A stretch of 64,000 nucleotides of DNA from contig NZ_CP006587.1 in assembly GCF_000737515.1 (NCBI RefSeq), forward strand, positions 1,178,001 to 1,242,000. Direction: 5' to 3'. The notes below the pieces were generated by a model, which worked only from the letters and a program-made list of their open reading frames with translations, was not told where the DNA came from and made no database searches. Source of the DNA: Hymenobacter sp. APR13. GTDB taxonomy: Bacteria > Bacteroidota > Bacteroidia > Cytophagales > Hymenobacteraceae. Below, piece by piece: positions 1 through 64,000 of this stretch (its first letter is position 1; the number at the start of each line of letters is the position of its first letter). A program made the translations under genes and the position numbers.

Positions 1-1
1 C

Positions 2-2209
2 ATTCTGGAGCTGCGCGGGGGCCGCAAGGTCACGTCGCAGTCGGCCGAGGACCAGTACCAGAGCCTCAACCGCTACGCCCGCAACCTCAACGAGCAGGTG
101 CGCACCGGCAAAATGGACCCGGTGATTGGCCGCGACGAGGAAATCCGCCGGGTGCTCCAGATTCTGAGCCGGCGCACCAAGAACAACCCCGTGCTGCTGG
201 GTGAGCCGGGCGTGGGCAAAACCGCCATTGTGGAGGGCCTGGCCCAGCGCATCGTGGCCGGCGACGTGCCCGAAAACCTGCGCGACAAGGTGATTATGAG
301 CCTCGACATGGGCCTGCTCATTGCCGGGGCCAAGTACAAGGGCGAGTTTGAGGAGCGCCTCAAGGCCGTCATCAAGGAAGTAACTGACTCAGATGGGCAG
401 ATTATCCTGTTCATTGACGAGATGCACACGCTCATCGGGGCCGGCGCGGGCGGCGACGGGGCCATGGATGCGGCCAACCTGCTCAAGCCGGCTTTGGCCC
501 GCGGCGAGTTGCACGCCATCGGGGCCACCACGCTCAAGGAGTACCAGAAGTACATTGAGAAGGACAAGGCTTTGGAGCGCCGCTTCCAGGCCGTGATGGT
601 GGACGAGCCCACCGTGGAGGACGCCATCAGCATCATGCGCGGCATCAAGGAGAAGTACGAGCTGCACCACGGCGTGCGGATTACCGACGATGCCGTTATT
701 GCCGCCGTGGAGCTTAGCTCGCGTTACATCACCGACCGGTTCCTACCTGACAAAGCCATCGACCTGATGGACGAGGCCGCCGCCAAGCTGCGCATCGAGC
801 TGAACTCCATGCCCGTGGAGCTCGACGAGGTGCAGCGCCGCATCATGCAGCTGGAAATTGAGCGCGAGGCCATCCGCCGCGAGGAAAACCACGACCGGGA
901 AGCCGTGCTTAACAAGGACATTGCCGACCTCTCGGCCCGTCGCGACGACCTGAAGGCGCAGTGGGAAAACGAGAAATCGGCCCTCACCAGCATTCAGACC
1001 GAGAAGGAGAACATTGAGCGCTACAAGCTGGAAGCCGACCAGGCCGAGCGCCAGGGCGACTACGGCCGCGTGGCCGAGCTGCGCTACGGCAAGATTCAGG
1101 AAGCCGAAGCCAAGCTAAAGGAGCTGCAGGCCCAGGCCGAAGCCGACAAAAGCAAGGAAGGCGGCTCGATGCTGCAGGAAGTGGTGACTTCCGAGGACAT
1201 TGCCGAGGTGGTAGCCAAGTGGACCGGCATTCCGGTGAGCAAGATGCTGCAGTCGGACCGCGAGAAGCTGCTGAACCTGGAGGCCGAGCTGGGCAAGCGC
1301 GTGGCCGGCCAATCGGAGGCCATTGCGGCTATCAGCGACGCCGTGCGCCGCTCCCGGGCCGGTTTACAGGACCCCAAGCGGCCCATCGGCTCGTTCATCT
1401 TCCTGGGCACGACCGGCGTGGGTAAAACCGAGTTGGCCAAGGCGCTGGCCGAGTACCTGTTCAACGATGAAAACGCCATGGTGCGCATCGACATGAGCGA
1501 GTTTCAGGAGCGCCACGCCGTGTCGCGCCTGATTGGGGCGCCTCCCGGCTACGTGGGCTACGACGAAGGCGGCCAGCTGACCGAGGCCGTGCGCCGCAAG
1601 CCCTACTCGGTGGTGCTGCTCGACGAAATCGAAAAGGCCCACCCCGACGTGTTCAACATTCTGCTGCAGGTGCTGGATGATGGCCGCCTCACCGACAACA
1701 AGGGCCGGGTGGCGAACTTCAAGAACACCATCATCATCATGACCTCGAACACGGGGGCCGACATCATTCAGCAGAATTTCAAGGAGCTCAGCGAGTACAA
1801 CCACGACGAAGTGGTGGACCGCACCCGCGAGGAAGTGGTGGACCGCCTCAAGCAGCACATGCGCCCCGAGTTCCTGAACCGCATCGACGAGATTGTGATG
1901 TTCCAGCCCCTCAAGCGCAAGGAAATCCGCAAGATCGTGGACATCCAGTTCCGCCAGATTCAGCAGCGCCTGGAAGAAGCCGGCATCCGCCTGGAAGCCA
2001 CCGACGAGGTGCTCGACTTCCTGGGTGAACAGGGCTTCGACCCCACCTTCGGGGCCCGGCCGCTCAAGCGCGTACTGCAGCGCCTGGTGCTCAACGAGTT
2101 GTCGAAGGACATTCTCTCGGGCCGCGTGAGCAAGGATGCGGTGGTGGAAGCCGTGCTCGAAGACGGCGGCATCCGCTTCAACAACGTGGAGATGCCCGCT
2201 GTATCGTAA
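2..2209 (+). CDS. clpB: ATP-dependent chaperone ClpB (5' end outside window)
   Basis: ClpB is a hexameric AAA+ disaggregase that pulls proteins out of aggregates together with DnaK. The frame is open from the first bases, so about 735 residues are visible; the family is usually about 870 long, so the N-terminal substrate domain and start are missing. Two ATPase modules are clear: D1 with Walker A GEPGVGKT and Walker B LFIDEMH, then a long charged coiled-coil middle domain, then D2 with Walker A GTTGVGKT and the pore-loop segment GYVGYDEGG. The middle domain separates it from ClpA and ClpC. A strong terminator follows directly. Confidence 0.97.
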
Positions 2210-2227
2210 GCCGATTAGCGTAAGTGA

Positions 2228-2262
2228 AAAGCCCCGCTGGCGTTGTGCCGGCGGGGCTTTTT
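2228..2262 (+). terminator. Rho-independent terminator of clpB
   Basis: AAAGCCCCGC and GCGGGGCTTT form a GC-rich stem around a short loop, followed by a T run. It lies about 20 bases after the clpB stop and also sits at the 3' end of the convergent minus-strand gene. Confidence 0.9.
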
Positions 2263-2273
2263 ATGTGATAAGG

Positions 2274-2654
2274 CTAGGCGTTAAAGTGTTTCTTCTTCAG
2301 ACGGCGTCGGATATTCTTCGGAATAGGCTTGCCTTGTTGATAAGCACTCAGGATGGCTTCTTCCTTTGCTTTGCTGAACCGCGCGTTTTTCGCAATGGCA
2401 ACGGCCGACAGTACTACACCTAATCCCAGCGTAGTTGGGGCGCCGTCAATTCCTCGGGCAGTAGCCACGGCGCCGTAGCCAAAAAAGTAACCACTTGGCA
2501 ATGCCAGAATGGTACTGCCGGTGCGCCGTTTGGCAAATAAGCGTTGTACGGCTTTAGATGAATCTGCTGGTTGAGTAGTTTGGGCAAACGATGAAAAAGC
2601 GCTGAGTGCTAATAAGCCAGTGAAAGCGCAGGTTCGAGATAAATATGCAATCAT
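2274..2654 (-). CDS. Small exported protein, member 1 of a local three-paralog family
   Basis: About 126 residues when started at the ATG that gives a clean signal peptide ending in SSFAQ; the longer upstream frame has no signal sequence. No known family is recognised. The mature part has a LFAKRRTGS segment, a glycine-rich hydrophobic stretch that may be a membrane hairpin, and a C-terminal block AYQQGKPIPKNIRRRL ending KKKHF. The same order of blocks occurs in the two neighbouring minus-strand proteins, so the three look like diverged tandem duplicates. Its base composition is lower in GC than clpB. Function unknown; probably envelope-located. Confidence 0.75.
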   Translation of the reverse strand: MIAYLSRTCAFTGLLALSAFSSFAQTTQPADSSKAVQRLFAKRRTGSTILALPSGYFFGYGAVATARGIDGAPTTLGLGVVLSAVAIAKNARFSKAKEEAILSAYQQGKPIPKNIRRRLKKKHFNA

Positions 2655-2782
2655 ATGGAAAAGGGTGAATAGGAGAATGAATTCTTTATCGGCGCGGCTT
2701 TTTGTTTTGATACTGAAGCGCGCCTGACGCCGCACAAACAGGTTCTTGGTTATGCGAAGTGAAGACCAAGGCTGCCTCAACG

Positions 2783-3376
2783 TTATTTAGCAGCTTCCGC
2801 AGCCTGACGCTGCAGCTGCTCGCGCTCCATCTGTTGGCGCAGGGCTTCGCGCAGGTAGGCGGCTTCCTGAAAATGGCTGGCGTTGAGCTGGCTGCGGTAC
2901 TTGGCCGGAATGGGCTGGCCGGCGGCATAAGATTTGTCCACGGCTACCAAGTGGGCTTTGTTGAACTTGCTGGCGTGCGTGATGAAGCCTACTACGGTGC
3001 CCGCCAGCAGGGCCACGCCCAGCGGCGGCGAAACGGCCTCGTCAGCGACGGTGGTCTGGCCGTAGCGGTCGGTGGAGGAAATGGGCAGGGCCAGCGTCAT
3101 GCCCGCAATGAAGGGCAGCGTATAGAGCCAGCCGGCGTAGCGGCGCTTCCGAAATAGGCTCAGCAGCGCCCCGGTGGTGTCGGCCTCAGTGGTTTTGGGG
3201 GCGAAGCGGGGCAGGTACCAACCATTGAACAGCAGCACCGCACCGGAATCGGCAGGTGCGGCCGTGGCGGGCGCTATGGCAACGGGCGCAACGCCGGATA
3301 CTGCGGCGGGTGCTTGCTGGGCATAGCCTGCCACGCTCGTCAGCAGCAGAATCAGCAGAAGTAAAAAAGCGCGCAT
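2783..3376 (-). CDS. Small exported protein, member 2 of the three-paralog family
   Basis: About 197 residues from an ATG that opens a signal peptide MRAFLLLLILLLTSVAGYAQ. A proline/alanine linker follows, then LFRKRRYAGWLY, hydrophobic segments with VSPPLGVALLAG, and SYAAGQPIPAKYRSQL ending in SHF, equivalent to blocks in both neighbours. It continues past the shared SHF with a charged, glutamine-rich tail (residues about 170-197) that may be a coiled coil. It begins only four bases after the stop of the upstream paralog, so the two are probably co-transcribed. Function unknown. Confidence 0.78.
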   Translation of the reverse strand: MRAFLLLLILLLTSVAGYAQQAPAAVSGVAPVAIAPATAAPADSGAVLLFNGWYLPRFAPKTTEADTTGALLSLFRKRRYAGWLYTLPFIAGMTLALPISSTDRYGQTTVADEAVSPPLGVALLAGTVVGFITHASKFNKAHLVAVDKSYAAGQPIPAKYRSQLNASHFQEAAYLREALRQQMEREQLQRQAAEAAK

Positions 3377-3380
3377 AGCG

Positions 3381-3872
3381 TTACTTGGCAGGCGTAGCCG
3401 GTACCGGCGTGTATTGAATGATGGGCGTGCTGAAGAAGCGCGGCTTGAGCTTGCGGCGCAGGCTGCGCGGCAGCGGCTGCCCGGCCCCGTAGGCCGTGAG
3501 TTGGGCGGCCAGGTTGGCGTTGCCGTAGTGCAGCAGCTTGCCCAAGCCGTAGCCCACAAACGGCAGCGTCGCCAGCAGCACTACACCGGCCGAAGGGGCG
3601 TCTTGAGAAACCGAGTAGCCGGGGCCGCTTGCTACCTCGCGGCCGCCGCTGGTAGCCAGCCGCAGCCCGGCCAGCGCGCCGCCCACCATCCAGCTCACTC
3701 CGCCCGCCTGGCGCTTGCTGTACAGGCTAATGATGGCCTGGGCGGTATCGTTGCGCATGTACTGGTTGCGCAGCTGCTGCTTGAAGGTTTCTGAAGGCAG
3801 GTTGATGGGTGCCTGCGCTTTGGCCAGCCCCGGCAACAGCAGTGCGCTGATGCACAATACTCGAAATAACAT
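3381..3872 (-). CDS. Small exported protein, member 3 of the three-paralog family
   Basis: About 163 residues from MLFRVLCISALLLPGLAKAQ, a typical signal peptide; the longer frame upstream runs through non-coding-like sequence. The mature protein has LYSKRQAGGVSW, a glycine-rich hydrophobic core with SAGVVLLATLPFVGYG, and AYGAGQPLPRSLRRKL followed by KPRFF, matching the C-terminal block of the next two genes. It is the first gene of the probable minus-strand operon. No known domain is recognised; the paralogy is inferred from block order and spacing, not from an alignment. Confidence 0.77.
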   Translation of the reverse strand: MLFRVLCISALLLPGLAKAQAPINLPSETFKQQLRNQYMRNDTAQAIISLYSKRQAGGVSWMVGGALAGLRLATSGGREVASGPGYSVSQDAPSAGVVLLATLPFVGYGLGKLLHYGNANLAAQLTAYGAGQPLPRSLRRKLKPRFFSTPIIQYTPVPATPAK

Positions 3873-3892
3873 AAACCTAGGGGTAATAAAAC

Positions 3893-3900
3893 CGAATCTA
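3893..3900 (-). promoter_or_regulatory. Possible -7 box for the three-paralog cluster
   Basis: On the minus strand the sequence reads TAGATTCG, one mismatch from TAnnTTTG, 20 bases before the start codon at 3872. No convincing -33 element was identified. Confidence 0.35.
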
Positions 3901-4216
3901 CGGCGCAATATACCATTCGGGCCGAACCGAAGTCCTATTTGGCCTGAGAAACTACCGCCCCACCGTAAACCATTGCCTCCCTGACCTGGGCACCACGTAA
4001 GCATCCTGAAAAAAGACGCGCGAGCGGTATTGATCGGTGGCGGTGGGGCCCCCTGCCATCTGCATTTGCGCGGCTATTATGGTTAGTTGCAGGTGTCAGA
4101 AGCCAGTTGATAAAATTTTAGCACCCAGCTATTGCACACTCAATAAGTTCTTATATATTTACAAATAATTATTGAATATATTACAGTTTAAACGCATTTG
4201 GGTTTCCCCTACCCGT

Positions 4217-4273
4217 TGTCTGACACCTCCATTTCCGGATTCCCCCGCTGCTGGGAATGGAGGTGTCCGACCA
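4217..4273. repeat. Inverted repeat (stem-loop) in the gap before the HupE-like gene
   Basis: GACACCTCCATT on the left and AATGGAGGTGTC on the right pair within longer arms of about 18 bases, with a loop of roughly 16 bases. There is no T run, so it does not look like a terminator. A partial half-copy (GGTGTCAGA) occurs near 4092. Confidence 0.75.
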
Positions 4274-4409
4274 AGCTATTGTACTAGCTCCCGTTCCCTT
4301 TTCCTAACCACACTTACCGGCCTGCCACCGTCGCTACGTCGCCACCAGACGGTAGCAGCGGTGGCAGCGCTGCGTTCTGCCCCAACTACCCTATATTCAG
4401 CTACCCGTG

Positions 4410-4417
4410 TAGCTTTG
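4410..4417 (+). promoter_or_regulatory. -7 box (TAGCTTTG) for the HupE-like gene
   Basis: TAGCTTTG matches the Bacteroidetes -7 consensus TAnnTTTG and ends four bases before the ATG at 4422. Transcription starts a few bases after this box in the phylum, so the mRNA may be leaderless. Confidence 0.65.
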
Positions 4418-4421
4418 CGAC

Positions 4422-5024
4422 ATGGCGTCTTTGTTTCAGACTTACCTGCAGCTTGGGTTTTTCCACATCTTCAACCTGCAGGCCTACGACCACCTAGTGT
4501 TTCTGCTGGCTCTGTGTGCCCCCTACGTGCTGGCCGACTGGCGCCGCGTAGTGGCCTTGGTTACGAGCTTCACACTGGGCCATTCCCTGACGCTGGCCCT
4601 GGCCACTCTGCAGGTGGTAGGCTACAGCCCTGGCCTGATTGAAAAGCTGATTCCGATAACCATCTTGCTGACCTGCACTGTAAATCTGGTGCGGGCGCGC
4701 CGCGCAGAGCCTCGCTTGGGACGTGTGAGCCGGCCCGAGCCGGTGGTGCTGGCCCTCCCCAACCTGCTGGCCATGGGGTTCGGCCTGATTCACGGGCTGG
4801 GCTTTTCCAGCTACCTGCGCGAGCTGCTGGGCCAGCAGAGCCGGCCGGTGCTGGAGCTGCTGGCTTTCAACGTGGGCGTGGAGCTGGGCCAGCTGCTGAT
4901 TGTGAGTTTGATTCTGCTGCTGGGGCTGCTGCTGCTGCGCGGCTTCGGCGTGCACCGCCGCGACTGGCTGCTGGTGGTCAGTGGGGCGGCCATGGGTATT
5001 GCGCTGGTGCTGCTGGTGGGCTGA
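4422..5024 (+). CDS. HupE/UreJ-family membrane protein
   Basis: A 200-residue protein with about six hydrophobic segments. It carries the family's histidine-rich signatures: an early YDHLVFLLAL segment, FTLGHSLTLAL, and GLIHGLGFSSYLREL. HupE and UreJ proteins are metal (mainly nickel) permeases linked to hydrogenase and urease. In Bacteroidetes this branch often stands alone, as here, with no hydrogenase or urease gene nearby, so the transported substrate cannot be assigned. The start is fixed by the -7 box four bases upstream. Confidence 0.85.
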   Translation: MASLFQTYLQLGFFHIFNLQAYDHLVFLLALCAPYVLADWRRVVALVTSFTLGHSLTLALATLQVVGYSPGLIEKLIPITILLTCTVNLVRARRAEPRLGRVSRPEPVVLALPNLLAMGFGLIHGLGFSSYLRELLGQQSRPVLELLAFNVGVELGQLLIVSLILLLGLLLLRGFGVHRRDWLLVVSGAAMGIALVLLVG

Positions 5025-5039
5025 GTGGTGAGGTAACTA

Positions 5040-5080
5040 CTCGCACGGGTTTTTCCCCGGCTCGCACGGTTTTTTCCGGA
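5040..5080 (+). repeat. Two tandem copies of a 20-base motif before the outer-membrane receptor
   Basis: CTCGCACGGGTTTTTCCCC is followed directly by CTCGCACGGTTTTTTCCGG. The two copies lie about 80 bases upstream of the receptor start codon and differ at a few positions. They could be an operator or a chance duplication. Confidence 0.5.
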
Positions 5081-5156
5081 GTTGCCACGTTTTCGGCTGC
5101 TTTCGGCGGGGCTAAACGACAGTTTTGGGCACGTTCAACGCCTTTCTCTGTTCGTT

Positions 5157-7553
5157 ATGCCAACTGCCTGCTACCTCCGCTCTTTAGGTTTCCTGTTTGC
5201 CACCAGCCTGCTGCCCGCCGGGGCGCTGGCCCAAACGCCCGTGCGCGGCGCCGTGCTCGACGGCAGCCGCCAGCCGGTGCCCGGCGCCACCGTGCTGCTC
5301 TTTGCCCCCGCCGACTCGGCCCACGCCCTGGGCACCGCCACGGGCCCCGATGGTAGCTACCAGCTCATTGCCCCCACTCCCGGCCGCTACGTGCTGCGGG
5401 TATCCATGGTGGGGTTTCAGCCCCAGCGCCGCCTGCTGACGGTGGCCGCCGAAGCCCTGCAGCTGCCTGCCCTCACGCTGGGCGAGGCTGCCACTCAGCT
5501 GCGCGAAGTGACGGTGCAGGCCGAGCGGCCGGTGGTGCAGGAGGGGCTAGACAAGAAGGTGATTGAGGTGAGCAAGGACCTGACCAGCGCGGGTGGCACC
5601 GTGGCCGATGTGCTGCGCAACGTGCCCGCCGTAACCGTGGCCGACGGGGGCGGGGTGAGTTTGCGCGGCCAAGCGGCCACCGTGCTTATCGACGGCAAAA
5701 ACACCACCCTGCGCCTCGACCAGATACCCGCCGGCACCGTGGCCCGCGTGGAGGTCATCACCAGCCCCTCGGCCCGCTACGACGCCCAGGGCGCGGGCGG
5801 CATCATCAACCTGGTGCTGAAAAAGGAGCAGAAGTCCGGTTGGAACCAGAACGGCAGCCTGCTGGCCGGCACCGGCGGCAAGTACAACCTGAGCGTGGGC
5901 GGCAACCGCCGAACCGGCCGCCTGAATGTGGCGGTGCAGTACAACGGGTTCAACAGCCGCTTCGCGCAGGTCTCGGACCAGACGGTGCAGTACCACCAGC
6001 CAGGTACCGTGCTGCGCCAGACCGGCCAGGGCAGCCAGCACAACTACCTGCACAACCTGCCCGTGAGCCTGAGCTACCGTCTCTCGCCCACCCGCGAGCT
6101 GAGCCTCTCGGTGGTGCCCTACCTGAACCGCTACAGCCGCACCCTCGAACAAATAGGCGACTTCCGGGCCGCCGATGGCACCAGCCTGCAGCGGACAGCT
6201 TCGCGCAACACCTACGCCGAGGGCGGGCGGGTGCTGCAAACCTCCCTCGACTACCGCCGGCAATGGGCCGACCAGCCCGGCCGCCGCCTGCAGGCCAGCC
6301 TGAGCTACTACGGCGGCCCCGGCGACGTACGCAACCGCCAGCAGCTGACGGCCGGCCCCGAGCAGCTGCCCCAGCTGGAAAGCACCCTGCTGCTCACGCT
6401 CCGCAACGTAGCCGGCCAGCTCGACGTGGTGCGCCCCCTCAACCCCAGAACGGTGCTGGAAGCCGGCCTGAAGACGCAGTACCAGCATATTGAAACCGAC
6501 CTGCAGTTCCGCCAGCAGGCCGCCGCCGGCCAGCCCTGGCAGCCGGTAGCCGCCCGCAACCAGGCGGGCACCTACCGCGAGGCCGTGCAGGCCGCCTACG
6601 CCACCACCCGCTACACCGGCCCCACCTGGAGCGGCCAGGCCGGCCTGCGCGCCGAGTACACCGCGGCCCAGGGCAGCGCCACCACCACCGAGGCCCCCTT
6701 CCGGTTTCGGTACCTGAACCTGTTTCCGTCGGCTACGGTGGGGCGGCAGGTGGGCAAGCAGCAGCGGCTCCAGCTCAGCTACCAGCGTCGCCTCGACCGG
6801 CCCACGTTTCAGCAGCTGCTGCCCACGCCTTTCTTCACCGATTTGCGCACCTACACCAGCGGCAACCCGCAGCTGCGGCCCCAGTACCTCAACCGCCTGG
6901 AGCTGGGCCACGAGCTGACCACCGAGCGCCTCAGCCTCAACACGGCCCTCTACGCCCAGCACCTGAGCCAGGCCCTGCAGCCCTACCAACTGCTTGATTC
7001 GGCCGCCACCCGCTACAACGAGCAGCTGGGCGTGGCGGGCCCCGTGCTGGGCACCACCCCCCGCAACCTGGGCAGCGTGCGGGCCTATGGTCTGGAAGTA
7101 GCCCTCACCCAAACGCTGGCTACCTGGTGGAAGCTGACGGCCAGCGGCTCGGTGCAGCGGCAGCAGGTACGCGGCGACATTGATACCGACGCGCGCCGCC
7201 TCACCACCGGCTCATTACGCCTGCTCAGCAGCTTCACGCCCACGGCCGGCCTCGATGTGCAGCTGGCCGCCACCTACCGCGCCGCCCAGCTCACGCCCCA
7301 AACCCGCCAGGCCCCCGTGGGCTACCTCGATGTGGCCGTGCGCCAGCAGGTGCTGCAGGGCCGCGGCGCCCTCATCCTGCGCGTGAGCGACCTGCTGAAC
7401 ACCCGCCGCACCCTCACCGAAACCACCACGCCCGAGCTGCTGGCCCGCAACACCCTGAAACGCGAAAGCCGCATTGGCTACCTCGGCTTCAGCTGGTACA
7501 TTGGGGCCAGCAAAGCGCCCAAGCGCATCGAGCAGGCGCAGGATAACAACTAG
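5157..7553 (+). CDS. TonB-dependent-receptor-type outer membrane beta-barrel protein
   Basis: A 798-residue protein. The start at 5157 opens a signal peptide ending AGALAQ. Residues about 28-110 form a carboxypeptidase-regulatory-like (peptidase-associated) domain, with GATVLLF and PDGSYQL. A plug domain follows at about 120-230, with VLRNVPAVTVADGG and SARYDAQGAGGIINLVLK. The rest is barrel strands rich in tyrosine, arginine and glutamine. This matches the Bacteroidetes outer-membrane beta-barrel family related to FecA/CirA. No SusD-like partner lies nearby, so it is not a SusCD glycan system. Substrate unknown. A sensor pair follows downstream. Confidence 0.9.
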   Translation: MPTACYLRSLGFLFATSLLPAGALAQTPVRGAVLDGSRQPVPGATVLLFAPADSAHALGTATGPDGSYQLIAPTPGRYVLRVSMVGFQPQRRLLTVAAEALQLPALTLGEAATQLREVTVQAERPVVQEGLDKKVIEVSKDLTSAGGTVADVLRNVPAVTVADGGGVSLRGQAATVLIDGKNTTLRLDQIPAGTVARVEVITSPSARYDAQGAGGIINLVLKKEQKSGWNQNGSLLAGTGGKYNLSVGGNRRTGRLNVAVQYNGFNSRFAQVSDQTVQYHQPGTVLRQTGQGSQHNYLHNLPVSLSYRLSPTRELSLSVVPYLNRYSRTLEQIGDFRAADGTSLQRTASRNTYAEGGRVLQTSLDYRRQWADQPGRRLQASLSYYGGPGDVRNRQQLTAGPEQLPQLESTLLLTLRNVAGQLDVVRPLNPRTVLEAGLKTQYQHIETDLQFRQQAAAGQPWQPVAARNQAGTYREAVQAAYATTRYTGPTWSGQAGLRAEYTAAQGSATTTEAPFRFRYLNLFPSATVGRQVGKQQRLQLSYQRRLDRPTFQQLLPTPFFTDLRTYTSGNPQLRPQYLNRLELGHELTTERLSLNTALYAQHLSQALQPYQLLDSAATRYNEQLGVAGPVLGTTPRNLGSVRAYGLEVALTQTLATWWKLTASGSVQRQQVRGDIDTDARRLTTGSLRLLSSFTPTAGLDVQLAATYRAAQLTPQTRQAPVGYLDVAVRQQVLQGRGALILRVSDLLNTRRTLTETTTPELLARNTLKRESRIGYLGFSWYIGASKAPKRIEQAQDNN

Positions 7554-7700
7554 GCTGTGTCTGAAAAATCGTTTGCAACTCGCTGAACGTCATGCTGAGC
7601 TTGCCCAAGCATCTTTACCGCTTCGGATGAACCGTCTGACGAAGCGGTAGAGATGCTTCGGCAAGCTCAGCATGAATATTTTGAAATTTTTAGACACAGC
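7554..7700. repeat. Nested hairpin: modular palindromic repeat inside an outer inverted repeat
   Basis: Outer arms are GCTGTGTCTGAAAAAT (7554-7569) and ATTTTTAGACACAGC (7686-7700). Inside lies a modular repeat with left arm 7591-7625 (CATGCTGAGCTTGCC, then AGCATCTTTACCGCTTCG) and right arm 7640-7674, nearly complementary. It immediately follows the receptor stop codon. Confidence 0.88.
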
Positions 7701-7786
7701 CTAGATTTTCGCTGTGGCTCCCCACCCTGCCGCTGGCCCGCCGGGCGCAGGGTGGAGAGGTGGGGGCTTCTTTCGTTTACTTGACT

Positions 7787-8890
7787 ATGACGTCGTTTTC
7801 CGGACTGCTTTCCTCCGCCAGCCTGCTCCGACGCGGAGCGTTTATCCTGGGCTACACCCTGCTGGCTTCGGTGCTCACGGTGGTGCTGCTGCGGCTGCTG
7901 CTCTCGCCCACCGCCAGCAGCTACCGGGTGCATTGGGAAGCTCACCTGATGGTGTGGGTATACGCTCTGGTAGTGGTGGGGCTGCTGCAGCTGCTGGAGT
8001 GGTGGCAGCGACGCCGGGGCCGGTGGATGCACTCGGCCGCGGCCTACGGGCGGCTGATGGGCTGGGGCGCGCTGCTCTGCGGACCGGTGCTGCTGGCGCT
8101 GGAGTTCGGCACCGAGGCCCTTATCTGGCACAAGTACCGTTTTCTGACGGCCGAAGGCAGCCTGCGCGGCTACGAGATTACGCGAGAAGCCATGCTCACG
8201 ATGCTCACCTACCTGCTGATTGGCAACCCCTACCTGCTGCTGCGCTATCTGCGGGAAGAAAGCCTGGTGCAGCAGCAGCTCCGCGAAACCGAGAAGCGCC
8301 GCCGCGAAGCCGAGCTGCGCGCCCTGCAGCAGCACGTGAACCCGCATTTCCTGTTCAACAGCCTGCACGTGCTGGGAGCCCTCATCGGCCCCGACAACGA
8401 CCCCGCCCAGCAGTACCTGGCCCGGCTGGCCCACCTCTACCGGCAGCGCCTGCGCCAGGCCCGGCAGGACGTGGTGCTGCTGGAAGACGAGCTGACCGAC
8501 CTCAACGACCTGCTGTACCTGCTCACCATCCGCTTCGGCTCGGCCTACGAGTTCCGGCAGGATATCCGCTGCCCCCAGCGCCTCACCGACAGCCTGGTGC
8601 CGCCCGCCGCCGTGCAGGAGCTGCTGCACAACGCCGTGAAGCACAACGACGCCAGCCCCACCCAGCCGCTGGTCATCACCCTCACGGTGCTACCCGATTC
8701 GCTGGAAGTCAGCAATGCCCGCCGGGCGGCCCCGCCCCACGCGGCCGGCACCGGCGGCGGCCTCGAAAACCTGCGCGCCCGCCTGCACCTGCTCACCGAG
8801 CGGCCGTTGGTGGTGGAGGCCACGCCCACGCTGTTTCGCGTGGAGCTGCCCCTGATTCCGCTGATTGCGCACCACGAACCCACCCCCTGA
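7787..8890 (+). CDS. LytS-type sensor histidine kinase (His_kinase family)
   Basis: A 367-residue membrane kinase. Four hydrophobic segments occupy roughly residues 10-150, a short coiled coil rich in Arg/Glu follows, then the dimerisation motif HVNPHFLFNSL with the likely phosphoacceptor His187, the N box QELLHNAVKHN and the glycine motif GGGLENLRARL. There is no extracytoplasmic sensor domain, so the signal is probably sensed in the membrane. The response regulator follows 49 bases later. ATG 7787 is chosen over an in-frame GTG nine codons upstream because no TM or signal content is lost. Confidence 0.92.
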   Translation: MTSFSGLLSSASLLRRGAFILGYTLLASVLTVVLLRLLLSPTASSYRVHWEAHLMVWVYALVVVGLLQLLEWWQRRRGRWMHSAAAYGRLMGWGALLCGPVLLALEFGTEALIWHKYRFLTAEGSLRGYEITREAMLTMLTYLLIGNPYLLLRYLREESLVQQQLRETEKRRREAELRALQQHVNPHFLFNSLHVLGALIGPDNDPAQQYLARLAHLYRQRLRQARQDVVLLEDELTDLNDLLYLLTIRFGSAYEFRQDIRCPQRLTDSLVPPAAVQELLHNAVKHNDASPTQPLVITLTVLPDSLEVSNARRAAPPHAAGTGGGLENLRARLHLLTERPLVVEATPTLFRVELPLIPLIAHHEPTP

Positions 8891-8939
8891 TGCCGACCTT
8901 GGCCCCGGCTGCTATCCTATACTTCTCCCTTTCCGCCTT

Positions 8940-9689
8940 ATGCGTGTTCTGATTCTGGAAGACGAGCTGCCTTCCGCCGAAACCCTGCGCGAGTACCTGC
9001 TGCGCTACTACCCCCACGCCACGGTGGCCGCCCAGCTGCGCCATGTGGCCGAAGCCCGCGACTGGCTGCGCACCCACCCCCAGCCCGATTTGGTGGTATC
9101 GGACATCGAGCTGCTGGGCGGGCGGGTGTTTGAGCTGCTGCGCGAAGGGCTGGTGCACTGCCCCATCATCTTCACCACGGCCTACGACACGTTTTTCGTG
9201 GAAGCCTTCGAGCAGAATGGCATCGGCTATTTGCTCAAGCCCTTCCGCTACGAGCAGTTCTGCGCGGCCCTGCGCAAGTACGACCAGCTGCGCACCACCT
9301 TTCAGCTGCCTATTCTGCAGCAGCTCTCGGCCGGGCCACCCGCCCGCACCTACCGGCAGCGCCTCACGGTGCGCGTGAAGCAGGGCATTGTGCTGCTCGA
9401 AACCGCCGACGTGGCGTATTTTCAGATGCGCAACGGGCTGGTGCACGCCCTCACGCCGGCCGGCACCAGCTTTGTACTGTCGGAGAACCTGAACGAGCTG
9501 GAAGACACCCTCGACCCGGCCCGCTTTTTCCGGCTCAACCGCTCCGAGCTGGTGCAGCTCTCGGCCATTGAGCGGCTGGAGCCGCACTTCAACGGGGCCC
9601 TGGCCGTGCGCCTGCGCCACCCCGCCGATACTACGCTGGTAGCCAGCGCCGCCCGCACCCCCGAGCTGCGCCGCTGGGTGGCCGGCTAA
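8940..9689 (+). CDS. LytTR-family response regulator
   Basis: A 249-residue regulator. The N-terminal receiver domain starts MRVLILEDELPSAETL with the acidic pair E7/D8, phosphoacceptor D55 in VVSDIELL, and YLLKPFRYEQF around the conserved lysine. Residues about 140-245 form a LytTR DNA-binding domain (RLTVRVKQGIVLLETADVAY, then FRLNRSELVQLSAIERLEPH). It is paired with the kinase immediately upstream. Targets are not evident; the adjacent peptidase or the upstream receptor are candidates by position only. A terminator follows 47 bases after the stop. Confidence 0.93.
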   Translation: MRVLILEDELPSAETLREYLLRYYPHATVAAQLRHVAEARDWLRTHPQPDLVVSDIELLGGRVFELLREGLVHCPIIFTTAYDTFFVEAFEQNGIGYLLKPFRYEQFCAALRKYDQLRTTFQLPILQQLSAGPPARTYRQRLTVRVKQGIVLLETADVAYFQMRNGLVHALTPAGTSFVLSENLNELEDTLDPARFFRLNRSELVQLSAIERLEPHFNGALAVRLRHPADTTLVASAARTPELRRWVAG

Positions 9690-9736
9690 GCGCGCCAGCG
9701 CGGCGGGTGGGGAGGCCATGCAACCCGGCCGGCGGG

Positions 9737-9775
9737 CCGGCGTCTTTCGCCGCAAGCGGCGAGACGCCGGTTTTT
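9737..9775 (+). terminator. Rho-independent terminator after the LytTR regulator
   Basis: CCGGCGTC pairs with GACGCCGG around an inner GCCGC/GCGGC stem, and five Ts follow. It separates the kinase-regulator pair from the peptidase gene. Confidence 0.82.
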
Positions 9776-9826
9776 CCGGTACCTTGCCGCTTGCTTGCTT
9801 CGTCTTTCTTCTCCCCTTTTCTCCCT

Positions 9827-12181
9827 ATGCTGAAACCTACTCTGCTGGCCGCCGGGCTGGCGGCGCTGCTGGCCCTGCCGGCCGCGGCCCAAACCACCAA
9901 CTCCGGCACCGACAAATTTGCGCAGCTCGAAACGCTGCTGCCCACGCCCAACTCCTATCGCACCGCCTCCGGCGCCCCCGGCACCGACTACTGGCAGCAG
10001 CGCGCCGACTACAACATCCGCGTGAAGCTGGATGATGAAAAGCAGGCCATTACGGGCTCCGAGGACATCACCTACACCAACCTCTCGCCCGACGTGCTGA
10101 CCTACCTCTGGGTGCAGCTCGACCAGAACATCCTCGACAAAAACTCCATCACCACGGCCACGCAGGTGGGCCAGATTCAGGACCGGATGCCGTTCCAGAC
10201 GCTGGATTATCTGCAGCGCAGCGAGTTTGACGGTGGCTTCAAGATTTCGGAGGTGAAGATGAAAGGCGGCAAGGCGCTGCCCTACGTCATCAACCACACC
10301 ATGATGCGCGTGGATTTGCCCACGCCGCTGCGGCCCAAGCAGGCCGTGACGTTCAGCATCTCGTGGAGCTACAACATCAACGACCAGACAAAAATCAATC
10401 AGCGCAGCGGCTACGAGTATTTCGCCGAGGACAAAAACTACCTCTACGAAATTGCGCAGTTCTACCCGCGCATGGCCGTGTACTCCGATAACCAGGGCTG
10501 GCAGCACAAGCAGTTCCTCGGCAACGGCGAATTCGCCCTGCCCTTCGGCGACTACCGCGTGAGCATCACCGCCCCCGCCGACCACGTGGTGGGCGCTACC
10601 GGCGTGCTGCAAAACCCAAATGAGGTGCTGACCAGCGCCCAGCGCCAGCGCCTCGAAAAAGCCAAAACGGCCAAAACGCCGGTGCTCATCGTGAGCCAGC
10701 AGGAAGCCGAAAAGGCCGAAACCGGCCGCGCCAAAGGCACCAAAACCTGGACCTACGCCGCCAAAGACGTACGCGACTTTGCCTGGGCCAGCTCGCGCAA
10801 GTTCATCTGGGATGCCATGGGCATCATGCAGAAGGGCAAGCCGGTGATGTGCATGAGCTACTACCCCAAGGAGGGCAACCCGCTGTGGGGCAAGTACTCG
10901 ACGGAAGTGGTGGCGCACACCATCAAGGTGTATTCCAAGTACACCATCGACTACGAATACCCGGTGGCTATTTCGGTGCACGGTCCGGTGGGCGGCATGG
11001 AATACCCGATGCTGTGCTTCAACGGCGGCCGCCCCGAGAAGGACGGCACCTACTCGGCCGACCGGAAATACGGGATGATTTCGGTGATTATCCACGAAGT
11101 GGGCCACAACTTCTTCCCGATGATTATCAACTCCGATGAGCGGCAGTGGAGCTGGATGGACGAGGGCCTGAACACGTTCACGCAGTACCTCACGGAGCAG
11201 GAATGGGAGCGGAACTACCCGTCGCGCCGCGGCGAGCCCAAGAACATTGTGGACTACATGCGCACCGGCAAAAACCTGCAGACCCCGATTATGACCAACT
11301 CGGAGTCGGTGCTGCAGTTTGGGCCGAACGCCTACGCCAAGCCCGCTACCGGCCTCAACATCCTGCGCGAGACCATTCTGGGCCGCGAGCTGTTCGACTA
11401 CGCCTTCAAGGAATACGCCCGCCGCTGGGCCTACAAGCACCCCACACCCGCCGACTTCTTCCGCACCATGGAAGACGCCTCCGGCACCGACCTCGACTGG
11501 TTCTGGCGCGGCTGGTTCTACACCACCGACGCCTCCGACCTGGCCATTACGGGCGTGAAGTGGTACTCGGTGGACTCCAAGAACCCGGAAATCGAAAACG
11601 CCCGCAAGCGTGAGCTGATTAACAAAGCGCCCCAGACTCTGTCGCAGCAGCGCAACCTGCAGGACATCAAGCGCACCCTCGTGGACGAGAAGCCCGAGCT
11701 GAAGGACTTCTACAACACCTACGACCCGCTGGCCACCACCGACGCCGACAAGCAGCGCTACCAGCAGATGGCCAAGGGCCTGAGTGCCGAGCAGCAGCAG
11801 CGCCTGAACGCCGGCCTGAACTTCTACGAGGTGAGCCTCAAGAACCTGGGCGGCCTCACGATGCCGGTTATCGTGCAGATGACTTACCAGGATGGCAAGC
11901 AGGAGAAAGTGACGATTCCGGCCGAAATCTGGCGCAAAAACAACGCCGAGGTCACCAAGGTGTTCGTCACCGAAAAGCCCGTGGTGAGCTTCGTGCTGGA
12001 CCCCAACCTGGAAACCGCCGACATCGACCTGAGCAACAACGCCTGGCCGCAGCAGGCGGCTCCTTCCCGCTTCGAGCTGTTTGAGCAGCAGCAGCGCACG
12101 CAGCCCAACCCCATGCAGCAGCAGTCGGCGCTGCAGAAGCTGGAGCAGAAGCCGGTTAACTCGACTGGCGGCACCAACTAA
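9827..12181 (+). CDS. Secreted M1-family zinc metallopeptidase
   Basis: A 784-residue protein with a signal peptide (MLKPTLLAAGLAALLALPAA, cleaved after AQ). The N-terminal half is the beta-sandwich typical of M1 aminopeptidases. The catalytic zinc site is HEVGH (H423, E424, H427), with the third ligand E446 in WMDEGLNTF, giving the canonical HEXXH-18-E spacing. VGGMEYPML stands where the substrate-binding GxMEN motif normally lies. It is probably periplasmic or surface-exposed and involved in peptide degradation. The glutamine-rich C-terminus resembles a linker. The upstream ATG at 9718 lies before a terminator and gives no signal peptide. Confidence 0.92.
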   Translation: MLKPTLLAAGLAALLALPAAAQTTNSGTDKFAQLETLLPTPNSYRTASGAPGTDYWQQRADYNIRVKLDDEKQAITGSEDITYTNLSPDVLTYLWVQLDQNILDKNSITTATQVGQIQDRMPFQTLDYLQRSEFDGGFKISEVKMKGGKALPYVINHTMMRVDLPTPLRPKQAVTFSISWSYNINDQTKINQRSGYEYFAEDKNYLYEIAQFYPRMAVYSDNQGWQHKQFLGNGEFALPFGDYRVSITAPADHVVGATGVLQNPNEVLTSAQRQRLEKAKTAKTPVLIVSQQEAEKAETGRAKGTKTWTYAAKDVRDFAWASSRKFIWDAMGIMQKGKPVMCMSYYPKEGNPLWGKYSTEVVAHTIKVYSKYTIDYEYPVAISVHGPVGGMEYPMLCFNGGRPEKDGTYSADRKYGMISVIIHEVGHNFFPMIINSDERQWSWMDEGLNTFTQYLTEQEWERNYPSRRGEPKNIVDYMRTGKNLQTPIMTNSESVLQFGPNAYAKPATGLNILRETILGRELFDYAFKEYARRWAYKHPTPADFFRTMEDASGTDLDWFWRGWFYTTDASDLAITGVKWYSVDSKNPEIENARKRELINKAPQTLSQQRNLQDIKRTLVDEKPELKDFYNTYDPLATTDADKQRYQQMAKGLSAEQQQRLNAGLNFYEVSLKNLGGLTMPVIVQMTYQDGKQEKVTIPAEIWRKNNAEVTKVFVTEKPVVSFVLDPNLETADIDLSNNAWPQQAAPSRFELFEQQQRTQPNPMQQQSALQKLEQKPVNSTGGTN

Positions 12182-12208
12182 GGGTTGCTGTTTTCAGCGT
12201 ACATTTCA

Positions 12209-12244
12209 GCAGCCGACCCCGGTGGGGTCGGCTGCTTTGTATTT
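12209..12244 (+). terminator. Rho-independent terminator after the M1 peptidase
   Basis: GCAGCCGACCCC and GGGGTCGGCTGC form a perfect 12-base-pair stem with a three-base loop, followed by a T-rich stretch. Confidence 0.9.
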
Positions 12245-12263
12245 TCTCTTATGTCGATTTTTT

Positions 12264-12830
12264 ATGCTACGTAATTTGTTGGTATTCCTGTTTCTATTAC
12301 CGGTGCAAGCTGGTTTTGCCCAAGAAGAGGTGCGCCGTGTGAGGATTTTTACCCCAGTCAAATTGCAGCAGTTTGCCGAATTGACGCACTATCCCTCCAA
12401 GTACCTGCGCACGGCCACTTATTACGCGGATAGCTCCTTTTCTCTTTTCTACTCACATGGTGCTACTGACCGGAAGAAGTTCCGGACTGCGCATTCCTAC
12501 AGTTTTTTCTCTGACGGAAAACGCAAATCACGCAGCAGGCAGCATGTACTTGGCTTCGGGCTACGATGTACCAAACGATGGAACGAAACCGGTCAGTTGG
12601 AAGAGCGGTACCGCCGCAATCAATGGCCCTCAACTTCTTACACGTACGCTTCCCGGCGCTTCACTTATGCTAATGGCCGGATGCTGCGGAAAGACGTAGA
12701 AAAGGCTGAATCTGGATGTTTCTACGGGCGGATGATTAAACGCAAGCTTATTACGTTTACCAACAACGGCCGCATAGTCACATTTTCCGAACAGTTCTCG
12801 CTAGGAAATGACAGTATTTCGACGCGGTGA
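12264..12830 (+). CDS. Hypothetical exported protein
   Basis: About 188 residues from MLRNLLVFLFLLPVQAGFAQ, a clear signal peptide. The mature region is basic and rich in Tyr, Arg and Ser, with segments such as HYPSKYLRTATYYADSSFS and RWNETGQLEERYRRN that recall the weak repeats of MORN or toxin-immunity-like exported proteins, but no family can be assigned. Its base composition is visibly lower in GC than the flanking genes, which may mean acquisition or relaxed selection. It starts 20 bases after the peptidase terminator. Confidence 0.7.
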   Translation: MLRNLLVFLFLLPVQAGFAQEEVRRVRIFTPVKLQQFAELTHYPSKYLRTATYYADSSFSLFYSHGATDRKKFRTAHSYSFFSDGKRKSRSRQHVLGFGLRCTKRWNETGQLEERYRRNQWPSTSYTYASRRFTYANGRMLRKDVEKAESGCFYGRMIKRKLITFTNNGRIVTFSEQFSLGNDSISTR

Positions 12831-12873
12831 TGCTGCTTCCAGTTCCCTTCATCCACTAACTTACTCTACCACT

Positions 12874-13248
12874 ATGGGACTTCTCGACGGCCTGCTGGGC
12901 AATGCTTCTGAAACTGATGCCCAGGAAATTCAGCTGGAGCTGAGCCAGCTGCTCTCGCCCGGCGAAACCGTGCGCAACTCCTACGCCGTGCTGCGCGACC
13001 TGATGGTGTTCACCACCAAGCGCCTGATCATGGTAGACAAGCAGGGCGTAACGGGCAAGAAGCGCGAATACCTGAGCCTGCCCTACCGCAGCATCGAGCG
13101 GTTTTCGATGGAAACCACCGGCCACTTCGACCTCGACGCCGAGCTGAAAATCTGGGTACGCGGCCAGACCGAGCCCATCAGCAAAACATTCCGCGGCGAC
13201 AAAAACGTGTACGACGTCTACCGCGCGCTGAGCGAGTTTGCTATTTAG
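12874..13248 (+). CDS. Bacterial PH-domain protein (bPH_1 family)
   Basis: A 124-residue cytoplasmic protein. Residues about 15-120 fit the bacterial pleckstrin-homology fold of the YvbH/DUF1696 type: LSPGETVRNSYAVLRDLMVF, then TTKRLIMVDKQG, LPYRSIERFSMET, GHFDLDAELKIWV and the closing helix DVYRALSEFAI. Family members form ring-shaped oligomers; the cellular role is mostly unknown. There is no signal peptide or membrane segment. A large nested hairpin begins two bases after the stop codon. Confidence 0.85.
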   Translation: MGLLDGLLGNASETDAQEIQLELSQLLSPGETVRNSYAVLRDLMVFTTKRLIMVDKQGVTGKKREYLSLPYRSIERFSMETTGHFDLDAELKIWVRGQTEPISKTFRGDKNVYDVYRALSEFAI

Positions 13249-13249
13249 C

Positions 13250-13413
13250 TGGTGGAATAATGGGTTGGTGGAGTGGCGGATTGTCATGCTGAGCCTGCGA
13301 AGGACCTTCTTGTACCTGAACGATTACTGTACCAACGGGCCGTTCTACCGTAACAAGATCCTTCGCAAGCTCAGGATGACAATCCGCCACTCCACCAACC
13401 CATTATTCCACCA
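13250..13413. repeat. Long nested hairpin with about 57-base arms
   Basis: Left arm 13250-13307 and right arm 13356-13412 are almost fully complementary. The outer part is a guanine-rich repeat (TGGTGGAATAATGGGTTGG, then GGAGTGGCGGATTG). The inner part is a modular-repeat arm (GTCATGCTGAGCCTGCGAAGG). It occupies the whole spacer between the PH-domain gene and the aldolase, leaving only three bases before the next ATG. Confidence 0.9.
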
Positions 13414-13416
13414 TAA

Positions 13417-14067
13417 ATGCCCCGCTTTACCGCCGCCCACGCCCTCACGCAAGCCCGCCGGCACCCACTGATTCCGGTGTTTTACCACGCGCAGGAAGAC
13501 TACGCCCGCCGGGTGCTGGCAGCCTGCTACGCGGCCGGCGTGCGGCTGTTTGAGTTCACCAACCGTGGCACCCAGGCCCCGGAAATTTTTGAGCGGCTGC
13601 AGCGGTTCGTGGAAGCCGACTTCCCGGATTTGCTGCTGGGCGCGGGCACCATCTTCACGGCCGAGGAAGCCGGCCGCTTCATCGGGGCCGGGGCCGACTT
13701 CATCATCCAGCCCGTGTGCAGCCCCGACGTGGCCGCCGTGTGCCGCAGCTACGACCTGGCCTGGCTGCCCGGCGCCCAGACCCTGAACGAGGTGTACGAG
13801 GCGCACCGCCTGGGCGCCACGCTGGTGAAGCTGTTCCCGTCGGCCTACCTCACGCCGGAGTACCTCGGCATTCTGCGCGGCCCGCTGCCCCAGGTGCCTA
13901 TCATGGTCACGGGCGGCATCCAGCCCACCGTCGAAAGCCTCACGGAGTGGAAAGCTGCCGGCGCCACCTGCGTCGGCCTTGATGCCCGCCTGCTCGACAC
14001 CGACGAGCCCGCCCACCTCACCACTCAGGTGCGGGAGCTGCTGGCGGTGCTGCAGCCAGCAGGATAA
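13417..14067 (+). CDS. eda: 2-keto-3-deoxy-6-phosphogluconate / 4-hydroxy-2-oxoglutarate aldolase
   Basis: A 216-residue class I aldolase, the usual length. It cleaves KDPG to pyruvate and glyceraldehyde-3-phosphate (Entner-Doudoroff and uronate breakdown). Residues seen: E46 in LFEFTNRG (general acid/base), GAGT near 75, and Schiff-base lysine K138 in VKLFPS, followed by VTGGIQP for phosphate binding. No kdgK, edd or uronate genes are adjacent, so it stands alone here. The ATG sits three bases from a long hairpin, and a hairpin also overlaps its stop codon. Confidence 0.94.
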   Translation: MPRFTAAHALTQARRHPLIPVFYHAQEDYARRVLAACYAAGVRLFEFTNRGTQAPEIFERLQRFVEADFPDLLLGAGTIFTAEEAGRFIGAGADFIIQPVCSPDVAAVCRSYDLAWLPGAQTLNEVYEAHRLGATLVKLFPSAYLTPEYLGILRGPLPQVPIMVTGGIQPTVESLTEWKAAGATCVGLDARLLDTDEPAHLTTQVRELLAVLQPAG

Positions 14068-14170
14068 CGCAAAAATCCGTATTGCGCCGAGTGAAGCAAG
14101 TAGCCGGGACGGCACCAATTGGCGCGGACCTGGCTACTCGCTTCGCTCGGCGCGATACGGATTTTTGCGT
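14066..14170. terminator. Long hairpin between convergent eda and ndh
   Basis: Forty-base arms, left 14066-14105 (AACGCAAAAATCCGTAT, then GCGCCGAG) and right 14131-14170, differ at only three positions, mostly G-U compatible. The A run at one end and T run at the other (ATTTTTGCGTT) allow it to act as a terminator in both directions. It overlaps the eda stop codon. The arms resemble a repeat element. Confidence 0.8.
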
Positions 14171-14180
14171 TGCGTTTTCT

Positions 14181-15563
14181 TTAGCCGCCCACTACCGGGG
14201 CGTTGGGGGCTGGCACGGAGGGGTTGTACTCGGGCGTAGCGGCGTTGTGGATGGCGGTGGCCAGGCCTTTGTCGGCTTTGAAATCGTTGCGCTTGTAGGG
14301 GCGGATGATAAGGCGCAGGGCCTTGTCGGAGCTGAAGTAGCTGATGGCCCAGCCCACCAACGTCACGACTTTGTTGCGGAAGCCCACCAGCGTCATCAGG
14401 TGCACAAACAGCCAGGTGAGCCACCCGAAGAAGCCGCCGAAGTGCTTGTCGCCGGGCAGGTCTACCACGGCGCGGTTGCGGCCCACAATGGCCATGCTGC
14501 CCTTGTTGGTGTACTTGAACGGCCGGAGGGTTTCGCCGCGCAGCAGGCGCTTGAAGTTGTCGGCCAGCTGCTCGGCCTGCTGGATGGCTACGGGCGCCAG
14601 CATGGGGTAGCCGCGCGGCATCTCGTCGGTGACCAGGTTGGCCACGTCGCCGATGGCGTACACGTTCTGGAAGCCCAGCACCCGGTTCACCGTGTCTACG
14701 TTCACGCGCTTGTTGCGGGCTACGGCGGCTTCGGGCAGGCCTTCCAGCGCCGCGCCGTTAACGCCGGCCGCCCAGATCAAGTTTTCGGTGCGGATGAACT
14801 CGGTGTCGGAGTAGTATAGTTTGCCGTCCTCGAAGTGCTTGGCCTGGGTGTTGAGGCGCACGTGGATGCCCATTTCCTCCAGGTAGCGCTTGGCCTGCAC
14901 CTGCGAGTCCTTGCTCATGGGCCCCAGCACCTCCCCGCCCGATTCCACGAGATAGATTTCCATCTGCTTGAGGTCGAGCTCGGGGTAGTCCTTGGGCAGC
15001 ACGTCCTTGCGCATCTCGGCCAGGGACCCGCAGATTTCTACGCCGGTGGGGCCGCCGCCCACCACCACCACGTTCATCAGGGCCTGCCGACGAGCAGGGT
15101 CTTCGGTGAGAATGGCCTTTTCGAAGTTCTGAAACAGGTAGCTGCGCAGGTTCAGGGCGTTGGGCACGCTCTTGATCTGCATGGCATTCTGCTCGATGCT
15201 GGTGAGGCCGAAGAAGTTGGTGAGCGAGCCGGTAGCCACCACCAGATGGTCGTAGCGGATGTCGCCGATGTTGGTGGTGAGCGTGTTGGTGGCCGGATCT
15301 ACTCGCTGCACGTCGGCCATGCGGTAGAAGAAGTTCTGCTGGCCGGCGAAGATTTTACGGATGGGATACGCAATGCTGTCGGCCTCCAGCGCTCCGGTAG
15401 CTACCTGGTAGAGCAGCGGCTGGAAGTTGTGGTAGTTGTTGCGGTCAATCACCACCACCTGCACGGGCGCGTCGGCCAGATCTTTGGCCAGCCGCAGCCC
15501 GGCAAAGCCGCAGCCGATAATCACGATGCGGGGCTGAGAAGTACGCGGCAGATTGGTATCCAT
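14181..15563 (-). CDS. ndh: Type II NADH dehydrogenase (NDH-2), FAD-dependent
   Basis: A 460-residue flavoprotein that passes electrons from NADH to quinone without proton pumping. The N-terminal dinucleotide fold is IVIIGCGFAGLRLAKDL (residues 14-30) for FAD; the second, VVVGGGPTGVEICGSLAE near residue 165, is for NADH. The C-terminal part (GFFGWLTWLFVHLMTLVGF) is hydrophobic and probably anchors it to the membrane. It is a bypass for complex I, whose fourteen genes lie 9 kb downstream. Symbol by family; physiological role inferred. Confidence 0.93.
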   Translation of the reverse strand: MDTNLPRTSQPRIVIIGCGFAGLRLAKDLADAPVQVVVIDRNNYHNFQPLLYQVATGALEADSIAYPIRKIFAGQQNFFYRMADVQRVDPATNTLTTNIGDIRYDHLVVATGSLTNFFGLTSIEQNAMQIKSVPNALNLRSYLFQNFEKAILTEDPARRQALMNVVVVGGGPTGVEICGSLAEMRKDVLPKDYPELDLKQMEIYLVESGGEVLGPMSKDSQVQAKRYLEEMGIHVRLNTQAKHFEDGKLYYSDTEFIRTENLIWAAGVNGAALEGLPEAAVARNKRVNVDTVNRVLGFQNVYAIGDVANLVTDEMPRGYPMLAPVAIQQAEQLADNFKRLLRGETLRPFKYTNKGSMAIVGRNRAVVDLPGDKHFGGFFGWLTWLFVHLMTLVGFRNKVVTLVGWAISYFSSDKALRLIIRPYKRNDFKADKGLATAIHNAATPEYNPSVPAPNAPVVGG

Positions 15564-15627
15564 AGAGCGAAGTCGAAGGTCAAACAGTGGCTGTACTGAA
15601 TATCAGGGCGCAGGGTTGATCAATAGC

Positions 15628-15656
15628 TGTCATTGCGAGCAGCGAGAAACAATCCT
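15628..15656 (+). repeat. Solitary half-copy of the modular palindromic repeat
   Basis: GTCATTGCGAGCAGCGAG followed by AAACAATCC resembles one arm of the CATTCCGAGC-type repeat found elsewhere here, but no matching second arm is present. It may be a decayed element. Confidence 0.5.
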
Positions 15657-15687
15657 TCTCCACCAAGATACCATGCTTCGAACAAGC

Positions 15688-15732
15688 ACAAAGCCCCTGA
15701 CGTCCGCGCGGGCGTCAGGGGCTTTGTACTTT
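15688..15732 (-). terminator. Rho-independent terminator of the following minus-strand gene
   Basis: ACAAAGCCCCTGACG and CGTCAGGGGCTTTGT form a 15-base-pair stem. On the minus strand it lies about 60 bases past the stop of the gene that ends at 15794. Confidence 0.82.
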
Positions 15733-15793
15733 TTCGAGGGTATGCACTACGTGAAAAAAGAACTGCTCTGTCCTTTATCCGAGCAATAAGCGG

Positions 15794-16480
15794 TTAGTAA
15801 TCCACGCCTTCCTTCTTCTTGAACTCACCGTCTTTCACCTGCTTGATTAGCTGCAGCCAGCTGAAAGGATTGAGCAGCGGGTTGTTGGAGTATTGCGAAG
15901 GGCCCATGCCCATCCGGCGCTGCTGCTCCAACTGCTGCATCTGCATGGTCTGGCGGTAGTTGCCCATGCTGGTGACGGGCGCGTTGTTGAAAATACGGCG
16001 CAGGATGTCCTGGTTGAGGTTTTCGGCGGAGCTGGAACCCCGCTCCTTGGGCAAGCGAAGGGCCAGGAAGGCCTCCTTGAAGGCCTTTTCGGTGGCGTAA
16101 GGGAAGATGCGCACTTCCGGCAGCACGGTCACGTCTTCGCGCAGCTGCACAATCACGGAGTAGCTCTGGCGCGGGTAGTCGGGCGGAATCACCACGTACT
16201 GGTTGCGGTAGCCCAGGCTGCGGATGATGATACTGTCGCCGGCCAGCACGGGCAGCGAGAAGTAACCGTAGGCGTTGGTGGCGGTGCCGCGGCCGGCCTT
16301 GGGCACAAACACGGTGGCGCCGGGCACGCCCAGCAGCGAGTCGCCGGTGGCCACGATGCCCGTGAACTGCACCACGCGCTGCTGGCCCTGGGCCCGGGCG
16401 GCAGTCGGCAGCAGCCAGCAAGCCAGCACTACCAGCATACAAGCGGCCAGCCGCAAAGAAAATCGAACTACTACAGACAT
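15794..16480 (-). CDS. Exported protein with carboxypeptidase-regulatory-like domain
   Basis: A 228-residue protein. The N-terminal signal peptide ends at TAARAQG. Residues about 38-115 form a CarboxypepD_reg-like beta-sandwich (FTGIVATGDSLLGVPGATVF, TNAYGYFSLPV, SIIIRSLGYRNQYVVIP), the same module that precedes many TonB-dependent receptors. The C-terminal region is Gln/Met-rich (QTMQMQQLEQQRRMGMG) and contains no barrel, so this is a stand-alone accessory protein, probably periplasmic or outer-membrane-attached. Function unknown. Confidence 0.82.
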   Translation of the reverse strand: MSVVVRFSLRLAACMLVVLACWLLPTAARAQGQQRVVQFTGIVATGDSLLGVPGATVFVPKAGRGTATNAYGYFSLPVLAGDSIIIRSLGYRNQYVVIPPDYPRQSYSVIVQLREDVTVLPEVRIFPYATEKAFKEAFLALRLPKERGSSSAENLNQDILRRIFNNAPVTSMGNYRQTMQMQQLEQQRRMGMGPSQYSNNPLLNPFSWLQLIKQVKDGEFKKKEGVDY

Positions 16481-16591
16481 ACAGGGTATTACAGACTACA
16501 AGTATACGGCACTTTTGGGGGCCGCTACCGGGTTTGAGGTAAATTCGCGCCGGCCGGTTCCGGTTCACTTTTGCTACTTCTTCGTCTAAAG

Positions 16592-16981
16592 ATGCGCCTC
16601 AAACACTTCAGCGTTGCATTCGGCCAGCAACTATTCAAAGCTTTCGGCGACGAAAGCCGCGTGCGAATTCTGCATCTGCTCTGGCGCAACCAGGAAATGT
16701 GCATCTCCGACCTAGAACAGGTGCTGGACTTCACTCAGACCAAAACGTCCAGGCAATTAGCGTTCCTCAAAAATGCGGGCTTGGTCAGCTTCCGCCGCCT
16801 CGACAACTGGGTGTTCTACTATCTGAAGGACGAGGCCCTGGACTTTGTGCAGCAACTGCTGGGCTACATGGAGCGCGACGCCCAGTTGCAACACGACCAG
16901 AAGATTTACCAGACGCTCTGGTCGAACCGGGAGCTGGCCGCGTATAAGCTGCAAAACCGGCATTGGACCGGCCAGCCTTAA
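16592..16981 (+). CDS. ArsR/SmtB-family transcriptional regulator
   Basis: A 129-residue winged-helix protein. It has the ArsR pattern LFKAFGDESRVRILHLLW, then MCISDLEQVLDFTQTKTSRQ with the recognition helix TKTSRQLAFLKNAGLVSFRR and the wing DNWVFYYL. The metal-binding ELCVCDL motif of ArsR is partly present as EMCISDL, with only one cysteine, so metal sensing is doubtful. An in-frame TTG seven codons upstream is possible; the ATG is preferred. It lies 19 bases before the ferredoxin-like gene and may be co-transcribed. Confidence 0.9.
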   Translation: MRLKHFSVAFGQQLFKAFGDESRVRILHLLWRNQEMCISDLEQVLDFTQTKTSRQLAFLKNAGLVSFRRLDNWVFYYLKDEALDFVQQLLGYMERDAQLQHDQKIYQTLWSNRELAAYKLQNRHWTGQP

Positions 16982-17000
16982 CCCTTGCGCCTAGTTTTCT

Positions 17001-17327
17001 GTGAAGTCTGCTGATTCTGTTATCCGCCTGTTTGTATGCACTGCCCAGAAAGATGAAGTGGGCAAGGACGTCGTGAAAGCCCTGAAAACCGAGCTTAAGA
17101 AGCAGGGCCTGAAAAAGCTGCTGACTGGCGGCGAGAAGCGCAAGGTGCGGGTGCAGACCTGCAACTGCCTCGACCTCTGCAAGCAATGCAAGAAAGGCCC
17201 CGGCGCGGCCCTCATCGTGCATCCCGAAGGCACCGTGTACGGCAACGTCCGCCCCAAAGACGCCGCCGACATCGTGCACGAACACCTGGGAGAAGGCCGG
17301 GTTATTGAACGACTGCGGGTTGACTGA
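17001..17327 (+). CDS. Thioredoxin-like (2Fe-2S) ferredoxin domain protein
   Basis: About 108 residues. The fold is that of NuoE-like thioredoxin ferredoxins: a first cysteine in RLFVCTAQ, then VQTCNCLDLCKQCKKGPG with further ligand candidates, and the closing VHPEGTVYGNVRPKDAADI. The start is GTG 17001, the only in-frame start that retains the N-terminal strand. It follows an ArsR regulator by 19 bases and overlaps nothing; the next gene begins one base after its stop. The electron partner is unknown. Confidence 0.85.
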   Translation: MKSADSVIRLFVCTAQKDEVGKDVVKALKTELKKQGLKKLLTGGEKRKVRVQTCNCLDLCKQCKKGPGAALIVHPEGTVYGNVRPKDAADIVHEHLGEGRVIERLRVD

Positions 17328-17328
17328 T

Positions 17329-18015
17329 ATGTATTATGCAGCAGGCTACTATCTGGTTATTCCCAAACACGAATGGGGGACTGTCAACGGCCACCGCTTT
17401 CGGGCCCGCACTTGGTCGGTGAGCACGTACATTAGCCATGTTTACCCAGGAACATGGGGATTCGACTGGGAGTATAGCAGACGTCAGTTGCCTGAAAATT
17501 TCACCCCTACTGACCAAGAGCTGACAGCCTTGCATGCCTGGATTGGGGAAGCCTTTGCGCAGGGGCAGTATGCTTGGCCGGGTTTCTTCTCGACCCACGA
17601 AAAAGCTGTAGAATTTAAAAGCAGATTCCTGCACGCGCTTCCACAGGCAAAGCTGTTAGGCATTTTTTTACACGAATCTCATTGCGCAACTGCTGTTGCC
17701 GCCGTTGAACCACACACTGGCCCTGACTGGCCGAATCTGGCGACGCTCCTGCAACTGCGGGCTCCCGAGCCTGAAACCGGGCTTACTATTGGCTTTGACT
17801 TATTGGGCCTCTTCGATTTTGGTGGCTATGAGCCATTTTCTTACCACGTAGTAGAGCAGGAATATCAGAAGACATTTGGTGTAGTGCTGAATGAATACGG
17901 ATTGTTTGCCACCGCATCAGACTGCCAACGGGTAGCTGCCTATACTGACACCATCGCCAACGAGCCAGCCGTTTGGCTACCATTCAAAACCAAGCTTTTC
18001 GGTCCTGAATTTTGA
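17329..18015 (+). CDS. Hypothetical protein
   Basis: A 228-residue protein of no recognised family. ATG 17329 follows the previous stop by one base, suggesting translational coupling. There is no signal peptide or membrane segment. The protein is aromatic-rich (WGFDWEYSRRQLP, YAWPGFFSTHEKAVEF), with a central acidic segment LGLFDFGGYEPFSYHVVE and the C-terminus WLPFKTKLFGPEF. This composition resembles cytosolic immunity- or effector-associated proteins of Bacteroidetes, but that is only an impression. Its GC content is lower than that of its neighbours. Confidence 0.75.
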   Translation: MYYAAGYYLVIPKHEWGTVNGHRFRARTWSVSTYISHVYPGTWGFDWEYSRRQLPENFTPTDQELTALHAWIGEAFAQGQYAWPGFFSTHEKAVEFKSRFLHALPQAKLLGIFLHESHCATAVAAVEPHTGPDWPNLATLLQLRAPEPETGLTIGFDLLGLFDFGGYEPFSYHVVEQEYQKTFGVVLNEYGLFATASDCQRVAAYTDTIANEPAVWLPFKTKLFGPEF

Positions 18016-18026
18016 CCAACACTTGC

Positions 18027-18722
18027 ATGAAAAACTACCGTCACCTCTTCTTCGACCTCGACCATACGCTGTGGGACTTTGAAACCAACGCCGATGAAAC
18101 CCTGCGCTACCTGTTCGCGCAGCACAACATCGGCCGGCACGGGGTGTCGGTAGAAAAGTTTATCAAGGAGTATTCTGATATCAACCACGGTTTGTGGCGG
18201 CTGTACCAGGGCGGCAAAATCAACCAGCAGCAGCTGCGCGCCACCCGCTTCCCGCGCACCTTCGTGCAAATGGGGCTGCGGGAGGAGGATTCGCCGGCGG
18301 GCATCTCGGAGCAGTTCACCGACCTGCTGCCCCTGAAAAAGGCCGTGTTTCCGTACACCTACGAGGTGCTCGACTACCTGCGCGACAAAGGCTACCGCCT
18401 GCACCTCATCACCAACGGCTTCCGCGACATCCAGTACCTCAAGCTCGATGCGTCTCAGCTCACGGAGTATTTCGAGGAAATCGTGACGTCGGAGTGCTGC
18501 GGCCACCTCAAGCCCGATACCCGCATTTTCGAGCACGCGCTGGAGCGCGCCGGTGCCAACGCCCCGGAAAGCCTCATGATTGGCGACAATCTGGAGTGCG
18601 ACGTGCTGGGGGCCTACAACGCCGGCCTCGACCAGGTTTACTTTAACCCCGCCAAGCGCCGCCACTTTAACCAGATTACCTACGAAATCAGCTGCCTGAG
18701 CGAGCTGAAGGAGATTTTGTAG
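18027..18722 (+). CDS. yjjG: YjjG-family noncanonical pyrimidine nucleotidase (HAD superfamily)
   Basis: A 231-residue HAD hydrolase that removes phosphate from dUMP, dTMP and non-canonical pyrimidine nucleotides (house-cleaning). Motif I is FFDLDHTLWDF with nucleophile D10 and D12; motif II lies in LHLITNGF; the lysine of motif III is in GHLKPDTRIF; motif IV is MIGDNLECDVLGAYNAG. A large alpha-helical cap occupies residues about 20-95. ATG 18027 gives exactly the conserved N-terminus. Confidence 0.92.
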   Translation: MKNYRHLFFDLDHTLWDFETNADETLRYLFAQHNIGRHGVSVEKFIKEYSDINHGLWRLYQGGKINQQQLRATRFPRTFVQMGLREEDSPAGISEQFTDLLPLKKAVFPYTYEVLDYLRDKGYRLHLITNGFRDIQYLKLDASQLTEYFEEIVTSECCGHLKPDTRIFEHALERAGANAPESLMIGDNLECDVLGAYNAGLDQVYFNPAKRRHFNQITYEISCLSELKEIL

Positions 18723-18759
18723 TTCAGGTGGCCTGTCCGGCCGTAAACCACGGCGTGCT

Positions 18760-19704
18760 ATGAGCAGCAACGAGAAGGAAAGCCCCAGAAGTGCATTCTT
18801 CACCTTGTCCGTCTTATTCTGTTTCGCGACTTGGGCCGTCTGGCTTCATTACCAGACCGTTACCGGGCCGGTCGCGCTGGCCACGGTAGTCAGCAAGGAA
18901 GCCCGTCGGCACAAAGGCTCTTACGACTATTACCTCACCGTCCGTTTTGTGCACAAGGGCCTGCAGGTAGCTACCAGCCAGCTGGAAGTGACAAAAGGCC
19001 ACTACCCGGATTTCAGGCCCGGTGATATTTTCCCCATCACCTACGCCCGGACTTCGCCGGAAGACACCGCCTTTGCTGGCGCCCCGTTTTTTGTCCGGTC
19101 TGTGGCCATAGGCTACGGCCTGATGGCCCTGCTGCTGGTGTTCCTCTTCCGCGCCATGCGCCAGGAAAACCAGCCGGCCGGACGGTACCGGCACCCACCG
19201 AAACGCCGTACTTCGGGCCGCCACGCGGCGGCAGCCGCGCTGGCATGGGCGGGGGTGGGGGCCATTGCGTTCAGTGGCGGAATCATCAGCTGCCGCCACA
19301 GTGCGTTGGCAACGAAGGCGGCCCCCGTGGCTTACGAATACCAGGATGCCACGCTGCTACGCGTGGAGTATTCGGGCAGCACCCGCTACGCCTCCGCGCT
19401 GCTGCAGCTGCCCGCGCCGGCCAGCCAAGCTCCGGTCCGGCTCTCCCTGTCGCCCGAGCAGCACGCGCTGCTACAGGCCCGTCTGTCGCGGCCCCATACC
19501 GGCAGCCTGCAGGTGCCGGTTGCCTACCTGCCCGCCACACCCCACCAGGTGTTGCTGGCAGATACCAGCCTGGGCCCGCCCGCCGCTGACACCGATTCTC
19601 CCCTCGGCATCAGCTACAATATGCTGGGATGTATGCTGATTGCCGGCGGGCTGGTGCTCATTGTAGTGCATCTGATGCGCTACTCTCGCCGCGCAGAAGA
19701 CTAG
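18760..19704 (+). CDS. Membrane protein with DUF3592-like domain
   Basis: A 314-residue protein with four likely membrane segments: near residues 13-30, 113-133, 156-175 and 285-305. Between the first two lies an extracytoplasmic beta-rich region (YDYYLTVRFVHKGLQVATSQ) typical of DUF3592 proteins. The second half repeats the arrangement with a shorter beta region, so the protein may be an internal duplication. A smaller DUF3592-like protein lies 680 bases further on. Function unknown. Confidence 0.75.
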   Translation: MSSNEKESPRSAFFTLSVLFCFATWAVWLHYQTVTGPVALATVVSKEARRHKGSYDYYLTVRFVHKGLQVATSQLEVTKGHYPDFRPGDIFPITYARTSPEDTAFAGAPFFVRSVAIGYGLMALLLVFLFRAMRQENQPAGRYRHPPKRRTSGRHAAAAALAWAGVGAIAFSGGIISCRHSALATKAAPVAYEYQDATLLRVEYSGSTRYASALLQLPAPASQAPVRLSLSPEQHALLQARLSRPHTGSLQVPVAYLPATPHQVLLADTSLGPPAADTDSPLGISYNMLGCMLIAGGLVLIVVHLMRYSRRAED

Positions 19705-19809
19705 TAGCTTGGTTCTGCGGCCTTGTCCCCCGCCACTTTAAGCGGCAGGCCATTGCCGCAACCGGCTAACGTGGCCTGTTACCTGCACCTCCGAGACTAC
19801 GTGCGCTCC

Positions 19810-19817
19810 TACCTTTG
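19810..19817 (+). promoter_or_regulatory. -7 box (TACCTTTG) for the kinase gene
   Basis: A perfect match to TAnnTTTG that ends six bases before the ATG at 19824, implying a leaderless or nearly leaderless mRNA. Confidence 0.7.
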
Positions 19818-19823
19818 CCTCCG

Positions 19824-20372
19824 ATGATACAGTTACTTGGTTTTTCAGGCCGCCGCGGCAGTGGCAAAGACACGGTGGCCCGCCTGCTTCAGCAGCTCCA
19901 GCCCGAACGGCAGTGGCATATTCGCTCCGTAGGTGAGCCCATCAAGGCCGTGTGCGCGGCACTGGCCGGCGAGGACACGGCCCCCTATTTCTCCCAACAC
20001 GGCAAAACTGAGCTGCTGCCGACGTTCGGGCGCACCCGCGGCGAAATGCTCCAGCAGGTAGGCCTGGCTCTGCGCCTCTGGGAGCCCGATATCTGGGTGC
20101 AGGCGTTCTTTTCGCAGCTGCCGGCCGAGCAGCACACCCTGATTCCGGACGTGCGCTTTCCCAATGAAGCCGACCTCATCCGCAGCCGCGGCGGCCTGAT
20201 GATACGCGTGGAAGGCGACCCGCTGCACCAGCGCGGCGACGGCACCCGCGACGACGACCACCCCTCCGAAACCGCCCTCGACCACTACCCCCACTTCGAC
20301 TTCATCCTCCACAACTCCGGCTCCGTCGCCGACCTGGAATGGCAGGTGCGGGCGCTGCTGCAGCGGCTGTAG
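19824..20372 (+). CDS. P-loop nucleotide kinase (deoxynucleoside monophosphate kinase-like)
   Basis: A 182-residue protein with Walker A GRRGSGKDT at residues about 8-16, followed by a lid-like segment and DVRFPNEADLIRSRGG, a pattern shared with phage deoxynucleoside-monophosphate kinases and dephospho-CoA-kinase-like enzymes. The 'DVRFxNE' element is diagnostic of the dNMP kinase branch. It probably phosphorylates a nucleotide; the substrate cannot be fixed. ATG 19824 is preferred to an in-frame TTG because the -7 box covers the TTG. Confidence 0.82.
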   Translation: MIQLLGFSGRRGSGKDTVARLLQQLQPERQWHIRSVGEPIKAVCAALAGEDTAPYFSQHGKTELLPTFGRTRGEMLQQVGLALRLWEPDIWVQAFFSQLPAEQHTLIPDVRFPNEADLIRSRGGLMIRVEGDPLHQRGDGTRDDDHPSETALDHYPHFDFILHNSGSVADLEWQVRALLQRL

Positions 20373-20384
20373 ACAGGTCAAGTT

Positions 20385-20840
20385 ATGCGTAGTTATTCTC
20401 GTTTTAATGCGTGGGTTCGGGCCTGGCTGCTGCTGCCCTTGGCCATCGTGCTGCTGCTGTCGGTACTGGGGAAAGCGTGGCAGCGCTGGCAAATCCTGCA
20501 TGGTACCCAGGCAGCGGCCCGCGTCCATCTGAAGCTTGGCAAGGAGGGCTCCGGCAGCAGCGGCACCTACCATCTCATTGTAAAATACCGGCACCCGCAA
20601 GGCCAGGAGCAATACGCTCGGGTAGCGACGGACAGAAGTACCCACAACGCGCTGCCGCTGGGTGCCCCGGTTCAGGTAAGCTACCATCTTGACCATCAGA
20701 ATGCACTGCTGGCTGATGAGTGGGCATTCAGTGGTCAGCTGCTCGTATTACTGGGAGTTGGCCTGGTACTGCTGTCTGCCGGCTGGGGCGCCAACCACCG
20801 CTGGCGGCATCGGCGGCGGAATGGCTATTTGCCGCACTAG
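20385..20840 (+). CDS. DUF3592-like small membrane protein
   Basis: A 151-residue protein with two hydrophobic segments, near residues 13-30 and 113-132, around a beta-rich extracytoplasmic region (GTYHLIVKYRHPQGQEQYARV). The pattern matches the N-terminal half of the larger protein at 18760-19704, pointing to paralogy. It starts 12 bases after the kinase stop and is probably co-transcribed with it. Function unknown. Confidence 0.75.
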   Translation: MRSYSRFNAWVRAWLLLPLAIVLLLSVLGKAWQRWQILHGTQAAARVHLKLGKEGSGSSGTYHLIVKYRHPQGQEQYARVATDRSTHNALPLGAPVQVSYHLDHQNALLADEWAFSGQLLVLLGVGLVLLSAGWGANHRWRHRRRNGYLPH

Positions 20841-20890
20841 CACCCGACCACGTAAGTAGCCCGGCGGCCGGGCCAAACCGCCTTTCCTTC

Positions 20891-20898
20891 TACCTTTG
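20891..20898 (+). promoter_or_regulatory. -7 box (TACCTTTG) for pruA
   Basis: A perfect TAnnTTTG match 40 bases before the pruA ATG, giving a short leader of about 30-35 bases. Confidence 0.65.
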
Positions 20899-20938
20899 CC
20901 CTTCCCCACCACCCATCACGCCAAACCAGCACTTCACT

Positions 20939-22603
<1,665 letters not shown>

Positions 22604-22622
22604 GCCGTTTGGTTTTGAATGC

Positions 22623-22658
22623 AAAAGGCCGCTCTGGAATTCTAGGGCGGCCTTCTTA
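22623..22658. terminator. Bidirectional terminator between pruA and the Uma2 genes
   Basis: AAAAGGCCGC and GCGGCCTTCTT form the stem, with A and T runs on the two sides. It lies 20 bases after pruA and six bases from the minus-strand gene's stop. Confidence 0.8.
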
Positions 22659-22664
22659 TTGGTG

Positions 22665-23270
22665 CTATCGGAGTCGTATCTGGGGCGGCTGTTCCAGCTT
22701 CACGCGGGTGTACAGCTCGGTCAACGGCACCCGGATAGACAAGGCTGAAAGATGGAGTTCGTCGCTGAGCTTATCGTACACTTGTAACGTCCACTCATTT
22801 TCCGCTCCCACCGCTTCGGATTGCCGCGTGAGACATTCCACCCAGCAATAATCCTGACGCACCAGCACGTAATGGCGGAGGCTGGGGAGTTGCTGGTACA
22901 GCCGCAGCTTACTCGTGCGGTCGTAATCGGCGCTGCTGGGGGAAAGCACTTCGAAAACCACGCTGGGGTGCGCCAGAATCCGGTCGGCCGTGAGGTCGTC
23001 CGGATGGCAGGAAACAGTAAGGTCAGGATACAGAAAGCACGCCTCTTCCACCTTTAGTTGAGCTCCGTCGAGAAACACTTCGCATTGCTCCGGATTCAGC
23101 CGGTCACCCAACGCCCGGTAACCATTCCCAATGATGCGGTTATGCGGCAACGAAGCCCCCGACATGGCGAATATCTCGCCGCGGTAAAATTCGTGGCGGA
23201 TTTCTGAGCTTTCTTCCAGCTTCAGGTATTCTTCTACAGTGTACTGAGTGGGTATTGCGGCCTGTTCCAT
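22665..23270 (-). CDS. Uma2-family (PD-(D/E)XK) nuclease-like protein, copy 1
   Basis: A 201-residue member of the Uma2 (DUF820) family, which has a restriction-endonuclease fold and is often found in tandem copies of unknown role. Blocks: YTVEEYLKLEESSEIRHEFY, RGEIFAMSGASLPHNRI, YPDLTVSCHPDD with the catalytic-type aspartate, VVFEVLSPSSADYDRTSK with E and K positions, and a C-terminal beta region. It begins 13 bases after the stop of its paralog, so both probably share one transcript. Confidence 0.88.
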   Translation of the reverse strand: MEQAAIPTQYTVEEYLKLEESSEIRHEFYRGEIFAMSGASLPHNRIIGNGYRALGDRLNPEQCEVFLDGAQLKVEEACFLYPDLTVSCHPDDLTADRILAHPSVVFEVLSPSSADYDRTSKLRLYQQLPSLRHYVLVRQDYCWVECLTRQSEAVGAENEWTLQVYDKLSDELHLSALSIRVPLTELYTRVKLEQPPQIRLR

Positions 23271-23283
23271 GTGCGGTTGTCGG

Positions 23284-23883
23284 TTAGTTACTGCGTGGCT
23301 TATCCCACTCCGGCTGAATGTCCAGTTCTGTATACAGCTCAGCCAGTGGCAGCGTAATGCCCAGCTCCGAAATCGTCACCGCCTCGTCCTGGCTGGCCAA
23401 CGGCGTGAACGACCACACGCCCGACGGCTCCCGCCGGTACCACTCCACCAGCCACTTATCGGCCGATACCAGCAGGTAGTGCTGCAACGAGGCCAGCTGC
23501 GTGTAGCGGCTGAACTTCCAGATTCGGTCGTGGCTTTCCGTTCCCGGCGACAATACTTCAATAATAAGCACCGGGTGGTGCATCATTATTTTATCTGGTG
23601 AGTCGTCGGGGTGGCAGGTCACCATCACGTCCGGGTACGTGTACAATTCCCCCTCACGCACAGCCAACCGAACGTTTTCGTCATACACCCGGCAGCCTTT
23701 ACCCCGGAGCGCGAGCCGCAGACTAATCACACAGTTTTGCTTCACAATGTTGTGAAACCCGAGACCACCCGACATAGCGAAGATTTCACCCCGGTAATAC
23801 AGGTGTCGTACTTCCGATACTTCCTCCAGAGCGAAGTATTCTTCTACAGTATAAAGGTGTGGGGTAGCTAGAGCGGGTTCCAC
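23284..23883 (-). CDS. Uma2-family (PD-(D/E)XK) nuclease-like protein, copy 2
   Basis: A 199-residue Uma2 (DUF820) protein that matches its neighbour block for block: YTVEEYFALEEVSEVRHLYY, RGEIFAMSGGLGFHNIV, YPDVMVTCHPDD and VLIIEVLSPGTESHDRIWK. The start is GTG at 23883, supported by the shared MEPA/MEQA N-terminus and by a -7 box upstream. It leads the two-gene operon. Biological role unknown. Confidence 0.87.
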   Translation of the reverse strand: MEPALATPHLYTVEEYFALEEVSEVRHLYYRGEIFAMSGGLGFHNIVKQNCVISLRLALRGKGCRVYDENVRLAVREGELYTYPDVMVTCHPDDSPDKIMMHHPVLIIEVLSPGTESHDRIWKFSRYTQLASLQHYLLVSADKWLVEWYRREPSGVWSFTPLASQDEAVTISELGITLPLAELYTELDIQPEWDKPRSN

Positions 23884-23906
23884 AGGCAGTAGGGCTTGGT
23901 GTTCAC

Positions 23907-23914
23907 CAAATATA
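23907..23914 (-). promoter_or_regulatory. -7 box (TATATTTG) for the Uma2 pair
   Basis: On the minus strand TATATTTG matches TAnnTTTG exactly, 23 bases before the GTG start at 23883. Confidence 0.6.
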
Positions 23915-23965
23915 CGCCTTTCTCCTACCCTCCTATTTCACCTTTGTTCCCAACCGGCTAGGTCC

Positions 23966-23973
23966 TACCTTTG
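23966..23973 (+). promoter_or_regulatory. -7 box (TACCTTTG) for the nuo operon
   Basis: A perfect consensus match. Transcription would begin near 23980, which makes the ATG at 24016 a leadered start and the ATG at 23980 a leaderless one. This is the only strong promoter-like box found before nuoA. Confidence 0.7.
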
Positions 23974-24015
23974 CCTCCCATGCCGTTTCTACGCGGCGTT
24001 TATTTGTCGCAGCCT

Positions 24016-24408
24016 ATGCTTCTCGCCGTTCCGACCCAATATCAGCCCCAGGATTTTCTGCCCATCGTGGTGCAGTTTGTGCTGGCCGTGGCCTTCGTGG
24101 CCTTCGCCATGATTACATCTCACCTGCTGGGCCCGCGCCGCAAGAGCGTGGTGAAGGATGAAGCCTTCGAGTGCGGCATCGAGTCGGTGGGCAACGCCCG
24201 CACCCCGATTTCGGTGAAATACTTCCTCACGGCCATCCTGTTCGTGCTTTTCGACGTGGAAGTTATCTTCATGTACCCCTGGGCCGTGAACTTCCGCCAG
24301 CTGGGCACCACCGGCTTCTACCAGATGCTGGTGTTCCTGGCTTTGCTGATGGCTGGCTTCGCCTACGTTATCAAAAAAGGCGTTTTGCGCTGGAACGAAG
24401 CCCGTTAA
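24016..24408 (+). CDS. nuoA: NADH-quinone oxidoreductase subunit A
   Basis: A membrane subunit of complex I, about 130 residues with three membrane segments. The conserved core is FECGIESVGNARTPISVKYF and AILFVLFDVEVIFMYPWAV, which loops near the quinone chamber. ATG 24016 (MLLAVPTQYQPQDFLP) is preferred because it follows the probable transcription start by about 35 bases; ATG 23980 would add 12 residues. First gene of the nuo cluster. Its stop is 81 bases before nuoB, with no repeat in between. Confidence 0.95.
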   Translation: MLLAVPTQYQPQDFLPIVVQFVLAVAFVAFAMITSHLLGPRRKSVVKDEAFECGIESVGNARTPISVKYFLTAILFVLFDVEVIFMYPWAVNFRQLGTTGFYQMLVFLALLMAGFAYVIKKGVLRWNEAR

Positions 24409-24489
24409 GGCCTACTGGCGGCAACCTTTGGCCCCGGCCACGTGTTGCCTTTCTGAAGCGTCGCCGCTTCCCCAATCTGACTTGCTCTC

Positions 24490-25044
24490 ATGGATACCCG
24501 AGTTCCTGAAATCAAAACGGTAGACGCGCCCGACGGCCTCGAAGGCGCCGGCTTCTTTGCTACCTCCCTGGAGAAAGTGGTGGGCATTGCCCGCGCCAAC
24601 TCGCTCTGGCCATTGCCCTTCGCCACCTCCTGCTGCGGCATCGAGTTCATGGCTACCATGGGCTCCCGCTACGACATCTCCCGCTTCGGCTCGGAGCGCC
24701 CCAGCTTCTCACCCCGGCAGGCCGACCTGCTGATGGTGATGGGCACCATCGCCAAGAAGATGGCCCCCATCGTGAAGCAGGTGTACGAGCAGATGGCCGA
24801 GCCACGCTGGGTGCTGGCCATGGGCGCTTGCGCCTCCTCGGGCGGTATTTTCGATACCTACTCCGTGCTCCAGGGCATCGACCGGATCATTCCGGTAGAT
24901 GTGTACGTGCCCGGCTGCCCACCCCGCCCCGAGCAGGTGCTCGACGGCCTGATGCGCATCCAGGACCTGGCCAAAAACGAATCCTTCCGCCGCCGCAACT
25001 CGCCCGAGTATCAGGCCCTGCTGGCGTCGTACAACATCAAGTAA
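24490..25044 (+). CDS. nuoB: NADH-quinone oxidoreductase subunit B
   Basis: A 184-residue peripheral-arm subunit that holds cluster N2, the last iron-sulfur centre before quinone. The four ligands are visible in the tandem cysteines of ATSCCGIEF, in GACASSGG and in VPGCPPRPE. Its length matches the family. A short-unit hairpin fills the spacer to nuoC. Confidence 0.97.
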
Positions 25045-25045
25045 G

Positions 25046-25130
25046 TAGTGAGTATTGGGTATTGAGTAGGTAGACTTTTCATCGTCGGCAGCTCAATACT
25101 CAATACCAAATACTCAATACTAAGTACTCA
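25046..25130. repeat. Short-unit hairpin between nuoB and nuoC (unit near TGAGTAT)
   Basis: The left arm (25046-25071) contains GAGTATTGGGTATTGAGTAG; the right arm (25092-25130) contains CTCAATACCAAATACTCAAT. Both are degenerate tandem 7-mers, complementary to one another across a loop of about 20 bases. The right arm ends four bases before the nuoC ATG. Confidence 0.85.
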
Positions 25131-25133
25131 GAA

Positions 25134-25697
25134 ATGGCTGACCAGAACGAATCCATCCCGGCTCAGGAACAGGCTGCCGCCCAGGACCCGGCCGCGCAGA
25201 AAAACGCGCAGCTGCTGGCTCTGCTGCACCGCCTGTTCGGGGCCGACGCCTTCACCGACGTGGAGGAGCCCTACGGCCTGCTGACCGCCACCACCACCCG
25301 GGAGCGGATTCACGACATCATTGAAGGCCTGCAGAAGGACGAGGAGCTCCAGCTCAACTTCCTGACCACAATGTGCGGCATGCACTTCCCCGACCGGCCC
25401 GGTCAGGAACTCGGCATGGTGTACCACCTGCACAGCCTCACCCAGAACATCCGGTTGCGCCTGAAGATCTTCTTCCCGATTGCCGACCCGGTTGCCCCGA
25501 CCCTGACCGACCTCTACGCCACCGCCAACTGGATGGAGCGCGAGGCCTTCGACTTCTACGGCATCATCTTCCCCGGCCACCCCAACCTCATGCGCATCCT
25601 CAATGTGGAGGACATGGACTACCACCCGATGCGCAAGGAGTACGCCCTGGAAGACGGTACCCGCGAAGACAAAACCGACCTGTTCTTCGGACGATAG
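25134..25697 (+). CDS. nuoC: NADH-quinone oxidoreductase subunit C
   Basis: A 187-residue peripheral-arm subunit (30 kDa type). The family signature is EREAFDFYGIIFPGHPNLMR followed by DYHPMRKEY. The N-terminal 25 residues (QEQAAAQDPAAQKNAQ) are a low-complexity extension. It is separate from nuoD, unlike the fused NuoCD of enterics. Bounded on both sides by short-unit hairpins. Confidence 0.96.
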   Translation: MADQNESIPAQEQAAAQDPAAQKNAQLLALLHRLFGADAFTDVEEPYGLLTATTTRERIHDIIEGLQKDEELQLNFLTTMCGMHFPDRPGQELGMVYHLHSLTQNIRLRLKIFFPIADPVAPTLTDLYATANWMEREAFDFYGIIFPGHPNLMRILNVEDMDYHPMRKEYALEDGTREDKTDLFFGR

Positions 25698-25701
25698 TTT
25701 T

Positions 25702-25788
25702 TTAGTGCTTAGTGCCTTGTGCTTGGTGCATAGGCAACAAAATCAGACCTGATTACTAAGCACGAAGCACTGAGCACTAAGCACCAAA
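25702..25788. repeat. Short-unit hairpin between nuoC and nuoD (unit AGTGCTT)
   Basis: The left arm (25702-25731) reads AGTGCTTAGTGCCTTGTGCT; the right arm (25755-25787) holds the complement AGCACTGAGCACTAAGCACC. The unit is seven bases and each arm has about four copies. It spans nearly all of the 95-base spacer. The same unit recurs at 58366-58464. Confidence 0.88.
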
Positions 25789-25792
25789 CCAG

Positions 25793-27061
25793 ATGGCAGT
25801 AAACGACACGCTGGAAGGCACCCATAAAATCATTGAGTCGGCCCGGGAGCAGGAGCCGCGGCTGAACCCGCTGGCCCCTACCGTCAACGACTTCAACCAG
25901 GAGCTCACCACGCTGAACCTGGGCCCCACGCACCCCGCTACCCACGGCATCTTCCAGAACATTCTGCAGATGGACGGCGAGCGGATTGTGGCGGGTGTGC
26001 CCACCATCGGCTACATCCACCGCGCCTTCGAGAAGATTGCCGAGCGCCGGCCCTTCTACCAGATTACGCCCCTGACGGACCGCATGAACTACTGTTCGTC
26101 GCCCATCAACAACATGGGCTGGCACATGACGGTGGAGAAGCTGCTGGGCGTGGAAGTTCCAAAGCGCGCCCAGTACATCCGGGTTATCCTGATGGAGTTG
26201 GCCCGCATCACCGACCACCTGATCTGCAACGGCATTCTGGGCGTGGATACGGGCGCTTTCACCGGCTTCCTCTACCTCATGGATGAGCGGGAGAAGGTGT
26301 ACGAGATTTACGAGGAAGTAAGCGGCGCCCGCCTCACCACCAACATGGGCCGCGTGGGCGGCATGGAGCGCGACTTCTCCGACGTGGCCATTGCCAAGCT
26401 GCGCGCTTGGCTGAAGACCTTCCCGGCCGTGATGGCGGAGTTCGAGAAGATGTTCAACCGCAACCGCATCTTCATGGACCGCGTGGTGGACGTGGGCGGC
26501 ATTTCGGCCGAACGCGCCCTCAACTACGGCTTCACCGGCCCCAACCTGCGCGCCGCCGGCGTCGATTACGATGTGCGGGTGATGAACCCCTACTCCAGCT
26601 ACCAGGACTTCGAGTTCGAAATTCCGGTGGGCACCAAGGGCGACACCTACGACCGATTCATGGTGCGCAACGAGGAAATCTGGCAGAGCCTGCGCATCAT
26701 CACGCAGGCCCTGGAAAACCTGCCCCAAGGCCCCTACCACGCCGACGCGCCGCATTTCTACCTGCCGCCCAAACAGGCCGTGTACCAGAACATGGAGGCC
26801 CTCATCTATCACTTCAAGATTGTGATGGGCGAGATTGACGCTCCCGTGGGCGAGGTTTACCACTCGGTGGAAGGCGGCAACGGCGAGCTGGGTTTCTACC
26901 TGGTATCCGACGGCGGCCGCACGCCCTACCGCCTGCACTTCCGCCGGCCCTGCTTCATCTACTACCAAGCCTACACCGAAATGGTGGTGGGCCAGACCCT
27001 CTCCGACGCCATCGTGACGCTGTCGTCGATGAACGTAATTGCCGGGGAGCTCGACGCGTAA
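25793..27061 (+). CDS. nuoD: NADH-quinone oxidoreductase subunit D
   Basis: A 422-residue subunit (49 kDa type) that forms the quinone-binding pocket with NuoB. Conserved segments: LGPTHPATHGIFQNI, with the pocket histidines, GYIHRAFEKIAERR, RDMNYCSSPINN-like region (DRMNYCSSPINNMGW), and GVDTGAFTGFLY. The C-terminus ends GELDA rather than the usual DR, as in other Bacteroidetes to the best of memory. It is followed 12 bases later by a toxin-antitoxin pair. Confidence 0.97.
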   Translation: MAVNDTLEGTHKIIESAREQEPRLNPLAPTVNDFNQELTTLNLGPTHPATHGIFQNILQMDGERIVAGVPTIGYIHRAFEKIAERRPFYQITPLTDRMNYCSSPINNMGWHMTVEKLLGVEVPKRAQYIRVILMELARITDHLICNGILGVDTGAFTGFLYLMDEREKVYEIYEEVSGARLTTNMGRVGGMERDFSDVAIAKLRAWLKTFPAVMAEFEKMFNRNRIFMDRVVDVGGISAERALNYGFTGPNLRAAGVDYDVRVMNPYSSYQDFEFEIPVGTKGDTYDRFMVRNEEIWQSLRIITQALENLPQGPYHADAPHFYLPPKQAVYQNMEALIYHFKIVMGEIDAPVGEVYHSVEGGNGELGFYLVSDGGRTPYRLHFRRPCFIYYQAYTEMVVGQTLSDAIVTLSSMNVIAGELDA

Positions 27062-27073
27062 ACCATTTTTGCC

Positions 27074-27391
27074 GTGTATCTCTCGCCTCAGCAGTTGCGC
27101 ATCATTCAGGACTTCTTTCGGACCAAACCGGTGCGAAAGGTGTATCTGTTTGGTTCGTATGCGCGGGGCGAGGCTACCGCCGAAAGCGACATCGACTTAC
27201 TCGCTGAGCTGGACCATACGGAGCCTATCGGCTGGAATTTTTTCGGCTGGCATGAGGAATTGGCCACTCTACTGGGAAATCCGGTGGACCTGAGTACGCC
27301 ACAAGGTCTGGCACCCATGTACCGGCCGTTTATTGAAGCCGACCGAACCCTTATCTATGAAAGGTCAGATTGGCGACAAACAGCGGCTTGA
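27074..27391 (+). CDS. mntA: MntA-type minimal nucleotidyltransferase (probable antitoxin)
   Basis: A 105-residue protein with the nucleotidyltransferase signature GSYARG with D39 and D41 (GSX10DXD) in ESDIDLLAEL. MntA proteins AMPylate and neutralise HepT toxins. The start is GTG 27074, 12 bases after nuoD; there is no other in-frame start. It overlaps the HepT gene by 35 bases in another frame. The pair lies inside the complex I operon between nuoD and nuoE, which is unusual. Codon use is less GC-biased than the nuo genes. Function inferred from family and pairing. Confidence 0.88.
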   Translation: MYLSPQQLRIIQDFFRTKPVRKVYLFGSYARGEATAESDIDLLAELDHTEPIGWNFFGWHEELATLLGNPVDLSTPQGLAPMYRPFIEADRTLIYERSDWRQTAA

Positions 27392-27707
27392 GCACATGCT
27401 TTTGGCAATAGCCGAAGTGGAAGGATTTGTGGCCGGCCTCACCCGCCCGGAATTCGATCAGGACCACAAAACGCTTTTTGCCAGTGTGCGTGGCCTCGAA
27501 ATTCTGGGGGAAGCAGCCCGTCACGTTTCTGATGAAACGAAGACCCGCTTCCCGGAGGTACCGTGGCAAAAGGCTACGCATCTTCGCAACTTTGTCATCC
27601 ATCAGTACTTTGCCGTCGATAATGAAATTCTGTGGGAAGTGATACAGCACCAGTTGCCCCCTCTCCGTCCACAACTTGAACAAGTGCTCCGCGCACTTTC
27701 TACCTAA
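27357..27707 (+). CDS. hepT: HepT-like ribonuclease toxin (DUF86 family)
   Basis: A 116-residue, mostly helical protein with the HepT active-site motif RX4HXY visible as R77-NFVI-H82-Q-Y84. HepT is a HEPN RNase whose tyrosine is AMPylated by MntA. ATG 27357 overlaps the 3' end of mntA, and its TAA stop shares one base with the nuoE ATG (TAATG), so nuoE translation may be coupled to hepT. All key residues are intact, so it may be functional. Confidence 0.88.
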   Translation: MKGQIGDKQRLEHMLLAIAEVEGFVAGLTRPEFDQDHKTLFASVRGLEILGEAARHVSDETKTRFPEVPWQKATHLRNFVIHQYFAVDNEILWEVIQHQLPPLRPQLEQVLRALST

Positions 27708-28282
27708 TGGAAGCATCAACTACAACCGCGAAGCCGCAATTCTCCGAAGCCGCTCAGGCTGAAATTGCGCGCATCTGCAAGCAATACCCGGAGGAGCGCC
27801 GCAAATCGGCCATGCTGCCGGTGCTGCACATTGCCCAGGCCGAATTTGGCGGCTGGGTAAGCCCCGAAGTGCAGGATCTGGTGGCCGAAGTGCTGGGCGT
27901 GGCCCCGATTGAGGTGTACGAGGTGTCGTCGTTCTACACCATGTTCAACCTTAAGCCAGTCGGCAAGCACGTGCTGGAAATCTGCCGCACGGGCCCCTGC
28001 ATGCTGCGCGGCTCCGACGAGCTGACGGCCCACTTGGAGCGCATCACGGGCGCCAAAGTAGGCGGTCCGGCTTCGGAAGACGGCCTGTTCACGCTCAAGG
28101 AAGTGGAGTGCCTGGCCGCCTGCGGCTTCGCCCCCATCGTGCAGGTACGCGAGAAATACTACGAGCAGCTTGATACCCCGGAAGCCGTGGACGCCATGCT
28201 TACGGAGCTGCGCAACCAGGTGCACCGCCCGGCCCTGCCCTGGGAAGAAACCGGCCTCCCGAACGCAGTGGCCAACAACTAA
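27707..28282 (+). CDS. nuoE: NADH-quinone oxidoreductase subunit E
   Basis: A 191-residue thioredoxin-like ferredoxin subunit with cluster N1a. The 2Fe-2S ligands lie in EICRTGPCMLRG (two cysteines) and in VECLAACGFAP (two cysteines). ATG 27707 overlaps the hepT stop by one base (TAATG), the only point where the nuo genes touch the toxin-antitoxin module. Only 20 bases separate it from nuoF. Confidence 0.96.
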   Translation: MEASTTTAKPQFSEAAQAEIARICKQYPEERRKSAMLPVLHIAQAEFGGWVSPEVQDLVAEVLGVAPIEVYEVSSFYTMFNLKPVGKHVLEICRTGPCMLRGSDELTAHLERITGAKVGGPASEDGLFTLKEVECLAACGFAPIVQVREKYYEQLDTPEAVDAMLTELRNQVHRPALPWEETGLPNAVANN

Positions 28283-28302
28283 CGTCTTTCAGCTCTGAAC
28301 CT

Positions 28303-29643
28303 ATGGGACGCAAACTGCTGACCGAACATATTAACGTTGAAGGCATCGACACCCTGGAGGTGTACCGCAAGCATGGCGGCTACCGCTCGGTGGAGAAGGC
28401 TCTGAAAACGATGACGCCCGATGAGGTGGTGGAAGAAGTGAAGAAGTCGGGCCTGCGGGGCCGCGGCGGCGCGGGCTTCCCCACGGGTATGAAGTGGAGC
28501 TTCCTGGCTAAGCCCGAGGGCGTGCCGCGCTACCTCGTCTGCAACGCCGACGAATCGGAGCCGGGCACCTTCAAGGACCGCCAGCTGATGTCGAAGCTGC
28601 CCCACCTGCTCATCGAGGGCATGATTACGAGCTCGTACGCGCTGGGCGCCAACACCTCGTATATCTACATCCGCGGCGAGTTGTTGTACGTGCTGCGCAT
28701 CCTCGAAAAAGCTATTGCTGAAGCCTACGCGGCCGGTTTCCTGGGTAAGAACATCCTGGGCTCGGGCTACGACCTGGACCTGCACGTGCACCCCGGCGGC
28801 GGCGCTTACATCTGCGGTGAGGAAACTGCGCTGCTGGAAAGCCTGGAAGGCAAGCGCGGCAACCCGCGCAACAAGCCTCCATTCCCGGCTGTGCAGGGCC
28901 TCTACGCCCGCCCCACGGTGGTAAACAACGTGGAATCCATTGCCGCCGTGCCGGTGATTGTGAACGAGGGCGGCGACGAGTACGCCAAAATCGGGGTGGG
29001 CCGAAGCACCGGCACCAAGCTGATTTCGGCCTGCGGACACCTCAACAAGCCCGGCATCTACGAAATTGAGCTGGGTCTGCCCGTCGAGGAATTCATCTAC
29101 TCAGATGAGTACTGCGGCGGCATCTGGAAGGGCCGCGACCTGAAGGCGGTAGTAGCCGGCGGTTCGTCGGTGCCGATTCTGCCCAAGGAGCTGATCCTGA
29201 AGACCGCCGCCGGCGAAAACCGCCTGATGACCTACGAGTCGCTCAGCGACGGGGGTTTCGTGACGGGTACCATGCTGGGCTCGGGTGGCTTCATTGCCAT
29301 GGACGAGACGACCTGCATCGTGCGCAACACCTGGAACTTCTCGCGCTTCTACCACCACGAGTCGTGCGGGCAATGCTCTCCCTGCCGTGAGGGTACGGGC
29401 TGGATGGAAAAGGTGCTGCACCGCCTCGAGCACGGCCACGGCCACATGGAGGACATCGACCTGCTGGTAAGCGTGGCCAAGCAAATCGAGGGCAACACCA
29501 TCTGCCCCCTCGGTGAAGCCGCCGCCTGGCCCGTAGCCGCCGCCGTGCGCCACTTCCGCCACGAGTTTGAGTGGCACGTGACCCACGCCAAGGAAGCCGC
29601 ACAACCCGGCGCGGTGTACCGGGCCGGGGCCGTGCTGGCGTAA
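28303..29643 (+). CDS. nuoF: NADH-quinone oxidoreductase subunit F (NADH-binding, FMN)
   Basis: A 446-residue subunit that oxidises NADH and passes electrons to FMN. Seen: RGRGGAGFPTGMKWSF (NADH site), AYICGEETALLESLEG (FMN site), and the N3 4Fe-4S cluster ligands in SCGQCSPCREG plus the later NTICPLGEAA. It lies 20 bases after nuoE. A modular palindromic repeat follows before nuoG. Confidence 0.97.
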   Translation: MGRKLLTEHINVEGIDTLEVYRKHGGYRSVEKALKTMTPDEVVEEVKKSGLRGRGGAGFPTGMKWSFLAKPEGVPRYLVCNADESEPGTFKDRQLMSKLPHLLIEGMITSSYALGANTSYIYIRGELLYVLRILEKAIAEAYAAGFLGKNILGSGYDLDLHVHPGGGAYICGEETALLESLEGKRGNPRNKPPFPAVQGLYARPTVVNNVESIAAVPVIVNEGGDEYAKIGVGRSTGTKLISACGHLNKPGIYEIELGLPVEEFIYSDEYCGGIWKGRDLKAVVAGGSSVPILPKELILKTAAGENRLMTYESLSDGGFVTGTMLGSGGFIAMDETTCIVRNTWNFSRFYHHESCGQCSPCREGTGWMEKVLHRLEHGHGHMEDIDLLVSVAKQIEGNTICPLGEAAAWPVAAAVRHFRHEFEWHVTHAKEAAQPGAVYRAGAVLA

Positions 29644-29646
29644 CTG

Positions 29647-29755
29647 AACGTCATGCTGAGCTTGCCGAAGCATCTCTACCGCTTCGTTGAGTTATTTGAA
29701 TTACCACTGCGGTAGAGATGCTTCGACTTCGCTGCGCTACGCTCAGCATGACGAC
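29647..29755. repeat. Modular palindromic repeat between nuoF and nuoG
   Basis: Left arm: CATGCTGAGCTTGCC, then GAAGCATCTCTACCGCTTCG. Right arm: GCGGTAGAGATGCTTCG, then ACTTCGCTGCGCTACGCTCA. The outer parts of the two arms belong to different module types, so the element appears recombinant. It is followed by the nuoG ATG 20 bases later. Confidence 0.85.
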
Positions 29756-29775
29756 CTAAAGACGACATAACTTCA

Positions 29776-30777
29776 ATGGCTAAAATTACTTTCGACGGCA
29801 TCGAGGTGGAAGTTCCGGACGGAACCACCATCCTGAATGCGGCCCGCCAGATTGGCGGCAGCATCGTGCCCCCGGCCATGTGCTACTACACCCCGCTGAA
29901 AGGCTCGGGCGGTAAGTGCCGCGCCTGCCTCGTTCGCGTGGCGGCCGGTTCGGCCAAAGACCCGCGCCCTATGCCCAAGCTCGTGGCCTCGTGCGTGACG
30001 CCGGTGCAGGATGGCATGGTGGTGGAAAACACCACCAACTCGCAGGTGCTGGACGTGCGCAAGGGCATCGTGGAGATGCTGCTCATCAACCATCCCCTGG
30101 ATTGCCCCGTGTGCGACCAGGCCGGCGAGTGTGACCTGCAAAACTTCGCCTTCGAGCACGGTGTGAGCACCACCCGCTACCAGGAAGAGCGCCGCACCTT
30201 CGAGAAAATCGACATTGGCCCGCTGATTCAGCTGCACATGACGCGCTGCATCTTGTGCTACCGCTGCGTGTACACGGCCAACCAGATTACTGACAACCGC
30301 GTGCACGGCGTACTGGGCCGCGGCGACGCCGCCGAAATCGGCACCTACATCGAGAACATCATCGACAACGACTTCTCCGGCAACGTCATCGACGTGTGCC
30401 CGGTAGGCGCGCTGACCGATAAGACGTTCCGCTTCAAGTCGCGCGTGTGGTTCACGAAGCCCGTGAATGCGCACCGTGACTGCCCCAAGTGCTCCGGCAA
30501 CGTGGTGCTCTGGTACAAAGGCAACGACGTGCTACGCACCACGGCCCGCAAGGACCAGTACGGCGAGGTGAAAGAGTGGATCTGCAACGAGTGCCGCTTC
30601 GAGAAGAAGGAAACTTCCGACTGGACCATCGAGGGCCCCGCCCACATCGACCGGTCTTCGGTTATTTCGGCCAACCACTACGAGCTGCCGGTCCTCAACC
30701 AGTCGGTAGTAGCCGACCTGCCCGAAAGCACCCAGCGCGACCTGCAGAAGAACCCACCGCTGAAATTAGGTAACTGA
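29776..30777 (+). CDS. nuoG: NADH-quinone oxidoreductase subunit G, short form
   Basis: 333 residues, against roughly 700-900 for NuoG with a full molybdopterin-like domain. The N-terminal 2Fe-2S ferredoxin is present (CYYTPLKGSGGKCRACLVRV), followed by NHPLDCPVCDQAGECDLQ and TRCILCYRCVYTANQ for 4Fe-4S clusters, then only the first part of the next domain (CPKCSGNVVLWYKG, ICNECRFEKKET). The rest of the large C-terminal domain is absent. No frameshift is visible and nuoH follows normally. Short NuoG is reported from other Bacteroidetes, so this is probably its natural length. Confidence 0.93.
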   Translation: MAKITFDGIEVEVPDGTTILNAARQIGGSIVPPAMCYYTPLKGSGGKCRACLVRVAAGSAKDPRPMPKLVASCVTPVQDGMVVENTTNSQVLDVRKGIVEMLLINHPLDCPVCDQAGECDLQNFAFEHGVSTTRYQEERRTFEKIDIGPLIQLHMTRCILCYRCVYTANQITDNRVHGVLGRGDAAEIGTYIENIIDNDFSGNVIDVCPVGALTDKTFRFKSRVWFTKPVNAHRDCPKCSGNVVLWYKGNDVLRTTARKDQYGEVKEWICNECRFEKKETSDWTIEGPAHIDRSSVISANHYELPVLNQSVVADLPESTQRDLQKNPPLKLGN

Positions 30778-30782
30778 TTTTC

Positions 30783-30872
30783 GGCTGTTAGCTGATGGCT
30801 GCTGGCTGTTAGCTTTCTTTGCTACTTCCCCGAACATAAAGCTAATGGCTAACAGCTATTAGCCAACAGCTC
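30783..30872. repeat. Short-unit hairpin between nuoG and nuoH (unit GCTGTTA)
   Basis: The left arm has GCTGTTAGCTGATGGCTGCT and continues GGCTGTTAGC; the right arm carries AGCTAATGGCTAACAGC and repeats. Each arm has about four 7-base units. The right arm ends six bases before the nuoH ATG. Confidence 0.87.
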
Positions 30873-30878
30873 AAAAAC

Positions 30879-31958
30879 ATGATTGAACTACCCGCACTAG
30901 GCTGGCAATCCATTGTCATCTTCGTCGTTTTCGCGCTTTCGCTGCTGATTGCGACGTATTGCACCTACGCGGAACGCGTAATTGCCGCATTCCTGCAGGA
31001 CCGTGTGGGCCCCGACCGCGCCGGCCCCTATGGCCTAGCGCAGCCGCTGGCCGATGCCGTGAAGATGTTCACGAAGGAAGAATTCTTCCCCGGTGGTGCC
31101 AACAAGGCGCTGTTCGTGTTCGGCCCTTGCCTGGCCATGATTACGGCCCTGATGTCGTCGGCGGTTATTCCGTTCGGCAACATCATGAACTTCGGCAACA
31201 ACCTGTTCTTCTTGCAAGGCATTGAGGTGAACATCGGCATGCTGTGGGTGTTCGGTGTGGTGTCGTTGGGCGTGTACGGCGTGATGATTGGTGGCTGGGC
31301 CTCCAACAACAAGTTCTCTCTGCTGGGTGCCATCCGCGCCGCTTCGCAGAACATCAGCTACGAGCTGGCCATGGGCATGGCCCTGATTGCCGTGCTGATG
31401 ATTTCGGGCACGCTGAGCTTGCGCGAAATCACGCTGCAGCAGTCGGCAGCCGGTGAGTGGCACGTCTGGAACATCGTGAAACAGCCGCTGGGCTTTATCA
31501 TCTTCTTGGTGTGCGCCTTCGCTGAAACCAACCGCACTCCTTTCGACCTTCCCGAGTGCGAAACCGAGCTGGTAGGCGGCTACCACACCGAGTATTCGTC
31601 GATGAAGCTGGGCTTGTACCTATTCTCGGAGTACGTGAACATCTTCGTGGTGTCGGCCGTGATGAGCGTGCTGTACTTCGGCGGCTTCAACTTCCCCTTC
31701 CAGTACGAGCTGCGCGACTGGTTCGTGAGCAGCCAGGGCTGGGAGCTGGCTTCGGCCCAGAACCTGATTACGCTGCTGGGCACCGTGGGCCTGTTCCTGA
31801 AGATCTTCGCCTTCATCTTCTTCTTCATGTGGATCCGCTGGACTTTGCCGCGCTTCCGCTATGACCAGCTGATGCGCCTGGGCTGGACCATCCTCATCCC
31901 GCTGGCCGTTTTCAACATCGTCCTCACCGGTGGCCTCATTTTGGCTGGCGTGATTTAA
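30879..31958 (+). CDS. nuoH: NADH-quinone oxidoreductase subunit H
   Basis: A 359-residue membrane subunit with about eight membrane segments, joining the peripheral arm to the proton-pumping arm at the quinone site. Conserved: ERVIAAFLQDRVGPDRAGPY with the quinone-site arginine/aspartate cluster, and AFAETNRTPFDLPE. A modular palindromic repeat follows. Confidence 0.97.
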   Translation: MIELPALGWQSIVIFVVFALSLLIATYCTYAERVIAAFLQDRVGPDRAGPYGLAQPLADAVKMFTKEEFFPGGANKALFVFGPCLAMITALMSSAVIPFGNIMNFGNNLFFLQGIEVNIGMLWVFGVVSLGVYGVMIGGWASNNKFSLLGAIRAASQNISYELAMGMALIAVLMISGTLSLREITLQQSAAGEWHVWNIVKQPLGFIIFLVCAFAETNRTPFDLPECETELVGGYHTEYSSMKLGLYLFSEYVNIFVVSAVMSVLYFGGFNFPFQYELRDWFVSSQGWELASAQNLITLLGTVGLFLKIFAFIFFFMWIRWTLPRFRYDQLMRLGWTILIPLAVFNIVLTGGLILAGVI

Positions 31959-31981
31959 GTACCTTTAAACTGCCCGCGTCT

Positions 31982-32072
31982 GTCATGCAGAGCGCAGCGA
32001 AGCATCTCGCGTGCTGACGTTGTGCTACCAGCTAACGGCGCATGCGAGATGCTTCGCTGCGCTCTGCATGAC
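31982..32072. repeat. Modular palindromic repeat between nuoH and nuoI
   Basis: Left arm GTCATGCAGAGCGCAGC, then GAAGCATCTCGC; right arm GCGAGATGCTTCGCTGCGCT, then CTGCATGAC. The arms are almost perfect complements. It has the CATGCAGAGC outer module and the CGCGTGCTGACGTT inner module on its left side. Confidence 0.87.
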
Positions 32073-32107
32073 GGCCCATCATTCCGACAGTTTTCGTAAC
32101 TGATTAT

Positions 32108-32671
32108 ATGCAACTCACCAACCGAGCCAAGAAGCTAGAAAAGAAGCCGATGACGCTGGCCGAGCGGGCGTACCTGCCGGCCATCTTCCAGGGTTTGAGC
32201 ATCACGATGCGCCACTTCTTCATGAAGAAGGCCACCGTGCGCTACCCCGAGGAAGTGCGGCCCTTCTCCAACACGTTCCGCGGCCTGCACGTGCTCAAGC
32301 GCGACGAGCAGGGCCGGGAGCGGTGCACCGCCTGCGGCCTCTGCGCCGTGGCCTGCCCCGCCGAAGCCATTACAATGGTGGCCGGTGAGCGGAAAAAGGG
32401 CGAAGAAGGCCTCTACCGCGAGGAGAAGTACGCCATCAGCTATGAAATCAACATGCTGCGGTGCATCTTCTGCGGCCTCTGTGAGGAAGCCTGCCCCAAA
32501 GCCGCCGTCTATCTCCAGCCCGACAAGATGGCCCCGCCGCGCTACGAGCGGGACGAGTTCATCTACGGCAAGGACCGCCTGGTGGAGCCCGTGTCGCCGG
32601 ACGAGCGTTCCGTGCGCGGCATCCAGCTCACCGCCGACCAGGCTACCACGCTGCGGGCCCGCATTGGCTAG
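32108..32671 (+). CDS. nuoI: NADH-quinone oxidoreductase subunit I
   Basis: A 187-residue subunit carrying two 4Fe-4S clusters (N6a, N6b) between NuoG and NuoB. The motifs are CTACGLCAVACPAEAI and CIFCGLCEEACPKAAV, the textbook CxxCxxCxxxCP pair. A short amphipathic N-terminus with LPAIFQGLSITMRH helps membrane docking. The stop codon is the first base pair of the next repeat. Confidence 0.97.
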   Translation: MQLTNRAKKLEKKPMTLAERAYLPAIFQGLSITMRHFFMKKATVRYPEEVRPFSNTFRGLHVLKRDEQGRERCTACGLCAVACPAEAITMVAGERKKGEEGLYREEKYAISYEINMLRCIFCGLCEEACPKAAVYLQPDKMAPPRYERDEFIYGKDRLVEPVSPDERSVRGIQLTADQATTLRARIG

Positions 32672-32767
32672 TTGTCAGTTGCTGGTAGTCAGTTGTCAGG
32701 GCTCTTGCGCTGCATAACTTACTACCGCCTTTCAAACTGACCACTGACAACCAACAACTGACAACTC
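32671..32767. repeat. Short-unit hairpin between nuoI and nuoJ (unit GTTGTCA)
   Basis: The left arm begins in the nuoI stop codon: GTTGTCAGTTGCTGGTAGTC, then AGTTGTCAGG. The right arm is ACTGACCACTGACAACCAAC, then AACTGACAACT. Four tandem 7-base units per arm, complementary across about 36 bases. Confidence 0.88.
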
Positions 32768-32772
32768 ACTCC

Positions 32773-33285
32773 ATGTCTCCAATCTTCCTCTTTCTGACCT
32801 TCGTGGCGCTGCTGAGCGCGCTGGGGGTGGTGTTTGCCAAAAACCCGGTGCACAGCGTGCTGTTCCTGATTCTGACGTTCTTCTCGCTGTCGGGACACTA
32901 CCTACTGCTGAACGCGCAGTTTCTGGCAGCCGTGAACATCATCGTGTACGCCGGCGCCATCATGGTGCTGTTCCTGTTCGTGATTATGTTCCTGAACCTG
33001 AACGTGGATACCGAGCCGCACAAGCCAGCCCTGGCCAAGATTGCGGCGGCCGTAGCCGGTGGCTCCCTCCTGCTCATCCTCGTAGCCGCCCTGAAAGACG
33101 TAACGCCCACCGGCGTACCAGCTGGCACCGCCTTCAACTCGCAGATTGGTATGGTAGACCAGCTGGGTATGAAGCTCTACACCGATTACCTGCTGCCCTT
33201 CGAGCTGGCCTCGGTACTGTTCCTGGTAGCCATGGTCGGTGCCGTAATGCTCGGCAAGCGCGAAGTAGGCGAGCGGAATTTCTAA
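32773..33285 (+). CDS. nuoJ: NADH-quinone oxidoreductase subunit J
   Basis: A 170-residue membrane subunit with five membrane segments, starting MSPIFLFLTFVALLSALGVV. The family's conserved GAIMVLFLFVIMFLN segment lies near residues 58-75. It ends the first part of the nuo cluster; a terminator follows 27 bases later and nuoK lies 2.6 kb away, where the other membrane subunits resume. Confidence 0.95.
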   Translation: MSPIFLFLTFVALLSALGVVFAKNPVHSVLFLILTFFSLSGHYLLLNAQFLAAVNIIVYAGAIMVLFLFVIMFLNLNVDTEPHKPALAKIAAAVAGGSLLLILVAALKDVTPTGVPAGTAFNSQIGMVDQLGMKLYTDYLLPFELASVLFLVAMVGAVMLGKREVGERNF

Positions 33286-33311
33286 TATTATCCGCTGGCT
33301 TCAGTGGAAAC

Positions 33312-33350
33312 CAAGCGCGGCGGCTGATGTATCAGCCGCCGCGCTTTTTT
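33312..33350 (+). terminator. Rho-independent terminator after nuoJ
   Basis: GCGCGGCGGCTGAT and ATCAGCCGCCGCGC form a 14-base-pair stem with a very short loop and a run of six Ts. It should end transcripts of the nuoA-J part, so nuoKLMN needs its own promoter. Confidence 0.93.
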
Positions 33351-33374
33351 ATGACCAACAAGCAAGAAAATACT

Positions 33375-33842
33375 ATGTATACCATAGCTAACAATTTGGG
33401 CCGAATCAGTTTTCACGATTCATCCATCGAGGCTATAACTCGCGCCAATAATCTACTGACTCTGTCCTTCGATTGGGCAAAAGTTCAAGACTACGGGGAT
33501 GGCTCTGACTGCTTTGATATAGTTGTCGGCAAGTGCTGTTTGACCCTTGATGGAGTAATGTCAGAGGCATTTTTGAATCACGGAAATGCCGTTGACACAG
33601 TACAGACGCCAACCCTTCCACAAGTTCATCTGCCCATTGATGTAGATCAGTCATTCCCTCTAATTTCCGTAAATACATTCAGCATCACGGCATCTGGCCA
33701 ATGTTTATCATTGGGCGGCGTTTACGAAGGAGCAGAAGGGGCTTACTGGCTGGAATACCGGATTCAATTCCAAAGTGGCTGCTTGAACTGGAATAACCAC
33801 GTTACGGCAATAGGCTGGCGGAAGGGCTATATCCCGCAGTAA
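33375..33842 (+). CDS. Hypothetical protein, possibly immunity-like
   Basis: About 155 residues, with the start placed at MYTIANNLGRISFHDS; an earlier ATG (33351) lies immediately after the terminator T run and would add eight residues. No clear family. The segment FHDSSIEAITRANNLLTLSFD followed by an acidic stretch recalls the FHDxxI pattern of some small immunity-type proteins, but this is weak. Base composition is much richer in A and T than the nuo genes, which suggests recent acquisition. Its 3' end lies in a perfect hairpin. Confidence 0.65.
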   Translation: MYTIANNLGRISFHDSSIEAITRANNLLTLSFDWAKVQDYGDGSDCFDIVVGKCCLTLDGVMSEAFLNHGNAVDTVQTPTLPQVHLPIDVDQSFPLISVNTFSITASGQCLSLGGVYEGAEGAYWLEYRIQFQSGCLNWNNHVTAIGWRKGYIPQ

Positions 33843-33896
33843 AGCAGCAGCGGCACCTGAAGAATCAGGTGCCGCTGCTGCTTTACTGCGGGATAT
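33829..33896. repeat. Perfect 32-base-pair hairpin with a four-base loop
   Basis: ATATCCCGCAGT and AAAGCAGCAGCGGCACCTGA on the left (33829-33860) are exactly complementary to 33865-33896; the loop is AGAA. The left arm encodes the last four residues and stop of the preceding gene. There is no T run after it, so it is not a standard terminator, though it separates convergent genes. Confidence 0.9.
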
Positions 33897-33903
33897 AAAC
33901 CGC

Positions 33904-34269
33904 CTACTCCGTTTCCGGACTGCGGCGGCGCATCCAGGCGGGGCCGGTGCAGGCGCCCTCCATTTTCTGGCGGAATTTCTCTTTTTCCTCGGGCGTGAGG
34001 CACTCCAGGCGGGTTTCCATCTGCTGCTTCCATTGGCGGCGCTTACGGGCCCAGCCGGCGCGGTGGCCGCGGCCGCCCCAGCCCCCGAACAGGATGCGCG
34101 AGAGAACCAGCAGCCCCAGCGCCTGCCAGATGCTGATGAGGGGCAGGTTGAACAGGTCGGGCAGCAGCCAGTTCCAAAGGCGCATGGTCACGTAGCCGGC
34201 CACGGCCAGGAACAGCGTAATCAGGAGCAGTATTTTGAGGCCGTGTAACAGGCGAAAGGAGCGGTTCAT
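33904..34269 (-). CDS. Small membrane protein downstream of an ECF sigma factor
   Basis: A 121-residue protein with two hydrophobic segments (near residues 10-29 and 44-62), a basic linker, and a C-terminal helical part with LTPEEKEKFRQKMEG, similar to the LTXXQ/heavy-metal-sensing helical motifs. It lies 122 bases downstream of the sigma factor gene, separated by a modular repeat, and might be a regulator of it; no anti-sigma domain can be named. Function unknown. Confidence 0.75.
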   Translation of the reverse strand: MNRSFRLLHGLKILLLITLFLAVAGYVTMRLWNWLLPDLFNLPLISIWQALGLLVLSRILFGGWGGRGHRAGWARKRRQWKQQMETRLECLTPEEKEKFRQKMEGACTGPAWMRRRSPETE

Positions 34270-34287
34270 TTCGGGTAGTTTTTAGAA

Positions 34288-34388
34288 GAACGTCATGCTG
34301 AGCTTGCCGAAGCATCTCGCGTGCTGATGTCTGAATGATATGGCAACGTCAGCACGCGAGATGCTTCGGCAAGCTCAGCATGACGTTC
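34288..34388. repeat. Modular palindromic repeat between the sigma factor and the membrane protein
   Basis: Left arm AGAACGTCATGCTGAGC, then TTGCCGAAGCATCTCGC; right arm GCGAGATGCTTCGGCAAGC, then TCAGCATGACGTTCT. It has the CATGCTGAGC outer and CGTGCTGA inner modules. It lies in the middle of a probable operon. Confidence 0.88.
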
Positions 34389-34391
34389 TGG

Positions 34392-34997
34392 TTAATCAGT
34401 AAACAGCTCGGTGTAGAGCGTGCGGAGGCGTTTGCGCAGGTGCTGCACGGCGTAGTGCTTGCGCGAAATCAGGGTTTTGAGCGGGACGCCGGTTTCCTCC
34501 TCCATTTCGCGGAAGGTTTTGTCTTCCAGCTCGTGCCAGATGAAGACCTGACGCTGGGCGGCTGGCAGCTCAGCCAAGGCGTCGCTGAGGGCTTCCATGA
34601 GGGTTTCGCGCAGCAGCCGGTTTTCGGGCGCGTCGTCTACGGCGGGCAGGATGTCGGCCAGCAACAGGGTGTTTTCGTCGCCGTCGGCAGCAAAGGCGGC
34701 CATTTCGTTTTCCAGCGAAACGGGCTTTTTGCGGCGGTACAGGTCGGTTATTTTGTTGCGGGCCACCCGGAACAGCCAGGCGGCGGCCTGCTCCACGGGC
34801 TTCATCAGCCGGTAGCTTTCCACCAGCTCGGCAAACACGTCCTGCAGCACGTCTTCGGCCTCGGCCTCGTTGGGAATGCGGCGTCGGATAAACGCCAGCA
34901 GCCGCTTCCGTTGGGTGCGCACGGCTTCCTGTATCTGCAGGTCCTGGTGGCCGGCCGTCATGCGTGCAGCGTCGAGAGGTAGAGCTAGGGGTTCCAT
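34392..34997 (-). CDS. RNA polymerase sigma factor, ECF subfamily
   Basis: About 201 residues from ATG 34997; ATG 34961 is possible. Region 2 has EAEDVLQDVFAELVES and WLFRVARNKITDLYR; region 4 has LPAAQRQVFIWHELEDKTFR and a helix-turn-helix GVPLKTLISRKHYAVQHL. Together these are diagnostic of a group 4 sigma factor. No classic anti-sigma gene is adjacent; the small membrane protein downstream is the only candidate. Probably an envelope-stress or metal response regulator (inference). Confidence 0.92.
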   Translation of the reverse strand: MEPLALPLDAARMTAGHQDLQIQEAVRTQRKRLLAFIRRRIPNEAEAEDVLQDVFAELVESYRLMKPVEQAAAWLFRVARNKITDLYRRKKPVSLENEMAAFAADGDENTLLLADILPAVDDAPENRLLRETLMEALSDALAELPAAQRQVFIWHELEDKTFREMEEETGVPLKTLISRKHYAVQHLRKRLRTLYTELFTD

Positions 34998-35068
34998 TCT
35001 GCTGACACAGACGTGGAGGGCCGGAAGATACTTTACCGGGGAGCGGAAATTTTATTGGGCTGGTCTAA

Positions 35069-35156
35069 ACGTGTCATTCCGAGCGGAGCGAGGAATCTGG
35101 ATAACTCGCCACAACGGTCTGTACCCAGATTCCTCGCTCCGCTCGGAATGACACGT
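35069..35156. repeat. Modular palindromic repeat, CATTCCGAGC type
   Basis: Left arm ACGTGTCATTCCGAGCGGAG, then CGAGGAATCTGG; right arm CCCAGATTCCTCGCTCCGCT, then CGGAATGACACGT. Perfect arms of over 30 bases; the core is GGAATCT rather than GAAGCATCT. Lies between the sigma factor and the MaoC gene. Confidence 0.9.
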
Positions 35157-35175
35157 GTATACTGAAAAATCACTC

Positions 35176-35637
35176 CTACAAAAAGTGGTACAGGAACGTA
35201 ATAACGCCGGTATACGCGGGCTTTTTCTGGCCCTCGATTTCCATCGTTACGCCAATATTGGCTTTGGCAATGCCACGCAGGTCTTTTACGGCCAGCAGCT
35301 TGGCGTGCAGGCGCACGGCGCTGCCCACTACCACCGCCTGGTTGAAGCGGAACTCGCTGATTTCGTAGTTCACCTGCATCTTCAGGTTTTCTACCTGCAC
35401 GAGCTGGTTCCAAAAGTAGGGAAGCAACGACAGCGTGAGGTAGCCGTGGGCAATGGTGCCGCCAAACGGCGACTCAGCGGCGGCGCGCTCGGGGTCGGTG
35501 TGGATCCACTGGAAATCCAGGGTGGCGGCGGCAAACTGGTTGATTTGCTCTTGGGTGATGGTGTGCCAGGGCGTCGTGCCGAGGTCCTGGCCCTCGTACT
35601 GTTGCAGCTCGGCTAAGCTGCCAATCGTGATACTCAT
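35176..35637 (-). CDS. MaoC-family (R)-hydratase
   Basis: A 153-residue single hot-dog-fold hydratase. The catalytic pair is in DFQWIHTDPERA and SPFGGTIAHGYLTLSLLP (Asp and His), the hydratase-2 motif. These enzymes hydrate 2-enoyl-CoA in fatty-acid or polyhydroxyalkanoate metabolism; the exact substrate is not shown. It is transcribed away from nuoK across a 245-base spacer. Confidence 0.9.
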   Translation of the reverse strand: MSITIGSLAELQQYEGQDLGTTPWHTITQEQINQFAAATLDFQWIHTDPERAAAESPFGGTIAHGYLTLSLLPYFWNQLVQVENLKMQVNYEISEFRFNQAVVVGSAVRLHAKLLAVKDLRGIAKANIGVTMEIEGQKKPAYTGVITFLYHFL

Positions 35638-35812
35638 GCGAAATAGGTTGCGGTGGCGGAAGTACTAAAGTACGGTTTGCCTACGGGAGCGGCTGCACCT
35701 GCCGCGAAAAAGGTAAGGCCGGGTTTCTGGTAGCGGGTTCTCCAGCGAATCTTCGCCTCGAAAACGCCCGAATCAGGCCAATTTAAAGGGTGGCGTTTTC
35801 CGATTTTCAGGA

Positions 35813-35820
35813 TACCTTTG
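35813..35820 (+). promoter_or_regulatory. -7 box (TACCTTTG) for nuoK and following genes
   Basis: A perfect TAnnTTTG match 62 bases before the nuoK ATG. This would drive nuoKLMN separately from the nuoA-J transcript, whose terminator lies 2.5 kb upstream. Confidence 0.65.
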
Positions 35821-35882
35821 CCAGCTAATTGCCCCGTCGTGCCCCGGCCGATGGGGCTTCGTTCCGCCGCCAACGCTACCGC

Positions 35883-36215
35883 ATGGACCAGAACATACCG
35901 CAGGTTATCCAAACGGTTCCTCTTCAGTACTACGTCTTCTTCGCCGCCGCCCTATTTTCCATCGGGGTGCTGGGCGTACTCACGCGGCGCAACGCCATCA
36001 TCATCTTCATGTGCGTGGAGCTGATGCTGAACGCCGTAAACGTGCTGCTGACGGCCTTCTCGGCCTACCGCGCCGACCCCAACGGGCAGGTATTCGTGTT
36101 CTTCATCATGGCCGTGGCCGCCGCCGAAGTGGCGGTCGGGCTGGCTATCATCGTGATGATCTACCGCAACCTGCAGAATACCGACGTTAATCTGCTCAAC
36201 CGCCTGAAATTCTAG
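35883..36215 (+). CDS. nuoK: NADH-quinone oxidoreductase subunit K
   Basis: A 110-residue membrane subunit with three membrane segments. The conserved acidic positions are visible in FMCVELMLNAVNVLL and VAAAEVAVGLAIIVMIYR; these are part of the proton channel. ATG 35883 (MDQNIPQVIQTVPLQYY) is preferred to an upstream in-frame ATG. It resumes the nuo cluster after the insertion. Confidence 0.96.
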   Translation: MDQNIPQVIQTVPLQYYVFFAAALFSIGVLGVLTRRNAIIIFMCVELMLNAVNVLLTAFSAYRADPNGQVFVFFIMAVAAAEVAVGLAIIVMIYRNLQNTDVNLLNRLKF

Positions 36216-36225
36216 GTAAGGGCCT

Positions 36226-36299
36226 TAGGGACTCAGGGACTTGGGGACTTGGCATCGACCAGTCCAAGTCCTCAAGTCCCTGAGTCCTCAAGTCCCTGA
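36226..36299. repeat. Short-unit hairpin between nuoK and nuoL (8-base unit GGGACTTG)
   Basis: Left arm TAGGGACTCAGGGACTTGGG, then GACTTGG; right arm AGTCCAAGTCCTCAAGTCCC and CTCAAGTCCCTGA. The unit is eight bases here. The right arm ends four bases before the nuoL ATG. Confidence 0.88.
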
Positions 36300-36303
36300 C
36301 TAT

Positions 36304-38259
36304 ATGCAAGAAACTGTAATCCCTGCTGCCGGCGCGCCGTACTCCACGTTTTTGTACGTGCTTATTCCGCTGCTGCCGTTTTTGGGCTTTCTGATCAACG
36401 GGCTGCTCAACCGGAAGCTCTCGGGCACGGTGGCCGGTGCCATCAGCAGCCTGGCGGTGCTGGGCTCGTTCGCCATTTCGGTGTTCCTGTTCCTGAACTT
36501 CCAGTACCAGTACACCGTCACGCTGTTCGACTGGATTTCAGTCGGCTCGATGCAGATTCCCTTCAGCTACCAGATCGACCAGCTCAGCCTGATTATGCTG
36601 CTGCTGGTGACGGGCGTGGGTTTCCTGATTCACGTGTACAGCATCGGCTACATGCACCACGACGAGAACGTGGGCAAGTTTTTCAGCTTCCTGAACCTGT
36701 TCGTGTTCAGCATGCTGGTGCTGGTGCTGGGGGCCAACTTCGTGATTCTGTTCATTGGCTGGGAAGGCGTGGGACTCTGCTCCTACCTGCTCATCGGCTT
36801 CTGGAACAAAAACACCGCCTACAACAACGCCGCCAAGAAAGCCTTCATCATCAACCGCGTCGGTGACCTGGGCTTCCTGCTCGGCATCTTCCTGATTTAC
36901 CTGACCTTCGACTCGGTGCAGTACGCCGAGGTGTTCCAGAAGGCTTTCAACAACGATTTTGGCCCGTACACGGTAGCCATCGTCGTACCCATTACGCTGC
37001 TGCTGTTCGTGGGCGCTACCGGTAAATCGGCCCAGCTGCCGCTCTACACCTGGCTGCCCGACGCCATGGCCGGCCCCACCCCGGTTTCGGCCCTGATTCA
37101 CGCCGCGACCATGGTAACGGCCGGTATCTACATGATTCTGCGCGCCAACGTGCTGTTCACGCTGGCCCCCGATACGCTCGAAGTCATTGCCATCATCGGC
37201 GCGGCTACGGCCCTGTTTGCCGCCACCATCGGCCTAGCCCAGAACGACATCAAGAAGGTGCTGGCCTACTCCACCGTTTCGCAGCTGGGCTACATGTTCC
37301 TTGCCCTAGGCGTGATGGGCTACAGCACTTCCCTGTTCCACGTGCTCACCCACGCCTTCTTCAAGGCCCTGATGTTCTTGGGCGCGGGCTCCGTGATTCA
37401 CGCCATGAGCAACGAGCAGGATATGCGCCGCATGGGCGGCCTGCGCAAGGCGCTGCCCATTACGTTCATTACGTTCTTCGTAGGCTGCCTGGCCATTGCC
37501 GGCATCCCGCCCTTCTCGGGCTTCTTCTCGAAAGATGAAATCCTGCTGCACGCCTTCGAGCACAGCAAGGTGCTGTACGCGGTGGGTCTGTTCACGGCCT
37601 TCCTGACGGCCTTCTACATGTTCCGTCTGCTGTTCCTCACTTTCTTCGGCGAGTTCCGCGGCACCGAGGAGCAGAAGCACCACCTGCACGAGTCGCCGGC
37701 TTCCATGACGCTGCCGCTTGTCGTGCTGGCTGTTCTGGCCGCCGTGGGTGGTTTCATGAACGCGCCCTTCTTCCTGGGTGAGGAAAACGCCTATCTGGCC
37801 AACTACCTCGCGCCGCTGTTCACCTACTCCAAGCAGCTGAACCCGGCCGCCTTCGGCGTACACGCCGACCACGCCACCGAGCTCATGCTCATCGGCCTCT
37901 CAGTGGGCGCGGGCGTGCTGGGCATCATCCTGGCTTACGTGCAGTATGTGAGCCGCGGGGTGCGCCCGGTGGAAGACGGCGAGTCGCGCGGCTTCCTCGA
38001 AAATCTAATTCACCACAAGTACTACATCGACGAGTTGTACAATGCCCTGTTCGTGCGCCCCATCATGTGGCTCTCGCGCGGCCTGTTCCGCTACGTGGAA
38101 AACGGCATCATCGACCCCATCGTGAACGGCTTCGGCCGCCTGACCATGGGCGGAGGCCAGCTCCTGCGCTACGTGCAAACCGGCTCCGTGGAAACCTACC
38201 TCATTCTGATGGTGGTGGGCATCGTGCTGGTGATGGCGCTGAACTTCGGGAAATTCTAA
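36304..38259 (+). CDS. nuoL: NADH-quinone oxidoreductase subunit L
   Basis: A 651-residue antiporter-like subunit with about sixteen membrane segments, the distal proton pump, and a long lateral helix. Seen: GWEGVGLCSYLLIGFW with the key glutamate/lysine region, HAATMVTAGIYMILRA, and GGLRKALPITFITFFVG. Its length is normal for the family. ATG 36304 follows a short-unit hairpin. Confidence 0.97.
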   Translation: MQETVIPAAGAPYSTFLYVLIPLLPFLGFLINGLLNRKLSGTVAGAISSLAVLGSFAISVFLFLNFQYQYTVTLFDWISVGSMQIPFSYQIDQLSLIMLLLVTGVGFLIHVYSIGYMHHDENVGKFFSFLNLFVFSMLVLVLGANFVILFIGWEGVGLCSYLLIGFWNKNTAYNNAAKKAFIINRVGDLGFLLGIFLIYLTFDSVQYAEVFQKAFNNDFGPYTVAIVVPITLLLFVGATGKSAQLPLYTWLPDAMAGPTPVSALIHAATMVTAGIYMILRANVLFTLAPDTLEVIAIIGAATALFAATIGLAQNDIKKVLAYSTVSQLGYMFLALGVMGYSTSLFHVLTHAFFKALMFLGAGSVIHAMSNEQDMRRMGGLRKALPITFITFFVGCLAIAGIPPFSGFFSKDEILLHAFEHSKVLYAVGLFTAFLTAFYMFRLLFLTFFGEFRGTEEQKHHLHESPASMTLPLVVLAVLAAVGGFMNAPFFLGEENAYLANYLAPLFTYSKQLNPAAFGVHADHATELMLIGLSVGAGVLGIILAYVQYVSRGVRPVEDGESRGFLENLIHHKYYIDELYNALFVRPIMWLSRGLFRYVENGIIDPIVNGFGRLTMGGGQLLRYVQTGSVETYLILMVVGIVLVMALNFGKF

Positions 38260-38316
38260 TTCTACTGACGGCCGGACCGGACTTTTTCACCGGCTTCATC
38301 CGCATCCAGATAACGC

Positions 38317-39786
38317 ATGCTGACTGTCCTTCTTCTACTCTGGCCCGTGGCGGCCGCCCTGCTGCTGCACTTCTTCAAAGGCCGTGCGGCCCGGGTTCCG
38401 GCGCTGGGCGCGGCCCTGGTTGAATTTGCGCTGACGGCCTACGCGGCCCTCACGTTCAACACCAACAACAGTGGCCAATTCAGCTTCAATCTGAACTGGA
38501 TTCCCTCAGCCGGTATCCACTTCGCGGTGGGCATGGACGGGCTGAGTTTGCTGCTGGTGCTGCTGACGGCCGTGCTGGTGCCCGTGATTCTGCTGAGCGC
38601 CTTCCGCCGCAACTTCGAGAACGAGTCGGTGTTTTACGCGCTGGTACTGTTCATGCAAACGGGCTTGGTGGGCGTGTTCACGGCCCAGGATGCCTTCCTG
38701 TTCTACTTCATGTGGGAAGTGGCCCTGATTCCGATTTACTTCCTGGCTGGCGTGTGGGGCGGCGTGAACCGGGCCCGCGTCACGTTCAAGTTCTTCCTGT
38801 ACACCATCATCGGCTCGCTGTTCATGCTGGCCGGCTTCGTGTACCTCTACTTCCAGACCGGCCCCTCGGCCGACGGCCTCTCGGCCCACAACTCGGCCCT
38901 GGCCTCGTTCTATGCCCTGAACCTGCCCGCCGCAACGCAGGTATGGCTGTTCTGGCTGATTTTCGCGGCCTTCGCCGTGAAGATGCCCATCTTCCCCTTC
39001 CACACCTGGCAGCCCGATACCTACACCGAGGCCCCGGCCCCGGCCACTATGCTGCTCTCGGGCATCATGCTGAAAATGGGTATCTACGGCTGCATGCGCT
39101 GGCTGCTGCCCGTGGTGCCCATGGGCGTTGATTACTGGCAGAACCTGATCCTGATTCTGGCCATCATCGGCATCATCTACGGCGCCATCATCGCCATTCG
39201 CCAGCAGGACGTGAAGCGCCTGATTGCCTACTCGTCTCTGTCGCACGTGGGCCTGATGATTGCCGGCGTGTTCTCGCTCACCCAGATGGGTCTGCAGGGC
39301 GCCGGCATTCAGATGCTGGCTCACGGTGTAAACGTGGTGGGCATGTTCTTCATTGCCGACGCCATTGAGCGCCGCACCGGCACCCGCAACATCGCCGACC
39401 TGGGTGGCCTCACCCGCAAAGCGCCCGTCCTGACGGTGTGCTTCCTGGTGCTGCTGCTGGGCACGGTGGCCCTGCCGCTCACCAACGGCTTCGTGGGTGA
39501 GTTCCTGCTGCTGGCCGGCGTGTACCAGTTCAACCACTGGATGGGTGCCGTTGCCGGCGTGACCATCATTCTGGGGGCGGTATACCTGCTGCGCATGTTC
39601 CAGCGCGTGATGCTCGGCCCCGATTCCTCGTTCACCGAAACCTTCACCGACCTCACCGGCTCGGAGCTGGCCCTGCTGGTGCCGCTCATCGTGCTGGTAT
39701 TCTGGATTGGCCTGTTCCCCAACACGTTCCTGCACCTGTCGGAAGGCAGCGTGATGAACATTCTGAACGAGGTAGTTAAACGCTAA
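38317..39786 (+). CDS. nuoM: NADH-quinone oxidoreductase subunit M
   Basis: A 489-residue antiporter-like proton-pumping subunit with about fourteen membrane segments. The family core is visible: FYFMWEVALIPIYFLAG, with the essential glutamate, KMPIFPFHTWQPDTYTEAP with the key lysine region, and SSLSHVGLMIAG. It follows nuoL by 57 bases with no repeat between them. Confidence 0.97.
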   Translation: MLTVLLLLWPVAAALLLHFFKGRAARVPALGAALVEFALTAYAALTFNTNNSGQFSFNLNWIPSAGIHFAVGMDGLSLLLVLLTAVLVPVILLSAFRRNFENESVFYALVLFMQTGLVGVFTAQDAFLFYFMWEVALIPIYFLAGVWGGVNRARVTFKFFLYTIIGSLFMLAGFVYLYFQTGPSADGLSAHNSALASFYALNLPAATQVWLFWLIFAAFAVKMPIFPFHTWQPDTYTEAPAPATMLLSGIMLKMGIYGCMRWLLPVVPMGVDYWQNLILILAIIGIIYGAIIAIRQQDVKRLIAYSSLSHVGLMIAGVFSLTQMGLQGAGIQMLAHGVNVVGMFFIADAIERRTGTRNIADLGGLTRKAPVLTVCFLVLLLGTVALPLTNGFVGEFLLLAGVYQFNHWMGAVAGVTIILGAVYLLRMFQRVMLGPDSSFTETFTDLTGSELALLVPLIVLVFWIGLFPNTFLHLSEGSVMNILNEVVKR

Positions 39787-39834
39787 ACGGCTAGTGGTCT
39801 GCGGCCGAGCCCGTGGCAACTACATTCTCTGCTA

Positions 39835-41247
39835 ATGAATTCCATCATTCTACTTTCCGTTCTGGGCCTAGGTAACCTCTTCCTGGGGTTCCGTCGCTCC
39901 AACCGGCTGTTGCTGCCCGTGATGATGCTCATCCTGGGCGCGGTGCTGACGGTGAACTTCCTCGACTGGGGTAGCACGCAGTCGTTCTTCAACGGCATGC
40001 TCACCATCGACAACTTCTCGGTGGCCTTCACGGGCATCGCGCTGTTCACGGCGCTGGTGCTGATTCCCTTCTCCCAGAAGTACGTGCTCGACGGCGAGGC
40101 CAACCTGGCCGAGTACTACTCGCTGCTGCTGTTCTCGCTGGTGGGCGCCATCATGCTGGTGAGCTACAACCACCTGCTGATGCTGTTTCTGGGCATCGAA
40201 ATCCTGAGCGTGGCCATGTACGTGCTGGCTGGCTCCGATAAGCGCAACCTGCGTTCCAACGAGGCCGCCCTCAAGTACTTCCTGATGGGTGCCTTCTTCA
40301 CTGGCATCCTGCTGTTCGGCATGGCGCTGCTGTACGGCGCTACCGGCACGTTTGTGCTCAGCGAAATCAGCTTCGCGGTGCAGAACCCGGCTCCCGGCTT
40401 CGAGTCGCTGAAGCCCATGCTCTACATTGGCATGTTGCTGATGCTGATTGGCATTGGCTTTAAAGTATCGGCCGCGCCGTTTCACTTCTGGACGCCCGAC
40501 GTGTACGAGGGCACGCCCACGTTCTTCGCCGCTTTCATGAGCACGATTGTGAAGACGGCCGGTTTCGCCGCCTTCCTAAAGCTGCTGGTGCAGGCCTTCC
40601 CGGCCGCCAACGCCCAGGGCATCTGGCTGCCCACCCTCACCGCCATGTGCGTGCTCACGCTGCTCATCGGCAACGTGGGCGCCGTAGCTCAAACCAGCAT
40701 CAAGCGCATGCTGGCCTATTCCAGCATCTCCCACGCCGGCTACCTGCTGATTGCGCTGGTAGCCTACAACGGCCAGTTGGAAGGCGCTTCGGCCAATGGC
40801 ATCCTGTTCTACTCGCTGGCCTACTCGGTAGCCACCGTCGCCGCCTTCGGGGTGGTGAAGCTGGTGGCCGATGCCCGCATGCGCGAGGACTACAACGGCC
40901 TGAACGGGCTGGCCAAAACAAACCCGCTGCTGGCCTTCTCGCTCACGGTATCCATGCTGAGCCTGGCCGGCATTCCGCTCACGGGTGGCTTCTTCGGTAA
41001 GTTCTTCGTGTTCTCGGCGGCCGTAGAGAATGGCTACATCGGCCTCGTGGTATTTGCCGTGGTGATGTCGATGGTAAGCATCTACTACTACCTGCGCCCC
41101 ATCATTGCCATGTACATGCGCGACACCGACGCCGAAACCGCCGAAGCCGTGCCCGTGACTACGTTCCAGGCTGGCGCGCTACTGCTGCTGGCGGCCCTCA
41201 CGGTGCTGCTGGGCGTGCTGCCCGGTCTGGTGGCCGGCGTGCTGTAA
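39835..41247 (+). CDS. nuoN: NADH-quinone oxidoreductase subunit N
   Basis: A 470-residue antiporter-like subunit and the last gene of the cluster. Conserved: FLGIEILSVAMYVLAGSDKR, FKVSAAPFHFWTPDVYEGTP and SSISHAGYLLIALVAYN. It follows nuoM by 48 bases. A terminator lies 26 bases after its stop. Confidence 0.97.
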   Translation: MNSIILLSVLGLGNLFLGFRRSNRLLLPVMMLILGAVLTVNFLDWGSTQSFFNGMLTIDNFSVAFTGIALFTALVLIPFSQKYVLDGEANLAEYYSLLLFSLVGAIMLVSYNHLLMLFLGIEILSVAMYVLAGSDKRNLRSNEAALKYFLMGAFFTGILLFGMALLYGATGTFVLSEISFAVQNPAPGFESLKPMLYIGMLLMLIGIGFKVSAAPFHFWTPDVYEGTPTFFAAFMSTIVKTAGFAAFLKLLVQAFPAANAQGIWLPTLTAMCVLTLLIGNVGAVAQTSIKRMLAYSSISHAGYLLIALVAYNGQLEGASANGILFYSLAYSVATVAAFGVVKLVADARMREDYNGLNGLAKTNPLLAFSLTVSMLSLAGIPLTGGFFGKFFVFSAAVENGYIGLVVFAVVMSMVSIYYYLRPIIAMYMRDTDAETAEAVPVTTFQAGALLLLAALTVLLGVLPGLVAGVL

Positions 41248-41273
41248 GCACCACGCTTCCACAAGCTTCAGAA

Positions 41274-41307
41274 GCGTCTCTGCCTCTCCGGCGGAGACGT
41301 TTTTTTG
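41274..41307 (+). terminator. Rho-independent terminator of nuoN
   Basis: CGTCTC pairs with GAGACG around an inner GCC/GGC step, and eight Ts follow. It ends the nuoKLMN transcript. Confidence 0.85.
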
Positions 41308-41355
41308 TTGCCAACCTTTGCCGCAATGCGGGTGAATATTCCGTCGTGAGTTGTA

Positions 41356-41447
41356 GAGACGCAATATTTTGCGTCTCATCATTGCTGATGTTGTTGCGTC
41401 CGTGCACTCCCCATCGTTCAATGACGAGACGCAAAATATTGCGTCTC
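41356..41447. repeat. Pair of inverted 22-base near-palindromes
   Basis: The first element (41356-41377) runs from GAGACGCAA to GCGTCTC; the second (41426-41447) is its exact reverse complement, with about 48 bases between. Each element is itself nearly palindromic. Similar GAGACGC palindromes are known as interspersed repeats in other bacteria. Located between nuoN and the S41 peptidase. Confidence 0.85.
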
Positions 41448-41535
41448 GTCATCGTTTCCGCACTGTACTGCGCACCGAACCGTTACCGGCAACTTGCTTT
41501 ACTTGCGCTGGTATTCACCGTTCCTTATCTGTGCT

Positions 41536-42660
41536 ATGAAACGCGTCGGCTTTCTGTTTTGTCTGCTCTTCCCATTTGCTGCTCCTGCTCAGACGCCGGC
41601 CGCCTCCAGCCTGCCCGAGCAAAGCTTCGAGCAATTCTGGCAGGCCTTCCGCGACCATTACGCCTTCTTCCCGCTCAAACAGGTCGACTGGGACGCCACC
41701 TACCGCGCCTACCGCCCCCGCATCACGGCCCAGACGCCGCAGGATTCGTTGGTGCAGGTACTTAGCCGCATGGTGGCACCGCTGCACGATGGGCACATCA
41801 CTATTAGCCAGGGCGAAACCATCCTGTTCAAGGGCGAAAGCCGCCGCAACTCGTTCAAGCAAACCTTCAAGGCCGTGCAACCCGAGTTCTGGCGGGTAGC
41901 CGGGCAGCAGTTGCAGGCAGCCGGCTTCGGCCCACTAAAAGGGCTCGGCCCTGATTTCAAAGGCAAGCAGCCGCTCTACGTGAGCCGCAGCGGCGGCATC
42001 GGCTACCTGCACCTCACCCGTAACTTCGCCGATATCAGCGGCGCCATCGGCACCGACGCGCAGGAGAAGAAGGATCAACAGCGGCTGGAGAAGCTGTTTT
42101 CGCAGGCCTTGAAGCAGCTGAGCGGTTGCCAGGTGCTGCTGCTGGACGTCCGCGACGACGGCGGCGGCCACAGTGGTGTGGAGCTGGCCGGGCACTTCGC
42201 AACCGAGCGGGTCCTGACCAGCTACAAAGCCCTGCGCCAGCCCGGCGGTTACGACCGGTTTACGGAACCACAGCCCGTGTACGTAACGCCCGCCGCTGGT
42301 CCGCGCTTCGCCGGCCCGGTCATCCTACTCACCTCCGACCAGACCGCCAGCGCCGCCGAGGACCTAACCATTGCCCTCACTCAGCTGCCCCAGGTGACGC
42401 ATATAGGCACCGCCACTAAGGGCATGCTCTCCGATATGTACAGCGTGCACCTGCCCAACGGCCTCGACGTGACCCTCTCCCACCAGCGCTACACCACCCC
42501 CGCCGGCCAACTCCTTGAAGACGTAGGCGTGCAGCCCGACGTGCTGATAGAAAACACCCTGCCCGCCCTGCAGCAGCAGCGCGACCCGGTATTGGAAAAA
42601 GCGTTGGAACTGGCCCGGACAGAAGCCGCCAAGCGCACCACGCCTGGCACTATTAAGTAG
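41536..42660 (+). CDS. S41-family (C-terminal processing-type) serine peptidase
   Basis: A 374-residue exported peptidase; ATG 41536 opens a signal peptide MKRVGFLFCLLFPFAAPAQ. Residues about 30-110 form the N-terminal helical part, and the catalytic region follows with GIGYLHLTRNFADIS, LLLDVRDDGGG (the oxyanion region), and VILLTSDQTASAAEDLTIAL with the nucleophile serine in TASAAED. No PDZ domain is clearly seen. Tricorn-like or retinol-binding-like S41 peptidases of this size occur in Bacteroidetes. Confidence 0.9.
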   Translation: MKRVGFLFCLLFPFAAPAQTPAASSLPEQSFEQFWQAFRDHYAFFPLKQVDWDATYRAYRPRITAQTPQDSLVQVLSRMVAPLHDGHITISQGETILFKGESRRNSFKQTFKAVQPEFWRVAGQQLQAAGFGPLKGLGPDFKGKQPLYVSRSGGIGYLHLTRNFADISGAIGTDAQEKKDQQRLEKLFSQALKQLSGCQVLLLDVRDDGGGHSGVELAGHFATERVLTSYKALRQPGGYDRFTEPQPVYVTPAAGPRFAGPVILLTSDQTASAAEDLTIALTQLPQVTHIGTATKGMLSDMYSVHLPNGLDVTLSHQRYTTPAGQLLEDVGVQPDVLIENTLPALQQQRDPVLEKALELARTEAAKRTTPGTIK

Positions 42661-42663
42661 TAA

Positions 42664-42746
42664 GATTTGAGTACTTGGTATTGAGTAGTAAGAACCTAAT
42701 CAGCACTTCACCCTAAGTGCTTAATACCCAATGCTCAATACTCACT
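42664..42746. repeat. Short-unit hairpin (unit TTGAGTA) overlapping a stop codon
   Basis: Left arm TTTGAGTACTTGGTATTGAG and GTAG; right arm TTAATACCCAATGCTCAATA, then CTCAC. The units are seven bases. The right arm contains the TGA stop of the minus-strand OmpA gene. Related to the 25046-25130 repeat. Confidence 0.82.
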
Positions 42747-44028
42747 TCTTAATCACCCGGATGCTGATGCGGCGGTTAAGGGCGCGGCCTTCGGGCGTGG
42801 TGTTGGGCGTGATGAAGTACTTGCCACCGTATCCCTTGGCCTGAATCCGGTTCATATCGATGCCCATACCGGCCATGGCCAACATGGCCGTTTTGGCCCG
42901 CTCCTCGCTAAGCTGGAAGTTTTTGAGCGGGTTGCCGGTACTGTCGGTGTAGCCACCCAGCTTCACGACCGAAGTCGGGAAGGTTTTGAGGATGCTGGCC
43001 ACGTTGCGCAGTTGCATAAACGACTCATCGGTGAGCGTGGTAGCGCCGGGCTCGAAGTACACCCGGTCGAAGTTGATCCAGCCCTTGGTGCGGTTCACTG
43101 AATCCACCTGAATGGCAGGGTCGGCGAGGAAGGTGAACAGGCGGTTTTCGGTGGAATTGGCCCCTACTTTCTGGGTGGTGCCGTCGGCCAGGCGCAGAAT
43201 GATGGGCTGGCCGGTGTCGTAGATGTAGTTGCCGCTGGCGTCGTCATAGCGGCCGGGCTGCCTGGTTTCGGCAGAGGGCGCGAGCCGTGTTGATGTTACC
43301 GCTGCGGCCGGAGCCACAAGTGACGTGGTAGGCGCGCCCAGCCGGTCATGTCCGAACAAATAGCCCAGTAACACCGCCAGCAGCAGCAGCAGGCTCCACT
43401 GCCAGCGCGCGGTTGGCGTTTCGGCTACTAGAGCGGCCGGCGCTGTAGCCCAGGCAGCTACCGAGGAACTGGGAGGCATATCAGGGACCAAAGCAGGGAC
43501 CTGGTCGTGGTTGCCGATTGTAGCGGCCTGCGGTACTGAGAGCAGCGCCCGACGTAGCGGGTCTTTCTCCTGCCGCAGCCATAAAGCCAGCGCCACCGGA
43601 TCGAGGCTATGCTCGCGGGCATGCTCGCCGGCCACGCCCAAGACTGCCACCGTACTGCAGCCCAGAAGCTGGGCCGCTACGCCGGGCGCTAGGTTGGTGG
43701 CAGCGGACTGTTCTTGTAAAACGCTGGTATAAGAGTCGCCCAGCAAGTCGTGTAGCAGGTCTTCGCCCCGCTTCTGCCACCCAGTCTGGTCGAGGGCCGG
43801 CAAGTGTTCCGTTACGTGGGCATCGTAGGCCTCGCGGCTGAGCTGCCAGAACATTTCCGGGCCGTAAGGGCCTTCCACACGGTTGAGCAGCGTGTAGAGT
43901 GAGAACGGCACCGTATGGCTAAGGCCGTTACGAATGGCTGCCCCCGCCACTTGATTGCGGCTGCCGAGGTCATCGGTTACCTGGTCGGTAAAAGCATCCA
44001 GTACCGACTGATTGAGTGTGTTTTCCAT
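42742..44028 (-). CDS. DUF937-like / OmpA-domain protein
   Basis: A 428-residue protein in three parts. Residues 1-180 are helical and resemble DUF937 (LLHDLLGDSYTSVL, AAQLLGCSTVAVLG, ARE-HSLDPVALALW). A single membrane segment near 208-226 (WSLLLLLAVLLGYLFG) follows. The C-terminal domain is OmpA-like peptidoglycan binding (YFEPGATTLTDESFM, LGGYTDSTGNPLKNFQLSEE, then LNRRISIRVIKK). No signal peptide, so the protein is probably inner-membrane with the OmpA domain in the periplasm. Function unknown; a short-unit repeat overlaps its stop. Confidence 0.85.
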   Translation of the reverse strand: MENTLNQSVLDAFTDQVTDDLGSRNQVAGAAIRNGLSHTVPFSLYTLLNRVEGPYGPEMFWQLSREAYDAHVTEHLPALDQTGWQKRGEDLLHDLLGDSYTSVLQEQSAATNLAPGVAAQLLGCSTVAVLGVAGEHAREHSLDPVALALWLRQEKDPLRRALLSVPQAATIGNHDQVPALVPDMPPSSSVAAWATAPAALVAETPTARWQWSLLLLLAVLLGYLFGHDRLGAPTTSLVAPAAAVTSTRLAPSAETRQPGRYDDASGNYIYDTGQPIILRLADGTTQKVGANSTENRLFTFLADPAIQVDSVNRTKGWINFDRVYFEPGATTLTDESFMQLRNVASILKTFPTSVVKLGGYTDSTGNPLKNFQLSEERAKTAMLAMAGMGIDMNRIQAKGYGGKYFITPNTTPEGRALNRRISIRVIKK

Positions 44029-44203
44029 CTTATCCTACCCGCTAAAGCCTTCTTCACCCAAAAGATAAATTTTAATTATAATATTTCAATTATTTATTTA
44101 ATTTATTTTACACCAAGAGTTATATTGAGCATGCCACAGCCAGCCAGCTTCATTTCAGGAAGCTTCATCATTTGACTAATGGCTCCGGTTGTTTTCGAGC
44201 GAA
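44029..44203. other. AT-rich spacer between minus-strand genes
   Basis: About 175 bases between the exonuclease stop and the OmpA-type start. A very AT-rich tract (TTTTAATTATAATATTTC and onwards, 44065-44110) contrasts with the GC-rich surroundings and probably contains the promoter of the OmpA-domain gene. No gene was seen. Confidence 0.55.
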
Positions 44204-44995
44204 TCAGGCGCGACGCAGGGCGGTGGCAGGGTCTTCGGCGTACTGCACGGCCTCGTCCGGAAAGGGCTCGTCGCCGCGGAAGCGGAGCAGCAGGCGGGCC
44301 GTGGTGATGATGTCTTTCTGGCAATAGCGCGCAATGCGCGGCAGGTCGTTGTCTTCGTAGTACACGCGGGCCACATCTTTGCCCTGGATGTCGTCTTTGG
44401 GCGTGGGAATCCCGAACATGGCAGCCAGCAGACTCAGCGACGTAAACGACTTCCGGTCGCCGAACTTCCACAGCTCCATGGTGTCGAGGTGCGGCACTTC
44501 CCAGGGCTTTTTGCCGGCCGTATCGAGGTGGGGCGGCAGCGCCAAGCCGTTGATGAGCATGCGGCGCGACAGGTACGGGAAGTCGAACTCCTTGCCATTG
44601 TGCCCGCACAGCCGAAAATGCGGCCGGTGGCTGATAACGTCGCTGAACTCCCGAAGCAGCTCTTTCTCGTCGTGGCCATAGAAGGACTTCACGCTGAAGC
44701 GCAGCTCGCCGTCGGGGGTGTAGCGGAAGCGACCCACCGAAATGCACACCACCCGCCCAAACTCGGCGTAGATGCCGGCCTGCTCGAACAGCGTGGCGGC
44801 GTGCAGCGTGTCGGGCAGCGGGGCAATATGGTCGTGGTGCGAAATCCAGCCTTTCTCGCGGCGAAGGGCGTGGCATTTGTGCTCCCACAGTTCCTTGAGC
44901 ATGTCGTGCAGATCGTCGTGGCAGCCGACGCAGGGCACGGTTTCGATGTCGAGCACAAATACCTCATCGAGCTTCAGGTCGCGGAGCAGACGCAT
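44204..44995 (-). CDS. PolB-like 3'-5' exonuclease (DNA_pol_B_exo2 family)
   Basis: A 263-residue DEDDy-type exonuclease. ExoI is in VFVLDIETVPCVGC, ExoII in LCGHNGKEFDFPYL, and ExoIII in IARYCQKDIITTA (Tyr and Asp). No polymerase domain is present. The family is a stand-alone 3'-5' exonuclease related to that of B-family polymerases. ATG 44995 (MRLLRDLKLDEVFVLD) is preferred; the longer frame to 45310 has no family support. Confidence 0.88.
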   Translation of the reverse strand: MRLLRDLKLDEVFVLDIETVPCVGCHDDLHDMLKELWEHKCHALRREKGWISHHDHIAPLPDTLHAATLFEQAGIYAEFGRVVCISVGRFRYTPDGELRFSVKSFYGHDEKELLREFSDVISHRPHFRLCGHNGKEFDFPYLSRRMLINGLALPPHLDTAGKKPWEVPHLDTMELWKFGDRKSFTSLSLLAAMFGIPTPKDDIQGKDVARVYYEDNDLPRIARYCQKDIITTARLLLRFRGDEPFPDEAVQYAEDPATALRRA

Positions 44996-45425
44996 ACACA
45001 AGGCGGATAACACAGTAGACGGATGCCGAATATAGGCTTTTCCGCCGCGTATGCACCATTTTTGCGGTATTCCGGAGCCGTCGTCGGCAGGGCGCCAGCA
45101 AGCGGCGCACCTGTCGGCGACGGGAACCTGCCGGCCTGCAACGGCCGCAGCACACCGGGCGGCAGCAGTGCTGGCCGGTGAGGTATAGGATCGGCTATGG
45201 CTCGAAGTTAGGCCAGGGCCGGACGCTGCTGGATCCAGAGACCCAGCAGGCAAATAAGCAGCTGCGGACGCGTATGTGGCATATTGGTAGGCATTTGGAC
45301 ACCCAACCAACCCCGAATGCCCGCAGTGGAAATGCCGGGGCCGGGGTTGTTGGTCGAGTTGAAATTGCGCTTTTCTGCCGCCGTTGTCAATCGCACAATC
45401 ATGTAGCCACCCGTTGGCACAGGTT
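44996..45425. other. 430-base gap with one candidate promoter
   Basis: Between the exonuclease start and the response regulator stop. A minus-strand -7-like box (TATATTCG at 45027-45034) is the only signal noted. A short open frame on the minus strand (45208-45420) starting six bases after the regulator was considered but has no support. The rest shows nothing distinctive. Confidence 0.5.
45027..45034 (-). promoter_or_regulatory. Possible -7 box (TATATTCG) for the exonuclease gene
   Basis: One mismatch from TAnnTTTG, 31 bases before the start codon at 44995. Confidence 0.4.
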
Positions 45426-46076
45426 TCAGGTCAGGCCCTGGCGCAGGGCTTTGCTCACGGCTTCGGTCATGGAGCGCACGTGCAGCTTCTCGTAGATTTT
45501 CTTGATGTGCGAGCGGACAGTATCGATGCTGATACCCCGGTCGGCGGCAATCATCTTGTAGCTGTAGCCTTCCACCAGCAGCCCCAGAATCTCCTGCTCG
45601 CGGGCGCTCAGGTTGGCCGGCGACTCGTCGGAAACGGGGCGGGGTGGCGTTTTCGGAAACAGGCGCAGCACCTGCCGGGCAATGGCGGGCGTCATGGGGG
45701 CGCCCCCGGCCCGCACCTCGCTAATGGCATCGATGATGCGCGCCGGCGGGGTTTTCTTGAGCAGGTAGCCGTCGGCACCGGCGCAGATGGCGGCAAACAC
45801 CCGGTCGTTTTCCTCAAACACCGTCAGCATCACCACATTGATGGTCGGGGCCACGGCTTTGATGCGGCGCAGGCCTTCGATGCCGGTGCAGCCGGGCATG
45901 TCGATATCCATGAGCACCACGTCGGGGCGAAGGCGCTCCATGTCGGCTTCGGCCTGGGTGCAGTTGCTGAGCGCGCCGGCCAGCGTCAGGCCCGGCGAGC
46001 CGGCCAGTAATTGGCCCAGGCTGGTGCGTAGGTCAGCATTGTCTTCGTAAATCAGAACGCGGATGCTGTTTTCCAT
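45426..46076 (-). CDS. NarL/FixJ-type response regulator
   Basis: A 216-residue regulator: receiver domain (MENSIRVLIYEDNADLRTSL, phosphoacceptor D57 in VVLMDIDMPGCTG, GYLLKKTPPARII with the conserved lysine) followed by a LuxR-type helix-turn-helix (NLSAREQEILGLLVEGYSYK, RGISIDTVRSHIKKIYEKLH). Its cognate kinase is almost certainly the propeller kinase immediately upstream, since HisKA_3 kinases pair with this regulator class. A composite nested repeat lies between the two genes. Confidence 0.93.
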   Translation of the reverse strand: MENSIRVLIYEDNADLRTSLGQLLAGSPGLTLAGALSNCTQAEADMERLRPDVVLMDIDMPGCTGIEGLRRIKAVAPTINVVMLTVFEENDRVFAAICAGADGYLLKKTPPARIIDAISEVRAGGAPMTPAIARQVLRLFPKTPPRPVSDESPANLSAREQEILGLLVEGYSYKMIAADRGISIDTVRSHIKKIYEKLHVRSMTEAVSKALRQGLT

Positions 46077-46144
46077 GGCGCAAAGCCGGCAGGTGGTAAG
46101 AATTCGGTTAATATACGCGTTGCGGCCACCAGATGCGCCTACAT

Positions 46145-46384
46145 GATGATGTGAATGGGGTTGGGTGATGAGGTGATGAAGCCAGAACGTCATTCCGAGC
46201 CTGCGAGGAATCTCGCGTGCTGACGTTCGCCTCACCCCCGGCCCCCTCTCCCGTGGAGAGGGGGAGCCAGACGAGTTTTTTTGGTGAGCCTGTTTGCTGG
46301 TGAGTACTATACTGGCGAGATTCCTCGCTCCGCTCGGAATGACGTTCTGGCTTCATCACCCCATCACCTCATACCCCCATCACC
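46145..46384. repeat. Composite nested repeat: short-unit outer arms, modular repeat, spacer repeat
   Basis: Outermost arms have an 8-base-type unit: left GTGATGAGGTGATGAAGC, right GCTTCATCACCCCATCACC. Inside them lies a CATTCCGAGC-type modular repeat (left GTCATTCCGAGCCTGCGAGG, right CCTCGCTCCGCTCGGAATGA). The loop contains a third element, CCCCCGGCCCCCTCTCCCG then GGAGAGGGGGAGCC. Three repeat types are stacked in one 240-base stretch between a kinase gene and its regulator. Confidence 0.88.
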
Positions 46385-46390
46385 AAAAAA

Positions 46391-49300
46391 TCAATCATTC
46401 AGCGGCACTTTCAAGTGCAGGGTGGTGCCTTTGCCGGGGGCGGTTTCGATGGTGAGGTGGCCGGCGAGGGCGGCAGCTCGGCTGCGCATGTTGGTGAGGC
46501 CGTTGCCGCTGCCCTGAGCGGGGCTGGTGGGGTCGAAGCCCACGCCATCGTCCTGTACGGTGAGGTGGAGCAGGCCCTGCTGGTAGGCCAGCCGGATGCG
46601 GGCGTGCTGGCACTGCGCGTACTTGGCCAGGTTGTTTATGGCTTCCTTGAAAAGCAGAAAGAACTCGCGGCGGGCCCGCATATCCAGCTTCAGGCCCTGC
46701 ACCGAGGGCTCGGCCCGAAACGTGAATTCAATGCCGCGGGCCTCCAGCACATCCGAGGCGAAGCTGCGCATGCGCGCCGTCACGTCGTCGAGGCCGTCGT
46801 GGGCGGGGTTAATAGCCCACACGATGTCGTCCATGGCGTCGAGCATGCGGCGCGACGAGTCGCCGATTTGCTCCAGCAGGACCGCGGCCTGCTCGGGGCG
46901 CTGCTGGCGCTGGTGGTTGCGCGCAATCTGGCTCAGGATGGAAATGCTGCTGAGCGTGGAGCCCATATCGTCGTGCAGGTCGCGGGCGATGCTGTGGCGC
47001 ACCCGCTCCAGCGTGAGCAGGTGCCCCACCCGCAGCCGGTACGCCACAAATAGCAGCATCCCTCCCATTAAGCCCAGTGCAATCCGAAACCACCACGTCT
47101 GGTACCAGGGTGGCGTGACGATGATGCGGAGTGCGGCCCCGCGCGGGCTCCAGACGCCGTCGTTGTTGGTGGCGCGCACCCGGAAGGTGTAGGTGCCGGG
47201 GTCGAGGTTGGTGTAGTTGGCCTCGCGGCGGCGGCCGGCCTCAATCCAGTCCTGGTCGAAGCCTTCCAGCAGATAGGCGTAGCGGTTTTTGTCGGGCTGG
47301 CGGAAGTTGAGGGCTGCAAATTCCAGCGAGAAAAAGTAGTCCTGCGGGGCCAGGCGCAGCACGCGCCGCTCGGTGATGGAGGTATCGGGCAGCTCCACCG
47401 GGCGGTTGAACTTGCGCAGCTCGGTGAGCACCACGGCCGGCGGCACGGGGTTGGTGCGCACGGCGGCGGGCAGAAATGCCACCAAGCCGTTGGCTCCGCC
47501 GAAATACAGCTGCCCATCGGTTCCGCGGTGGCTGGCACCGGCGTTGAACTCGTCCTGGGGCAGGCCGTCGCGCTCGTCGAACGTGAAAAACCGGCCGGTT
47601 TTGGGGTCGAAACGCGCAATGCCCTTGTTGGTCGACAGCCACAGGTGTCCCTGGCTGTCGTGTTGCATGCCATACACCACGTCGTTGGGCAGGCCGCTGG
47701 CTTCGCGGAAGGTGGTGAAATTGCCCTGCTCGGCATCATCGAGGCGGCAGAAGCCTCCGCCTTCGGTGCCCACCCACAGCGTGCCGGCCCCATCGAGCAG
47801 CAGGCAGCGCACGAAGTTGCTGCTCAGGCTGCGGGGGTTGCGGCCATCGGCCCGGAAGGTGCGGAAGCGGCCGGTGACGGGGTCGAAGCAGCTGAGGCCG
47901 CCGCCGCCGGTGCCCACCCACAGGCGGCCGCGGCCATCCTGCAGCGTCACGCGCACGAAGTTGTTGGGCAGGCTGGCGGTGCGGGCGGGGTCGTAGCGGA
48001 AGGTGGTGAAACGGCCGGTAGCGGCGCTGAGGCGGTTGAGGCCGCCCTCGGTGCCCACCCACAGCTGCCCGGCAGGGTCCTGGTACACGGAGCGCACGAA
48101 ATCGTCGGAGAGGCTGGCGGGGTTGGCGGGGTCGTGGCGGTAGTGGCGGAACGCGGTGCCGCCCGGCTCCAGGCAGTCGAGGCCCTGGCTCTGGGTGCCC
48201 ACCCACAGGCGGCCGGCGGCATCAAAACTCAGTGCCCGCACGAAGTCCTGGGCCAGGCTGCCGGGCTGGGCGGGGTTGTGGAGGAAGCTGCGGTAGCGGC
48301 CGGTGGCGGGCTCGTAGCACAGAAGGCCCTGGTCTTCGGTGCCAATCCAGAGCCGTCCCGCCGCATCCGACGTGACGGCCCACACCGGCGCGGGCGCAGC
48401 AGGCGCAGGTACCCGCCGAAAGTCGCGGGCGCGCAGGTCGGTTTGGCTGAGGCCGGCTTCGGTGCCCACCCATAGCAGCCCGGCGCGGTCCTGCAGCAGA
48501 GTCTGCACGGTATTTTCAGGCAGACTGAACGGGTTGAGCGGCTCGTGCGCGGCGCGCCGAAAGGTGCCGGTGGCGGGTTCGTAGCGGCATAGACCTTCGT
48601 TGGTGCCCACCCACAGCGTGTTCTGCTGATCGGTGAGCAGGCTACGGATGCCGCCGGCCGGCAAGTTGCTCGCTCCTGGGCCCGGCCGGAAAAAGCGGGC
48701 AGCCCCACCGGCCGGGGGCAAGTAGGCCAACGTCCCGGACTCGGCGCCCACCCACAGCCCGCCGCGGCGGTCGGGGCAGAGGCTGGTGATGGCGCCGGCG
48801 GCCGGCAGGCGAGGGTCGGGCAGCAGCAGGCGGCCAGCCATATCGAGGCGGCTGACGACGCCTTCGCCGGTACCCACCCACAGCTGGCCGGCCTGGTCCT
48901 GGGTGAGGGCCCGCACGGAGTTGCGCCGGAGGCTGCTGCCGGGCCCGGCCGCGTGCCGGAACACGGCGAAGCGGCGCGCGGCGGGGTTCATCTGGTGCAG
49001 GCCGTCCTCAGAGCCGGCCCACACCCGCCCCTGCCGGTCGCAGTACACCACCCGGATGAAATTGCTGGTCAGGCCGCTGGAGTCGCCGGGCTCGGCGCGG
49101 TAGGTGCGGAACTGCCCGGTGCGCGGGCTGTAGCGCGACAGGCCGCCGCCGGTGCCCACCCACACCTGCCCCTGCGGATCGAGGCACAGCGAAAGCACGA
49201 AGTTGCTGGCCAAGCTGGTGGGGCGGCGGGCATCGGCCCGAAACGTGCGAAACCCCACACCGTCGTAGCGGCAGAGGCCATCCTGAGTGCCCACCCACAG

Positions 49301-49474
49301 AAAGCCGCGCTGGTCCTGCACGAGGCTGTAGACGCTGTTTTCGGCCAGCCCGTCGGCGGCGGTGAAGGTGCGGAACCGCAGGGGCGCGGGCTGGGCCCGG
49401 CTGCCGAAACCGGCCAGCAGGAGCACGCCGAGCAGGCCAAACAGCAAAAGCCAGAAGTCAGCGGGGCGTTTCAT
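46391..49474 (-). CDS. Two-component regulator propeller-domain sensor histidine kinase
   Basis: A 1027-residue envelope sensor. A signal peptide (LLAGFGSRAQ) is followed by about fourteen propeller repeats of the LWVGTxxGLxRY type (residues about 25-700; enough for two seven-bladed propellers), a Y_Y_Y domain (YAYLLEGFDQDW), and a membrane segment near 787-805. The kinase core is HisKA_3 with phosphoacceptor H834 in IARDLHDDMGSTLSS and an HATPase domain (KEAINNLAKYA, DDGVGFDP). This is one chain fusing sensor and kinase but lacking a receiver; it pairs with the NarL-type regulator just downstream. Ligand unknown. Confidence 0.93.
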   Translation of the reverse strand: MKRPADFWLLLFGLLGVLLLAGFGSRAQPAPLRFRTFTAADGLAENSVYSLVQDQRGFLWVGTQDGLCRYDGVGFRTFRADARRPTSLASNFVLSLCLDPQGQVWVGTGGGLSRYSPRTGQFRTYRAEPGDSSGLTSNFIRVVYCDRQGRVWAGSEDGLHQMNPAARRFAVFRHAAGPGSSLRRNSVRALTQDQAGQLWVGTGEGVVSRLDMAGRLLLPDPRLPAAGAITSLCPDRRGGLWVGAESGTLAYLPPAGGAARFFRPGPGASNLPAGGIRSLLTDQQNTLWVGTNEGLCRYEPATGTFRRAAHEPLNPFSLPENTVQTLLQDRAGLLWVGTEAGLSQTDLRARDFRRVPAPAAPAPVWAVTSDAAGRLWIGTEDQGLLCYEPATGRYRSFLHNPAQPGSLAQDFVRALSFDAAGRLWVGTQSQGLDCLEPGGTAFRHYRHDPANPASLSDDFVRSVYQDPAGQLWVGTEGGLNRLSAATGRFTTFRYDPARTASLPNNFVRVTLQDGRGRLWVGTGGGGLSCFDPVTGRFRTFRADGRNPRSLSSNFVRCLLLDGAGTLWVGTEGGGFCRLDDAEQGNFTTFREASGLPNDVVYGMQHDSQGHLWLSTNKGIARFDPKTGRFFTFDERDGLPQDEFNAGASHRGTDGQLYFGGANGLVAFLPAAVRTNPVPPAVVLTELRKFNRPVELPDTSITERRVLRLAPQDYFFSLEFAALNFRQPDKNRYAYLLEGFDQDWIEAGRRREANYTNLDPGTYTFRVRATNNDGVWSPRGAALRIIVTPPWYQTWWFRIALGLMGGMLLFVAYRLRVGHLLTLERVRHSIARDLHDDMGSTLSSISILSQIARNHQRQQRPEQAAVLLEQIGDSSRRMLDAMDDIVWAINPAHDGLDDVTARMRSFASDVLEARGIEFTFRAEPSVQGLKLDMRARREFFLLFKEAINNLAKYAQCQHARIRLAYQQGLLHLTVQDDGVGFDPTSPAQGSGNGLTNMRSRAAALAGHLTIETAPGKGTTLHLKVPLND

Positions 49475-49563
49475 AAGTCGGGACGAGCCAGGTGGGCTGA
49501 ATGTACCGAATTACCCGGAACCGGCGCCAGTACTTTTCCGCATTTGATCTACCACTCAGCATA

Positions 49564-49590
49564 GTAGCGCGAACTAAAAGTTCGCGCTAC
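49564..49590. repeat. Short perfect hairpin
   Basis: GTAGCGCGAAC and GTTCGCGCTAC flank a five-base A-rich loop. Located between the LytTR regulator's 3' end and the propeller kinase. No T run, so its role as a terminator is uncertain. Confidence 0.7.
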
Positions 49591-49607
49591 TGCCGCTTCA
49601 CTTTCCC

Positions 49608-50357
49608 TCAGCGTAGCTGCAGTCGACGCAGCACGTCGGTGCGGAACGTGCTGCCTACGGGCACCTCGCGGCCGCCTACGTGCAGGCAGTTGCCGCTCAG
49701 ACGCTCCACGCACGTCATGTTCACCAGATACGACTTGTGCACGCGCAGAAACTGGGCGACGGGCAAAGTGCTTTCCATCTGCTTCATGGTTTCGGCCGTG
49801 AGCAGCGTGCGGCCCGCGGCTGTGTGGCACTTCACGAAGTTGCCGTAGCCTTCCACGTAGAGCAGCTCCGAGAACCGCACCCGCTCGGTGCCGGCGTCGG
49901 TTTTCAGGAAAAACGAGTCGGGAGCCGGGGAGGGCGCAGCGGACGGGGGTGCCGGAGCTGCCAGGGCTGTCACCGGGCTGCGTTCGGCCAGCAGTGTGTG
50001 TAGCCGCGTCACGGTCTTCACGAACCGCTCGAAGCGGATGGGCTTCAGCAGGTAGTCCACCACGCCCAGGTCGAAGGCTTCCAGCGCGTGGGTGGCGTGG
50101 GCCGTGCACAGCACCACCTGCGGCGGTTGCGGCAGGGCGCGTAGCAGCTCCAGGCCGGTCAGCTCGGGCATGTCCACGTCCAGAAACAGCACATCGACGG
50201 GCGTGTTGCGCAGCAGCGTCAGGGCCTCCACGGCGCCATAGCAGCTGCCGGCCCAGGTGGCCAGCCCAGGCAGCCGGTCGAGGTAGGCGTGCAGCACGGT
50301 GTGGGCCAAAGGCTCATCATCGACGAGCAGGCAACGCAGCGGGGCAGCAGCATTCAT
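49608..50357 (-). CDS. LytTR-family response regulator
   Basis: A 249-residue regulator: receiver (CLLVDDEPLAHTVLHAYL, phosphoacceptor D60 in LFLDVDMPELTG, DYLLKPIRFERF) and a C-terminal LytTR DNA-binding domain (LLYVEGYGNFVKCHT, FLRVHKSYLVNMTCVERLSG). A proline/alanine-rich linker of about 20 residues joins the two. Paired with the LytS-type kinase immediately upstream, across a modular repeat. Confidence 0.93.
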   Translation of the reverse strand: MNAAAPLRCLLVDDEPLAHTVLHAYLDRLPGLATWAGSCYGAVEALTLLRNTPVDVLFLDVDMPELTGLELLRALPQPPQVVLCTAHATHALEAFDLGVVDYLLKPIRFERFVKTVTRLHTLLAERSPVTALAAPAPPSAAPSPAPDSFFLKTDAGTERVRFSELLYVEGYGNFVKCHTAAGRTLLTAETMKQMESTLPVAQFLRVHKSYLVNMTCVERLSGNCLHVGGREVPVGSTFRTDVLRRLQLR

Positions 50358-50389
50358 AGGTTAGGCGGGATGGTAAGAACAATGGCGAA

Positions 50390-50549
50390 AGAACGTCATG
50401 CAGAGCGCAGCCGGAGGCGGAGCGAAGCATCTCGCGTGCAATGGTAGCTCAATCGTTCGATGGTTTTGGTTTCACCACACTGGCGAGATGCTTCGCTTCG
50501 CCTTCGGCTGCGCTCTGCATGACGTTCTCCGTGCTCTGCATGACGCTCT
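50390..50549. repeat. Modular palindromic repeat with an extra half-copy
   Basis: Left arm GAACGTCATGCAGAGCGCAG, then CCGGAGGCGGAGCGAAGC; right arm GCTTCGCTTCGCCTTCGGCT, then GCGCTCTGCATGACGTTC. A further half-copy, GCTCTGCATGACGCTC, follows (50533-50549). Lies between the LytS kinase and its LytTR regulator. Confidence 0.87.
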
Positions 50550-50558
50550 TTTTCAACC

Positions 50559-51575
50559 TCACAGCTGCAGCAACAGCTCGGCGGTGTAGTGGGTGGCGGT
50601 GGCGTTGAGGGTGAGCTGGTGGCGCGGGCCGGGGTAGAACTGCTCCAGCCGGGCCCGCAGGTTGGGCAGCCCCAGGCCCGAGGGCGTGGGCTTGAAGTGG
50701 GGCGGAATGCTGTTCTCGGTGCGCAGGGTGAGGCCGGTGGGCGTCTGGCTAAGCGTGATGCGGATGGTGTTGTCGCCGCTGGGGCCGATGGCGTGCTTGA
50801 AGCAGTTTTCTACGAGCGGCAGCAGCAGCAGCGGGGCCAATGGCTGGTCGGGGTGCGGCAGGTCTGCCGTGAAGTCAACGTGCGAGTTGGCCCGCAGGCG
50901 CAGCTTTTCCAGCCCGATGTAGTTGGCCAGGTACTCGGCTTCGGTGCCCACCGTCACGAGGTGCTGGCGGGAGCTGTCGAGCTGGTAGCGCATGAGGCCG
51001 GCCAGCTGCAGCAGGGCCTCCGGCATCTGGTCGGGGGCGGCCAGGCTGAGGCCGTAGAGGTTGTTGAGGGTGTTGAACAGGAAGTGCTGGTTGACCTGGG
51101 CTTTCAGCAAGCTCAGCTCGGTTTCCAGCTGCCGGGCGTGCAGCTCCTGCATCTGGTAGTGGCTCAGCACGCCGCGCCGCACATAGTGCGGCAGCGTGCC
51201 CAGCACCAGAGCCAGCAGCAGATTGCCGGCCGCCAGCCCCAGCAGATACGCAAACGTGGTGGGGCCGCCGGGCCGGGTCTGCACCACGTGCGCCAGCTGG
51301 TTGAGCAGTACCAGCAGCCAGGCCCCGCTCAGCAGAATCCCGGCGGTAGTAGCTGCATAGGAGGCGTAGTGGCGCTGCTCCAGCATGGTGCGCAACGCCC
51401 AGAAGTGCACATAAATCGCCAGAGCCGCTACGGGCAGCAGCACGGCCGTGCGGCGTAGCTTTTCGGGGGCGCCGGCCGGCTCCAGCACGGCCAGCAGCCC
51501 AATCAGCGCCAGCACCAGCACCCAGACCAGCCCGTGCCGCAGGGCCCGCGAGCGGACAAAAACAGAAAGTGTCAT
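50559..51575 (-). CDS. LytS-type sensor histidine kinase (His_kinase family)
   Basis: A 338-residue membrane kinase. Four hydrophobic segments lie at roughly residues 15-135, followed by the dimerisation motif AQVNQHFLFNTLNNLYGL with H164 as likely phosphoacceptor, and the ATPase N box PLVENCFKHAI. The G2 glycine motif is GLGLPNLRARLEQF. No large sensor domain. It leads an operon with the LytTR regulator and has its own -7 box four bases before the ATG. Confidence 0.92.
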   Translation of the reverse strand: MTLSVFVRSRALRHGLVWVLVLALIGLLAVLEPAGAPEKLRRTAVLLPVAALAIYVHFWALRTMLEQRHYASYAATTAGILLSGAWLLVLLNQLAHVVQTRPGGPTTFAYLLGLAAGNLLLALVLGTLPHYVRRGVLSHYQMQELHARQLETELSLLKAQVNQHFLFNTLNNLYGLSLAAPDQMPEALLQLAGLMRYQLDSSRQHLVTVGTEAEYLANYIGLEKLRLRANSHVDFTADLPHPDQPLAPLLLLPLVENCFKHAIGPSGDNTIRITLSQTPTGLTLRTENSIPPHFKPTPSGLGLPNLRARLEQFYPGPRHQLTLNATATHYTAELLLQL

Positions 51576-51579
51576 GGGA

Positions 51580-51587
51580 CAAAACTA
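51580..51587 (-). promoter_or_regulatory. -7 box (TAGTTTTG) for the LytS kinase
   Basis: Minus-strand TAGTTTTG matches TAnnTTTG exactly and ends four bases before the start codon, suggesting a leaderless transcript. Confidence 0.65.
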
Positions 51588-51846
51588 CGGCCCCTCCCCC
51601 ACCGGCCCGCATAAACATGACCAACGGCGTTGGCCAGCAAAAACCGGGCGTTGGTCACGAAGAAAACGTGGTCGTCATAAAAAGCAGGACTGAGAATAGG
51701 GGATTATGGATATTTGAGCCAGAAGCCCTCCACAGCGGGCAACCGTTGCCGTGGTTTCGGCATCCGGTTAGCGGCCGGCTGTAATGCCGGCGCCCTTTCT
51801 TCGATTCATCTGCCCGAACTCTCCACTCTTCCTTTCTTATTCCACC

Positions 51847-52749
51847 ATGGCGCTTACCATCAGCAACCTCACCAAAACCTACCCCAACGGCACGCAGGCG
51901 CTCAAGGGCGTAACGCTCACCATCCCCAACGGCATGTTTGGGCTGCTAGGCCCGAACGGCGCCGGCAAATCCAGCCTGATGCGCACCATTGCCACGCTGC
52001 AGGACGCCGACACGGGCAGCATCTGGCTCGACGACATCGACGTGCTGCGCGACAAAGAGGCCGTGCGCCGCGTGCTGGGCTATCTGCCGCAAGAATTCGG
52101 GGTGTACCCGCGCGTGTCGGCCGAGGAGCTGCTCGACCATTTCGCGGTGCTCAAGGGCATCGGCAACAGCAAGGAGCGCAAGGAAACGGTGGCGGCGCTG
52201 CTGCAGCAAACCAACCTCTACGAGGTGCGCAAAAAGCACGTGGGCGGCTACTCCGGCGGCATGAAGCAGCGCTTCGGCATTGCGCAGGCCCTTCTCGGCA
52301 ACCCGCGCCTGATCATCGTGGATGAGCCTACGGCCGGCCTCGACCCAGCCGAGCGCAACCGCTTCCACAACCTGCTGTCGGAAATTGGCGAAAACCGCGT
52401 CGTGATTCTGAGCACGCACATCGTGTCAGACGTGAGCGACCTGTGCCGCAGCATGGCCATCATCAACAAGGGTGAAGTGCTGCTCACCGGCGACCCGCTC
52501 TCGGTGATGAACGAGCTAAAAGGCAAGGTCTGGAAGAAGCTGGTGGAGAAAACCGAGCTGCCCGCCCTGCAGGCCGCCCACACCGTCATCAGCTCGCGCC
52601 TGTTCGCGGGCAAAACCGTGGTACACGTGCTGGCCGACTCGGCCCCCGACAGCGGATTCGAGGCCGTGCAGCCCGACCTGGAAGACGTGTATTTCGCGGA
52701 AATCAAGAATTCAGAATTGAAAGTAAAAGGTGGCTTTGCAGAGGCGTAG
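51847..52749 (+). CDS. ABC transporter ATP-binding protein
   Basis: A 300-residue ATPase: Walker A GPNGAGKSSL near residue 38, Q-loop LPQEFGVYPR, signature YSGGMKQRFG, Walker B LIIVDEPTAGLDP and the switch histidine in LSTHIV. It belongs to the ABC-2 exporter type and pairs with the permease gene 104 bases downstream. The last 15 residues (KNSELKVKGGFAEA) are encoded by a tandem-unit repeat and are probably not part of the fold. Confidence 0.94.
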   Translation: MALTISNLTKTYPNGTQALKGVTLTIPNGMFGLLGPNGAGKSSLMRTIATLQDADTGSIWLDDIDVLRDKEAVRRVLGYLPQEFGVYPRVSAEELLDHFAVLKGIGNSKERKETVAALLQQTNLYEVRKKHVGGYSGGMKQRFGIAQALLGNPRLIIVDEPTAGLDPAERNRFHNLLSEIGENRVVILSTHIVSDVSDLCRSMAIINKGEVLLTGDPLSVMNELKGKVWKKLVEKTELPALQAAHTVISSRLFAGKTVVHVLADSAPDSGFEAVQPDLEDVYFAEIKNSELKVKGGFAEA

Positions 52750-52845
52750 GACGAGTTTCTCGCAGGGTTTCGCAGTGGAAGGCGCAGTGTTTCGCAGTGT
52801 GCTGATGCCAGTCATTTTTAATTTTTAATTCTCAATTTTTAATTG
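52705..52845. repeat. Degenerate short-unit hairpin reaching into a coding 3' end
   Basis: The left part (AAGAATTCAGAATTGAAAGT, 52705-52729) lies inside the last codons of the ABC ATPase. The right part (TTTTTAATTTTTAATTCTCA and onwards, 52814-52845) is AT-rich with a 7-base period. Between them lies a second set of CGCAG-containing repeats (CGCAGGGTTTCGCAGTGG). The right part ends eight bases before the next ATG. Confidence 0.75.
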
Positions 52846-52853
52846 AAACGCTC

Positions 52854-55800
52854 ATGTTTCTTCCCATACTTCTTTTTGAGCTGAAATACCGGCTGCGGCG
52901 TCCCGCAACCTGGATTTACTTTGGGCTGCTGGCTTTGATGGCGGGGCTGCTGGTGGCAGCTTCGGGCGGCGCGTTTGGCGGCGGCGTCAGCATCGCGCTT
53001 GGCGGCGACGGGCAGGTGGTGAAAATCAACTCGCCCTACTCGCTGACCCTTATCATCAGCGTGCTGAGTGTGTTCGGGATTATCATTGCCTCGTCGCTGA
53101 TGGGCAACCCCGTGTACCGCGACTTCGAGTACCAGGCGCACCCGCTGTTCTACACCAAGCCCATCAGCAAGTGGGGCTACCTGGGCGGGCGCTTCCTGGG
53201 CTCCTACCTGATTGCGGTGCTGGTGTTCAGCGGCATTCTGGTGGGCGCGGCCGTGGGTAGCATACTGCCCGGCGTGGAGCCCGACCGGTTTCTGGCGTCG
53301 GCGCCGGCCGGCAGCTACGTGTGGCCCTTTGTGCTGATTGTGCTGCCCAACCTGCTGTTTACGGGGGCCATCTTCTTTACCATGGCCACGCTCACGCGCA
53401 ACATTCTGAGCACCTACATCGGGGCCGTGGCGCTGCTCATCGGCTACCTGATTTCCAGCGCCTACACCTCCGACCTCAAAAACGAATACCTGGCCGCCGC
53501 CCTCGACGCCTTCGGGCTGGGCGCGCAGTTCTTCACGACCCGCTACTGGACGGCCGCCGAGAAAAACACCCAGCTGCTGCCGCTCGGCTCGTTTATGCTG
53601 CTCAACCGCGCCGTGTGGCTGGCCATTGGGTTTGGGCTGCTGGCTTTCTGCTACGTGCGGTTCCGGTTTGCCAGCCTGGCCTCCGAGAAGGTATCGAAGA
53701 AAACCCGCAAAGCCACCGCGGCGGCCGCGCCCGAAGCGGCGCTGGCCCCGGCCGGCGCCACGCTGCGCCTGCCCGCCGTGCACCAGGATTTCAGCGGCGC
53801 GATGCACCTGCGCCAGTGGTGGAGCCTCACCAAGCTGGAGTTTCGGGGCATCGTGCGCAACCGCTACTTCGCGGCGCTGGTAGGCGCGGGCGTGATTTTC
53901 CTGCTGGCCATGGTGTCGCAGGTGGGCAAAACGTTCGACACCACTACCTACCCCGTCACACACGAAGTGCTGACGCTGGCCAGCGGCTCGTTTTTCCTGT
54001 TCTTTCTGGCCATCATCATCTTCTACTCGGGTGAGCTGGTGTGGCGCGAGCGGGAAGCCCGCGTGGCCCAGATTGCCGACGCCGTGCCGGTGCCCTCGTG
54101 GGTGCCGTTTCTGAGCAAGCTGGCCGCCCTGGGGCTGGTGCAGGTGGTGCTGCTGCTGATGGTGATGGTAGTGGGTTTGCTGATTCAGACCTTCAAAGGC
54201 TATTTCCGCTACGAAATTGGGCTCTACCTCCAGGCGCTGTTCTTGTACCAGCTGCCGTTTTTGCTGCTGATGTGCGTGCTGGCCATGCTCACGCAGGTGG
54301 TGGTCAACAACAAGTACCTGGGCTTTTTCGTGGTGGTGCTCTACTACGTGGCCAACATCTTCCGCTCCGACATCGGCCTTGGCCACCGCCTGCTGGCCTA
54401 CGGCGGCGGCCCCGGCCCCGGCCCCTACTCCGACATGAACGGCTACGGCCACTTCCTGCCGGCCTTCTGGTGGAGCAAGCTGCTGTGGGCCGGCGTGGCG
54501 TTGCTGTTTGTGCTGCTCGGCAACCTGCTGTGGGTGCGCGGCACCGACGCCGGCAACCGCCTGCGGGAGGCCCGCCGCCGCTGGGGCGCGGGCAGCACCG
54601 CCACCCTGGCCGCCGGCCTGCTCATCAGCCTCGGGGCCGGCGCCTACATCTTCTACAACACCAACGTGCTCAACAAATACCGCACGGCCAAGCAGAACGA
54701 GCAGTTGCAGCTGCGCTACGAGCAGCTTTACCGCCGCCTCAAAGACGTGCGCCAGCCGCGCATCGTGGCCGTGCGCGTGAACACCGATATCTTCCCCGGC
54801 ACCCGCGCCGTGCACTTCGAAGGCCGCTATATGCTGGTGAACAAGCACAGCCAGCCTCTCGATACGGTGCTGGTGAGCTTGCCGGCCGAGCTGAACCCGC
54901 GCGTGCAGGCCATCAGCCTGGGCGCCCCCGGCCAGGCCACGCTGGCCCTGCAGGATACCACGTTCCAGCTGCGCCTCTACCGCCTGGCCCGGCCCCTGGC
55001 CCCCGGCGACTCGCTGCCGCTCACGTTCCGCCTCGCGTACCAGGAGCGCGGCTTCCCCAACTCGGATTCCAACACCGACATCGTCTACAACGGCACGTTC
55101 ATCAGCAGCCGCTACCTGCCCGGCCTGGGCTACCGCGAAGAAGCCGAGCTGAGCAGCGACAAAGACCGCAAAACCTACGGCCTGCAGCCCAAGCCCCGCA
55201 TGGCCCGCGTCGACGACCTGAAGGCCCGCCAGAACACCTACATCAGCAACGACGCCGACTGGATCCGGTTTGAAACCACCGTCAGCACCGACGCCGACCA
55301 GACGGCCATGGCCCCCGGCTACCTGCAGAAGGAATGGACCAAAGACGGCCGCCGCTACTTCCACTACAAGATGGACCGGCCCATGCTCAACTTCTACACC
55401 TTCCTGTCGGCGCGCTACCAGAAGTACACCGATAAGTGGGTGGACACGGCCGGCGGGCGCACCCTGCCCATCGAAATCTACTACCAGCCCGGCCACGAGT
55501 ACAACCTGAAGCGCATGGCCGCCGGCGCCAAAGAGGCCCTGAGCTACTGCTCGGCCAACTTCTCGCCCTACCAGCACCGGCAGCTGCGCATTCTGGAGTT
55601 TCCGCGCTACCAGAGCTTCGCGCAGAGCTTCGCCAACACGGTGCCGTTTTCGGAAAGCATCGGCTTCATTGCCAAGGTGGATGAAAACGACCCCGAAAGC
55701 CTCGACTACCCGTTCTACGTGACGGCCCACGAGGTGGCGCACCAGTGGTGGGCCCACCAGGTTATCGGGGGCAACGTGCAGGGCAGCACCCTCATGGCCG

Positions 55801-56510
55801 AAGCCATGGCCGAGTATAGCGCCCTGATGGTGGCCCGCAAGCGCTACGGCTTGTCTACCATGGAGCGCTGGATGAAAATCGACATGAACCGCTACCTGGG
55901 CGGCCGGGCCGTTGAGCGCAAGAAGGAAGTGCCGCTGGCGCTGGTCGAAAACCAGACCTACATCCACTACGGCAAGGGCTCCGTGACCATGTACGCCCTG
56001 CAGGACTACCTCGGCGAAGCCAAGCTGAACGGCGCCCTGAAGCAGTACGTGCAGGCCGTGGCCTACCAGCCGCCGCCCTACACCAACTCGCCGGAGTTCG
56101 TGGGCTACCTGCGCCGCGCCGCCCCCGACTCGCTGCAGAACCTGCTCACCGACCTGTTCGACCGCATCACGCTCTACGACAACCGCGTGACCGACGCCAC
56201 CGCCAAAAAGCTCCCCGACGGCCGCTACCAGGTGAACCTGACGGTGCAAAGCGCCAAGCTCTACGCCGACAGCCTCGGCAACCAGCGCCCCGCCCCCCTA
56301 CGCGACTACCTGCCCGTGGCCGTCTTCCCCGAGCCCGGAAAAGACAAAAAGCCCGCCGCGCCGCTGGTACTGGAAAAGCGCCGCTTCGTGGCCGGCAAAA
56401 ACCAGCTGCAGTTCATCGTGAACAAGAAGCCCGCCTCCGTCGCCCTCGACCCCTACCACGAGCTGGTAGACCGGGACTTGGAGGACAACAAGAAAGACGT
56501 GAAGCTGTAG
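52854..56510 (+). CDS. ABC-2 permease fused to an M1 aminopeptidase domain
   Basis: A 1218-residue fusion. Residues about 1-600 are an ABC-2-type permease with some twelve membrane segments (VFGIIIASSLMGNPVYRD, SGELVWREREARVAQIADA). The C-terminal half is an extracytoplasmic M1 peptidase with zinc motif HEVAH (H959, E960, H963) and the glutamate ligand about 20 residues on, within TLMAEAMAEYSAL. It works with the ATPase just upstream. The architecture occurs in Bacteroidetes; the substrate is unknown. Confidence 0.93.
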   Translation: MFLPILLFELKYRLRRPATWIYFGLLALMAGLLVAASGGAFGGGVSIALGGDGQVVKINSPYSLTLIISVLSVFGIIIASSLMGNPVYRDFEYQAHPLFYTKPISKWGYLGGRFLGSYLIAVLVFSGILVGAAVGSILPGVEPDRFLASAPAGSYVWPFVLIVLPNLLFTGAIFFTMATLTRNILSTYIGAVALLIGYLISSAYTSDLKNEYLAAALDAFGLGAQFFTTRYWTAAEKNTQLLPLGSFMLLNRAVWLAIGFGLLAFCYVRFRFASLASEKVSKKTRKATAAAAPEAALAPAGATLRLPAVHQDFSGAMHLRQWWSLTKLEFRGIVRNRYFAALVGAGVIFLLAMVSQVGKTFDTTTYPVTHEVLTLASGSFFLFFLAIIIFYSGELVWREREARVAQIADAVPVPSWVPFLSKLAALGLVQVVLLLMVMVVGLLIQTFKGYFRYEIGLYLQALFLYQLPFLLLMCVLAMLTQVVVNNKYLGFFVVVLYYVANIFRSDIGLGHRLLAYGGGPGPGPYSDMNGYGHFLPAFWWSKLLWAGVALLFVLLGNLLWVRGTDAGNRLREARRRWGAGSTATLAAGLLISLGAGAYIFYNTNVLNKYRTAKQNEQLQLRYEQLYRRLKDVRQPRIVAVRVNTDIFPGTRAVHFEGRYMLVNKHSQPLDTVLVSLPAELNPRVQAISLGAPGQATLALQDTTFQLRLYRLARPLAPGDSLPLTFRLAYQERGFPNSDSNTDIVYNGTFISSRYLPGLGYREEAELSSDKDRKTYGLQPKPRMARVDDLKARQNTYISNDADWIRFETTVSTDADQTAMAPGYLQKEWTKDGRRYFHYKMDRPMLNFYTFLSARYQKYTDKWVDTAGGRTLPIEIYYQPGHEYNLKRMAAGAKEALSYCSANFSPYQHRQLRILEFPRYQSFAQSFANTVPFSESIGFIAKVDENDPESLDYPFYVTAHEVAHQWWAHQVIGGNVQGSTLMAEAMAEYSALMVARKRYGLSTMERWMKIDMNRYLGGRAVERKKEVPLALVENQTYIHYGKGSVTMYALQDYLGEAKLNGALKQYVQAVAYQPPPYTNSPEFVGYLRRAAPDSLQNLLTDLFDRITLYDNRVTDATAKKLPDGRYQVNLTVQSAKLYADSLGNQRPAPLRDYLPVAVFPEPGKDKKPAAPLVLEKRRFVAGKNQLQFIVNKKPASVALDPYHELVDRDLEDNKKDVKL

Positions 56511-56535
56511 GCTTTCTGCGACCTTGCTACTTCAA

Positions 56536-56573
56536 GCAAAAAGCGCCACTCCAAGCCGGAGTGGCGCTTTTTC
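56536..56573. terminator. Bidirectional terminator between the permease and aspS
   Basis: AAAAAGCGCCACTCC and GGAGTGGCGCTTTTT form a 15-base-pair stem with a five-base loop, flanked by A and T runs. Confidence 0.93.
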
Positions 56574-56596
56574 GTAGGCGGATTACCTCTTTTCTA

Positions 56597-58360
56597 CTAC
56601 TTTCCTACCACATCAGTTTTGATGCTCAGTTCCTTGAGCTGCGCGCCCGAAATCTGCGAGGGCGAGTCAATCATCACGTCGCGGCCGGAGTTGTTTTTGG
56701 GGAAGGCAATGAAGTCGCGGATGGAGTCGGCGCCGCCGAAGAGGCTGCAGAGACGGTCGAAGCCGAAGGCAATGCCGCCGTGGGGCGGCGCGCCGTACTC
56801 AAAGGCGTCGAGCAGGAAGCCGAACTGCGCTTTGGCTTCGTCGTCGGAAAAGCCCAGCAGGCTGAACATGCGGGCCTGTACCGCGCGGTCGTGGATACGG
56901 ATGGAGCCGCCGCCCACTTCTACGCCGTTAATCACCATATCGTAGGCGTTAGCGCGGACTTCGCCGATGGTGTCGGGCGAGTCGAGCAGGGCCACGTCCT
57001 CGGGCTTGGGCGAGGTGAAGGGGTGGTGCATGGCGAAGTAGCGTCCCTCCTCCTCGATGTACTCGAGCAGCGGGAAATCCACCACCCACAGGGCAGAGAA
57101 GGTGTCCTTATCGCGCAGGCCGAGGCGCTGGCCCATTTCCAGGCGCAGCTCCGAGAGGGCCTTGCGGGTCTTGTTCGGCTCGCCGGCCAGAATGAGCAGC
57201 AGGTCGCCAGGCTGGGCGTTGAAGGCGGCTTTCCACTGCTGCAGCTGCTCCTGGCCGTAGAACTTATCCACCGACGATTTTACGGAGCCATCGGCTTCCA
57301 CGCGGGCGTACACCAGGCCGGTGGCGCCAATCTGGGGGCGTTTCACGTACTCGGTCAGCTCGTCGAGCTGCTTGCGGGTGTAGCTGGCCGCGCCGGTGGC
57401 GCAGATGCCCACCACCAGACCGGCGGCCTCAAACACCGGGAAGCCGTGGCCCTTGGCCACGTCGTTCAGCTCCACAAACTTCATCTCGAAGCGCGTGTCG
57501 GGCTTGTCGTTGCCGTAATAGCGCATGGCGTCCTGGTAGGTCATGCGGGGCAGCTGGCCGATTTCCAGGTTCTTCACCTCGCGGAACAGGTACTGCACCA
57601 GCCCCTCGAAGGTGTTGAGGATGTCCTCCTGCTCCACAAACGACATTTCGCAGTCAATCTGCGTGAATTCGGGCTGACGGTCGGCGCGCAGGTCCTCGTC
57701 GCGGAAGCACTTCACAATCTGGAAATACCGGTCGAAGCCCGATACCATCAGCAGCTGCTTGAAGGTTTGGGGGCTCTGGGGCAGGGCGTAGAACTCGCCG
57801 GGGTTCATGCGGGAAGGCACCACAAAGTCGCGGGCGCCTTCGGGCGTGCTTTTGATGAGCACCGGGGTTTCCACTTCGATGAAGTACTGGCCGTCGAGGT
57901 AGCGGCGGGTGGCCTGGGCCACGCGGTGACGCAGCATCAGGTTCTGGCGCACGGGGGCGCGGCGCAGGTCCAGGTAGCGGTACTTCATCCGCAGGTCGTC
58001 GCCGCCGTCGGTGTCGTCCTCAATCAGGAAGGGCGGCAGCTTGGCGGGGTTGAGCACCTCGATGCTTTCCACCCGGATTTCGATGCTGCCGGTGGGCATT
58101 TTGTCGTTTTTGGAGTGGCGCTCGGCTACTTTGCCGGTCACCGAAAGCACAAACTCGCGGCCCAGCTGGCGGGCCTGCTCGCGCACTTCGGCGGTTTCCA
58201 CGCCTTCTTCCAGGGCCAGCTGCGTGAGGCCATACCGGTCGCGCAGGTCCACCCACAGAATGCCGCCTTTGTCGCGGGTGCGCTGCACCCAGCCGCAGAG
58301 CGTGACGGTTTGGCCAATGTGTTCGGGGCGAAGTTCGCCGCAGGTGTGCGTCCGGAGCAT
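56597..58360 (-). CDS. aspS: Aspartate-tRNA ligase
   Basis: A 587-residue class II synthetase of the bacterial type: N-terminal OB-fold anticodon-binding domain ([17 protein letters not shown]), catalytic core with motif 2 around [19 protein letters not shown], a bacterial GAD insertion domain, and motif 3 [13 protein letters not shown]. Length is normal for the bacterial form. Its promoter region is occupied by a short-unit hairpin that begins six bases before the start codon. Confidence 0.96.
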
Positions 58361-58365
58361 GTTGT

Positions 58366-58464
58366 CTTAGTGCTTAGTGCATGGTGCTTAGTGCTTAGGC
58401 TTGCTGGTGCAGGCCCGTACTCGACACGTAACCTAAGCACCAGGCACCAGGCACTAAGCACTAA
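58366..58464. repeat. Short-unit hairpin (unit AGTGCTT) upstream of aspS
   Basis: Left arm CTTAGTGCTTAGTGCATGGT, then GCTTAGTGCTTAGG; right arm CCTAAGCACCAGGCACCAGG, then CACTAAGCACTAAC. About four to five 7-base units per arm. The same unit as the nuoC-nuoD spacer repeat. Confidence 0.88.
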
Positions 58465-58567
58465 CTGCTGCGAAGGTAACCAGTAAAATCAGGAGAAGGT
58501 GAGAAATCCAGTGGACCGACGTTGCCGGGGTTGGGTGTCAGCGTTGCAATTGCGGGCAGCTGCCGGG

Positions 58568-59458
58568 TTACTTCGCGGGGCTTTTGGGCAGATAGGCCGC
58601 GGGCCTTACCAGCTCGTACTGAGGGCTCAGCAGCAGCAACTCGTTGAGCAATCCAATATGGCCGGCCCCCATAACAAGTAGTAGCCGGGTGCCGGGCGTA
58701 CGGGGAATGCGGCGCACGTTGCGCAAAATTCGCAGGTTGCGGCTGTACCAGCGCCCCACTTCAAAATCGGCGCCGGTGTAGTCGCCGCTGGCTTCCTCGT
58801 AATCGAAAGCCCCCAACAGGTATGGTCCCTGCCCGCTGCGCAGCGCGGCGGGTTGGTTGAGCGCTGCCAGAGCGGCCCCAATACCGTAGCGAGCGGCCAA
58901 CTGGTCCTGGTGCACATACAGGCGCTTGTACTGGCGCAGCAGGCTAGAATCGGGGTTGTGCTCATAGTAGCGCATGAATGCTCGCAGGCGGGCAGTATCG
59001 CGCAGGCGTTGCTGCCAGGCCGATGAGAAGTCGCCATCCGTATCCACGGCCCACACCCGCGGCAGGCCCAGGCGGCGGGCCAGGCGGAAGCCCAGCTGGT
59101 AGGTTTCGTTGGGGCCCGGCTGGTAGCGCCCGGCGCAGTAGGCCTTATAAAGCGAGTCGAGGCGGGCCTGGTGGGCAGGTTCTTCCTCAACCAGAATATG
59201 CGTGGGACGAAACTGCTGCAACCGGGCCGTTAGCTCCTCCAGCTCCTGCTGGTAGCGGGGCTGCAGCACGTCAATCTGCTCTGAGGTAGATGTTTTGTGC
59301 GAATCGCGGCCGGGATAGCTGAAATGAAAGACGCCCAGCGTCAGGATGGGCGTGCGCGGGGCCGTGGGCAGCGGGGCCTGTGCCCGTACGGACACCATCA
59401 GGCCAATTTCTGCCACCAGCAGAAACAGCCATTTGCGGATAAGGGAGTTGCGTATCAT
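58568..59458 (-). CDS. DUF5694-family exported protein
   Basis: About 296 residues from ATG 59458, which opens MIRNSLIRKWLFLLVAEIGL, a signal-anchor-like start. The core has ILTLGVFHFSYPGRD and RPTHILVEEEPAHQARLDSL, then LLLVMGAGHIGLLNELL near the end; together these suggest the TraB/GumN-related DUF5694 family, whose members have a metal-dependent hydrolase-like fold of unknown function. The longer frame upstream has no signal sequence. Expected in the periplasm. Confidence 0.8.
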   Translation of the reverse strand: MIRNSLIRKWLFLLVAEIGLMVSVRAQAPLPTAPRTPILTLGVFHFSYPGRDSHKTSTSEQIDVLQPRYQQELEELTARLQQFRPTHILVEEEPAHQARLDSLYKAYCAGRYQPGPNETYQLGFRLARRLGLPRVWAVDTDGDFSSAWQQRLRDTARLRAFMRYYEHNPDSSLLRQYKRLYVHQDQLAARYGIGAALAALNQPAALRSGQGPYLLGAFDYEEASGDYTGADFEVGRWYSRNLRILRNVRRIPRTPGTRLLLVMGAGHIGLLNELLLLSPQYELVRPAAYLPKSPAK

Positions 59459-59638
59459 ATCCGGCCAGATGCCGTTACGGGCAGTGGCGTTGCCCCGGCT
59501 TCCCCACGAAAAGGTGCCAGCTGCCGGGCAACCCCTATTTTTACTTTTTCGACTGTTTGCGCAAAAATTGGTACGGAGTATGCAACCAGCTTTCCCCGAA
59601 CTAACAGTGCCTCGCCACAACCACTTTTACCTCCTCCC

Positions 59639-60094
59639 ATGAAACGCCCTGTACTGCTCGCGCTGGCCGCCACGCTCCTCTCCTTCTCGGCCGCCCAGGC
59701 CCAGACCAAGGTAAAAACCAAATCCGAAGCCAACGGGACTGAGATTAAAACCAAGTCCAAGACCGACGCCGAGCCCGTCGTGCTCAGCGGCCCCATCAAG
59801 CGCGTGGAAACGCTGTCGGGCATCGACGTGTTTCCGGCTTCCAGTGGCCAGACCATCATGCTCAGCTTCACGCAGCAGTTCACCAAGCCCGGCACGCTGG
59901 TGATGACCAACTACAAAAAGCAGCCCGTGTACACCATGGCACTTGACCCGCAAAACAACACCGGCGAGCCGGTAGACCTGGGCCGAATTCCGGCCGGCAC
60001 CTACCTCATCGAGGCCAAAACCGGCAACTACGTGTACTGGAAGAGCGTCCGCATCAAGTACCCATCGGCCCCGGTATCCAAGAAGCGCCGCTAG
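59639..60094 (+). CDS. Small exported protein, beta-rich
   Basis: 151 residues with a signal peptide (MKRPVLLALAATLLSFSAAQ, cleaved at AQA-Q). A short charged repeat follows (KTKSEANGTEIKTKSKTDAE), then a beta-rich region (LMSF-type: TIMLSFTQQFTKPGTLVMTN and LGRIPAGTYLIEAKTGNY). The last part resembles a secretion-system C-terminal (T9SS-like) sorting region, in which family members end in a similar beta sandwich, but this cannot be proven here. Function unknown. Confidence 0.75.
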   Translation: MKRPVLLALAATLLSFSAAQAQTKVKTKSEANGTEIKTKSKTDAEPVVLSGPIKRVETLSGIDVFPASSGQTIMLSFTQQFTKPGTLVMTNYKKQPVYTMALDPQNNTGEPVDLGRIPAGTYLIEAKTGNYVYWKSVRIKYPSAPVSKKRR

Positions 60095-60100
60095 CAGGTG

Positions 60101-60182
60101 CTGTCATTCCGACGCAGGAGGAATCTGGGTCAGCTCCGTCTCAACGACGTTAACTCAGATTCCTCCTGCGTCGGAATGACAA
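60101..60182. repeat. Modular palindromic repeat, CATTCCGACGC variant
   Basis: Left arm CTGTCATTCCGACGCAGGAG, then GAATCTG; right arm CAGATTCCTCCTGCGTCGGA, then ATGAC. Arms of about 28 bases with perfect pairing. A variant outer module (CATTCCGACGC). Confidence 0.88.
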
Positions 60183-60269
60183 GTGCTTAGCCCCCTTTTT
60201 CTGGCTCCGGAGTCGTTGTGGCTTCGGAGCCTTTTGGTATCCTGCCGGCCGTCGGCGGGGGTTCCGTCG

Positions 60270-60277
60270 TACCTTTG
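60270..60277 (+). promoter_or_regulatory. -7 box (TACCTTTG)
   Basis: A perfect TAnnTTTG match ending six bases before the ATG at 60284; another candidate leaderless promoter. Confidence 0.68.
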
Positions 60278-60283
60278 CGCCCT

Positions 60284-60850
60284 ATGAAAATCCCTGCTCG
60301 TTTCCTGCGCCTGGCGCCGCTGCTGCTGGCGGTGCTGCTGCTGGCCGCCTTTGCCGCGCCTAAACTCAAGAAGACTGCCCTCACCAAAAACCTCACGGTG
60401 GGCGTGCCCGAAGGCTTTTCGGCCCTGCCCGACGACGGCATTGCGGTGAAGTACCCCTCGCCGCGCAAGCCGCTGGCCGTGTTCAGCAACAGCAGCGGCC
60501 GCGTCGATTTCAGCGTGGCCCAGAAGCCCAGCACCTTCACCAGCCGCGACTACGCCCTGCTGCTCAAAATCTACAAAGCCAGCATCCAGAACATGTACTC
60601 GAAGGTGGAATTCCTGTCCGAGGACATCCGCACCATCAACAAGCGCGACTTCGTGGCCCTGGAGTTCGTCTCGACGGTGGCCGACACCCGCCGCACCAGC
60701 AACCTGGCCCCCATCCGCCGCTACCAGATGGTGCAGTACACCATCACCGGCGACCAGCTCACGGTGTTCACCTTCGTGGCCCCCGCCGAAGAGCAGCCCC
60801 AGTGGCAGCCCACCGCCCGCGCCGTGATGAACAGCATTGTCATGAAGTAA
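60284..60850 (+). CDS. Hypothetical exported protein
   Basis: About 188 residues; the N-terminus (LRLAPLLLAVLLLAAFAAP) is a signal peptide or anchor. The mature region has VGVPEGFSALPDDGIAVKYP, an FSVAQKPSTFTSRDYALL stretch and a C-terminal QLTVFTFVAPAEEQPQW segment, consistent with a periplasmic beta-rich domain like those found in DcrB/PsbP-type proteins, but no firm family. The ATG is set by the -7 box six bases upstream. Confidence 0.72.
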   Translation: MKIPARFLRLAPLLLAVLLLAAFAAPKLKKTALTKNLTVGVPEGFSALPDDGIAVKYPSPRKPLAVFSNSSGRVDFSVAQKPSTFTSRDYALLLKIYKASIQNMYSKVEFLSEDIRTINKRDFVALEFVSTVADTRRTSNLAPIRRYQMVQYTITGDQLTVFTFVAPAEEQPQWQPTARAVMNSIVMK

Positions 60851-60856
60851 CCCAGA

Positions 60857-61004
60857 CCGTCATGCAGAGGCGCAGCCGAAGCATCTCGCCTGCGTGGTAA
60901 TCCAGTCATTCCGAGCGGAGCGAGGAATCTCGCGTGCTGACGTTGAGTTACTATCACAACGTCAGCACGCGAGATGCTTCGGCTGCGCCTCTGCATGACG
61001 TTCT
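60857..61004. repeat. Chimeric modular palindromic repeat
   Basis: The left arm (CATGCAGAGGCGCAGCCGAA, then GCATCTCGCC) and right arm (GAGATGCTTCGGCTGCGCCT, then CTGCATGACG) pair with each other. Between them lies a half of a CATTCCGAGC-type element (GTCATTCCGAGCGGAGCGAG), whose inner piece CGCGTGCTGACGTTG pairs with the right arm's CAACGTCAGCACGCG. Two repeat types share one hairpin. Confidence 0.87.
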
Positions 61005-61020
61005 TTCTCATTTCCACCGA

Positions 61021-61467
61021 ATGCCCCTTTCCATCTACTCCGACGACCACTACATGCGCGAGGCGCTGAAGCAGGCGCGCTATGCGTTTGACGAGGAGGA
61101 AATTCCGATTGGGGCCGTGGTGGTGCTGGAGGGGCAGATTATTGCGCGGGCCTACAACCAGACCGAGAAGCTGCGCGACGTGACGGCCCACGCCGAAATG
61201 CTGGCCCTGACGGCCGCCGCCAACCACCTCGGCAACAAATACCTCACCGACTGCACCCTCTACGTGACCGTGGAGCCCTGCGTGATGTGCGCCGGCGCCA
61301 CCGCCTGGGCCCAGCTGCGCCGCGTGGTGTACGGCGCCGAGGAGCCCAAATTCGGCTACCGCCGCCACGGCCAGCTGCTGCACCCAAAAGCCGAGGTGGT
61401 ACCCGGCGTGCTGGCCGAGGAGTGCGGCAGTGTCATGCGCGAGTTCTTCGCCCGAAAGCGGAAATAG
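61021..61467 (+). CDS. tadA: tRNA-specific adenosine deaminase
   Basis: A 148-residue cytidine-deaminase-fold enzyme that converts A34 to inosine in the tRNA-Arg anticodon. The zinc site is visible: H57-A-E59 in DVTAHAEMLAL and C87/C90 in TVEPCVMCAGATAW. Length matches TadA. An in-frame upstream start inside the repeat (60934) is not preferred. Confidence 0.93.
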   Translation: MPLSIYSDDHYMREALKQARYAFDEEEIPIGAVVVLEGQIIARAYNQTEKLRDVTAHAEMLALTAAANHLGNKYLTDCTLYVTVEPCVMCAGATAWAQLRRVVYGAEEPKFGYRRHGQLLHPKAEVVPGVLAEECGSVMREFFARKRK

Positions 61468-61534
61468 GCTACTTTTGGCCACCGCCGTAACCCTACGCGG
61501 GCTGCGGCGGTTTTAGTGCCGTACGCGTACCTAA

Positions 61535-61634
61535 AGAACGTCATGCTGAACGCAGCCGAAGCATCTCTGCCGCTTCGTTCTCACGATTGAGTTAGCCAGC
61601 GGTAGAGATGCTTCGGCTGCGCTCAGCATGACGG
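61535..61634. repeat. Modular palindromic repeat before the superoxide dismutase gene
   Basis: Left arm GAACGTCATGCTGAACGCAG, then CCGAAGCATCTCTGCCGCTTCG in parts; right arm GCGGTAGAGATGCTTCGGCT, then GCGCTCAGCATGACG. Same inner module (CTACCGCTTCG type) as the nuoF-nuoG copy. Confidence 0.87.
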
Positions 61635-61683
61635 CCTGATTTCCAACTCTCTCCTTTTCACCCCCAATCAAACCCCTACTACT

Positions 61684-62292
61684 ATGGCTTTCGAACTGCC
61701 CAAACTGCCCTACGACTACGCCGCCCTGGAGCCGCACATTGATGCGCAGACCATGGAAATCCACCATAGCAAGCACCATCAGGCTTATGTTACCAACCTC
61801 AACAATGCCGTAGCCGGCACCGAGCTGGAAGGCAAAAGCCTCGAAGATTTGATGCAGAACATTGCCTCGGCTCCAGCCGCGGTGCGCAACAACGGCGGTG
61901 GCCACTGGAACCACTCCTTCTTCTGGCAGATCCTCGGCCCGAACGGTGGCGGTGAGCCAACCGGTGCCGTAGGCGAAGCCATCAACAAGGCCTTCGGCAG
62001 CTACGAGAAGTTCAAGGAAGAATTCACGAAGGCCGCCACTACGCGCTTCGGCTCGGGCTGGGCGTGGCTGTGCAAGCAGGCCGACGGCTCCGTGAAAATC
62101 TGCTCGACGCCCAACCAGGACAACCCGCTGATGCCCGACGCCGGCTGCCAGGGCACGCCCGTCCTGGGCCTCGACGTGTGGGAGCACGCCTACTACCTCA
62201 AGTACCAGAACCGCCGCCCCGACTACGTGGCCGCCTTCTACAATGCCATCAACTGGGACGAAGTGAACAAGCGCTTCGCCGAAGCCGCTTAG
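61684..62292 (+). CDS. sodA: Superoxide dismutase, Fe/Mn family
   Basis: A 202-residue cytoplasmic enzyme. Metal ligands: H27 in [14 protein letters not shown]77 in [10 protein letters not shown], and the Asp/His pair in [12 protein letters not shown]. The GSGWAWL and QDNPLM segments fit the family. Choice of Fe or Mn cannot be read reliably from sequence, so the symbol is provisional. It detoxifies superoxide, which the respiratory chain genes in this window generate. Confidence 0.94.
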
Positions 62293-62319
62293 TTTCCCTC
62301 TGGCTTCTGTTAGCCTCTG

Positions 62320-62356
62320 AAGAAGCCTCTGCCCGCCCGGGCAGGGGCTTTTTTGT
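62320..62356 (+). terminator. Rho-independent terminator of sodA
   Basis: AAGCCTCTGCCC and GGGCAGGGGCTT form the stem (one G-T pair) with a four-base loop and six Ts. Confidence 0.92.
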
Positions 62357-62460
62357 GCGCCGGCCGGTTTGCTTCCCTAATTCTTTTGCTCCTGGCAAAA
62401 CCTTTTCGGCTGGCTAACGCTTTAGGAGCAGTTCATGTACCTACATTGATTTCTCGCCTT

Positions 62461-63546
62461 ATGGCTTCCAAACTTCTTTCCTCGGCCCAGCTGGGCCCGC
62501 TCACGCTTGAAAACCACCTCGCCATGGCGCCCATGACGCGCGCCCGCTCGCTGGCCAACGTGCCTGGCCCGCTGGTGGCTGAGTACTACGCCCAGCGCGC
62601 CACGGCTGGCCTCATCATCACGGAAGGTACCTCGCCCTCGGCCAACGGCCTGGGCTATGCCCGCATTCCCGGCCTGTTCAGCCAGGAGCAGGTAGCCGGC
62701 TGGAAGCTGACCACCGACGCCGTGCACGCCAAAGGCGGCAAGATTTTCGTGCAGTTTATGCACACCGGCCGGGTATCGCACCCCCTGAACATGCCCGAAG
62801 GCACCGAAATGGTGGCCCCCTCGGCCATCGCCGCCGCCGGCGACATGTGGACCGACCAGCAGCAGATGCAGCCCCAGCCCACGCCCCGCGCCCTAACTAC
62901 CGAAGAAGTAAAAGGGCTGGTGCAGGACTTCGTGCAGGCTGCCAAGTTGGCTATTGAGGCCGGTTTCGATGGTGTGGAGCTACACGCTGCCAACGGCTAC
63001 CTGCTCGAGCAGTTCCTCAACCCCCACAGCAACCAGCGCACCGACGAATACGGTGGCAGCCTTGAAAACCGCGCCCGCTTCGTGCTGGAAGTAGCCGAAG
63101 CCACGGCCGCCGCCATCGGGGCCGAGCGCACCGGCATCCGCCTCTCGCCCTGGAGCACGTTCAACGACATGGCCCTCTATGACGACATCGACGCGCTGTA
63201 TGAGTACCTGGCCACTGAGCTCCAGAAGCGCAATCTGATATACCTGCACCTGATTAACCAGGAGAACCCGAAGTGCGCCGCCACCATCGACAGCCTGCGC
63301 ACCAAGTTCACCAACACCCTCATCCTGTGCGGCGGCTACAACGCTGAGCAGGCCGAAGCCGAGCTGGAAAAAGGCCGCGCCGACCTCGTAGCCTTCGGCC
63401 GCGACTACATCAGCAACCCCGACCTGGCCGAGCGCTTCGAGCAGCACGCGCCCCTCACCCCCGGCGACCAGAGCACGTTCTACGCTCCCGGCCCCGAGGG
63501 CTTCCACCAGGGCTACACCGACTACCCAACCCTGGCGCAGGCGTAG
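62461..63546 (+). CDS. Old yellow enzyme-family flavin oxidoreductase (alkene reductase)
   Basis: A 361-residue FMN-dependent TIM-barrel ene-reductase that reduces alpha,beta-unsaturated carbonyls. Seen: LENHLAMAPMTRARS (FMN region), FMHTGRVSHPLN, and GFDGVELHAANGYLLEQFLN followed by YGGSLENRARF, the diagnostic segment. Length is typical. ATG 62461 (MASKLLSSAQLGPLTL) is preferred to an upstream in-frame start near the terminator. Nitro-ester reductases such as NemA belong to this family; the physiological substrate is unknown. Confidence 0.93.
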   Translation: MASKLLSSAQLGPLTLENHLAMAPMTRARSLANVPGPLVAEYYAQRATAGLIITEGTSPSANGLGYARIPGLFSQEQVAGWKLTTDAVHAKGGKIFVQFMHTGRVSHPLNMPEGTEMVAPSAIAAAGDMWTDQQQMQPQPTPRALTTEEVKGLVQDFVQAAKLAIEAGFDGVELHAANGYLLEQFLNPHSNQRTDEYGGSLENRARFVLEVAEATAAAIGAERTGIRLSPWSTFNDMALYDDIDALYEYLATELQKRNLIYLHLINQENPKCAATIDSLRTKFTNTLILCGGYNAEQAEAELEKGRADLVAFGRDYISNPDLAERFEQHAPLTPGDQSTFYAPGPEGFHQGYTDYPTLAQA

Positions 63547-63572
63547 TACCTTCCTGCTTCGCGCTTATTTCC

Positions 63573-63607
63573 AAAGCCCCCCGGCCCCTCTGGCCGGGGG
63601 GCTTTTT
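63573..63607 (+). terminator. Rho-independent terminator
   Basis: AAAGCCCCCCGGCC and GGCCGGGGGGCTTTTT form a very GC-rich stem with a four-base loop and a T run. Confidence 0.92.
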
Positions 63608-63698
63608 GCTGGCCCGGAAGGGCGCCGTAGCTGCCTGCAGCCGCTACAGGCGGGGTGGCGCGCCCGGGCAACGGCCCATTTCACCGGATAGATTTCTC

Positions 63699-63706
63699 TA
63701 TCTTTA
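63699..63706 (+). promoter_or_regulatory. Possible -7 box (TATCTTTA)
   Basis: One mismatch from TAnnTTTG, about 43 bases before the next ATG. Confidence 0.35.
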
Positions 63707-63749
63707 GGTTTCAAATTGTGTTCCCCCCACTTTTCTCACCAGTAGTTGC

Positions 63750-64000
63750 ATGAGTACCAAGCTGCGTCTCACTATTCTGAGCTTTTTACAGTTTTTCATC
63801 TGGGGCTCGTGGCTGATAACCATCGGGGCGTACTGGTTTCAGACCAAGCAGTGGTCGGGCGCGCAGTTTGGGGCCATCTTCTCCACGATGGGCATTGCCT
63901 CCATCTTCATGCCCTCCATCATGGGCATCATTGCCGATAAGTATGTGAATGCCGAGAAGCTCTACGGCGTCCTGCATATTCTGGGCGGCGCGGTACTGTG
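63750..64000 (+). CDS. NupG-like nucleoside transporter, 5' part (runs off window)
   Basis: The first 83 residues of a major-facilitator-superfamily protein; the gene continues past the window. The start MSTKLRLTILSFLQFFIWGS, then WLITIGAYWFQTKQWSG and GAIFSTMGIASIFMPSIMGI, closely match the N-terminus of the NupG/XapB nucleoside:proton symporter branch common in Bacteroidetes. Substrate is predicted from family only. Confidence 0.85.
   Translation, partial: MSTKLRLTILSFLQFFIWGSWLITIGAYWFQTKQWSGAQFGAIFSTMGIASIFMPSIMGIIADKYVNAEKLYGVLHILGGAVL

Follow-up and report, generated by a model that had tools for sequence, protein, structure and literature searches.

Paired tandem-heptad hairpins with changing repeat units in the nuo spacers of Hymenobacter

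Five spacers of the nuo operon of Hymenobacter sp. APR13 each hold a hairpin whose two arms consist of about four tandem copies of a 7- or 8-nt unit, with a distinct unit in each spacer. These paired-heptad hairpins are real and not due to chance; their shape and gene-edge position are kept while the word varies by site and by species, a pattern suggesting that it is the shape that counts and that the word can vary freely. All five were found as described in the original prediction for the window (the whole 64,000-nt stretch of DNA analysed, to which all coordinates refer).

Repeat hairpins of the window and their recurrence

The nuo genes flanking the hairpins all lie on the plus strand. The nuoB/nuoC hairpin (25044–25121; arms 25044–25068 and 25097–25121, unit TGAGTAT, 28-nt loop) separates nuoB (24490–25044, Oxidored_q6) from nuoC (25134–25697, Complex1_30kDa); its first base coincides with the final position of the nuoB stop, and the repeat extends to 25130. 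Between nuoC and nuoD (25793–27061, Complex1_49kDa), the hairpin at 25701–25788 (arms 25701–25733 and 25756–25788, unit AGTGCTT, 22-nt loop) is bounded by the nuoC stop, ending at 25697, and the nuoD start at 25793. The hairpin between nuoG (29776–30777) and nuoH (30879–31958, named from gene order, and the query that gave the 80 related loci) occupies 30775–30879 (arms 30775–30816 and 30838–30879, unit GCTGTTA), reaching from stop codon through start codon. At 32670–32766 (arms 32670–32699 and 32737–32766, unit GTTGTCA), between nuoI (32108–32671, 4Fe-4S) and nuoJ (32773–33285, Oxidored_q3), the first unit begins with the nuoI stop TAG. The last of the five, at 36216–36300, lies between nuoK (35829–36215, Oxidored_q2) and nuoL (36304–38259, Proton_antipo_M/N, with the start taken from the gene-caller) and has arms of the 8-mer GGGACTTG (36216–36252 and 36264–36300) around an 11-nt loop. 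RNA folding z-scores of the five range from -4.8 to -8.6; in each case 0 of 200 shuffles matched the native stability. Stem ends lie near the start codon and could hinder initiation. Other spacers of the nuo region contain non-periodic, partly REP-like hairpins (29649–29753, 31982–32072, 33828–33897, 34287–34389 and 35063–35162), so that the heptad hairpins are one among several hairpin classes there.

The four further sites of the original prediction are likewise all occupied, although two of them are less clear-cut than it implied. A hairpin of the same class with a TTGAGTA-like unit and a 34-nt loop (42652–42753) lies between convergent genes with stops at 42660 and 42742, and the second AGTGCTT hairpin of the window (58367–58464) sits 6 nt off the edge of a minus-strand gene. 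That at 46164–46368 is a composite, its arms of the 8-mer GGTGATGA running on into a REP-like hairpin, CAGAACGTCATTCCGAGC, while the weakest, at 52701–52844, has AATTAAA-like arms, a stem score of 13 and an 88-nt loop.

Periodic-arm hairpins, with about four tandem 7–8-mers per arm, number 9 in the window against 0.1 per dinucleotide shuffle (10 shuffles), and stem-loops of all kinds scoring at least 13 number 31 against 0.5, in keeping with the original expectation that random sequence would not give equal numbers. The units are also repeated elsewhere in the genome, as had been anticipated: the AGTGCTT array pattern has 131 overlapping matches (several per array, and with AGGGCTT arrays counted in) compared with 1 for the reversed pattern, and 10 such hairpins were found in 160 kb of sampled sequence. 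Across 120 Hymenobacter genomes the TTAGCTG pattern yields from 0 to 375 overlapping matches per genome; for TGAGTAT the reversed control of the genus count fails because TGAGTTA is itself a frequent heptad in many of these genomes. One Hymenobacter genome (G166), in 60 kb chosen near known matches, contains 8 hairpins with paired 7- or 8-mers, and 35.5 kb of another (G072) contained no paired hairpin of this polarity. Together with the orthologous spacers described below, the shuffles and the recurrence in other Hymenobacter genomes rule out chance or an assembly artefact.

Among Bacteroidota, an AGTGCTT-type pattern is present in 66 of 296 genomes, a figure that allows 3 mismatches, takes in near-variants such as TTATTGC and is accompanied by matches of the reversed control in some genomes. 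Ten genomes outside Hymenobacter were sampled, nine of them informative, the G094 stretch being all N; these nine gave just one clear paired 7-mer hairpin (G170), and 10-nt, 16-nt and 4-nt paired hairpins were flagged in addition. Periodic hairpins also occur in three spacers (G/H, H/I and I/J) of the non-Hymenobacter loci L076 or L078.

Orthologous spacers, arm pairing and position

The orthologous spacers are not empty. At nuoB/C a hairpin scoring at least 11 is present in 63 of 67 genomes, with periodic arms in 43 of them that form 9 allele clusters; at a score of at least 13, the B/C spacer is occupied in 59 of 74 cases compared with 0 of 75 for the D/E spacer. Each of five nuo spacers has 16 to 35 alleles, and unrelated spacer alleles are flanked by genes 95–98% identical. 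At B/C the 22 alleles require 38 changes on the tree. Spacers that lack homology although the genes around them are highly similar, and that conflict with the gene tree, are what defines intergenic-region switching, and this is the pattern seen here; what passes between species is the entire spacer allele of a locus. By eye, the empty C/D sites (about 21 nt in L007 and others) have no spacer sequence in common with filled ones.

The original prediction had also suggested remnants of elements spread by a copying process that preserves structure rather than sequence. Among 5408 pairs of loops taken from different nuo spacers, 0 are similar, and the nuo hairpins are therefore unlikely to be copies of one element. 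In the APR13 genome 2 of 435 loop pairs are similar, one being the REP composite and the other two TTAGGGC hairpins, which lie in opposite orientation and are 90% identical along 154 nt that take in arms and loop. By eye, the AGTGCTT hairpins within a single genome have unrelated loops. A mobile element copied whole is not the rule, though one of the TTAGGGC hairpins is a copy of the other, so that copying survives from the prediction in this pair and in the exchange of whole alleles between species. A REP transposase as mover was considered and set aside: Y1_Tnp is present at two places in the genome, where the neighbouring hairpins look non-periodic by eye, and no link to heptads was found. 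The preservation of structure rather than sequence is supported by unit turnover at fixed sites and by compensatory changes between arms.

These compensatory changes are clearest in the AGCTGTT cluster of B/C, where 27 cells with changes on both sides compare with 9.9 on average after shuffling; 0 of 500 shuffles reach this value and slid controls give 1–5. The set comprised 18 of the cluster's 21 loci (L006, L034 and L043 were left out), and the structure was derived from those same, mutually related sequences. The 9 sequences of the TGAGTAT allele set gave 0 of 28 pairs with both-side change. Covariation of the arms is shown for the single class of alleles that has diverged enough. Variant units in one arm have their counterparts in the other: 94 of 102 nuo arrays and 24 of 28 own-genome arrays pair better than when one arm's units are shuffled, counts that are biased upward since the arms had been picked by pairing. 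Mean divergence over 85 allele-sharing pairs, in allele sets chosen by eye, is 0.068 for arms, 0.212 for loops and 0.309 for fourfold sites, with some pairs reversed (L010 and L014 at I/J, arms 0.20, loops 0.03). On the transcribed strand, G·U stem mismatches (144) show no excess over A·C (155), so no selection on the mRNA strand is seen. Sense RNA is more stable than antisense in just 41 of 122 cases, with the same bias in hairpin-free spacers, and selection on the mRNA fold through G·U bias is unsupported. Both results count against a simple form of such selection.

Spacers with a hairpin of any class number 109 of 262 between codirectional genes, 50 of 62 between convergent genes and 12 of 58 between divergent genes, and those with periodic hairpins 25, 4 and 2, respectively. 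In 19 of 32 periodic hairpins neither arm is more than 15 nt from a gene edge (the other 13 lack this arrangement), compared with 20 of 170 other hairpins, and 32 of 33 lie outside called genes. Polarity is one-way, the strand read outward from the gene being G/T-rich in 118 of 122 nuo stems and 32 of 33 in a second set, while non-periodic stems are without polarity (79 of 168). More than twenty units are found among Hymenobacter hairpins, most without G-tracts, with medians of 4.1 and 4.3 units per arm; 8-mers make up 11 of the 122 nuo stems. Stop codons in all frames were noticed as a possible reason for the period of 7.

Selection, mutation and other readings

The reading we prefer, to which we give an even chance of being right, is that these are intercistronic or 3'-end hairpins selected for pairing, whose units drift by slippage and whose alleles spread by recombination. 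The selected object would be the gene-edge hairpin, a REP-type element working between cistrons or at 3' ends, with a presumed role in 3'-end protection or in uncoupling or tuning between cistrons. Since a slipped or point-mutated array should still pair, the unit would be free to vary; repair templated by the hairpin, or compensation, could bring the second arm into line with a change in the first, and new alleles would arrive through homologous recombination spanning the conserved genes on either side, as in intergenic-region switching. The arrays may instead be a functionless mutational by-product, built by slippage, kept complementary by template switching in the hairpin (quasipalindrome correction) and persisting since short gene-end spacers tolerate them. 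Such template switching is described as an established mutation type (PMC3820800, PMC7202029), a DNA-level process predicts equal G·U and A·C mismatches, as seen, and unit counts vary enormously among genomes, as those of TTAGCTG do. Yet arms that are supposedly unstable diverge on average three times less than loops and more than four times less than fourfold sites, the presence of hairpins is locus-specific, as B/C and D/E show, and fixed polarity is unexplained by slippage alone; we regard a by-product as possible but on balance unlikely. It is highly improbable that a spacer break was healed by one short template added to both 3' ends, telomere-like, and then joined. This would yield two same-unit arms whose G/T-rich strands point outward and, between them, a filler loop of unrelated sequence, and the fixed polarity, the gene-edge bounds, the unit common to both arms and the unrelated loops, both among nuo spacers and among AGTGCTT hairpins of one genome, all fit, but one TTAGGGC pair was copied whole and slippage with correction is the simpler account of a shared unit. 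Also rather unlikely, and offered tentatively, is that Hymenobacter inherits structure and not sequence: hairpin, polarity and bounds would persist while a process acting on DNA, either correction templated by the hairpin or templated addition to two ends, changes the word of both arms together. Every genome would in this way acquire a dominant word of its own, and every locus would draw on alleles that are interchangeable throughout the genus.

Other readings place the signal in the unit or in transcription. The arms might be rows of sites bound by a protein that recognises a heptad containing RG, in either RNA or DNA, with pairing secondary; this would recall the protein reading proposed for TAACTGA in Beggiatoaceae (PMC4679880). 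The 7-mer units of nuo spacers do share a grammar (5.08 bits for 22 distinct units, where 40 permutations averaged 3.55 and reached at most 4.17), variation within nuo arrays is lowest at the G of the RG step (2.6%) and the arms are conserved in sequence. However, the 11 own-genome units (5.18 bits, permuted maximum 5.79) and the 8-mers of either set alone fall inside the permuted range, a different position varies less than this G in own-genome arrays, unit likeness may stem from descent, and covariation requires pairing. RRM_1, the sole reader class examined, gave one genome match (E 5.1e-4, which passes the cut-off but spans 34 of 70 positions); an RRM-type reader was left as weak on this one partial match, the available text on RbpB giving no heptad motif. 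We consider such a reader doubtful. Intrinsic or attenuating terminators would account for strong folds at gene 3' ends, chiefly between convergent genes, but the nuo hairpins sit within an operon, at the five nuo sites the 3' arm is followed by a start codon and not by a T run (by eye), and the long-loop hairpins L084, L093 and L095 hold a separate terminator-like stem in the loop (by eye), making terminators very unlikely. G-quadruplex elements, as proposed for Xanthomonas and Nostoc heptads, are scarcely credible here: the number of about four units per arm is as in PMC4692102 and a few units are G-rich (TTAGGGC, GGGACTT), but the unit sequences disfavour them. Four GGG tracts are found in just 3 of 64 own-genome arms and 4 of 244 nuo arms (9 and 11 with GG tracts; the two sets overlap by a few window arms), and quadruplexes therefore cannot explain the Hymenobacter layout.

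Comparison with known systems

The STRR of filamentous cyanobacteria are tandem heptads in spacers. The original prediction did not recognise the paired-arm form, for which the inverted GGGAATC heptad pairs of Xanthomonas are a close published precedent (PMC4692102). As described there, these heptads are dispersed and intergenic, prefer four units and occur as inverted pairs, 70 in one genome and 75 in another; the G-rich strand points away from the neighbouring gene, stop codons are overlapped, divergent genes rarely flank them, and 83% keep the same gene context across two species. The Hymenobacter arrays resemble them in their tandem 7-mers, about four units, intergenic position, inverted arrangement and G-rich strand directed away from the adjacent gene. 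They differ in that Xanthomonas has one unit family, whereas Hymenobacter has more than 20 units, a unit that changes at orthologous sites, arm covariation and allele swapping, and has as a class neither the GGGAATC unit nor a quadruplex-forming one. Rehm et al. (2015) tied the four-unit size to the requirements of a G-quadruplex, an explanation of paired gene-edge heptads that suits G-rich units only (PMC4692102). As Hymenobacter shows the same layout, unit number, polarity and position with units that mostly lack quadruplex G-tracts, the layout needs another cause. Whether the hairpin is selected, or made and mended by the replication machinery, is a testable question, given more than 100 Hymenobacter genomes, a conserved operon and the many alleles per locus.

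TAACTGA direct repeats are reported from Beggiatoaceae, Cyanobacteria and Bacteroidetes (MacGregor 2015, PMC4679880) as arrays at gene edges, mostly directly upstream of start codons and in C/A-rich orientation, with a single unit and one inverted set in the main genome. Both systems are 7-mer gene-edge arrays, and the reverse complement TCAG-TTA agrees with the Hymenobacter unit grammar; unlike these direct single-unit arrays, those of Hymenobacter are paired as inverted arms and use many units. REP elements are described as high-copy intergenic hairpins favouring codirectional and convergent spacers, most of them sequence families tagged GTAG or CGTC, with frequent G·T pairs taken to support transcription (Di Nocera et al. 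2013, PMC3733652). The Hymenobacter hairpins are similarly enriched at gene 3' ends and depleted between divergent genes, but do not form one such tagged family, having tandem arms, a different unit at each nuo site and no G·U excess. Finally, intergenic-region switching, or horizontal regulatory transfer, places non-homologous spacers between conserved genes, incongruent with gene trees (PMC5890482). Whereas the switching described there concerns upstream regions within E. coli and S. aureus, in Hymenobacter it involves intra-operon hairpin spacers across species, and the nuo operon offers a clear example of spacer alleles inside an operon being passed from one species to another.

Periodic hairpins of the window and its genome

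All the hairpins of the original prediction, which placed one with a different unit in each of five spacers of the complex I (nuo) operon and four related ones elsewhere, are present in the window (G000:C1:1178001-1242000 of the 5.01 Mb genome). At a stem score of at least 13 the window holds 31 stem-loops, compared with a mean of 0.5 in ten dinucleotide shuffles, and 9 whose arms are tandem units (periodic), compared with 0.1. Folding z-scores of the five nuo spacers range from -4.8 to -8.6, and in each case 0 of 200 shuffles are equally stable. In eight stretches of 20 kb from this genome, picked at round-number positions, there are 87 hairpins at a score of at least 12 against 4 in one shuffle of each, and 14 periodic-flagged hairpins against 0; judged row by row, 10 of these 14 have periods of 7, 8, 14 or 16, or 9 in 140 kb when stretch L084, which contained already known AGTGCTT-pattern matches, is left out. 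From this density we therefore make a rough estimate of some 300 periodic hairpins per genome. The AGTGCTT array pattern gives 131 overlapping matches in the genome (several per array, with AGGGCTT arrays counted too) against 1 for the reversed pattern, and the TTAGCTG pattern gives 6 at two mismatches and 10 at three.

A 464-kb sample of this genome, made up of the window plus 20 further stretches (12 picked near AGTGCTT matches), contains 33 periodic hairpins, 32 of them outside genes as called by a simple custom gene caller; of these, codirectional genes flank 26, convergent genes 4 and divergent genes 2. Expressed per spacer, periodic hairpins occupy 25/262 codirectional, 4/62 convergent and 2/58 divergent spacers, and hairpins of whatever class 109/262, 50/62 and 12/58, respectively. 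The latter counts are 67/127, 38/40 and 2/20 for spacers of 75-200 nt, and 40/66, 10/14 and 9/34 for those above 200 nt; the 3′ ends of genes are therefore where hairpins concentrate. Of 32 periodic hairpins, 19 have both arms no more than 15 nt from the adjacent genes and 29 have at least one arm this close, the figures for non-periodic hairpins being 20/170 and 68/170. Median units per arm are 4.1 in this genome and 4.3 in orthologous nuo spacers. Among 25 I/J spacers, TAGTTGT-type arms, where present, mostly provide the NuoI stop codon, the protein then ending in RIG, RIV, RMA or alike before the stop, and in KLQQA or KLAQQPA with other spacers; the exceptions are two loci, L007 (long end, TAGTTGT-type arms) and L017 (short end, none).

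Window NuoB, C, D, G, I, J, K and L have Pfam support, and NuoE, F, H, M and N are named from gene order alone; the match of NuoH to Hymenobacter records reaches 99%. Additional ORFs lie at 27062-27706 (nuoD-nuoE) and 33286-35828 (nuoJ-nuoK), those between nuoD and nuoE having matches in only 4 of 80 related loci, whose D/E spacer is 24 nt long at the median. A 144-bp tandem repeat of 2.3 copies (47739-48064) lies within a long minus-strand called gene (46391-49474).

Turnover and exchange in orthologous spacers

Nuo spacers were taken from 80 loci (by record title, L001-L071 are Hymenobacter or Hymenobacteraceae and the remainder other Bacteroidota), excluding those with odd gaps. Stems scoring at least 13 and periodic flags, respectively, were found in 59 and 44 of 74 B/C spacers, 29 and 23 of 74 C/D, 7 and 8 of 75 E/F, 25 and 3 of 78 F/G, 42 and 27 of 80 G/H, 12 and 1 of 78 H/I, 36 and 12 of 77 I/J, 29 and 9 of 43 K/L, and 16 and 2 of 35 M/N, with neither in 75 D/E or 40 L/M spacers; some flags are of other kinds, including two in B/C (periods 15 and 4) and, in K/L, some that are C-rich and others with periods of 11 and 6. 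The B/C unit varies between species (AGTATTG, AGCTGTT, AGGAGCT, AGAGCTT, GTTGCTG, GTTTCTT and others), while periodic B/C spacers keep to a length of 84-111 nt. On the tree, 67 B/C rows (66 loci and the window; 43 periodic, 20 with another hairpin at a score of at least 11, 4 with none) form 22 allele clusters with 38 changes, the clusters being single-linkage at 72% identity and liable to merge independent arrays sharing one unit. In two Hymenobacter stretches of one genome (L119 and L120, G072) no paired heptads of the usual polarity occur in 35.5 kb, and 60 kb of G166, picked near known matches, has 8 paired 7- or 8-mer hairpins.

A tree built from eight nuo genes groups the window with L067, L001 and L002 (SH-aLRT 99), L001 being nearest by identity (96%). 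At B/C, the window and L001 have 300-nt flanks 95 and 98% identical and a spacer 61% identical; L003 and L010 have flanks at 89 and 84% with a spacer at 97%, and at C/D the flanks of L004 and L031 are at 85 and 86% with a spacer at 99%. In several pairs common tracts stop no more than some tens of bases away from the spacer; the window's upstream rows, three bases out of frame, are set aside here. Only 12 pairs carry a near-identical allele across diverged flanks, and the nearest-relative grouping differs for each of four spacers. This pattern is one of intergenic-region switching, like that reported for other bacteria (PMC5890482).

Polarity, pairing and the origin of units

The 122 distinct periodic nuo stems have periods of 7 or 14 (111) or 8 or 16 (11), and G exceeds C in the 5′ arm of 118, compared with 79 of 168 other stems, stems from related genomes being non-independent. 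The same holds for 32/33 periodic hairpins of the window's genome, including all convergent and divergent ones. Distinct nuo 7-mers share an RG step, often TTAG, and carry 5.08 bits of information against a permuted mean of 3.55 and maximum of 4.17 (40 permutations); combined with the window genome's units they carry 4.32 bits (permuted maximum 3.62), the units of the window's genome by themselves (n=11) showing no excess (5.18 bits, below a maximum of 5.79). Neither 8-mer set alone exceeds permuted controls, the two combined reaching 5.53 bits against a maximum of 5.04. The G of the RG step is the least variable array position in nuo spacers (2.6%); in the window's genome its variability is 8.3%, above the 6.7% of one other position. 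Unit grammar is weaker evidence than polarity because units may share descent.

In the AGCTGTT cluster at B/C (18 of 21 loci), 27 cells preserve the pair through a change on each side, where shuffles average 9.9 (0/500, which is no probability since the structure was derived from the same, related sequences) and slid controls give 1-5. The nine TGAGTAT alleles show no pair changed on both sides. Divergence is 6.8% in arms, 21.2% in loops and 30.9% at fourfold sites of flanking genes over 85 allele-sharing pairs, which are non-independent, in sets picked by eye and with single pairs showing the opposite trend. The two arms mirror each other's unit variants in 94/102 nuo arrays and 24/28 from the window's genome (those passing a length filter, from 119 and 33), counts biased upward by the selection of arms by pairing. 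Selection on an mRNA fold is spoken against by equal G.U and A.C mismatches (144 and 155) and by the fact that sense RNA is the more stable strand in only 41/122 periodic spacers, although hairpin-free spacers show this bias too (33/110). A compensation pattern lacking a G.U excess agrees equally well with DNA-level correction inside the hairpin and with selection on a structure. The hairpin is supported as the conserved object, its role being inferred.

As for the spread of units, 0 of 5408 loop pairs from different nuo spacers are similar; within one spacer the figure is 32 of 1378, and for loops of the window's genome it is 2 of 435. Of these last two pairs, one is the REP composite and the other a genuine copy: two TTAGGGC hairpins (L084 6493-6645 and L093 about 14212-14362), each between convergent genes, lie in opposite orientation and match at 90% over 154 nt that include arms, loop and a terminator-like stem in the loop. 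Arms therefore usually have a common word without element copying, and whole-element copies occur too, the TTAGGGC pair being a sign that whole elements can undergo duplication. Among 120 Hymenobacter genomes the number of overlapping TTAGCTG-pattern matches runs from 0 to 375 per genome (at least one in 116), TTAGTGC patterns occur in 77 and TGAGTAT patterns in 68, the reversed control of the last (TGAGTTA) being itself a heptad word, very common in some Hymenobacter (433 overlapping matches in G399, 309 in G400); the word thus changes from one genome to the next.

Other repeats were observed alongside. A long TTAGGGC array lies at G000:C1 about 2251378-2251480, a word of the type found in eukaryotic telomere repeats. 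REP-like hairpins (GTCATGCTGAGC.., GTCATTCCGAGC..) occupy other nuo-region spacers of the window (29649-29753, 31982-32072, 34287-34389 and 35063-35162); they recur in the genome sample, and similar ones fill I/J and further spacers of other species. Stretch L123 (G000:C1 near 1062183) carries, twice, a hairpin whose arms read GTAGAGACGCAATATTTTGCGTCTC (1185-1314 and 1890-2021), near a weak match to Y1_Tnp, a REP-type transposase, perhaps together forming a TIR-flanked element.

Comparison with known repeat systems

With the search terms used, none of the open-access papers searched dealt with hairpins of this kind in Hymenobacter. The closest precedent is the GGGAATC heptads of Xanthomonas, which Rehm et al. 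2015 (PMC4692102) link to quadruplexes. Like the Hymenobacter hairpins, these heptads form inverted pairs of four-unit arrays, with the same polarity and a location at gene edges. A quadruplex reading is unable to carry the architecture in Hymenobacter, because arms with four GGG tracts number only 3/64 in the window's genome and 4/244 in nuo spacers. The cyanobacterial STRR heptads are a further comparison case. The TAACTGA arrays described by MacGregor 2015 (PMC4679880) are direct. REPs, as portrayed in PMC3733652, share their location with the Hymenobacter heptad hairpins and have G.T pairing, taken there as support for transcription, whereas the heptad stems are without it. The gene-edge heptad hairpins of Hymenobacter are a real, genus-wide class and a variant of the known paired-heptad layout.
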